NCBI RefSeq assembly: GCF_010686655.1
Contig: NZ_JAAGVY010000048.1
Location: 1-32,099 of the forward strand
Source of the DNA: Cryomorpha ignava
Lineage (GTDB): Bacteria > Bacteroidota > Bacteroidia > Flavobacteriales_D > Cryomorphaceae
DNA length: 32,099 bases
Direction: 5' to 3'
Program-made: the position numbers and the translations under genes
Notes under the pieces: model-generated
Database searches by the model: none
What the model saw: only the letters and a program-made list of their open reading frames with translations
What the model was told of the DNA's origin: nothing
In this document: piece by piece, positions 1 through 32,099 of the stretch
Layout: the number at the start of each line of letters is the position of its first letter
Position numbering within the stretch: the stretch's first letter is position 1

Positions 1-48
1 CAAAAATGATGACAACACCAACCCCGTTAAATAGAATGGCGCGTGTAA

Positions 49-68
49 AGGCGCGATGCTTCGCGCCT
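49..68 (+). repeat. R2 hairpin, copy 1
   Basis: Perfect inverted repeat: arms AGGCGCGA and TCGCGCCT, loop TGCT. Flanking ATGGCGCGT and ACGCCCAT can extend the stem imperfectly. Six copies occur in the window, all in the same orientation. No T-run follows, so it is not an ordinary intrinsic terminator. Confidence 0.9.
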
Positions 69-379
69 CTAATACGCCCATTCATTGTTCAACATCAAAA
101 TGAAAACCGTCAGCATTCAAAACGTAATTTACCTTAGAATGTAAACATGTTCTTACCGGGATTCAAAAATGATGACAACAAAACGTTCTCTTTAACACCG
201 TTGAAAAAAAAACACATGTGAAAAACACCAACGACGTTGCATCATTAATGTCGCAATCAACAAATCGTATCCAGACCGCCGGGGTATAAATTTCAAAATA
301 TAAACCAATCACATTCACCGGTCGAAACCGCAGGTTGCAGATCCCGCCTTAGCGGGGCGGATGAACGTGATTGATATTT

Positions 380-470
380 AACCCCGGATTAAAATCCGGG
401 GCTACAATAACGATCGTGCCTACAGCACTGCTACGTTAAATATTGAATCTACCTTGGAGAGGTCCAATAT
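380..470 (+). repeat. CCCCGGATT hairpin module, copy 1
   Basis: Perfect 9-bp hairpin with arms CCCCGGATT (382-390) and AATCCGGGG (393-401) and a 2-base AA spacer. It is followed by a conserved tail beginning GCTACAATAAC and containing GCCTACAGCACTGCTACG. The same hairpin and tail recur at 6554-6640, so this is a dispersed repeat and not a gene-specific terminator. Confidence 0.8.
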
Positions 471-510
471 CTGTCGAAAAAGATACCCGAATGTTAATCG
501 CCGACGCTGT

Positions 511-668
511 CCATTTACCTTACATGCGTACTCCCAAAAGGTCGTCGGTGAGATCGCTTCGCTAAGTGCGAGTACCTCAACTTAGCGCAGCGCTTTCACG
601 TGGTCATTGAGCGCAGTCGAAATGCAGCGAAGCAAGTAATGCGGCGCATACGGCCTCTCGTTGGTCGT
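511..668 (+). repeat. I element, copy 1, carrying a nested N element
   Basis: Begins CCATTTACC and ends GTTGGTCGT, the same ends as the copies at 7609-7695 and (inverted) 3408-3505. It lies directly after the R3 hairpin 5' arm plus loop bases GT (502-510) and before AGGC, the same insertion point as in the other copies. The R3 3' arm is degraded here. A 59-bp N element sits inside at 582-640. Confidence 0.75.
582..640 (+). repeat. N element, copy 1 (59 bp), nested in the I element
   Basis: Interrupts the I-element string CTCAAC/GCGGCGCAT, which is contiguous at 7609-7695 and 9752-9798. It starts TTAG, contains GTGGTCATTGAGCGCAGTCG and ends GCAAGTAAT. A 59-bp copy with the same ends lies at 16021-16079. 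Its core resembles a sequence (GGTCA-TGAGC-GTCGAA type) that I recall as widely dispersed in Bacteroidota genomes. Confidence 0.75.
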
Positions 669-749
669 AGGCTTAAATCAAGTTGAACCTTGTTGGTTTT
701 TTTTGAAAACGCTTGTCAAAGAAACATATGTTTTGTAATTTCAGGCTCA

Positions 750-1766
750 ATGGATTTGAAATCAAAATTGAGAGTTGAGGGTTCGAAAAATTGCTCTGGA
801 GACATTATTGGTCTAAATAAGATTAGACAACTTAAGGAGTCAAATTACTATGTCATCCCTCAAACCCTTGATGGGGATGCGCCTAAAGAGTTTGTAAGTG
901 CTTATTTTTATTCTAAATCAAATAAATTTCACAAAAAGAACAGTAGTTCATGGTACAAGTATATCGCGAAAACGGCTGAAAAGTGGTATCCCATCGAGTC
1001 TATTACTGAGTTTACAATAAACAAATTAGGAGAGACGCTGGGTCTCAAAATGAATGAATCTGAATTGGTTTATTGTAATGGTCAGATTCGTTTTTTCAGC
1101 AAATATTTCCTCAAAAAGGATGAGATTCTACTTCATGGAGCAGAAATTTGCGGTGATTACTTAAATGATCGCGTTTTCGCAAACGAAATTGCAGGTGATA
1201 AAAATACGGCTCGGGAATTTTTCACCTTTGAATTTATTTGTGAAGCCTTAGATAAGATATTCAAAAGTCATTCGTTTAAATTAAAACTTGAATTTGTAAG
1301 AATGCTGGTTTTCGATTGTCTCATAGGAAATAATGATAGACATTTTTATAATTGGGGTGTTATCGCAAATACACGTCGTAGTGTGAAAATGCCTATCTTT
1401 GCTCCCGTTTATGATTCGGCTAGAGGGTTGTTTTGGAATCAAAGTGATGAAAAAATTAGACACTTTCATTCCCTATTAAGCAATCCCAATAGCAGAAAAA
1501 TAGAGAAATATTCGAAAGTATCACAGCCTAGAGTTAGTATAGAAAGTAATAAGAATGCTAACCATTTTGAGCTAATAGAGTATATTATAGCTACTGATGC
1601 TAGGTATAAGGCTGTGGTCATCGATTTGTGTTCAGAATCTAATGAGAGGGAAGTTCTGGAGAGATTCAGGAATGATTGTTGTTGCTTTATGATTAGAGAG
1701 CGGCAAGATTTAATTGAACAGTTACTTAAACGGAGATTTAAAACGACGCGAGAATTAATATCATGA
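750..1766 (+). CDS. HipA-like serine/threonine kinase (toxin-like, HipT/HipA C-terminal domain)
   Basis: Protein of 338 residues resembling the kinase core of HipA toxins. Visible motifs are a candidate ATP-binding lysine in YIAKT (K74), the catalytic loop LIGNNDRHFYNWG with D196 and N201, and the metal-binding segment APVYDSARGL with D222. It lacks the N-terminal HipA subdomain; a separate protein resembling that subdomain is encoded next, overlapping by 4 bases (ATGA). HipA-family kinases phosphorylate aminoacyl-tRNA synthetases (GltX for HipA, TrpS for HipT) and stop translation; the substrate here is unknown. I chose the ATG at 750; the frame opens upstream with a TTG at 690, but that stretch is next to repeat sequence. 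No HipB-like DNA-binding gene lies upstream. Base composition is more AT-rich than the flanking repeats. It could also be a non-toxic HipA-like kinase. Confidence 0.8.
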   Translation: MDLKSKLRVEGSKNCSGDIIGLNKIRQLKESNYYVIPQTLDGDAPKEFVSAYFYSKSNKFHKKNSSSWYKYIAKTAEKWYPIESITEFTINKLGETLGLKMNESELVYCNGQIRFFSKYFLKKDEILLHGAEICGDYLNDRVFANEIAGDKNTAREFFTFEFICEALDKIFKSHSFKLKLEFVRMLVFDCLIGNNDRHFYNWGVIANTRRSVKMPIFAPVYDSARGLFWNQSDEKIRHFHSLLSNPNSRKIEKYSKVSQPRVSIESNKNANHFELIEYIIATDARYKAVVIDLCSESNEREVLERFRNDCCCFMIRERQDLIEQLLKRRFKTTRELIS

Positions 1767-2146
1767 TACAAGGAATATTTAACAAGTTATTTTCTAAAGG
1801 TGATGCCCCTCATGACTTTGCGCCAATGGAGCAGGTTGGGCAAATGACACTTAAATTAAATGATTTAGTTATTGGTTTTTTGACTTGTACAAATGGTGAA
1901 TGGACATTCAAATATTCCGATGAATTTCAGAATCAGAATGAATTCCACTCTATTGTTGGCTTTCCAAAATTAGATAAAGAGTATAAATCTAATGAGTTAT
2001 GGCCTTTTTTTCAAATCCGAATTCCCGGATTAAAACAGCCAGCCATCATAGAAACGATCAAAAAAGAACATATCAAGAATAATGAGTTTGACCTACTAAA
2101 ACGATTTGGACGAAAATCAGTCTCAAATCCTTACGAATTAGTATAA
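1763..2146 (+). CDS. Stand-alone HipA N-terminal-domain protein (HipS-like candidate antitoxin)
   Basis: Protein of 127 residues. Residues 28-90 fit the HipA N-terminal subdomain: a strand with 'LNDLVIGFL', then 'GEWTFKYSDEF', a serine-bearing 'HSIVGFP', and 'ELWPFFQIRIPG', matching the usual LFPFF-LLPEG end of that domain. In HipBST systems this subdomain is a separate protein, HipS, that neutralises the kinase HipT. Here the start codon overlaps the kinase stop codon (ATGA), suggesting coupled translation, and the order is kinase first, the reverse of classical hipB-hipS-hipT. The assignment rests on motif resemblance only; the first 25 and last 35 residues are not recognised. Confidence 0.6.
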   Translation: MIQGIFNKLFSKGDAPHDFAPMEQVGQMTLKLNDLVIGFLTCTNGEWTFKYSDEFQNQNEFHSIVGFPKLDKEYKSNELWPFFQIRIPGLKQPAIIETIKKEHIKNNEFDLLKRFGRKSVSNPYELV

Positions 2147-2661
2147 TGAATTTCCCACCGGCAGAAGAACGTTGAGTTTTTTTAGCTTTTAGCTGTTGGC
2201 CTTTAGCTGTTGGCTTTTGCGTTCGTCCTTATAGAAACCGTTTTTTCCTTAGACCGCCCCCCGCCCCGCTCCGTTGGGCATCCGCCCTGCGGCAAACAAA
2301 GACTCATCTCTGCCGTCCTTCGAGAAGTCGAATATGTATACAACTACGAATCAGATGATATGTCGCGTCGCTCCGCTGGGCATCTGCCCTGCGGCAAACA
2401 AAGTTTCATATCTGCCGCCCTTGGAAAGATCGAATATTTATCGAAAAAGATGTTGGCATGTTAACCACCGACCCTGTAAGGGTCGCATGTTTGTAGAATA
2501 ACGATTGGTAGATTAACAAGGTGTTGGCGGCATTTTTGACGATTCATTAACCACCAAAAACAGCACAGAAAACGTAATTTACCTTGGAATGAAAACATGT
2601 TCTTACCGGGATTCAAAAATGATGACAACACCAACCCCGTTAAATAGAATGGCGCGTGTAA

Positions 2662-2681
2662 AGGCGCGATGCTTCGCGCCT
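2662..2681 (+). repeat. R2 hairpin, copy 2
   Basis: Identical arms and loop to the copy at 49-68. It is followed directly by an R1 module instead of the ATTCATTGTTC tail seen in most copies, marking a module junction. Confidence 0.9.
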
Positions 2682-3087
2682 CTAATACGCCCCGCTCCGC
2701 TGGGCATCCGCCCTGCGGCAAACAAAGACTCATCTCTGCCGTCCTTCGAGAAGTCGAATATGTATACAACTACGAATCAGATGATATGTCGCCCCGCTCC
2801 GCTGGGCATCCGCCCTGCGGCAAACGAAGTTTCATTTCATTCCACCCTTGGAAAGATCGAATATTTATCGAAAAAGATGTTAGCATGTTAACCACCGACG
2901 CTGTAGGTGTCCCATGTTTGTAGAATAACGATTGGTAGATTAACAAGGTGTTGGCGGCATTTTTGACGATTCATTAACCACCAAAATAGCATTCAAAACG
3001 TAATTTACCTTGGAATGAAAACATGTTATTTCCGGGATTCAAAAATGATGACAACACCAACCCCGTTAAATAGAATGGCGCGTGTAA

Positions 3088-3107
3088 AGGCGCGATGCTT
3101 CGCGCCT
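3088..3107 (+). repeat. R2 hairpin, copy 3
   Basis: Identical arms and loop to the copy at 49-68, at the end of the second 427-bp unit. Confidence 0.9.
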
Positions 3108-3407
3108 CTAATACGCCCATTCATTGTTCAACATCAAAATGAAAACCGTCAGCATTCAAAACGTAACCTACGTTGGAATGAAAATATGTCCTTACCGGGA
3201 TTCAAAAATGGTGACAACTAAGAAGCGATCTCTTGAACACCATTAAAAAATAAACACGTGTGAAAAACACCAACGACGTTGCATCATTAATGTCGCAACC
3301 AACAAACCATATTCACCCCGCCGGATTAAAAATTTAAATATAAACTCAAATCATTCACCGGCGGACGGACGTCAAGAAACGTACGATACTACACATATTG
3401 CACCCCT

Positions 3408-3505
3408 ACGACCAACGGGAGTGCGTATGTACGACCATTTGGGAGTCCGTACGCGCCGCGTTGAGGTACTCGCACTTACGAAGCGATCTCACCGAAGGTA
3501 AATGG
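3408..3505 (-). repeat. I element, copy 2, inverted
   Basis: Read on the minus strand it starts CCATTTACCTTCGGTGAGAT and ends CCCGTTGGTCGT, like the copy at 7609-7695. Its minus-strand flanks are CCTGT before and AGGGG after, matching the R3 loop insertion context (CTGT | AGG) of the plus-strand copies. The surrounding hairpin arms have diverged (GCATCCT against AGGGGTGC). It has no nested N element. Confidence 0.75.
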
Positions 3506-3581
3506 ACAGGATGCTCCCTCCGTGCATATTTGAAACATTGTGCACCAAAACTCTTCTCCATCTTAGTGCACTATTCTAACT

Positions 3582-3604
3582 AAAAAGCGATTGATGAAAC
3601 GCTT
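3582..3604 (-). terminator. Weak intrinsic terminator candidate after the SGNH gene
   Basis: On the minus strand, AAGCG and CGCTT can pair over a 10-base loop and are followed by a short T-run. It lies about 60 bases past the stop codon of the SGNH-like gene. The 5-bp stem is short, so this is tentative. Confidence 0.35.
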
Positions 3605-3661
3605 CATTTATTTCTTTACTCCTTATTAATCAATAGGCAAAGGTGTGATACACAATTTCAA

Positions 3662-4570
3662 CTATTGATGAGCTGTTTTCGTCAACTCAAATATATCCTC
3701 ACTAAGTATCTCTGAAAATCGGTTTGCGGCAGCTTCATTAAAATGAGTAATATCTGTAAAGTCAGTCATTTTAAAATCATGATTTTTGCTGTAATTAAAG
3801 TAAAACACTTGCTTATTATCCACAAAATCATTGATGAACGAATTAAACAACTCTCGTTCGGCGGGCGTATGTGCCTTTAGTTCATTTTCCCGCAAAGGAG
3901 GCATTACCATAAACACGGTAATACCATTTGCCCTGCACAAATCAATGATCTTTTTAAAATAGTTTACTTGAAAATCAAGCCGGGTTAGATCTCTTTCTAC
4001 TGTGTTTGTTTCTTTTGCTTTTCCGGGTTTTATAAACTGTCCGTTTTCACGCTGAAACGGCTTGTCTTCTACTCGCTTTAGTCCACGCAGCTTCATTGGA
4101 TTTACATTGCCTAAATAATAATCTATTTTTTGGAGCAGCAAATTACCTTCGGGATAATCATTCATATAATCGGCACCTAATAAATCGCCGTAAACATAAT
4201 TTCTTGTGTCAGATTTAAAACTAAATTGATGATAGTCAACACCAAGAATTACTTTATTGAAAACCTTACCGTTATCAAGTACATATTTCAGTTTGAAGTA
4301 AAGCTGGTTATAGGTATCGTTATCATGAGAGAAGTTGAAAGTCTGGCAATAGAATCTATCCGGATTAAGACCTCTATAAAGTCGGCTATTTCCCAAAATC
4401 AATAACTCGTAGTCTCTACTTAGTGAATTCTTAAACGACTGATGAATTTCCTGTTTGGTAGTTGGCCCATATTGAATGGACAATACATCAGGCATAAAAA
4501 TCATTGCTGCGATACAATAAATCAGAATTGGAATAATGAACAGCGCTAGTTTCCGGAACATTTTTCTCAT
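3662..4570 (-). CDS. SGNH-fold hydrolase-like protein, partner of the MBOAT acyltransferase
   Basis: Protein of 302 residues with one N-terminal membrane anchor (about 8-27), so the rest is probably periplasmic. Residues 56-70, 'LLILGNSRLYRGLNPD', fit SGNH block I with S62 as candidate nucleophile. Near the C-terminus, DITH (D273, H276) fits the Asp-x-x-His of block V. Homologous partners of AlgI-type MBOAT proteins (AlgJ/AlgX, DltD, PatB) complete acyl transfer to a surface polymer. The gene starts 3 bases after the MBOAT stop codon on the same strand, so co-transcription is very likely. No polymer biosynthesis genes are in the window, so the acceptor is unknown. It could instead be a DUF1574-like protein of the same fold. 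Confidence 0.75.
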   Translation of the reverse strand: MRKMFRKLALFIIPILIYCIAAMIFMPDVLSIQYGPTTKQEIHQSFKNSLSRDYELLILGNSRLYRGLNPDRFYCQTFNFSHDNDTYNQLYFKLKYVLDNGKVFNKVILGVDYHQFSFKSDTRNYVYGDLLGADYMNDYPEGNLLLQKIDYYLGNVNPMKLRGLKRVEDKPFQRENGQFIKPGKAKETNTVERDLTRLDFQVNYFKKIIDLCRANGITVFMVMPPLRENELKAHTPAERELFNSFINDFVDNKQVFYFNYSKNHDFKMTDFTDITHFNEAAANRFSEILSEDIFELTKTAHQ

Positions 4571-4573
4571 AGC

Positions 4574-6025
4574 CTAAAACTGAAAATAGATGAATTCCTG
4601 CTTCTGACCGCCAAAGAAGAATATTGCGAAAATAATTACATAATACAGTGCATATCTGTACACTCGCTTCCATGAATGGCCCATTTTTTCAAGAGTATAT
4701 GCATTTTCTCTGCCCAGCCATTCCATAACAATGAAGATTACAACCAACAGTATTTCAGTTTTTGGAAAGATAGTATAGGTACTCATTTGTATAGAAGGAA
4801 GTACAAAGAATTCCTTTGTAAAAATCCCGGCAATATACCCGAACGCATGACCAACACTATCTGCCCTAAAAAATATCCACGCAATGACCGTAAGTCCAAA
4901 CGTTCCAACCATTCCGGCAATTTCGCGAAAGCTTGGAAAACCATGTTGGCCAATGACATCCAGATTTCTGCGGTTCTTGCCAAATAATAAAAGTGGCAAA
5001 AAGTAAATGGCATTCAGACCTCCCCAAATCACAAAAGTCCAATTGGCACCGTGCCAGAACCCGCTTACCAGAAATATGATAAACACATTGCGCACCACTT
5101 TGGCCATAGAGCCACGACTACCGCCTAAGGGGATATACAGGTAATCGCGAAACCAGGTGCTAAGCGAAATGTGCCACCGCCGCCAGAATTCTGCAATATC
5201 GCGCGAGAAATACGGAAAAGCGAAATTTTGCATCAACCTGAAACCAAATAGACGCCCGGTACCAATAGCAATATCGGAGTATCCCGAGAAATCGCCGTAA
5301 ATCTGAAAAGCAAAGAATACACCGCCCAAGACTAGTGTTAAGCCGCTGTACTGATCCGAATTATTGAAAATAATATCGGCGTAGGCTCCGCAGTTATCGG
5401 CTATGACCACCTTCTTAAAAAGTCCCCAGAGAATTTGCCGCATCCCATCAACCGCTTCGGGGTAGCTAAACTTCTTTTTGGTAAAAAACTGGGGGAGCAG
5501 GTGTGTGGCGCGCTCGATGGGGCCGGCCACCAGCTGCGGGAAAAAGCTAACGAAAGCCGTAAAGGCCATAAAATCGCGCGTGGGCTCCAGCTGCCTTCTA
5601 TACACATCAATGGTATAGCTAAGGGTTTGAAAAGTATAAAAGCTAATCCCCACCGGCAGAATAACGTTCAGCGTGCCCGCCTGAAAATCGTGCCCAAAGA
5701 ATGAAAAAGCGGTAATGAAATTATCGACAAAGAAGTTGTAGTACTTAAAAAACCCCAGCAGCCCCAGGTTTACCAGCAGACTCGTCCACAGCAGCACCTT
5801 CCTTTTACTCACCCTTTCGGTCTTGCCCATTTGGAGTCCGATGGTGTAATCTACTAAGGTGCTAAACAGAATAAGCGATAGAAACCGCCAGTCCCACCAG
5901 CCATAAAACACATAACTCGCCAGTACGATAAGGCCATTCTGCTGCTTTCGGGTTTTAGTTACGAACCAGAATAGCAGAAAGACTATCGGTAGGAAGATTG
6001 CGAAATCTAAGGAGTTGAAGAGCAT
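4574..6025 (-). CDS. MBOAT family membrane-bound O-acyltransferase (AlgI-like)
   Basis: Protein of 483 residues, the usual AlgI length, with about ten or more hydrophobic segments. Diagnostic motifs are 'FFPQLVAGPIERATHLLPQF' (161-180), 'QIYGDFSGYSDIAIG' (241-255), 'FWRRWHISLSTWFRDYLYIP' (280-299) with conserved H285, and 'SGFWHGANWTFVIWGG' (321-336) with the catalytic histidine H325. Family members move an acyl group, commonly acetyl, across the inner membrane for O-acetylation of alginate or other surface polysaccharides. The start ATG is the first in frame, and the N-terminus 'MLFNSLDFAIFLPIVF' is typical. It forms a tight pair with the downstream SGNH-like gene. No acceptor pathway is visible, so naming it algI would overstate the evidence. 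Confidence 0.95.
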   Translation of the reverse strand: MLFNSLDFAIFLPIVFLLFWFVTKTRKQQNGLIVLASYVFYGWWDWRFLSLILFSTLVDYTIGLQMGKTERVSKRKVLLWTSLLVNLGLLGFFKYYNFFVDNFITAFSFFGHDFQAGTLNVILPVGISFYTFQTLSYTIDVYRRQLEPTRDFMAFTAFVSFFPQLVAGPIERATHLLPQFFTKKKFSYPEAVDGMRQILWGLFKKVVIADNCGAYADIIFNNSDQYSGLTLVLGGVFFAFQIYGDFSGYSDIAIGTGRLFGFRLMQNFAFPYFSRDIAEFWRRWHISLSTWFRDYLYIPLGGSRGSMAKVVRNVFIIFLVSGFWHGANWTFVIWGGLNAIYFLPLLLFGKNRRNLDVIGQHGFPSFREIAGMVGTFGLTVIAWIFFRADSVGHAFGYIAGIFTKEFFVLPSIQMSTYTIFPKTEILLVVIFIVMEWLGRENAYTLEKMGHSWKRVYRYALYYVIIFAIFFFGGQKQEFIYFQF

Positions 6026-6551
6026 TGCCTATGGCCTTGTTGTTTTTAGTTTTTGGTTTTTGGTTTTTAGACGCGCGAACCTACGAACTTAAACTGTGTT
6101 TTAAAACACCGTTGTTTGTTTTTTGCCACCAAGTCTGCTCCGCTGGGCATGCGCCCTGCGGCAGTCGGAGTCTCATCCCAACCGCCCACAGCTTTCAATA
6201 AGCAACCCCCCTCTACCTCTGGGAGAGGGATGGGGTGAGGGATCTGGCCTATTCCAAGATCTTAGCAAATGACCCTCTCCACCAACTTCCCCGCTCCGCG
6301 GCATTTATTCCCTACGGTCATGAGATCGTTGCACTAAGTTGCAATGCTGCGGAATCCAACTTCTCGCTCCGCAGCATCTGTGCTGCTGCGGAATCCAGCT
6401 TTGATCTCCGCTGCGCTGGGTATCAACCCCCGCAAAGCGGGATCTAAAGACCTGCGCCGTTTCGTAAACAGACACGACATTAAAAAAGGCAATTATCATA
6501 AGGTAAAAACTGTCGTACTTACAGCACTACCCGACTCTATTTACCAACTTG

Positions 6552-6640
6552 TACCCCGGATTAAAATCCGGGGCTACAATAACTATCGTGCCTACAGCAC
6601 TGCTACGTTAAATATTGGATCTACATTGACGAGGTAGAAT
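6552..6640 (+). repeat. CCCCGGATT hairpin module, copy 2
   Basis: Arms CCCCGGATT (6554-6562) and AATCCGGGG (6565-6573) with the same AA spacer and the same GCTACAATAAC tail as the copy at 382-470, nearly identical over about 80 bases. Confidence 0.8.
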
Positions 6641-7608
6641 ATTTATAAAGCAACCTGTAGGAAGGCTAATCGCTAATACGGTGCTACCCCGCTCCGCAGC
6701 ATCTGTGCTGCTGCGGAATCCAGCTTTGATCTCAGATACGCTGGGCATGCGCCTGCGGCAAACGAAGTTTCATTTCATTCCACCCTTGGAAGGATCGAAT
6801 ATTTATCGAAAAAGATGTTAGCATGTTAACTACCGATGCTGTAGGTGTCGCATGTTTGTAGAATAACGATTGGTAGATTAACAAGGTGTTGGCGGCATTT
6901 TTGACGATTCATTAACCACCGGAAACAGCATTCAAAACGTAATTTACCCCGCTCCGCTGGGCATCCGCCCTGCGGCAAACAAAGACTCATGTCTGCCGTC
7001 CTTCGAGAAGTCGAATATGTATACAATTACGAATCAGATGATATGTCGCGTCGCTCCGTTGGGCATCCGCCCTGCGGCAAACAAAGTTTCATGTCAGCCG
7101 CCCTTGGAAAGATCGAATATTTATCGAAAAAGATGTTAGCATGTTAACCACCGACGCTGTAGGTGTCGCATGTTTGTAGAATAACGATTGGTAGATTAAC
7201 ATGGTGTTGGCGGCATTTTTGACGATTCATTAACCACCAAAAACAGCATTCAAAACGTAATTTACCTTGGAACCCGCTCCGCTGGGCATCCGCCCTGCGG
7301 CAAACAAAGTTTCATATCTGCCGCCCTTGGAAAGATCGAATATTTATCGAAAAAGATGTTAGCATGTTAACCACCGACGCTGTAGGTGTCGCATGTTTGT
7401 AGAATAACGATTGGTAGATTAACAAGGTGTTGGCGGCATTTTTGACGATTCATTAACCACCAAAATAGCATTCAAAACGTAATTTACCTTGGAATGAAAA
7501 CATGTTCTTACCGGGATTCAAAAATGATGACCACACCATTTAAAAAAAAACGTCGCATAACGCGTGACGTCTCAAAAGCTTCGCGTCGATGTTGACCACC
7601 GACGCTGT

Positions 7609-7695
7609 CCATTTACCTTCGGTGAGATCGCTTCGTACCTCAACGCGGCGCATACGGACTCCCTCCGGTCGTACATACTCACTCCCGTTGGTCGT
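7609..7695 (+). repeat. I element, copy 3 (87 bp), inserted in an R3 hairpin loop
   Basis: The flanking hairpin is intact: 5' arm CGACGCT (7600-7606), loop bases GT, the insert, loop base A, 3' arm GGCGTCG (7697-7703). The uninterrupted hairpin at 7375-7391 has only GTA in the same place. The insert starts CCATTTACCTTCGG and ends CCCGTTGGTCGT. Confidence 0.85.
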
Positions 7696-7762
7696 AGGCG
7701 TCGAATGTTTGTAGATATAAAGGTTCGTAGTCTGCCAAAAGTTAATACCACAGGTTTATAAA

Positions 7763-7805
7763 TTCACTTATTTAGTGAACTATTTTGCGTTTATTTGTAT
7801 CTTCG
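7763..7805 (+). promoter_or_regulatory. Candidate promoter and operator of the higBA operon
   Basis: A -7 box TATCTTCG (7798-7805), followed by CAC, resembles the Bacteroidota TAnnTTTG consensus. Upstream, TTCACT (7763-7768) and AGTGAA (7774-7779) form a perfect inverted repeat with a 5-base spacer over the expected -33 region, a plausible HigA operator. No clear -33 TTG is visible, which fits a repressible or weak promoter. An AAAGGA (7815-7820) sits 5 bases before the higB start. Confidence 0.55.
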
Positions 7806-7825
7806 CACTGTGACAAAGGAAAACT

Positions 7826-8146
7826 ATGGAAATAAATTTCGAGAAAGACTACCTGAAAGAACTGTATGAAGACGGCAGGGCTCGAAGCAAAAAACATAGG
7901 TTTCAACCAAAACTTATCAAGAAATATATACAAACGATAGATAAATTAAGAGTCGCAAAAAATACAGAAGAGTTATATCCTATTAAAAGCCTGAATTATG
8001 AAAGGCTGATCGGAGATAAAAAAGGATTAGAATCTGTAAGAGTAGATGGCAAATATCGAATAGAATTTATCACTACTGAGGAAGGCGAAGAACGGAACAC
8101 CATTACAATATGCTCAATTATTGAATTGAGTAATCACTACAAGTAA
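7826..8146 (+). CDS. higB: HigB-like toxin, RelE/ParE superfamily
   Basis: Protein of 106 residues with the HigB plasmid-killer pattern: 'FEKDYLKELYEDGRARSKKHRFQPKLIKKYIQTIDKL' at the N-terminus, a central 'YPIKSLNYERLIGDKKGLESVRVDGKYRIEF', and a C-terminal 'ITICSIIELSNHYK'. HigB toxins are ribosome-dependent mRNA endonucleases. The order toxin first, then a larger HTH antitoxin 12 bases later, is typical of higBA and opposite to most other type II modules. It was identified by fold-level motif resemblance; catalytic residues vary in this family and were not assigned. Confidence 0.88.
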   Translation: MEINFEKDYLKELYEDGRARSKKHRFQPKLIKKYIQTIDKLRVAKNTEELYPIKSLNYERLIGDKKGLESVRVDGKYRIEFITTEEGEERNTITICSIIELSNHYK

Positions 8147-8158
8147 ATACGCGCAAAG

Positions 8159-9253
8159 ATGGAAACAAACAAAATTTTAATACCAGCACAAGCAACACAT
8201 CCTGGAGTGCTAATTAAAGATGAATTAGACGCGACACCTCAACTAACCCAAAAAATATTGGCTATGGAATTAGGGGTGCAACCATCATTCTTAAATGAAA
8301 TAATCAAAGGAAAAAGACCGGTAACCGCCGATATCGCAATTTTATTAGAAAAGATACTCGGTATTTCAGCAGACTATTGGATGAAATTTCAGTCTCAATA
8401 CGAGATTGATAAAGCAAGAGTTAAACAAAAAAACCTCAAAAAAGTAAAGAATATTGAACAATGGAGCATTATAAAAGAATATGTTCCGGTCCGGTATTTA
8501 AAAAAACACAATTACCTAAATGATGACATTGAAAGTGACATTAAAACAATAAAGAATATTTATGATGTAGAAACTATTGATGGGCTGGTAACCTCTTTTT
8601 CTGAAGATAAATTTGCCTATTATCGCAAGTCAGAAAAATTAAAAATAGATGACAAAAACATGTTCGCCTGGAGTGCTTTAGCTCAATATGAAGCTAAAAA
8701 TCAGAAAGCGAATACTTTTAAATTTGACAACCTAAATCAACTCTGTTTAAATCTGAATAACATATTCTACGAAAACTCCGGTACACCAGAAAGAGTTAAA
8801 GCTGCTCTGAATCAATTCGGAGTTAAAATGTTGCTAATTAACAAACTAGAAAAAGCACCTATTGACGGATTTTCATTTTGGTCAGAGAGAAATCCGGTAA
8901 TTGCCTTGACTTTGAGATATAATCGGATTGACAATTTTGCATTTACAATTATGCACGAAATTGGACATATTGATTTGCATTTGAGAAATGATAAGGACAG
9001 AAAATTTATGGACTTAACTAGAAAGCAGAATTTGGACAAATGCGAGAACGAGGCCGATACTTACGCTCAAGAAAAATTGATTCCCAAACACATCTGGCAA
9101 GATATATCAGAAAATCATCTCCCACTCAACGACGAAAAAATTATAGCTCTGGGAGATGAACATAGAATTAATCCCGCCATCTTGTTAGGCCGGGTTTGCT
9201 ACGAAATGGATTACTACGCGATGAAAACTTCGATAGATAAGAAAATGAAATAA
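8159..9253 (+). CDS. higA: HigA-like antitoxin fused to an ImmA/IrrE-type zinc metallopeptidase domain
   Basis: Protein of 364 residues. Residues 10-90 are the HigA-type HTH, with the hallmark 'HPGVLIKDEL', 'LGVQPSFLNEIIKGKRPVT' and 'ADYWMKFQSQYEIDKA'. After a linker, residues 225-310 hold a Gly-zincin-like site: HEIGH (H266, E267, H270) and a downstream 'CENEADTYAQE' with E298 as probable third ligand. Plain HigA antitoxins are about 100 residues, so this is the long fused form. In phage and ICE systems, ImmA-like peptidases cleave the cognate repressor. A fused peptidase could cleave its own or a partner's repressor under stress; that is inference. It lies 12 bases after the toxin gene, so a bicistronic operon is likely, and it is flanked by repeat islands on both sides. 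Confidence 0.92.
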   Translation: METNKILIPAQATHPGVLIKDELDATPQLTQKILAMELGVQPSFLNEIIKGKRPVTADIAILLEKILGISADYWMKFQSQYEIDKARVKQKNLKKVKNIEQWSIIKEYVPVRYLKKHNYLNDDIESDIKTIKNIYDVETIDGLVTSFSEDKFAYYRKSEKLKIDDKNMFAWSALAQYEAKNQKANTFKFDNLNQLCLNLNNIFYENSGTPERVKAALNQFGVKMLLINKLEKAPIDGFSFWSERNPVIALTLRYNRIDNFAFTIMHEIGHIDLHLRNDKDRKFMDLTRKQNLDKCENEADTYAQEKLIPKHIWQDISENHLPLNDEKIIALGDEHRINPAILLGRVCYEMDYYAMKTSIDKKMK

Positions 9254-9751
9254 CGGTCCCCGCTACGCTGGGCAAGCGCCCCCGCAAAGCGAAACCCGCT
9301 CCGCAGCATCATGCCTTCGGCTTGATCCAAGATCTGCGCTGCGGCGGCAGAACGAAGTTCCATTGCAGCCCACCCTTTAAAAGATCGAATATTTATCGAA
9401 AAAGATATTGGATTGTTGACCACCGACGCTGTAAGGGTCGCATGTTTGTAGCAGCAAAGGTTCGTTGTCTGCCATGGTGTTGGCGGCATTTTTGATGATT
9501 CATTACCCACCGGAAACAGCATTCAATACGTAATTTACCCCGCTCCGCTGGGCATCCGCCCTGCGGCAAACAAAGTTTCATATCTGCCGTCCCTGGAGGA
9601 GTCGAATATGTATACAACTACGAAGCAGATGATATGTCGCGTCGCTCCGCTGGGCATCCGCCCTGCGGCAAACAAAGTTTCATATCTGCCGTCCCTGGAA
9701 AGATCGAATATTTATCGAAAAAGATATCCGAATGTTCACCACCGACCCTGT

Positions 9752-9798
9752 CCATTTCGAGTACCTCAACGCGGCGCATACGGACTCCCTCTGGTCGT
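9752..9798 (+). repeat. I element, copy 4, internally deleted (47 bp), in an R3 hairpin loop
   Basis: Same insertion point: 5' arm CGACCCT (9743-9749), loop GT, insert, loop base A (9799), 3' arm AGGGTCG (9800-9806). The insert keeps the CCATTT start and GGTCGT end but lacks the middle and the second half of the longer copies. Confidence 0.8.
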
Positions 9799-9983
9799 AA
9801 GGGTCGCATGTTTGTAGCAGTAAAGGTTCGTAGTCTGCCATGGTGTTGGCGGCATTTTTGATGATTCATTACCCACCGGAAACAGCATTCAAAACGTAAC
9901 CTACGTTGGAATGAAAACATGTTATTTCCGGGATTCAAAAATGATGACAACACCAACCCCGTTAAATAGAATGGCGCGTGTAA

Positions 9984-10003
9984 AGGCGCGATGCTTCGCG
10001 CCT
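9984..10003 (+). repeat. R2 hairpin, copy 4
   Basis: Arms AGGCGCGA and TCGCGCCT, loop TGCT, identical to the other copies; first unit of the 484-bp array. Confidence 0.9.
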
Positions 10004-10463
10004 CTAATACGCCCATTCATTGTTCAACATCAAAATGAAAACCGTCAGCATTCAAAACGTAACCTACGTTGGAATGAAAATATGTCCTTACCGGGATTCA
10101 AAAATGATGACAACAAAACGTTCTCTTTAACACCTTTAAAAAATAAACCCATGTGAAAAACACCACCAACGTTCCTCATCATTTTCGAAATCAACAAACC
10201 ATATAAAGTTTCATGTCAGCCGCCCTTGGAAAGATCGAATATTTATCGAAAAAGATGTTAGCATGTTAACCACCGACCCTGTAAGGGTCGCATGTTTGTA
10301 GCAGTAAAGGTTCGTAGTCTGCCATGGTGTTGGCGGCATTTTTGATGATTCATTACCCACCGGAAACAGCATTCAAAACGTAACCTACGTTGGAAAACAT
10401 GTTATTTCCGGGATTCAAAAATGATGACAACACCAACCCCGTTAAATAGAATGGCGCGTGTAA

Positions 10464-10483
10464 AGGCGCGATGCTTCGCGCCT
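10464..10483 (+). repeat. R2 hairpin, copy 5
   Basis: Identical to the other R2 copies; second unit of the 484-bp array. Confidence 0.9.
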
Positions 10484-10941
10484 CTAATACGCCCATTCAT
10501 TGTTCAACATCAAAATGAAAACCGTCAGCATTCAAAACGTAACCTACGTTGGAATGAAAATACGTCCTTACCGGGATTCAAAAATGGTGACAACTAAGAA
10601 GCGATCTCTTGAACACCATTAAAAAATAAACACGTGTGAAAAACAACACCTACGTTCCCTCATCATTTTCGAAATCAACAAACCATATAAAGTTTCATGT
10701 CAGCCGCCCTTGGAAAGATCGAATATTTATCGAAAAAGATGTTAGCATGTTAACCACCGACCCTGTAAGGGTCGCATGTTTGTAGCAGTAAAGGTTCGTA
10801 GTCTGCCATGGTGTTGGCGGCATTTTTGATGATTCATTACCCACCGGAAACAGCATTCAAAACGTAATTTACCTTGGAATGAAAACATGTTCTTACCGGG
10901 ATTCAAAAATGATGACAACACCAACCCCGTTAAATAGAATG

Positions 10942-10961
10942 GCGCGTGTAAAGGCGCGATG
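10942..10961 (+). repeat. R2 hairpin, copy 6
   Basis: Identical to the other R2 copies; truncated third unit, about 140 bases upstream of the Xre-like gene. Confidence 0.9.
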
Positions 10962-11064
10962 CTTCGCGCCTCTAATACGCTCATTCATTTTTCAACATCA
11001 AAAAGAAAAACGGTACAAATCCACAAATCAGCACATATAAATATTCCCCTATTAAATCATATTG

Positions 11065-11100
11065 TTGTATATTTACGTACGTCAAATTGTAAAAATACAA
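11065..11100 (+). promoter_or_regulatory. Operator-like inverted repeat of the xre-res operon, with -7 box
   Basis: Arms TTGTATATTTAC (11065-11076) and GTAAAAATACAA (11089-11100) are inverted repeats with one mismatch in 12 and a 12-base spacer; ACGTACGT lies across the left arm and spacer. The left arm contains TATATTTA (11068-11075), a fair -7 box. The repeat ends 2 bases before the antitoxin ATG, where autorepression by the Xre protein would be expected. Confidence 0.65.
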
Positions 11101-11102
11101 TC

Positions 11103-11600
11103 ATGAGCACAAAGCCAACATCAAAACGATTGTCTAAAAGTACACGGGCAACTACGGTTGCAGCTTCTATAAACACCCCCACTCGTTCAACCAAATTTTC
11201 ACCCACATGGGTTGTTGGTAACGCCAAATATTCTCCTGATTTTAAACTTGAGATCATTAAACGCATTCGGATTGGTGTAAAGAAAACGGATTGGAAAGCC
11301 TTGATTCGTAATATTGGAGCAACCGAAAAGGAATTTGAAAACATCTTACCGACATCAATAAGTAGTATGCAACAGAAAACGGTGTATGGCAAGGAAACTT
11401 CAGAGCGAATCTACGAATTGGCAAGATTGTTTGGCTTGGGATATGATGTATTTGATACCAAGGATGATTTTAAGAATTGGTTAATGACCCCGTCAAGATC
11501 TCTTGGCAATAAAAAGCCATTTGATTTATTGGATAGTAGTCTTGGATTTGAAATGGTAGAAAGCGAGATCGTTAGGATCCGGTATAATGTCTATAGCTAA
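11103..11600 (+). CDS. Xre/MbcA/ParS-like antitoxin of a RES toxin (DUF2384-type C-terminus)
   Basis: Protein of 165 residues. The C-terminal part, 'IYELARLFGLGYDVFDTKDD' onward to 'RIRYNVYS', matches the toxin-binding Xre-MbcA-ParS domain, with the 'FKNWLMTPSRSLGNKKPFDLL' signature (123-143). The central region 'DWKALIRNIGATEKEFENIL' fits the Xre HTH-like domain of this family. The first 40 residues are a basic, Ser/Thr-rich tail that looks disordered. The ATG at 11103 is preferred over an in-frame start at 10959 because the latter lies in dispersed repeat DNA and would skip the operator. Its last codon overlaps the toxin start (TAATG). It probably represses its own operon. Confidence 0.88.
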   Translation: MSTKPTSKRLSKSTRATTVAASINTPTRSTKFSPTWVVGNAKYSPDFKLEIIKRIRIGVKKTDWKALIRNIGATEKEFENILPTSISSMQQKTVYGKETSERIYELARLFGLGYDVFDTKDDFKNWLMTPSRSLGNKKPFDLLDSSLGFEMVESEIVRIRYNVYS

Positions 11601-12070
11601 TGATCGTTTATAGAATTGCTAACGCCAGGTATAAGGACAAGACTCTTTCGGGAATTGGTGCTGAAAAAGTTGGTGGACGTTGGAATGAAGTTGGCACAAG
11701 AGCAGTATATTGCTCCGAGAATATCTCTTTGGCACTACTCGAATATTACGTGCATTCCGGCAACATTGCTTATTTACCCAAAGAAATTTTAGTTGCCAAA
11801 ATTGAATTTCCTGATCAATTTTTAATTTCCGATTTGAATAATCTTCCCGATAAATGGAATCACTACCCTTACTCTTCCACAACAACTTCAATCTTCACCA
11901 ACTTAGCCAAAGATAGAAATCTATTTGCGCTGCGCGTTCCTTCGACAATTGTAAATTTGGAATCGAATATCATTCTGAATCCCTTATACAAAGATTTTGG
12001 AAAAGTTGAAATCGTTGAGTTTATTCAACTAGCTATTAATGAAAGATTAAAAAAGAATAAACGCGGTTAA
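11600..12070 (+). CDS. RES-domain toxin (NAD+-depleting family)
   Basis: Protein of 156 residues spanning a complete RES domain. Visible family features: 'YRIA' with R5, 'GGRWNEVGTRAVYCSE' (25-40) with R27 and Y37, 'LALLEYY' with E48, and 'RVPSTIVNLESNIILNP' (112-128) with S115 and the conserved N127-P128. RES toxins, such as MbcT and Res, degrade NAD+ and are neutralised by an Xre/MbcA antitoxin, here encoded just upstream with a 1-base overlap. No residue loss is evident, so it is probably intact. Confidence 0.9.
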   Translation: MIVYRIANARYKDKTLSGIGAEKVGGRWNEVGTRAVYCSENISLALLEYYVHSGNIAYLPKEILVAKIEFPDQFLISDLNNLPDKWNHYPYSSTTTSIFTNLAKDRNLFALRVPSTIVNLESNIILNPLYKDFGKVEIVEFIQLAINERLKKNKRG

Positions 12071-12142
12071 ATTTCCACCATACTCTTCAATCTGAATGAA
12101 ATCTCGTAAGCCAGCGTCAAGATCGAAATTCCTAATTAAAAG

Positions 12143-12367
12143 TTCACAATTCGTAATTAATCCTTCGTAATTCACAATTCACAATTCAAAATTCAAAATT
12201 CAAAATTCAAAATTCAAAATTCAAAGCCACCCCTCGTAATTCAAAATTCACAATTCAAAATTCAAAATTCAAAGCCACCCCTCGCAATTCAAAATTCACA
12301 ATTCACAATTCAAAATTCAAAGCCACCCCTCGTAATTCAAAATTCAAAATTCAAAATTCAAAATTCA
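12143..12367. repeat. Heptanucleotide tandem repeats (AATTCAA-type) with a spaced 20-bp motif
   Basis: Gap between the RES gene and the convergent S74-protein gene. It is made almost wholly of AATTCAA and ACAATTC 7-mers, broken at intervals by AAAGCCACCCCTCG, which occurs three times. There is no coding frame and no clear terminator. Such AT-rich heptad tracts are common in Bacteroidota intergenic DNA in my recollection. The rest of the 309-base gap (12071-12142) shows nothing. Confidence 0.8.
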
Positions 12368-12379
12368 CCCCCCCCAACC

Positions 12380-15016
12380 CTACTCTTCCAGTTTCTCAAC
12401 CCGCTCTCCAATTTTAAAAATCAACTCCTTCAGCGCTTCAATTTCCACAGCTTGATTTTCAATAATCACCTGCTGCTCCTGAATAGCCTTGATTGCCACT
12501 GCACTCATGCCTGCATAATTTACGGTGTAAAACATTTCCCGCTCACTATCTGGCTCAGGAGCTGTTACAAACTCCGGAAATTGTTTTTCCAGTTCCTGGG
12601 CTATATAACCGATCTGAGGCGCTTTTGCCGGGTCTCGTTTAAAATCATAATTTACAATTTGAACCTCTTTCACCTTATTGAGCAAGTTGCCAACGGGTTG
12701 AATATTTTCCTTTAGGCTTCTATCTGAAGTAGCCGAATAAGCGCCTGTTGCCGAGTTGAAATTACCGATCAGCGAGCCATTGTAATATAGTCTCAACTGG
12801 GTATCTGTAGCCCAATAACTGTAACGATTCGTACCTGTAGCCATCAAAGTTAGATTATCTGATGCCCCGGGTCCATCCACAATTAATCCTCCATAACTCA
12901 CACCGCTACCAACCGAAGGATCGAAATTAATTCCCACCTTACCATGACCCGCCACCTGTAGAATATTGGTAGCCACGAAATCCGTTGAGCCGTAAGCGAT
13001 ATTAAAAAGCGAGCTCTGTGCCGTCGTATTAGATCCACCTGCAATGATCCATTGACCCGCATTGGCATTTTTAAAGCTGATTCGGCTAAGACCACTGCTA
13101 TAATCTCTTAAAGTAAGTTGAGGAAACCATACACCACTATTTTTCTTAATCTCTAATCCACCCTCAAAGTAACCGTTACCCTTAACATGAAGTCTTTCCG
13201 ATGGTGCTGAGGTACCAATGCCTACATTTGTTGGTGACAATGAATCACCTCCTACACTTCCAAGAATCAAAGAATTGCTTTGAGACACAACAGCAAATGC
13301 TCCAATAGCAGTAGCATTCATTAAACTTCCTGAGGTCACCGTGGCACCGTAACCCACCGCTGTATTATTACTACCTGTAGTAAGTCCTGTCAATGCGCTG
13401 CTTCCAATAGCCACATTCTTGGTTCCGGATGTAACTTGACCCATTGATCCTTTTCCAAATGCCGTATTATCCAATTTTATAAACCCCACATCCTGATTAT
13501 TCTGCTTAAAGCGCAACGACTGATTATTAGTGGTGCCAATAAAATTGCTGCTGCTTACTGAATTGCCTGACAAACCCCAACCGCTGGTCGAGGTGATGGT
13601 TGTTGGCGCCCAACTTGACCCATTAAAATATAAATACTGACCTTGAGTAGCTCCCATATTATTGAGCTTGGCTGCCGTAACAGCACCGTTCACAATTTTA
13701 GCTGAGGTAACTTTGTTGTTGCCAATTGTGGGATTGGGATAAGTTCCCGTAAGATCGCCACCGGCCGAAACCCCATTGATAGTTCCGGCAGGCCCTACCG
13801 GACCTGTAGCACCGGTAGCACCCTGCGGCCCTACGGCACCGGTCGAACCTGTATTCCCCTGAGGCCCCATTGGTCCGGTAGCACCTTGCGGACCGGCAGG
13901 ACCCGTTGCGCCCGTTGCACCTTGCGGACCCGTAGCAGCGGCAGTAGGCGCCCAACTTGACCCATTATAGGATAATACCTGACCTTGTGTAGCACCCATT
14001 GAACTAATTTTGGTTCCCGTTACTGCTCCATTCAAAATTTTAGTAGTCGTAACTTTATTGCTTCCAATTGTGGGATTGGGATAAGTTCCCGAAAGATCGC
14101 CACCTGCCGAACCTGTCGCACCTGTCGCAGCAGAAGTAGGCGCCCAAGTCGATCCATTATAGGATAATACCTGACCTTGTGTAGCACCCATTGAACTAAT
14201 TTTGGTTCCCGTTACTGCTCCATTCAAAATTTTAGTAGTCGTAACTTTATTGCTTCCAATGCTGGGATTGGGATAGGTGCCCGAAAGATCGCCACCTGCC
14301 GAAACCCCATTTATAGTTCCGGCAGGCCCTACCGGACCTGTTGCTCCTGTAGCACCTGTAGCACCCTGAGGACCCATTGCACCGGTAGCTCCCTGCGGCC
14401 CCGTATTTCCCTGCGGCCCAATAGCACCCGTGGCACCCGTAGCTCCCTGCGGACCAGCCGGGCCCATAGCGCCTGTAGCACCTTGAGAACCTGTAGCACC
14501 CTGCGGACCCGTATTTCCCTGCGGCCCAATAGCACCCGTCGAACCTGTCGCACCCTGAGGACCCGTCGCTCCCTGCGAACCGGGCGGGCCGGGCGGGCCT
14601 TGAGGACCTGCCACCCCTGTAGCGCTTTCCACTGCATACAAGGCATAAGGCACACTTAGTAGCTCTGTTGTACCCAAATCGCTGTAATTGCTCCCACCAT
14701 CCGGGTCAATCTCTACTTTTATAGATTTGTTTCCAGCACTCCAGGTCACATCACTCATGCTCCCTTCTACCGGCGTTCCGCCACCAATGGCAAGCGTGTA
14801 TAGACCAAACGAATTGGTGGTAATAGTATGTGTTTCAATATATTCAGCGTTGTCGCCGTCAAGAATACTTATCTGCAACCCCAACTGCTCATTTGCCAAT
14901 GGGGCACCTGCACTATTACGGGCTACACCCTGATAGTTAAATTTCTCCGGAGCCTGACCGCTTAGGTTTAATGCCAGCAAAATACTGGTGAGTACAAGAA
15001 TGATTTGGATTTTCAT
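12380..15016 (-). CDS. Secreted collagen-like, tail-fibre-type protein with S74 intramolecular chaperone
   Basis: Protein of 878 residues. Signal peptide at 1-20; residues 25-128 ('[20 protein letters not shown]') form the N-terminal domain common in Bacteroidota tail-fibre-like proteins. Two Gly-X-Y blocks rich in [10 protein letters not shown] (137-233, 363-411) alternate with three '[11 protein letters not shown]' units (241-294, 305-358, 419-471). A trimeric adhesin-like head follows ('[11 protein letters not shown]', 'NNTAVGYGA'). From S764-D765 the sequence 'SDRSLKENI' begins a Peptidase_S74 chaperone, which in endosialidases trims itself between such a Ser and Asp after trimerisation. 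The tail (840-878) is a predicted coiled coil. No T9SS sorting domain is present. It lies 93 bases downstream of a small T9SS protein on the same strand, so a two-gene operon is likely. A trimeric surface fibre is the best reading. Confidence 0.9.
13784..14608 (-). repeat. Coding repeats: collagen-like blocks and LSGTYPNP units
   Basis: Span of the two Gly-X-Y blocks in the S74-protein gene (14318-14608 and 13784-13930), separated by two near-identical units of 64 residues carrying '[11 protein letters not shown]' and '[14 protein letters not shown]'. DNA identity between the two units is very high, so unit number may vary between strains. Confidence 0.8.
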
Positions 15017-15109
15017 GATTTTGGTTGTTTGAGAGGATTTCCGATAAATGGATTATAATTCTGTTTAGAGTTTTAAGTTTTGGCGGGCACAGCCCGGTCA
15101 TTACAGCAC

Positions 15110-15634
15110 TTAGTTCATTTTCACTAATTTGAAGTTCCGGTAAAAAGATTCAGCTCCCGTTTCAAAAACTGCTTTAAGCACGTAGCTGCCCGCTGCCAGA
15201 TGTACCAGCGAAAAACGAGTGGATTCTTTCCCGCCAATCGCAGCTACAGCTTTTTGCTCCACCAATTTCCCGGAAAGATCATAAATCAGCAATTGCAGCG
15301 ATCCACCCGAAGGCAAATTCATCTCCACATTCACCACATCGTCAACCGGATTTGGATACACCTTTATTTGGCTGTCGGCCAATTCACGGTCAGTAATTCC
15401 TGTCCCGATATCGCCCGGCTGCAACACCCCCTGGGTAACGATGATATTAGGGGCAGTCGCCGTATGAACAAGCGTCATTTCGCCAATAGAATATTCAAAG
15501 ACCTGCCCTGAAATGACATTGCTCCCACCGGCAACATTCAGCGTAGCGGGCACATATGTTTGGCCGAATGCTGACATGACCGACGCACCCAAACAAAGAA
15601 GAACCACAGATATAATTGCAAAGCTTTTTTTCAT
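15110..15634 (-). CDS. Small secreted protein with T9SS type A sorting domain
   Basis: Protein of 174 residues. 'MKKSFAIISVVLLCLGASVMSAFGQ' is a good signal peptide, so I start at 15634 and not 39 bases further upstream. Residues 27-74 ('LNVAGGSNVISGQVFEYSIG' to 'IIVTQGVLQP') form the short domain often seen before sorting signals in Bacteroidota. Residues 90-174 are a type A sorting domain: 'KVYPNPVDDVVNV', 'LIYDLSGKLV', 'LAAGSYVLKAVFETG', ending 'RNFKLVKMN'. The domain directs export through the T9SS and usually cleavage or anchoring by PorU. It is upstream of the collagen-like gene on the same strand. Confidence 0.85.
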   Translation of the reverse strand: MKKSFAIISVVLLCLGASVMSAFGQTYVPATLNVAGGSNVISGQVFEYSIGEMTLVHTATAPNIIVTQGVLQPGDIGTGITDRELADSQIKVYPNPVDDVVNVEMNLPSGGSLQLLIYDLSGKLVEQKAVAAIGGKESTRFSLVHLAAGSYVLKAVFETGAESFYRNFKLVKMN

Positions 15635-16189
15635 AATACCAGAGATTTTACCCGTGCACCACCAACAGTACAAAAGGCATATTTTCAGATAAATGTACTA
15701 TTATCATCGACCAGTTTATCATTATACCCACTAAATGACTATTTTATAGTTACCCAAATTATTATCCCGACGTGAATTAATTATCCGCTTCATTGAATCC
15801 CCGGTATGGAGCACAATTCAAAAAAGCCACCCAGTGCACACAATGGCTCACATCCGACCATGGAACATAGTGGCTTTGATCATCACTACAACCAGTATCA
15901 GCACATCAATCTCTCCACCAAACTCTCCCATCAGCAAATCAGTACATCAGCACATCAGCAAATCAGCACATCAATCTCCCCACAAAATTCTCCCATCAGC
16001 ACATTTCGACTCCCATCAACTTAGTGAAACGCTCTCAGGTGGTCATTGAGCGCAGTCGAAATGCAGCGAAGCAAGTAATGCATCGCATCAGCACATCAGC
16101 ACATCAATCTCTCCCATCCGCACATTATCTAACTACAATTCGCTATACAAAAAATCACGACCAAACATAAAATTATCCCGACTAATAAA
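15635..16189. repeat. Divergent intergenic region with CATCAGCA octamer repeats and an N element
   Basis: Lies between the divergent small T9SS gene and the giant gene. Bases 15,895-16,015 and 16,085-16,130 carry imperfect tandem CATCAGCA octamers mixed with CAATCTC-type units; the two tracts are split by the N element at 16021-16079. A frame of about 70 codons is open through the octamers but is repeat-derived. Bases 15,700-15,790 are AT-rich and may hold the minus-strand promoter; no convincing box was found. Confidence 0.75.
16021..16079 (+). repeat. N element, copy 2 (59 bp)
   Basis: Same length and ends (TTAG...GCAAGTAAT) and same core as the copy at 582-640; identical from GGTCATTGAGC to the end, variable near the start. 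Flanks are TCAAC before and GC after, as in copy 1, although the surrounding DNA is unrelated octamer repeat. Confidence 0.75.
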
Positions 16190-16197
16190 TAATTTTG
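16190..16197 (+). promoter_or_regulatory. Candidate -7 box of the giant gene
   Basis: TAATTTTG, a full match to the Bacteroidota TAnnTTTG -7 consensus, 63 bases before the chosen ATG. No TTG is present at the expected -33 distance, so confidence is moderate. Confidence 0.5.
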
Positions 16198-16260
16198 CCC
16201 ATTGAATATTATTTCTTGAAAATAATTATATACTTTTACTTTAACCAATCTATCCTACCA

Positions 16261-19200
16261 ATGAAATACCTCTACTCACTCCTGGCATTGTGCATCGGGT
16301 TCAACATCAATGCACAAAATCTTAAGCCCGCAACCTTCTCGACAAATGGTGTCGTTTATGATCTCGATCACGACGGAGATAACCTCTATATAGGAGGATC
16401 CTTCTCTCAAATCGGTTTCGAAACAAACTACTTTACAATATTCCCGGAAGGGGAAGACAGACCCGAATTTGATCTTCTACAACCAAACAGTACCATAGAA
16501 GTTTCTATCTCTGACGGAAACGGTGGTTGGTATATAGGCGGCTCATTCTCGCAAATAAACGGACAGCCGGCTTTGAGAATTGCTCATATTCTAAATAACA
16601 ATACCCTCGATCCCGACTTTAACCTAACCCTTAACAATGCGGTGCTCGCACTTACACTTATCGGAGACGATCTATACGTGGGGGGCTATTTTACCAATGC
16701 CAATTCGATAGACGTAAACCGACTCATTCGCGTAAATAAAAATACCGGAGCTATTGACAATTCATGGCTTCCCGGAATACTTAATGGAACCGTTGAAACA
16801 GTATTTGCCTCAGGAGATCTGGTGCACGTTGGCGGATCATTTAATAATATAGCCGGATCTGGCGATCAGCAATACTACGCCCAGTTTGATATCAATACTG
16901 CACTTCCCGTTACGTCCTTTTCGGTAAATAGCACTGTATCTGATATGGTAGCCGACGGAAACAACCTATACCTATCCGGATCGTTTAACCAAGCCGGTTC
17001 TTACAAATCTCACCTGCTTTCATTTGATGAAGATGACATCTTTCCCGATCAGAATTTCCCCGATGCCAACTCTACAATAGAAGTAATAGAACCCGATGGA
17101 AACGGGGGGTATTACGTGGGCGGGTCGTTCACCCAAATTAATGGCCAAGCCCAAAGCCGATTGACCCATATCCTTTCCGACGGTACCGTTGATAACGACT
17201 TTGCAGTAACCATAAACTCTACTGTACACACCATTGCCCTCATTGGTGCCACAGAACTATATATAGGAGGGTCTTTTACTCAGGTAAATGGCGAAAGTGT
17301 AACCCGTGTAGCACGCCTAAACCCCACTACCGGCGCCTTGGACAACACCTGGCTGCCCGCCCTGAATAGCACTGTTAATGCCATTGCCGTAACCGGCAAC
17401 ACCGTACACCTTGGCGGATCATTCTCTGTAGTAAACGGTTTTTCAAATACCCAGTATTATGCAGCCATCGATAAAATTACCGCCGAAACAATTCAAACAG
17501 AATCGCCCAACTCCACTGTCAATGATTTTGAAATAGATGGAAACAATCTATTCATGGCCGGTAGCTTTAGCAATTCAGGCTACAACCAGCCATACATGCA
17601 ATTGCTCGCTCCCGACAATGATATTCCACAATATGATTTCCCAACATCCAACAGCACTATACACAGCGCAATACCCGACGGAAACGGCGGATGGTATATA
17701 GCAGGATCTTTTACCAATGTGGGCGGAGTATCGGCTCAAAGGGTTGCACATATTCTTGCCGACAACTCGGTAGATCCCACCTTTGTATTTAGCGCTAACT
17801 CTACGGTAAATGCACTCCACATAGATGGAAACAACCTATACATTGGCGGAAGCTTTACCACCATAAATAGCGAAACGGCTAACCGGATAGCCCGTATTAA
17901 CAAAACTACAGGAGCGCTCGATAATTCGTGGTCGGCAAATCCCAACTCAACAGTAAATGCCGTTAGAACTACATCCGATAAAGTACTTATTGGTGGGAGC
18001 TTCTCAGAAGTAAACGGCAATAACAATGTCCGCTATTTTGCTGCACTAAACAAAACAGACGGTCAACCGCTTCAATCTCTTTCGCCTAATTCTACTGTTA
18101 ACACCATCGAAACAGACGGAAACACAGCATACGTTGGCGGGTCATTTTCATCATTTGGATACGAAACGAGTTACCTGGCGCGCTTTGAGGCTGGAAGCAA
18201 TATTCCCGACTTTGTAGACTCCGACCCAAACTCTACCGTTAACGAAATAATCAGCGACGGATCAGGCGGATATTACATTGCCGGGTCTTTCTCTTCTATT
18301 GACGGAACAACAGCCAGCCGCGTTGCCCACTACCTGGCCGATGGTACGGTAGATCCCGGTTTTGCAACCGTGAATATTAACTCAACAGTAGAAACCCTGG
18401 CGCTAAACGGGTCTGACCTATACTTGGGTGGCTCATTTACGACTATAAATGGTGTGGCGATTGCCCGTCTGGCAAAACTAAACGCAAGTACAGGCGTTGC
18501 CGACGAAACTTTTGCGCCCAGCATCAACTCTACAGTAAATTCAATAAAAATAGCCGGGGGGCTTATTTATTTCTCCGGTTCATTTACCGAAGTAAACGCC
18601 ACAACGCGAAACCGCCTTGCAGCTATGAATCCGGCAGGAGTGCTACAAGCGTGGAATCCCGACGCCAACTCAACAGTACATGATTTGGAAACTGACGGCA
18701 CAACAATTTTTGCCGGAGGTTCCTTTTCTACCATCGGTGGCCTTACGGCAAACAGGCTCGCTGGCATAAACGCAACAACCGGAGCCATTACCACTTTTAA
18801 CCCATCGGTAAACAGCACTGTAAACGACTTGCTGATCTCCGGATCTACGCTATACATTGGCGGAAGCTTTACACAAATAGACGGTACAGCCAGAACACGC
18901 TTTGCTTCCCTAAATATAAATACCGGAGCGCTTAACGCACTTACAATTGATGCAAACAGCACCGTAGAGGCAATCGCCTTAAACGGCAGCGGAATTATTG
19001 CCATCGGCGGTTCGTTTACACAGGTGAATGGCGAAGACCGCCTGCGCTTTGCAGAGGTAAATATTGCCACAGGAAATGGCACCGGAAGAAACATAAATTT
19101 TAACAGCACAATACATGCCCTGCATTATCTCGGTACGGATTTGATTGCTGGAGGTAGCTTTTCTATTGTCAACGAAATTGTAGCTCAAAGGCTGGCATCC

Positions 19201-22200
19201 TATAATAACACCGACCTCACTGATCCACCCACAAGTATTGCCAACGTAAATTCTACCGTCCATGATATCCTTATCGACAACGGTGTACTCTACTTCTCGG
19301 GTAGCTTTACATCTGTAAACAGCACCTCAAGGCAGCGCGTTGCTGCAGTAAATATTTCTGACGGAGCACTCACCTCGCTTAACCCGTCGGTAAACTCAAC
19401 AGTAAACACAATGTCGCTGGACGGGAACACACTATACCTGGGTGGCTCATTTAGTGAAATTAATACCATATCACGGTCGCGTGCCGCCGCGCTTAGCGTA
19501 ACCACCGGAGCACTAACCGATTGGAACCCCGCACCGAACTCAACTATAGAAACGATTGCCATAAACGGTTCTGATATTTTGATTGGCGGAAGCTTCTCCT
19601 GGTCACATTATAAAGACAACCGCTACATCGCCGTTCGCCAACTCGATTTGCCCGAATTAGACCAACTTACTGATGGCAATATCAATTCAACCGTAAATGT
19701 ATTGCACAAAAATGGCACTACCCTTTACGCTGGCGGCAGCTTTACCACCTTCGACGGGGAGAGTAGAGCGCGATTTGCAGAATTTGATCTGAATACCAAT
19801 GCTGTTACCAATCTCAGCATTTCTGCAAATTCAACCATCAATGCCATAGACATTTATGACAACAAACTCTACCTTGGCGGATCATTTACACTAATAAACG
19901 GAACCGACAGATCGAGAATTGTATCCTACAATCTCACAACAGATGTGCTGGAAGATTTTAATCCGGGGGTGAATTCTACCGTAAATGATATAGAAGTTAA
20001 CAGCGACAGAATACTTATTGGCGGAAGCTTTAGCGCCTCAAATGTACTCAGCAGCTCTTACGTAATGGGCGTTGATCTCACCACCGGATTGCCAAACATC
20101 TTCTTTTCAGGCATCAACAGCACCGTTGAAGCCTTGGTTGTACAAGGCGATAATCTGTACTTAGGTGGCTATTTCAGTCAGGTGGGAGGCGAAACGCGCC
20201 AAAGATTTGCCTCTATCAATAAAACTACAGGAGCGCTTAACCCGCTTACCCATAACTTTAACAATGCCATATTCGACCTTGACATTGTCGGTGACGGACT
20301 CTACGCCGTTGGAATTTTTACTGCCGTTAATGGCGAACCGCGCTTGCGAGGTGCGTCTATAAACCTATTAGACGGATCGCTAAATGCCTTTAACCCGGGA
20401 TTTAACAGCACTGTAAATTCAATAGCAGGCGATGGATCAAACATCTCATTCGGAGGAAGCTTTACCCGAACACAAACTCTTTCACGGCAAAACTTTGCAG
20501 CCATTTCACTGGCAACAAACGAACCCCTTGCCGATTTTAATGCCAATGTAAATTCCACTGTATTTTCCGTAGACGCTTCGACAGACGCTGTTTATATAGG
20601 TGGCTTCTTCAACCAGGTAAGCGGAGAATCGCGCAACCGCATAGCATCCTTCTCTACCGCCACTGGAAGCCTTACCACATTTAATCCAAACATTACGGGC
20701 AGCTATGTGAGCGCTATAGAAACCAATGGAGACAATGTCTATTTTTCTGGTTCTTTTTCAGCTGTGTCTGGATCAGCACGCGGTAATTTTGGAGCTTGGA
20801 ATGCATTAACAAATAGCATCCTGCCACTTGAAGTTACTTCAAACTCAGCGATTGAGGATCTTGAATTGGGTAATGGCCTGCTCTATCTCGGTGGTAGCTT
20901 TACCCAACTGCTGGGCGAAACCCGAAACCGAATTGGAGCCGTTGATCTTTCCACCGGATTGCTCACCACCTTTAACCCTTCCGCAAACAGCACAGTGAAT
21001 ACCCTCCAATTTGACGGAAACCTGCTATATGCCGGTGGTTCTTTCTCTACTATAGGCGGACAGGCACGCCTAAGAATCGCTGCGCTCAGTATTGCCGACG
21101 GATCAGCTAACAGCTGGGCACCCGCTCTCAACAGCACCGTAGAAGATATAGACATTGATGAAAATTACCTCTTCGCAACTGGAAGCTTTACTACCTTGGA
21201 TGGAAATACAGCAAATCGGCTTGTACTTATCGACAAAAACTCGGGTGAAAATATTTTTGACTTTGCACCATCTCTAAATTCTACCGGCCAGGGTGTAAAG
21301 TATATTGATGAAACCCTATACGTAGGTGGTCAGTTTACAACCATCGGAGAAAACCACAGCCATTCTTATCTCGCCAGCTGGAATATTCCTCCACCGGGCA
21401 CATCTACCTTTGCCGCTTCCATGGCATCAACTACCGATATAAACGGATTTGACATTGCCTGTAATGGACAATCTACAGGTGAGCTTGAAATCACCGTTTC
21501 AGGTGGAACCGCTCCTTACTCTTACACACTTACCAACACTGCCTCGCTAAGCCGCACTGGCGCTATTGCCGGGTCAACAGCCACTGAATCAAATCTTCCC
21601 GCAGGAAACTATACCCTAAACGTGGAAGATGATGGAGGTGGAATAGCAGTCGCAAATCTGGCGCTTACCCAACCTACGCCTGCATTTGCAGTTAGCGCTA
21701 CCATTACCACGCCTGTCATTACAGTTGATGGCAATGAGGCATCTGTCACCCTCAATATTACAGGCGGTGTAGCTCCTTTCAATTATACCTACACTGTAGA
21801 TGGAGGAAGCGAAACAGCCGGCTCTACAGCTACAAATTCAGCTCTTATCGAAGATCTCAGTGCAGGAAATTATAACTTTGAAATTATCGATGCAAATGGC
21901 TGTACTGCCAATGTCAGCAAACAAATAAACAATTACGTGCTCTCTACCGTGGCTCTTACGCTATGGGACAACATTACTTGTAATGGCGACAACGACGGGC
22001 GCCTGCGCGTTCAGGTTACCAATGGACTCGCGCCTTACGATTACGTGCTCGACAGCGATGACGATACCTATGATAGAACAGGTAGCATCGGCTCCCAAAA
22101 TGCGGGCAATATCGAAAACAACCTCGGCCCCGGAACTTACAATGTAACGGTAACAGATTTTTCTGGTGCCGTTTATACCGCCGGCCCGTACGTTCTCGTA

Positions 22201-25200
22201 GAGCCTGAAGTTTTATCGGCAACGATAGCAGTGGCACAAAACCCATCTGCCCCGGGAGTAAATGATGGATCGTTCACCGTCTCCATTTCGGGAGGTGTGG
22301 CAAATTACTCTATGCTTATTTATATGAATGATGGAGCAAGCTTTTATCAAACAGCTACTTCCAGCACGGCTACCATTCTTAACCGCCTTGCCGGCTCTTA
22401 CTACATCGTTCTCACCGATGCCAATGGATGCCAGATTACCACCAATACAATAGAACTCGTAGCAGGCATTGACCCATGTATCGACCTGGGTGGCGATAGC
22501 GATAACGATGGAATTTGCGACGACAACGACCCTTGCCCCCTTCTTGCCAATCTTGAAAATGGCGACGATTGCGGAATAAACGGCACCGTCGTTAATTGCG
22601 AATGTGTCGAAGCTTGCAATCTTACATTCTTAAGCCCCGTTACCGCTTGTCAGGCCAATACCGCCGGCGATGATAATTACACTGTTTCTATTCCATATCT
22701 CGGTATAGACCCCACTGCCGTCATTACAGTTGGCGGTGGCGCTTGCGCGAACACGACCATTACAGTGGCCGGAAGCAATCCGGCGACAAACAATTCTGGC
22801 GCTATTCTGCTTACCGCAAATGAAGGCGATGGCTGCTGGAGCATTACGATTCAAAGCGATTTATGCGCTGTCACCCTTTCGGGAGATGCCCCCTCTTGCA
22901 ACCCCGGCGTGGACTGTCCCGACCTCGGTCTTAACAACGGCGATGCCTGCGGAATAGGAGGAACGGTCGTTGACTGCCAGTGCCTTCTACCCGATTGTAA
23001 CGGTGACCTTGGCGGTGGTGTGGCAGATGCCGACAATGACGGCGTTTGCGACGATATAGACAATTGTACCGGCCTTGCCAACAACGGACAGGAAGACCTG
23101 GATGGAGATGGTGTTGGCGATGCCTGCGATCCGGATATAGACGGCGATGGAATAGCCAATGCTGCCGATTGCGACCCATTAGACGACAACGTCGGGCTCG
23201 CCTCTAACTGGTATATTGACAATGATGACGACGGATACGGAACGGATGATGATATTATAGCATCATGCAACCAACCTGTTGGATACGCCCCTGCTAACGG
23301 TGATTGCGACGACAATGATCCCGACGTGAATCCCGGCGATCAGTCACTTACCTTCCTGGGTACTGCCGGCTTTGAAAATGCGTTTATGACGCCCCTTCAG
23401 GGAAGCCCCAATACAACCTTCAACTTCGCCATCGTTTATACCGATGCTACAGGTGCAATTCCACCACTGGGATTCCCAAGGGTATTGCTCGACTTTGAAG
23501 GCAACGGCCAGTTTAACAATGCCAATGACCGTGCAATTCTGCTTTCACCGGCCGATCAAAACGACATGAATACCACAGACGGAAAAGTCTATGTGGGTTC
23601 AATCAATGAATTGCCCTCAGGTTCAAATTGGGAAGCACGCATTCAGGTGCAAACCAGTGGATGCATTACCCAAATCGGCCCATTCGACTATCCGAATGTG
23701 CTTATCGAACCAGACCTTGAAATATTTGCCGATGACATTGTGTTCGACAACCCGAATCCCGATGTATCATCGCCACTTCAAATTACTGCTACTATTCGAA
23801 ATACATCAGACCTACCCGCTGAAAACTTTGTGGTGCATCTGGTAAATCAATACGAACCGGCTACTGTTTATCCCGATCTTACGGTAAGCTATCTGGAAGG
23901 ACACCAATCTACTAGCGTAGTTTGGAATATCATTACGCCTGCCGAACCGTCATGGAACCCCATGGAAGTATTTGTGGACTATACCAATGTAATCGATGAA
24001 TCGAATGAGCTCGACAACCGCGCTATGCGACCATTCACAAACGGTGACTACAATGTGCCCGGTGCTATAGTGATCTATCCCGTAATAAGCCCTGCTATTC
24101 AGTTCGCTTCGACGAATGCTGCAGTGCACGTATCCGGATACGCTTACTACACTGACACAGCCGTACCACTACAAGATTCAAGTGTGGCCGGAGCAACAGT
24201 TTCTATCGTAAACCCAATGACAGGTGGCACAGTGGTGGGAAATACCAACTCTAACGGCTACTTCTCTGTAACGCTCTACGGCGGAAATACCCCCGGCACT
24301 TACAGCGCATCAGGAGAAATAACCGACTATACCCTTACAGGCCAGTTTACAGTAAACTGGGAACTGCTTACTCCGCCATGTCTTCCCGATTTGAGAACCG
24401 TTGTAACCCTAAGCGACTACCAGATTTTTATTGGAGAGTCAATTGACGGAACGATAACCGTTACCAATATCGGTTGCGCATCTGTCGAAATTCAAACACT
24501 GCTCGATGCCACTCAAACCGGAGGCATTCCTTTAATTGGGGATGTTATGGTTCCGCCACTCGATCCTGGCGAATCATTTACCTACAACTTTTCTGACATC
24601 CAGTTTAATTCTGCCGGAATTTACACCATTTGCGGTTACGCTGATGCTGACTTTCTGGTAGCAGAGTCGAATGAAAACAACAACCTGGGCTGTAGAAGCG
24701 TTTCTGTCGTGCCGCCTCTACCCGATATTACACCGATATCTGGCCCAATAGGAAGCGCATATATTTGCTCAAATCTCCCGTTCCCGTCCTTTACAATCAA
24801 GAACATTGGTTATGTGCCAACCGGTGAGTTTGACTATACAGTTAATGTATTTTATCAGGGAGTACTTTCAGAAACCTATACACAGACCATTGCCAACCTC
24901 AACGCAGGCCAGGCTACATCGGTATCGGTACCTTACGTTTATGAAAATCTCGGCAGCTATACCTTTACCGTTACCTGCGATATTCCTATGCCGCTGGGTA
25001 TCGTTACGGAAATTTCGGAAACCAACAACATAGGCAATTACGGTATCAATATTGTTCCGTGTAAACCAGATCTGATTGTGCTTTCCTGCAACCAGCTCGA
25101 TGTTGACCCGGCCGATCTTGAAATTCCCGGTACTGCAACCTATACAGCACGGGTTAAAAATAACGGAAACGCGATTGCAACAGGGCCGGTTGATTTTGAA

Positions 25201-28200
25201 TTTACAGTGTCAAACGGTGAAGTCTATGCCCTTCAATATGCCAACGATATCGCTCCCGGCGAAACAGTGGTAATGACTACCGAAGCACCTGCGGTAACTT
25301 CGGGCACAGCAACTCTAACCGCTTATGTTGATCCCGCCGATCTGATTGATGAGTTTAATGAAAACAACAACTCTGCTACCGACTCGCTCTGCTGGGAATA
25401 TGCACCGGTACCAAAATGTGGATACAATTTTTGGAATACGACTTATTACGAAAACCAATCCGCCTACATATCTGTCGGCTTGCAAGCCAGATTCCTTTAC
25501 AAAGCATCTGAAGTAAAAGTGCGCTTTGAAGTGAGCGGCCCTGGAATAAGTGGTACTGCCCTGCTAGGCAATGCCACAGTGGCTAACGTAGAGCAAAACT
25601 GCGGATGCCCCTATGTCGCATCACTGCCCACTTCATTTATTTTCAATGAAATTGGTACCTACACCTTCACAATGACTGCCGATCCCGACAATGAATACCC
25701 GGAGTGTAATGAAGGCAACAACGTGCTGGTACGAGAAGTGCAGGTAGCAAGCTTCCCCGACATGCGAATCTTATCGCAGTTTATTAACCCAACCCTGCTC
25801 AACCCCGAGCCAGGCCAGTCGGTATTCTTTGATATTACCTACGAAAATATAGGCGTATCAAATATAGACGACCAGATGAAATTATCGGTTCTCGTTGATG
25901 AAGTACCGTTTAGTATAGTTGATAATGTGCCCGGACTTATTACCGGCCAGAATACAACAATCGCTATTCCGGTGCCCTATTCTACCGACTTGGCAGGAGC
26001 ACACATCATCAGAGCCATTATAGATTCTGACAATGAAATACAAGAGCTCAATGAATTGAACAATGAAGCCACCAGAGCATTGATAGTTGGCTCTGCCGCC
26101 AATCTCTTCTTTGAGGTATTTATCCCTTCAGATTCTTCGCCGATTATTGGTGATGGAATTGATATCGATGCCACCATTGGAAACAATGGAGATATTGATG
26201 TGGATGCCGATGTGCTCTTCTCTTACATCTCAAATGCAGGCGATACTGTTCAGATTGGAAACATTCCAATATCGGTTGTCGCCGGAGGCAGTCAGGACAT
26301 TTCACTTCCGTGGATGGTCTTAGACAACAATACCAACTTGCTTGGCGAAATAGTAAATGCCTCTGAAATTGAATTTGACTATACAGACAATTTTGCATCT
26401 GCCCCATTGAGCAATTTCGATGTGTCAATTATAGCTACACCAAGCTGTATTGGTCAGAATTTGGGTAGCCTTGCGGCGAATGCATCTAACGGAACTGCAC
26501 CTTATACTTACAGCTGGAGCAACGGATATATTGGATCAACACTCCAGGCAGCCGCAGGAACTTACTCGGTAACTGTTACCGACAGCGAAGGACAGGAAGC
26601 CAATGCCACTGCAACAATTTCCGAAAATCCGGACTGTGTAGTGCCCGTGTGCAATATTTCTGCTGTAAGCTTTAACATCCCCAATTGCAACCCCGAAACC
26701 GGTGTTTACAATACCACCCTCGTTGTTGCCTACCAAAATGCCCCCGATGCAGGATTTATAACTGTAAACGGAACAGACTATGGCATTACAAGTAGCCCGC
26801 AGAGCTTTACCGTGCCTATCACATCCGGCGCTGTAATTTATAATGTATCCTTTACCGAAAGTACTGATTGTAGTCTGGTAATTCTCACAGGCTCAACCCT
26901 TACTGAATGTGAAACAGATTGTGAAGGAGTATTTGGCGGTGCTGCCCTACCGGGAACTGATTGCCACACCGACGATGGAACTTCAGGAGTCTATAATAAC
27001 GATTGTAATTGTGTGCCCGAAGCAACTATTACATTGCTTACCCTTGATTGCGGTGGACAGGTTATACAAATTACCGGTGCCCTTGCGGGAGATAATAATG
27101 GAGGAACTGCTACTGCCGATACCCGCACGATCTATGGCTTTATGCCCGACAATGGTAACGGAATACCTGTTTACAATGGAACAACCTGGCCTTACGTAAT
27201 TATAGAAGGCGGTCTGAATATTGACCCTGCCGTTTCTGCTACGCTTACCACAAATGCTGATGGTATGCTGCTCATCAACGGATGGCCTGCCTACCAATAT
27301 AGCGGCGACGCTTCTGCATCAGACATAAACGGAACCTTTGGCCCATGGAATTACTTCCTGCCAAATGGAGCCCTTAGCCAGGATGCCTGCGAAGTTGTGT
27401 TTGACTGTCCTGCGCTTGATGCCAATATCGGCGACAGCTGCGATGATGGAAACCCTGATACTGACAACGACATGATCAATGCTGATTGTGAATGTATCGG
27501 AACAACTATCCCGGTATGTCTCGCCGATGGTGGAAGCATTCTATTTGAAGATGGCTCTCAGGACATTACCTTATGTCTTGAAACTGATCTGGATGGAACA
27601 GTAGATGTAGCAATTATCAGTCAGCCTACAGAAGATCTTGACGCTGCCTGGGTAGTAACAAATCTAAATGGCGACCTCGTGGCTCTGCCAATGACCCAAG
27701 AAGCTCTGGAGGAAATTGACTTCCTGACTTATGGTGAGGATCAAAATCTGATCTGGCTGCTAAGCTTCGATATGGACAATAGCAATGTGCTTGATCTTGC
27801 TGCATTATTTGATGCCGGATCTACTGTTAACGCCTCTGAATTAACCGGCTGTTACGACCTTTCTGATTCCTTATTGGTGTTGACTCATTACTGCATCGGA
27901 GTTGAATGTCCCGATCTGGATGCCAATGTTGGCGATAGCTGCGACGATGGAAATCCGGAGACTAATAATGACATGATCAATGCAGACTGTGAATGTATGG
28001 GAACCATCATATACGACTGTCCCGCCCTAGAAGCCAATATCGGCGACAGCTGCGACGACGGAAATCCCGATACTGACAACGACATGATCAATGCAGACTG
28101 TGAATGTATGGGAATCTCTATACCAACATGTCTTGCCGACGGTGGATCAATAGAATTCGAAGACGGCTCTACCTCCATTACCCAATGCCTCGAAACAGAC

Positions 28201-30294
28201 GAATTGGGTCTCGTTACTGTCTCTATTACATCTCCACCATCTGACGCTGTCGAATCGGCATGGGTGGTTACAAACAATATCGGAGACTTCATCGCTCTGC
28301 CCTTAACCGAAGAAGCACTCGAAGCAATCGACTTCCACAATTTTGGAGAAGGTGAAAGCTTTATCTGGCTCCTTAGCTTCGATATGGACAGCAGCAATGT
28401 ATTAGAACTTGGTGAGCTCTTTGAAGGCGGTGAAACAGTAAACGTTTCTAACCTTTCCGGCTGCTACGACCTTTCTAATTCCTTATTGGTCATAGGTCAT
28501 TACTGTATTGGTTATGACTGCCCGGAACTGGAATCCAATTTTGGCGATGCCTGTGAACTTGCCGATGGATCTATAGGTGCGATCAACACCAACTGTGAGT
28601 GTGTTACAGCACCAGATTGCGAAAACTTCACTTATTACCTTGCAGATCATGCTGCTGCCGATGGCATCTCAACTATCTACGGAGTAACTCTGAGCGGTGG
28701 TGTAGCTACAATGGTTTACATCGCTACAAGCGACATAGAAGTTCACATTGCATTTAGTGCAACAAACAACTTGATCTATGCTGTAAGCAAGCACGAAAAC
28801 TCATACCGTACACTCAATCCACTTAGTGGAGTGTGGGGACCAACAGTAATGCTTGGTGCCGATTACGGTGAGATTACTGCTGCAGTAATTGCTCCAAACG
28901 GTAAACTATTGTTTGGTAGCCAGAATCAAAATGCAATCTTCTCTGTAAATGTGAGTACAAACGTGGTATCAAGCTACGATACGTATTCTCCGGTTACAGG
29001 TGGTGACCTTGCATTTACTTCTGACGGTATGCTTTACATGAGTACACGTAGCGGTAATGGACTTTACGAAGTGTATCCTGCACCGGTTCCAGATGTACTG
29101 CTCGGAAATGTTCCGATAAAAGTTACAGGTTTAGCTGCCACAGATGGCGACCAACTTCTCTTGTCAGCACAAGGCTTGATGAGTCTTGAGCTGTACAATT
29201 CAAATGGCACAAATGCAGGTTCTTATATGCTTGAGCTTGATGGTGATCCTTATACACTCCGCGACGGCGATTTAGCTTCTGGATGTAATACAGGTACTCC
29301 ATCAGATGAGTGTGAGAATTACGCTACTTTCTATGTAAACCACGGACCTGATATAGATGGTTCAGACCTATACACAGTTGATTTCGCAGGAGGTAACGCA
29401 AACCTAACCTATGTAACCAATGTTGACTTTGAAGCACATATTGGATACAATTCTGCTGATGAGTTGATGTACTTTGTAAACAAAAACGGTAGCATAATCC
29501 GAATTTACAATGTAGGTACTGATACTTACCAGGGTGATCTTCCAATCCTTGGAGGCATTGACGAGCTTACAGCTGTAGCTTATAACGCTGCTGACGGACA
29601 ACTCTATGTTGGAGATGCCAATTCAGATGTTATTGCATCCATTAACCTTACAACCGGTATTGCATCTTACTATGCAAATGCTCCCGTGTTTGGTGGTGAT
29701 CTAACATTCCTGGATGGTACACTGTTTCTTGCACGACGCTCAGTGAGTGAGCTGTATGAAGTAGTACCTTTCGGCAATGCTATTCTACTTGGAAGCATTC
29801 CGGGTGGTGTAAATGGTATGGCTCCTTCGCCAAATGCGGGTAACCTGGTTACTTCAAGTGCAGCACAGAATGCGTTTGTTGAAATCAGCGCTACTGATGG
29901 ATCTACGATCAGCACTTTCCCTGCTATGTTGGGTGGCAACCCTTTCACCTTTATTAATGGTGACATGGCATCTGGATGTATTGACGGTTTAGAAGAACCA
30001 AATCCTGTATCAAATCCATTCCAGAGCGAACTACAAAGTGAACTTACTGCTTTCCCCAACCCTACTTCAGGGCTTTCGCAAGTGGTATTTATTACTGCCG
30101 AAACAGGTCGCACACTTGTAGAAGTGTATGACATGAGCGGAAGGAATGTTACTACCTTGTTTAATCAGGAAGCACAACAAGGCCAGGAATACCGTCTCGA
30201 CTTCAACGGCAGCTACTTGCCAAATGGCATTTATATATATAAAATGACTACAACTAAAGAAACCGTAATCGAGAAGTTTATGATCGCTCGATAG
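16261..30294 (+). CDS. Giant secreted multidomain protein: delta-60-like repeats, SprB, CARDB, Cys-rich modules, T9SS sorting domain
   Basis: Protein of 4,677 residues. The signal peptide 'MKYLYSLLALCIGFNINAQ' fixes the start at ATG 16261; an earlier in-frame TTG would put 22 odd residues before it. Domain order: 35 beta-strand repeats of about 48 residues (29-1714) of the form N-S-T-V...DGN-LYxGGSFT-ING...RxA; four SprB repeats (1720-2067); Asp-rich TSP3/calcium-type motifs such as 'DSDNDGICDDNDPC' (2076-2360); about six CARDB-like domains (2482-3386) with a carboxypeptidase-regulatory-like insert (2623-2694); a fifth SprB (3389-3461); a region resembling the 'secreted repeat' lipoprotein domain ('WPAYQYSGD', 3620-3704); Cys-rich CDDGNPDTDND modules (3716-4119); a duplicated domain of 231 residues (4119-4576); and a type A T9SS sorting domain (4595-4677, 'FPNPTSGLSQVVF' ... 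'EKFMIAR'). It is probably a cell-surface adhesin or gliding-related filament. It has no neighbour in its operon; an intrinsic terminator follows at 30426. Confidence 0.93.
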   Translation: MKYLYSLLALCIGFNINAQNLKPATFSTNGVVYDLDHDGDNLYIGGSFSQIGFETNYFTIFPEGEDRPEFDLLQPNSTIEVSISDGNGGWYIGGSFSQINGQPALRIAHILNNNTLDPDFNLTLNNAVLALTLIGDDLYVGGYFTNANSIDVNRLIRVNKNTGAIDNSWLPGILNGTVETVFASGDLVHVGGSFNNIAGSGDQQYYAQFDINTALPVTSFSVNSTVSDMVADGNNLYLSGSFNQAGSYKSHLLSFDEDDIFPDQNFPDANSTIEVIEPDGNGGYYVGGSFTQINGQAQSRLTHILSDGTVDNDFAVTINSTVHTIALIGATELYIGGSFTQVNGESVTRVARLNPTTGALDNTWLPALNSTVNAIAVTGNTVHLGGSFSVVNGFSNTQYYAAIDKITAETIQTESPNSTVNDFEIDGNNLFMAGSFSNSGYNQPYMQLLAPDNDIPQYDFPTSNSTIHSAIPDGNGGWYIAGSFTNVGGVSAQRVAHILADNSVDPTFVFSANSTVNALHIDGNNLYIGGSFTTINSETANRIARINKTTGALDNSWSANPNSTVNAVRTTSDKVLIGGSFSEVNGNNNVRYFAALNKTDGQPLQSLSPNSTVNTIETDGNTAYVGGSFSSFGYETSYLARFEAGSNIPDFVDSDPNSTVNEIISDGSGGYYIAGSFSSIDGTTASRVAHYLADGTVDPGFATVNINSTVETLALNGSDLYLGGSFTTINGVAIARLAKLNASTGVADETFAPSINSTVNSIKIAGGLIYFSGSFTEVNATTRNRLAAMNPAGVLQAWNPDANSTVHDLETDGTTIFAGGSFSTIGGLTANRLAGINATTGAITTFNPSVNSTVNDLLISGSTLYIGGSFTQIDGTARTRFASLNINTGALNALTIDANSTVEAIALNGSGIIAIGGSFTQVNGEDRLRFAEVNIATGNGTGRNINFNSTIHALHYLGTDLIAGGSFSIVNEIVAQRLASYNNTDLTDPPTSIANVNSTVHDILIDNGVLYFSGSFTSVNSTSRQRVAAVNISDGALTSLNPSVNSTVNTMSLDGNTLYLGGSFSEINTISRSRAAALSVTTGALTDWNPAPNSTIETIAINGSDILIGGSFSWSHYKDNRYIAVRQLDLPELDQLTDGNINSTVNVLHKNGTTLYAGGSFTTFDGESRARFAEFDLNTNAVTNLSISANSTINAIDIYDNKLYLGGSFTLINGTDRSRIVSYNLTTDVLEDFNPGVNSTVNDIEVNSDRILIGGSFSASNVLSSSYVMGVDLTTGLPNIFFSGINSTVEALVVQGDNLYLGGYFSQVGGETRQRFASINKTTGALNPLTHNFNNAIFDLDIVGDGLYAVGIFTAVNGEPRLRGASINLLDGSLNAFNPGFNSTVNSIAGDGSNISFGGSFTRTQTLSRQNFAAISLATNEPLADFNANVNSTVFSVDASTDAVYIGGFFNQVSGESRNRIASFSTATGSLTTFNPNITGSYVSAIETNGDNVYFSGSFSAVSGSARGNFGAWNALTNSILPLEVTSNSAIEDLELGNGLLYLGGSFTQLLGETRNRIGAVDLSTGLLTTFNPSANSTVNTLQFDGNLLYAGGSFSTIGGQARLRIAALSIADGSANSWAPALNSTVEDIDIDENYLFATGSFTTLDGNTANRLVLIDKNSGENIFDFAPSLNSTGQGVKYIDETLYVGGQFTTIGENHSHSYLASWNIPPPGTSTFAASMASTTDINGFDIACNGQSTGELEITVSGGTAPYSYTLTNTASLSRTGAIAGSTATESNLPAGNYTLNVEDDGGGIAVANLALTQPTPAFAVSATITTPVITVDGNEASVTLNITGGVAPFNYTYTVDGGSETAGSTATNSALIEDLSAGNYNFEIIDANGCTANVSKQINNYVLSTVALTLWDNITCNGDNDGRLRVQVTNGLAPYDYVLDSDDDTYDRTGSIGSQNAGNIENNLGPGTYNVTVTDFSGAVYTAGPYVLVEPEVLSATIAVAQNPSAPGVNDGSFTVSISGGVANYSMLIYMNDGASFYQTATSSTATILNRLAGSYYIVLTDANGCQITTNTIELVAGIDPCIDLGGDSDNDGICDDNDPCPLLANLENGDDCGINGTVVNCECVEACNLTFLSPVTACQANTAGDDNYTVSIPYLGIDPTAVITVGGGACANTTITVAGSNPATNNSGAILLTANEGDGCWSITIQSDLCAVTLSGDAPSCNPGVDCPDLGLNNGDACGIGGTVVDCQCLLPDCNGDLGGGVADADNDGVCDDIDNCTGLANNGQEDLDGDGVGDACDPDIDGDGIANAADCDPLDDNVGLASNWYIDNDDDGYGTDDDIIASCNQPVGYAPANGDCDDNDPDVNPGDQSLTFLGTAGFENAFMTPLQGSPNTTFNFAIVYTDATGAIPPLGFPRVLLDFEGNGQFNNANDRAILLSPADQNDMNTTDGKVYVGSINELPSGSNWEARIQVQTSGCITQIGPFDYPNVLIEPDLEIFADDIVFDNPNPDVSSPLQITATIRNTSDLPAENFVVHLVNQYEPATVYPDLTVSYLEGHQSTSVVWNIITPAEPSWNPMEVFVDYTNVIDESNELDNRAMRPFTNGDYNVPGAIVIYPVISPAIQFASTNAAVHVSGYAYYTDTAVPLQDSSVAGATVSIVNPMTGGTVVGNTNSNGYFSVTLYGGNTPGTYSASGEITDYTLTGQFTVNWELLTPPCLPDLRTVVTLSDYQIFIGESIDGTITVTNIGCASVEIQTLLDATQTGGIPLIGDVMVPPLDPGESFTYNFSDIQFNSAGIYTICGYADADFLVAESNENNNLGCRSVSVVPPLPDITPISGPIGSAYICSNLPFPSFTIKNIGYVPTGEFDYTVNVFYQGVLSETYTQTIANLNAGQATSVSVPYVYENLGSYTFTVTCDIPMPLGIVTEISETNNIGNYGINIVPCKPDLIVLSCNQLDVDPADLEIPGTATYTARVKNNGNAIATGPVDFEFTVSNGEVYALQYANDIAPGETVVMTTEAPAVTSGTATLTAYVDPADLIDEFNENNNSATDSLCWEYAPVPKCGYNFWNTTYYENQSAYISVGLQARFLYKASEVKVRFEVSGPGISGTALLGNATVANVEQNCGCPYVASLPTSFIFNEIGTYTFTMTADPDNEYPECNEGNNVLVREVQVASFPDMRILSQFINPTLLNPEPGQSVFFDITYENIGVSNIDDQMKLSVLVDEVPFSIVDNVPGLITGQNTTIAIPVPYSTDLAGAHIIRAIIDSDNEIQELNELNNEATRALIVGSAANLFFEVFIPSDSSPIIGDGIDIDATIGNNGDIDVDADVLFSYISNAGDTVQIGNIPISVVAGGSQDISLPWMVLDNNTNLLGEIVNASEIEFDYTDNFASAPLSNFDVSIIATPSCIGQNLGSLAANASNGTAPYTYSWSNGYIGSTLQAAAGTYSVTVTDSEGQEANATATISENPDCVVPVCNISAVSFNIPNCNPETGVYNTTLVVAYQNAPDAGFITVNGTDYGITSSPQSFTVPITSGAVIYNVSFTESTDCSLVILTGSTLTECETDCEGVFGGAALPGTDCHTDDGTSGVYNNDCNCVPEATITLLTLDCGGQVIQITGALAGDNNGGTATADTRTIYGFMPDNGNGIPVYNGTTWPYVIIEGGLNIDPAVSATLTTNADGMLLINGWPAYQYSGDASASDINGTFGPWNYFLPNGALSQDACEVVFDCPALDANIGDSCDDGNPDTDNDMINADCECIGTTIPVCLADGGSILFEDGSQDITLCLETDLDGTVDVAIISQPTEDLDAAWVVTNLNGDLVALPMTQEALEEIDFLTYGEDQNLIWLLSFDMDNSNVLDLAALFDAGSTVNASELTGCYDLSDSLLVLTHYCIGVECPDLDANVGDSCDDGNPETNNDMINADCECMGTIIYDCPALEANIGDSCDDGNPDTDNDMINADCECMGISIPTCLADGGSIEFEDGSTSITQCLETDELGLVTVSITSPPSDAVESAWVVTNNIGDFIALPLTEEALEAIDFHNFGEGESFIWLLSFDMDSSNVLELGELFEGGETVNVSNLSGCYDLSNSLLVIGHYCIGYDCPELESNFGDACELADGSIGAINTNCECVTAPDCENFTYYLADHAAADGISTIYGVTLSGGVATMVYIATSDIEVHIAFSATNNLIYAVSKHENSYRTLNPLSGVWGPTVMLGADYGEITAAVIAPNGKLLFGSQNQNAIFSVNVSTNVVSSYDTYSPVTGGDLAFTSDGMLYMSTRSGNGLYEVYPAPVPDVLLGNVPIKVTGLAATDGDQLLLSAQGLMSLELYNSNGTNAGSYMLELDGDPYTLRDGDLASGCNTGTPSDECENYATFYVNHGPDIDGSDLYTVDFAGGNANLTYVTNVDFEAHIGYNSADELMYFVNKNGSIIRIYNVGTDTYQGDLPILGGIDELTAVAYNAADGQLYVGDANSDVIASINLTTGIASYYANAPVFGGDLTFLDGTLFLARRSVSELYEVVPFGNAILLGSIPGGVNGMAPSPNAGNLVTSSAAQNAFVEISATDGSTISTFPAMLGGNPFTFINGDMASGCIDGLEEPNPVSNPFQSELQSELTAFPNPTSGLSQVVFITAETGRTLVEVYDMSGRNVTTLFNQEAQQGQEYRLDFNGSYLPNGIYIYKMTTTKETVIEKFMIAR
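16345..21400 (+). repeat. 35 delta-60-like beta repeats with invariant NST[VI] start
   Basis: Repeat starts are spaced about 145 nt apart: (21277-16345)/34 = 145. Of 35 repeats 28 begin NST[VI]; exceptions are repeats 1, 3, 4, 28, 31, 32 and 35. Each then has a short strand, DGN or similar, LYxGGSF[TS], and [IV]NG. The repeat form fits WD/PQQ-like beta-propeller blades (delta-60/DUF5122 type). Repeats 1-16 also form four larger units of 193-194 residues, marked by DGNGG[WY]Y at repeats 2, 6, 10 and 14. Confidence 0.9.
27406..28614 (+). repeat. Cys-rich CDDGNP modules and paired LADGG domains
   Basis: Three copies of a unit containing 'GDSCDDGNPDTDNDMINADC' (27406, 27907, 28018) plus a diverged fourth (28519) surround two copies of a domain of about 125 residues starting 'CLADGGSI' (27517 and 28126) and ending 'GCYDLS-SLLV--HYCIG'. 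The second and third Cys-rich copies are nearly identical in DNA, pointing to recent duplication or conversion. Confidence 0.85.
28618..29980 (+). repeat. Tandem duplicated C-terminal domain (231 residues each)
   Basis: Both copies start CEN (28618 and 29311, 693 nt apart) and share 'YxV', 'D-E-HI', 'ELxxV', 'GGDL-F--G-L', 'LYEV' and end 'GD-ASGC'. The pattern of short strands suggests a propeller. They diverge at the protein level, so the duplication is older than that of the Cys-rich modules. Confidence 0.8.
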
Positions 30295-30425
30295 TGCGAT
30301 CATCCTGATCGAATTGCTTTGAGCACGCGCACTTGCGTTGTAAGCACAAAGGTATTCCCGCATCAGGCAAGCAACTTGAATAAGATTAGCTTATAAGATA
30401 ACCAATCAGAAACAATCACCAACTA

Positions 30426-30464
30426 AACCCTTCCAGTCACACGAGACAGGAAGGGTTTTTTTTT
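30426..30464 (+). terminator. Intrinsic terminator of the giant gene
   Basis: AACCCTTCC (30426-30434) pairs with GGAAGGGTT (30449-30457), with possible GT/AC extension inside, followed by a run of nine T (30456-30464). It lies 132 bases past the stop codon. Confidence 0.9.
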
Positions 30465-30479
30465 GCTAAGGATTACTTC

Positions 30480-30840
30480 GTCGCACATCCTCCACATAAT
30501 CAATGAAGCACCTTCCTTGTAAAGCCGTTGCACGCAGCGGCTCCGTAGGCAATGGCTCCATCCTTCGCGAAAAATGCTGTCGCCGCACATGCCTCGCTCC
30601 GCAGCATCTGCGCTGCTGTGGAATTTTCCAAAGATTGATTAACATATTGTTATTATTCACCATGCTCCGTTGGGAGTGCGTATATAAGGGTATCCCCCGG
30701 GTAACCTTATCTGTGCATCTGTGGCTCCCATTTTCATTCGCCACTGATGTGGTCATTGAGTGGTCATTGAGTGGTCGTTGAGTGGTCTTGAGCGTAGTCG
30801 AAATGCGTAGTCGAAATACACAACTTAGCCGATTTCATGA
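30480..30840. repeat. Repeat-bearing intergenic segment (R4 hairpin and GTGGTCATTGA tandem)
   Basis: Holds an R4 hairpin (CCGCAGCA 30599-30606, TGCTGTGG 30614-30621), a GGGAGTGCGTAT piece resembling the I element, and the tandem repeat at 30749-30817. Short frames on both strands are not protein-like. The following 30,841-31,140 is AT-rich with nothing recognised. Confidence 0.7.
30749..30817 (+). repeat. N-core tandem: four GTGGTCATTGA units and two GCGTAGTCGAAAT units
   Basis: GTGGTCATTGA at 30749 and 30760, a variant at 30771 and a 10-base variant at 30782, then GCGTAGTCGAAAT at 30792 and 30805. Together they are the two halves of the N-element core, each expanded separately. Confidence 0.8.
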
Positions 30841-31150
30841 CCAGTGGGAGTAGATGAATCTAACTATAAAAGAAAAAGCTTTTCAAATATGAATTATAGG
30901 CTTCGCTTTAAAAAAGGTTTGAAATTGACCCTGGAATAATCTGAAATCATAAATCATAAATCAAAAGGATCACTCCGACAACGAAAAGTTAAAAAATTCC
31001 AATTAGGCAATATCCATTTTCAAATTAACGTGAGTTGTAAGATATACATGAAGGATTATTTAACTATTTAAAAATCTGAATGATAACATATTAAAAAAAT
31101 AACTACTTCAAAATAAAAACCGTCTAAGAAAGTTTTTATCCTAAATAAAC

Positions 31151-31180
31151 TTGGCTTGGTCGTATTATTTAGTACTTTTA
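31151..31180 (+). promoter_or_regulatory. Candidate promoter of the GEVED-domain gene
   Basis: TTGG (31151-31154) and TACTTTTA (31173-31180) are 18 bases apart, close to the Bacteroidota -33/-7 arrangement. A start near 31187 would give a leader of about 80 bases before the ATG at 31271. Confidence 0.5.
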
Positions 31181-31270
31181 TGGCAAGTTGTGGGTTGTTT
31201 TTAGTGCTTATGAAACGCCTTCACTATCTATCCAATAATTAATTAATCAATTAAACCAATCATTATTACT

Positions 31271-32099
31271 ATGAAAAAATCATTTACTGAATTTACCAAA
31301 GCGTGTTGCGTCTTGGTTTTTCTAATTCTAACCGCATCTACGGGTGTTAATGCTCAGTATTGCACATCTACGGCAACTGACATTGATGACGCCTGGATGA
31401 CCAATGTCACATTCGCAGGAATTGACTACGACAGTGAAGCCTCACTTTATTCCGATTTCACTGCTATTTCCGGAACTGTCGTTCCCGGAGCAACCTATAC
31501 TTTTTCTACAACAGTCTCTTTTGGAGGTTTTAATTATACCGAGAAGGCTGGGCTATGGATCGATTGGAATCAAAATGAAGTTTTTGATCCATCTGAATTT
31601 TACACCACTGCAACGTGTAATACTGAAGGTTGTGTACTCACAACGCAAGTAGAAGTTCCTGTGGACGCAGTTCCAGGAGAAACAAGAATGAGAGTTCAAT
31701 TAAGGTTTGGTACCAATCCTACTTTTACTCCATGTGGATCTTTTCCATATGATGAGGTTGAAGATTATACAATTAATGTTCAATCTGGCGTATGTACTCC
31801 TCCAAACTTCACTTATACAGTAGTTAATGACTGTGAAGCTGACAACTACGATGTAACTGCTCTTCTTACCGATTTCGGAACAAGCACTTTTATTACTGTT
31901 TACCTAACGCGATCTGATGCTGTACCCGTTAATCCGGTTACACTTATTTTTGCGCTTCAAGGTCAAACTGTTAATATATTAAACAATATTCCTTTCGGTG
32001 TTACTGTTTCTGCTTCTATAGAAGGATCAAACCCTATCTGTAACCTCACCAGAAACTTTGCACAAGAAATTTGTCCTGCAGAAAATGACGAACCATGCG
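31271..32099 (+). CDS. Secreted GEVED-domain protein, 3' end outside the window
   Basis: Open from ATG 31271 to the window end, 276 complete codons, no stop. 'MKKSFTEFTKACCVLVFLILTASTGVNAQ' is a signal peptide. Residues 93-170 are a GEVED domain: 'AGLWIDWNQNEVFDPSE', 'GETRMRVQLRFG' and 'PCGSFPYDEVEDYTINV', with the family's EVEDY motif at 162-166. After residue 175 a second, unrecognised beta-rich domain begins ('CTPPNFTYTVVNDCEADNYD'). GEVED domains are frequent in Bacteroidota T9SS cargo and extracellular enzymes; no catalytic domain is visible yet and a sorting domain, if any, would lie past the edge. Confidence 0.85.
   Translation, partial: MKKSFTEFTKACCVLVFLILTASTGVNAQYCTSTATDIDDAWMTNVTFAGIDYDSEASLYSDFTAISGTVVPGATYTFSTTVSFGGFNYTEKAGLWIDWNQNEVFDPSEFYTTATCNTEGCVLTTQVEVPVDAVPGETRMRVQLRFGTNPTFTPCGSFPYDEVEDYTINVQSGVCTPPNFTYTVVNDCEADNYDVTALLTDFGTSTFITVYLTRSDAVPVNPVTLIFALQGQTVNILNNIPFGVTVSASIEGSNPICNLTRNFAQEICPAENDEPC

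Follow-up and report, generated by a model that had tools for sequence, protein, structure and literature searches.

The small dispersed repeats (SDRs) that Elhai et al. reportedly described in 2008 from Nostoc and its relatives are said to be non-coding, dispersed sequences of only a few dozen bases (21-27 nt). They are also said to occur nested in their own copies and in heptamer arrays and to form a small secondary structure with compensatory changes. To our knowledge, how sequences too small for terminal repeats are moved has been an open question ever since SDRs were described. One of them, SDR5, inserts precisely in HIP1 according to the part of PMC4390886 dealing with it, and SDRs of cyanobacteria are also treated in sections of PMC3116915 and PMC2884548. 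Insertions into palindromic repeats have been reported as well: the relevant part of Di Nocera et al. 2013 (PMC3733652) concerns REPs inserted within palindromes in T. roseum, H. neapolitanus and A. variabilis, and IS1397, ISPsy8, ISPpu9/10 and ISRm22 insert in REPs at a fixed point of the palindrome, as given in the corresponding section of PMC1525189.

The window analyzed here is the complete 32,099-nt contig NZ_JAAGVY010000048.1 (G000:C48) of Cryomorpha ignava, one of the 149 contigs of a 5.0-Mb genome, and it contains hairpins of a family named R3, the loops of which are in part filled with additional sequence. The initial annotation regarded this filling as one mobile "I element". In our analysis it proved to be composite, made up of two tiny units of 23 nt (type II) and of 34 nt (type I) together with later nested insertions, and we consider it probable that these units are SDR-like mobile repeats with R3 as one of several landing sites, the hairpin itself probably being moved by its own Y1 transposase. 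Compared by description, the closest known kind of these units are most likely the cyanobacterial SDRs. They share with them the fixed length of a few dozen nt (34 nt in 74 of 83 type I copies, 23 nt in 10 of 10 pattern fills), the dispersed and non-coding character, the precise insertion with unfilled counterparts, the nesting in themselves and in heptamer arrays, and compensatory changes. In contrast to SDRs, the units belong to another phylum, measure 23 and 34 nt, have TT as target, display a significant preference for hairpin loops and include tRNA and group II intron domain V among their hosts. In the insertions treated in the pertinent part of PMC3733652, palindromes have received a tagged REP or REP dimer, whereas in our case the loops of REPs, tRNAs and introns contain a 23- or 34-nt unit that is nested several deep. 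The elements dealt with in the REP-related part of PMC1525189 are full transposons with a gene, whereas our units are of insufficient length for coding, and no version with a gene was encountered.

The uninterrupted R3 hairpin has the form CGACCCT-GTA-AGGGTCG, and direct reading together with a script confirmed this structure, as well as its filled copies at the places given by the initial annotation, with 8 empty and 4 filled copies in the window. The pattern scan for empty copies, tolerating up to 2 mismatches, located them on the plus strand at 2469..2485, 2896..2912, 6834..6850 (1 mismatch), 7152..7168, 7375..7391, 9424..9440, 10274..10290 (DNA folding energy -6.4 kcal/mol) and 10758..10774. 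The exact pattern CGACCCTGT-(0..30)-AAGG-(0..1)-GTC occurs at 36 places in the 5.0-Mb genome compared to 0 in the reversed control, in agreement with the initial view that the arrangement exceeds chance. The genome-wide count of empty and filled loops, already proposed there, gave an insert of 0 nt in 26 of the 36 places and of exactly 23 nt in the other 10, no other length being found within 0-30 nt; the longer fills and variant arms of the window fall outside the exact pattern and are hence not among the 36. All 10 fills are CCATACGGATTCCCTCTGGTCTT or close variants of it. DNA searches gave lower bounds: one R3 unit matched at least 28 places, several of them beyond the window (best 40 of 47 candidates), and the best 40 of 78 candidates were scored in a second search of the own genome. 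On contig C9, empty and 23-nt-filled R3 hairpins alternate in an array around a Y1 transposase gene. Sequence reading did not find a GTAG/CGTC tag directly at the R3 foot; GTAG is situated 7 nt past the 3' foot (CATGTTT-GTAG). True R3 was found in 0 of 198 sampled genomes of relatives, among the matches listed. Pattern matches in 22 of the 198 were rejected, nearly all of those listed having an unrelated gap sequence. Among these genomes, a single bare GACCCTGTAAGGGTC is present in both G117 and G070, and G035 has one with an additional A; all three were taken as chance matches because none carries the R3 tail CATGTTTGTAG.

The two filled copies at 7600..7703 (arm and GT 7600-7608, 87-nt fill 7609-7695, arm 7696-7703) and 9743..9806 (arm and GT 9743-9751, 47-nt fill 9752-9798, arm 9799-9806), both on the plus strand, possess intact arms, and the plus-strand copy at 502..672 consists of the 5' arm with GT (502-510), a 158-nt fill (511-668) and a decayed 3' arm, all of which had been described correctly. 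The fourth copy, an R3-like hairpin on the minus strand at 3400..3514 (arm and GT 3506-3514, 98-nt fill 3408-3505, arm 3400-3407), lies inverted between CTGT and AGG as annotated; its arms further out, GCATCC and GGGTGC on the minus strand, were not lost and still pair with one G-T pair. In general, the arms of filled copies vary yet pair (CGACCCT/AGGGTCG, CGACGC/GCGTCG, GCATCC/GGGTGC), decay being restricted to the 3' arm at 502. All four fills start with CCATTT straight after CTGT and end with GGTCGT before A.

Comparison of these fills among themselves and to the 23-nt form revealed a nested series from 23 over 47 and 98/87 to 158 nt. In the 47-nt fill, the GTCC-ATAC-GGAC hairpin of the 23-nt unit carries 24 nt in its loop; the 98-nt fill extends this form by a type I-like stretch following CCATTT and by a 23-nt unit in tandem, and the 87-nt fill corresponds to the 98-nt form minus 10 nt. 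The 158-nt fill adds a 23-nt-type unit inside an ACCTT^CGGT mini-hairpin (type II-like, 522..545, plus strand, ends uncertain by +/-1 nt) and a further insertion of 59 nt (582..640, plus strand), which is missing from the other three window copies and part of which recurs genome-wide. The order of the nested steps was read by eye from the alignment of the copies. According to it, the 23-nt unit (CCATACGGAYTCCCTNNGGTCKT) would have entered the R3 loop, the 24-nt piece the loop of the hairpin in this unit, and a type I-like unit would then have been inserted after a TT, with further units nesting inside.

The opposite direction, a long ancestral form from which the short forms arose by precise deletions, is highly improbable. 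The TT on both sides of 61 of the 83 type I copies could represent a 2-nt deletion seam, and internal deletion does occur, because the copy at 7600 is without 10 nt that are present in the copy at 3408. However, empty R3 hairpins outnumber the filled ones 26 to 10 and flank a transposase, the fills are nested in a consistent order, identical units are found in unrelated hosts, and no direct repeat of more than 1 base spans the 23-nt R3 fill. Gain instead of loss is the probable direction.

The copies at 502 and 9743 have a left-flank variant in common, CCGAATGTT, which was found in none of the 8 empty window copies. Moreover, the 109 nt rightwards from 9797 in the copy at 9743 are identical to an empty copy, and the left 63 nt are 89% identical. 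The shared position in the R3 loop is largely due to inheritance, because the fills are nested, the left-flank variant is common to 502 and 9743, and the filled REPs are themselves dispersed. Hence, the four window copies look like descendants of a few filled R3 hairpins with later insertions. The initial proposal of a loop-targeting mobile element is therefore retained insofar as something small does enter hairpin loops for which unfilled counterparts exist, but its interpretation of the copies as four independent hits of one element is not.

Better evidence for loop targeting, although statistical and incomplete, comes from other hosts, because there identical units occupy the loops of unrelated hairpins. 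The type I unit has the consensus A-Y-TCCC-NNN-GGTC-R-TGAGATCG-Y-TNN-R-CTAAGTT; the pattern ACTCCC-(1 to 7)-GGTCGT gave 30 genome matches compared to 1 in the control, and a longer type I pattern gave 20 matches in the own genome compared to 0. In the window, a 34-nt type I unit (6307..6340, plus strand) resides in the loop of a RAYT-type REP hairpin named R1 (GGCATTT^GCAATGC). Empty counterparts of the R1 loop GCATTT^GCAATGC exist in the own genome, and as judged by eye the unit is found there in two orientations, on C49 versus the other places. A different REP on C11 (GGGCTT^TAGCCC, CCTTGGGCTAAAGCCCAAGG), which adjoins a Y1 gene and also has an empty counterpart in the genome, carries type I in the loop with a nested piece, and by eye a 23-nt-type unit is nested within that piece at C11:77717. 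Nesting of unit in unit was likewise seen at C9:11879 and, by eye, on C45. A 3' fragment of tRNA-Pro harbors type I in its T-loop (GGATT^CGAACC), the T-arm of the adjoining intact tRNA-Pro representing the unfilled form. Heptamer arrays, which do not form hairpins, also carry type I (L201, L209, L215). Collectively, what is directly observed comprises filled sites paired with empty ones at a precise junction, units of exact length, host hairpins of several unrelated kinds, nesting, and covariation of paired positions within the unit.

These hosts also speak against the view that no repeated targeting took place, according to which each REP family was filled once, anciently, and recombination and the transposase of the REP afterwards spread the filled copies. 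Near-identical fills are indeed found in several copies of both R3 and R1, the flank variant common to 502 and 9743 fits such a history, and among the matches listed for B. oceani many places are 92-98% identical to the filled REP of B. glaciale. Nevertheless, type I occupies at least 5 unrelated hairpins, has two orientations in R1 and is nested in itself, which makes a single filling a rather unlikely explanation, to which we still give some weight. The spread of filled REPs as units may well have followed insertion.

The distribution of type I was investigated in one genome per species from 84,980 species, which yielded 57 stretches (up to 8 kb each) with 63 copies. By title, the stretches represent 32 assemblies, 27 of which are Bacteroidota or a group within it, and there was no cyanobacterial title among the 57 stretches. 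The titles of L249, L257, L268 and L270 are not Bacteroidota; among these four, the Atribacteria MAG and the archaeal MAG may be misbinned. The stretch L239 from a Chloroflexi MAG, in which the match has a long gap, appears to be due to chance. A stricter type I pattern, found in 9 of the 20 own copies, was applied to 392 evenly drawn genomes of the phylum, the own one included, and matched that one alone; the unit is therefore rare and patchy. No match to the 36-nt unit consensus was found among phages and plasmids, Rfam contains no family for the units in window positions 1-12000 at E up to 1, and the sequence strings of the units were not found in the literature searched.

The Brumimicrobium REP GGACGATT...AATCGTCC has a loop of 4 nt at 7 places and of 38 nt at 10 places in 15 loci from three species, with no other loop length between 2 and 45 nt in these loci; in 5 of the 15 (L223, L230, L245, L264, L271) the units lie outside the arm pattern, and the ratio of filled to empty hairpins is meaningless because the loci were fetched for holding a unit. 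For the filled site of B. glaciale, one 3-kb query found no orthologue in two congeners among the best 40 of 158 and 40 of 108 candidates. Group II introns (RF00029) aligned in L255 (51.3 bits) and L233 (38.3 bits, just under the gathering score of 40), the terminal GAA loop of their domain V holding 35 nt. A second unit-like stretch is situated in the domain VI region of the former intron (L255:2824-2968). By eye, the unit splits T-loop-like sequence near intact tRNAs in L225, L234, L246 and L275. Tandem arrays with a period of 34 exist in L250 and L267. A search for split sites with 9-mers gave 735 rows, mostly chance matches or tandem arrays, and was replaced by 11-mers with 29 rows, some of which remain tandem artefacts in C9.

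The preference for loops was tested on 35 distinct hosts, obtained from the 63 foreign copies of which 60 had long enough flanks, after removal of the unit and up to two T; the own-genome set comprised 12 distinct hosts from 20 copies. In the 35 foreign hosts, the best stem enclosing the junction had a mean of 3.29 bp compared to 2.59 bp for permuted flanks (maximum of 2000 permutations 3.17), and stems of at least 6 bp occurred 3 times compared to 0.14 (maximum 2). A hairpin score allowing G-T pairs and bulges reached 10.97 compared to 9.04 (fraction 0.0003), with a score of at least 12 in 13 of the 35 hosts against 6.2 in permuted and 5.0 in same-host controls; the comparison with same-host controls gave a Wilcoxon p of 0.045. 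The host folding energy was also below that of permuted sequences (fraction 0.0044). No difference was found for junctions in a predicted hairpin loop in this set (20 versus 19.4), and among stable folds the numbers were not clearly different (13 versus 9.4, 0.089). In the 12 own-genome hosts, neither score comparison was significant (0.11 and 0.26) and the folding energy was no lower than permuted (0.71); the junction-in-loop count was 9 versus 5.4 (0.016). Hairpin loops are accordingly a preferred rather than a required landing site, because the host tests are significant in part and heptamer arrays are hit as well, about a third of the independent hosts being clear hairpins. The single-strand exposure of a loop may be the reason for this preference.

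The structure of the type I unit was analyzed in an alignment of 74 units (48 distinct), from which 9 of the 83 copies were left out because their match was not 30 letters long. Two mini-hairpins with 3-nt loops were evaluated, one in which columns 1-2 and 5-6 pair with columns 10-11 and 14-15, the other in which columns 22-23 pair with columns 27-28. In these, 96.2% of the cells were paired compared to 91.7% after shuffling, and 21 cells were changed on both sides compared to 8.4, values that none of 500 shuffles reached (0/500 each); sliding the pairing partner by 1-3 columns decreased pairing to 17-49%. Three of five structure measures exceeded all 500 shuffles, bearing in mind that related sequences can beat such shuffles without structure. 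The other two were the pairs with a double change (2 versus 1.6, a value that 311 of 500 shuffles attained) and the further pair types (4 versus 4.6), neither of which was above the shuffled value. In the foreign copies, the scan pattern had constrained column 23 to Y and columns 14 and 27 to R, which left only column 2 free in the 2-14 pair. Units had no stable fold by nearest-neighbour energies, and RNAalifold did not predict the mini-hairpins. Hence, the mini-hairpins show compensatory changes by three of five measures, and energy-based prediction does not support them.

The search for a transposase elsewhere in the genome, also suggested at the outset, yielded 11 matches to PF01797 (Y1), of which 10 are over the cut-off, 3 have internal stops and four are in RAYT-size frames. 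The gene on C9 (C9:10514-10981, minus strand, 155 aa) has empty R3 hairpins as nearest neighbors on both sides (10390, 11053). Its protein scores 71.1 bits with PF01797; NCBIfam did not classify it as RAYT, no REP_Tyr_transpos match being listed. R3, R1 and the C11 repeat resemble the REP/RAYT system in being hairpin families beside Y1 genes, and R3 is a REP-like family that most likely owes its mobility to the IS200/IS605-type Y1 transposase it flanks, neighborhood being the basis for this assignment. In contrast to REP/RAYT, this R3-flanked enzyme matches only IS200 (NF033573, 48.7 bits, cut-off 55), and the units are not paired terminal hairpins of any Y1 gene seen in the genome. The initial guess of an IS200/IS605-like enzyme encoded elsewhere thus applies to the host hairpin, because empty R3 hairpins flank the Y1 gene on C9, but no such enzyme was tied to the units. 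On C42 (L027, C42:2905-3400), R3 hairpins lie beside what appears by eye to be a short 3' remnant of a C9-type transposase gene.

It might be assumed that the units are inserted directly into single-stranded hairpin loops by a Y1 (HUH) enzyme, IS200/IS605-like or RAYT-like, that the own genome encodes. Hairpins and TT-adjacent insertion resemble the single-stranded DNA style of IS200/IS605. Such enzymes are present, two of four tested proteins exceeding the REP_Tyr_transpos cut-off of 80, the R1-flanked ones on C49 and C30 with 100.5 and 97.2, and filled hairpins are found near Y1 genes: of the two REPs bordering the RAYT on C80, one is empty and one filled, the RAYT on C49 is about 0.5 kb from a filled REP, and an R3-like hairpin that contains a type II-like fill (L085:848-881) is situated 186 nt from a broken Y1 frame with one internal stop on C14. 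However, such co-occurrence says little because Y1 genes are common. Furthermore, inspection of the 11 Y1 loci by eye revealed no gene bounded on both sides by units as matching hairpins, most loci having their own REP, and tblastn with 10 of the 11 Y1 sequences detected no relative in the 57 foreign stretches. Among the 11 Y1 loci and the 57 stretches there was also no tnpA between the units' own end hairpins and no derivative sharing those ends. We therefore regard direct insertion by such an enzyme as possible though unlikely.

A spread of the units via an RNA intermediate, with reverse transcription into RNA-like hairpins, would explain why a tRNA T-loop and the tetraloop of intron domain V (group II) serve as hosts, and an RNA intermediate had reportedly been proposed for cyanobacterial SDRs. 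However, REPs and heptamer arrays as hosts need no RNA, and this route appears improbable to us. Returning to the view of SDR-like units with several landing sites, the 34-nt type I unit would insert 3' of a TT, often in the loop of a hairpin such as a REP, a tRNA T-arm or an intron domain V. In a bolder and quite tentative extension, this non-coding unit of Bacteroidota may be the substrate of a structure-reading machinery that inserts it 3' of a loop TT in these hosts, whereby new loops could become the next targets and hairpin trees would grow by nesting.

As SDR-like repeats, the units would represent a second such set, from another phylum, characterized by a defined length, by a dinucleotide as target, by sites available both empty and filled and by a structural preference, and the idea of mobile DNA of only a few dozen bases would, if true, reach a new bacterial phylum. 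REP loops can evidently be landing sites for other repeats, which matters when variation in REP loops is read as function or slippage. In addition, the units offer traceable insertions in tRNA and ribozyme loops.

Some further observations were made beside these repeats. Around a Y1 gene on C11 (L080, C11:30038-33379), a tandem array of about 400 bp was seen by eye, the units of which carry a short copy of the 3' end of the gene. By eye, L086 (C80, from about 2247), L177 and L197 contain a gene resembling IS110-family transposases, and the sequence preceding this gene recurs at two places that immediately adjoin a type II unit, as though these elements target the repeats, too. In the window, 382-429 and 6554-6601 resemble the Rfam Acido-Lenti-1 RNA (32.8 and 35.2 bits, gathering score 37). 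Both have, by eye, the hairpin-plus-CTACAATAAC layout and palindromes as found around Y1 genes on C11 and C32; this "sRNA" family may thus be a REP, because its layout matches the surroundings of Y1 genes. The repeat-rich first 12 kb also contain a HipA-like protein, a HigB-like toxin with an HTH/IrrE-domain partner and a Xre/MbcA/ParS-type antitoxin (690-1766, 7826-9253, 10959-11600). An AT-rich minisatellite at about 12107-12367 adjoins the gene at 12380-15016 (minus strand) for a protein with collagen-like repeats and an endosialidase-chaperone (Peptidase_S74) end, and an open frame of 4699 aa with repeated blocks extends from 16195 to 30294.
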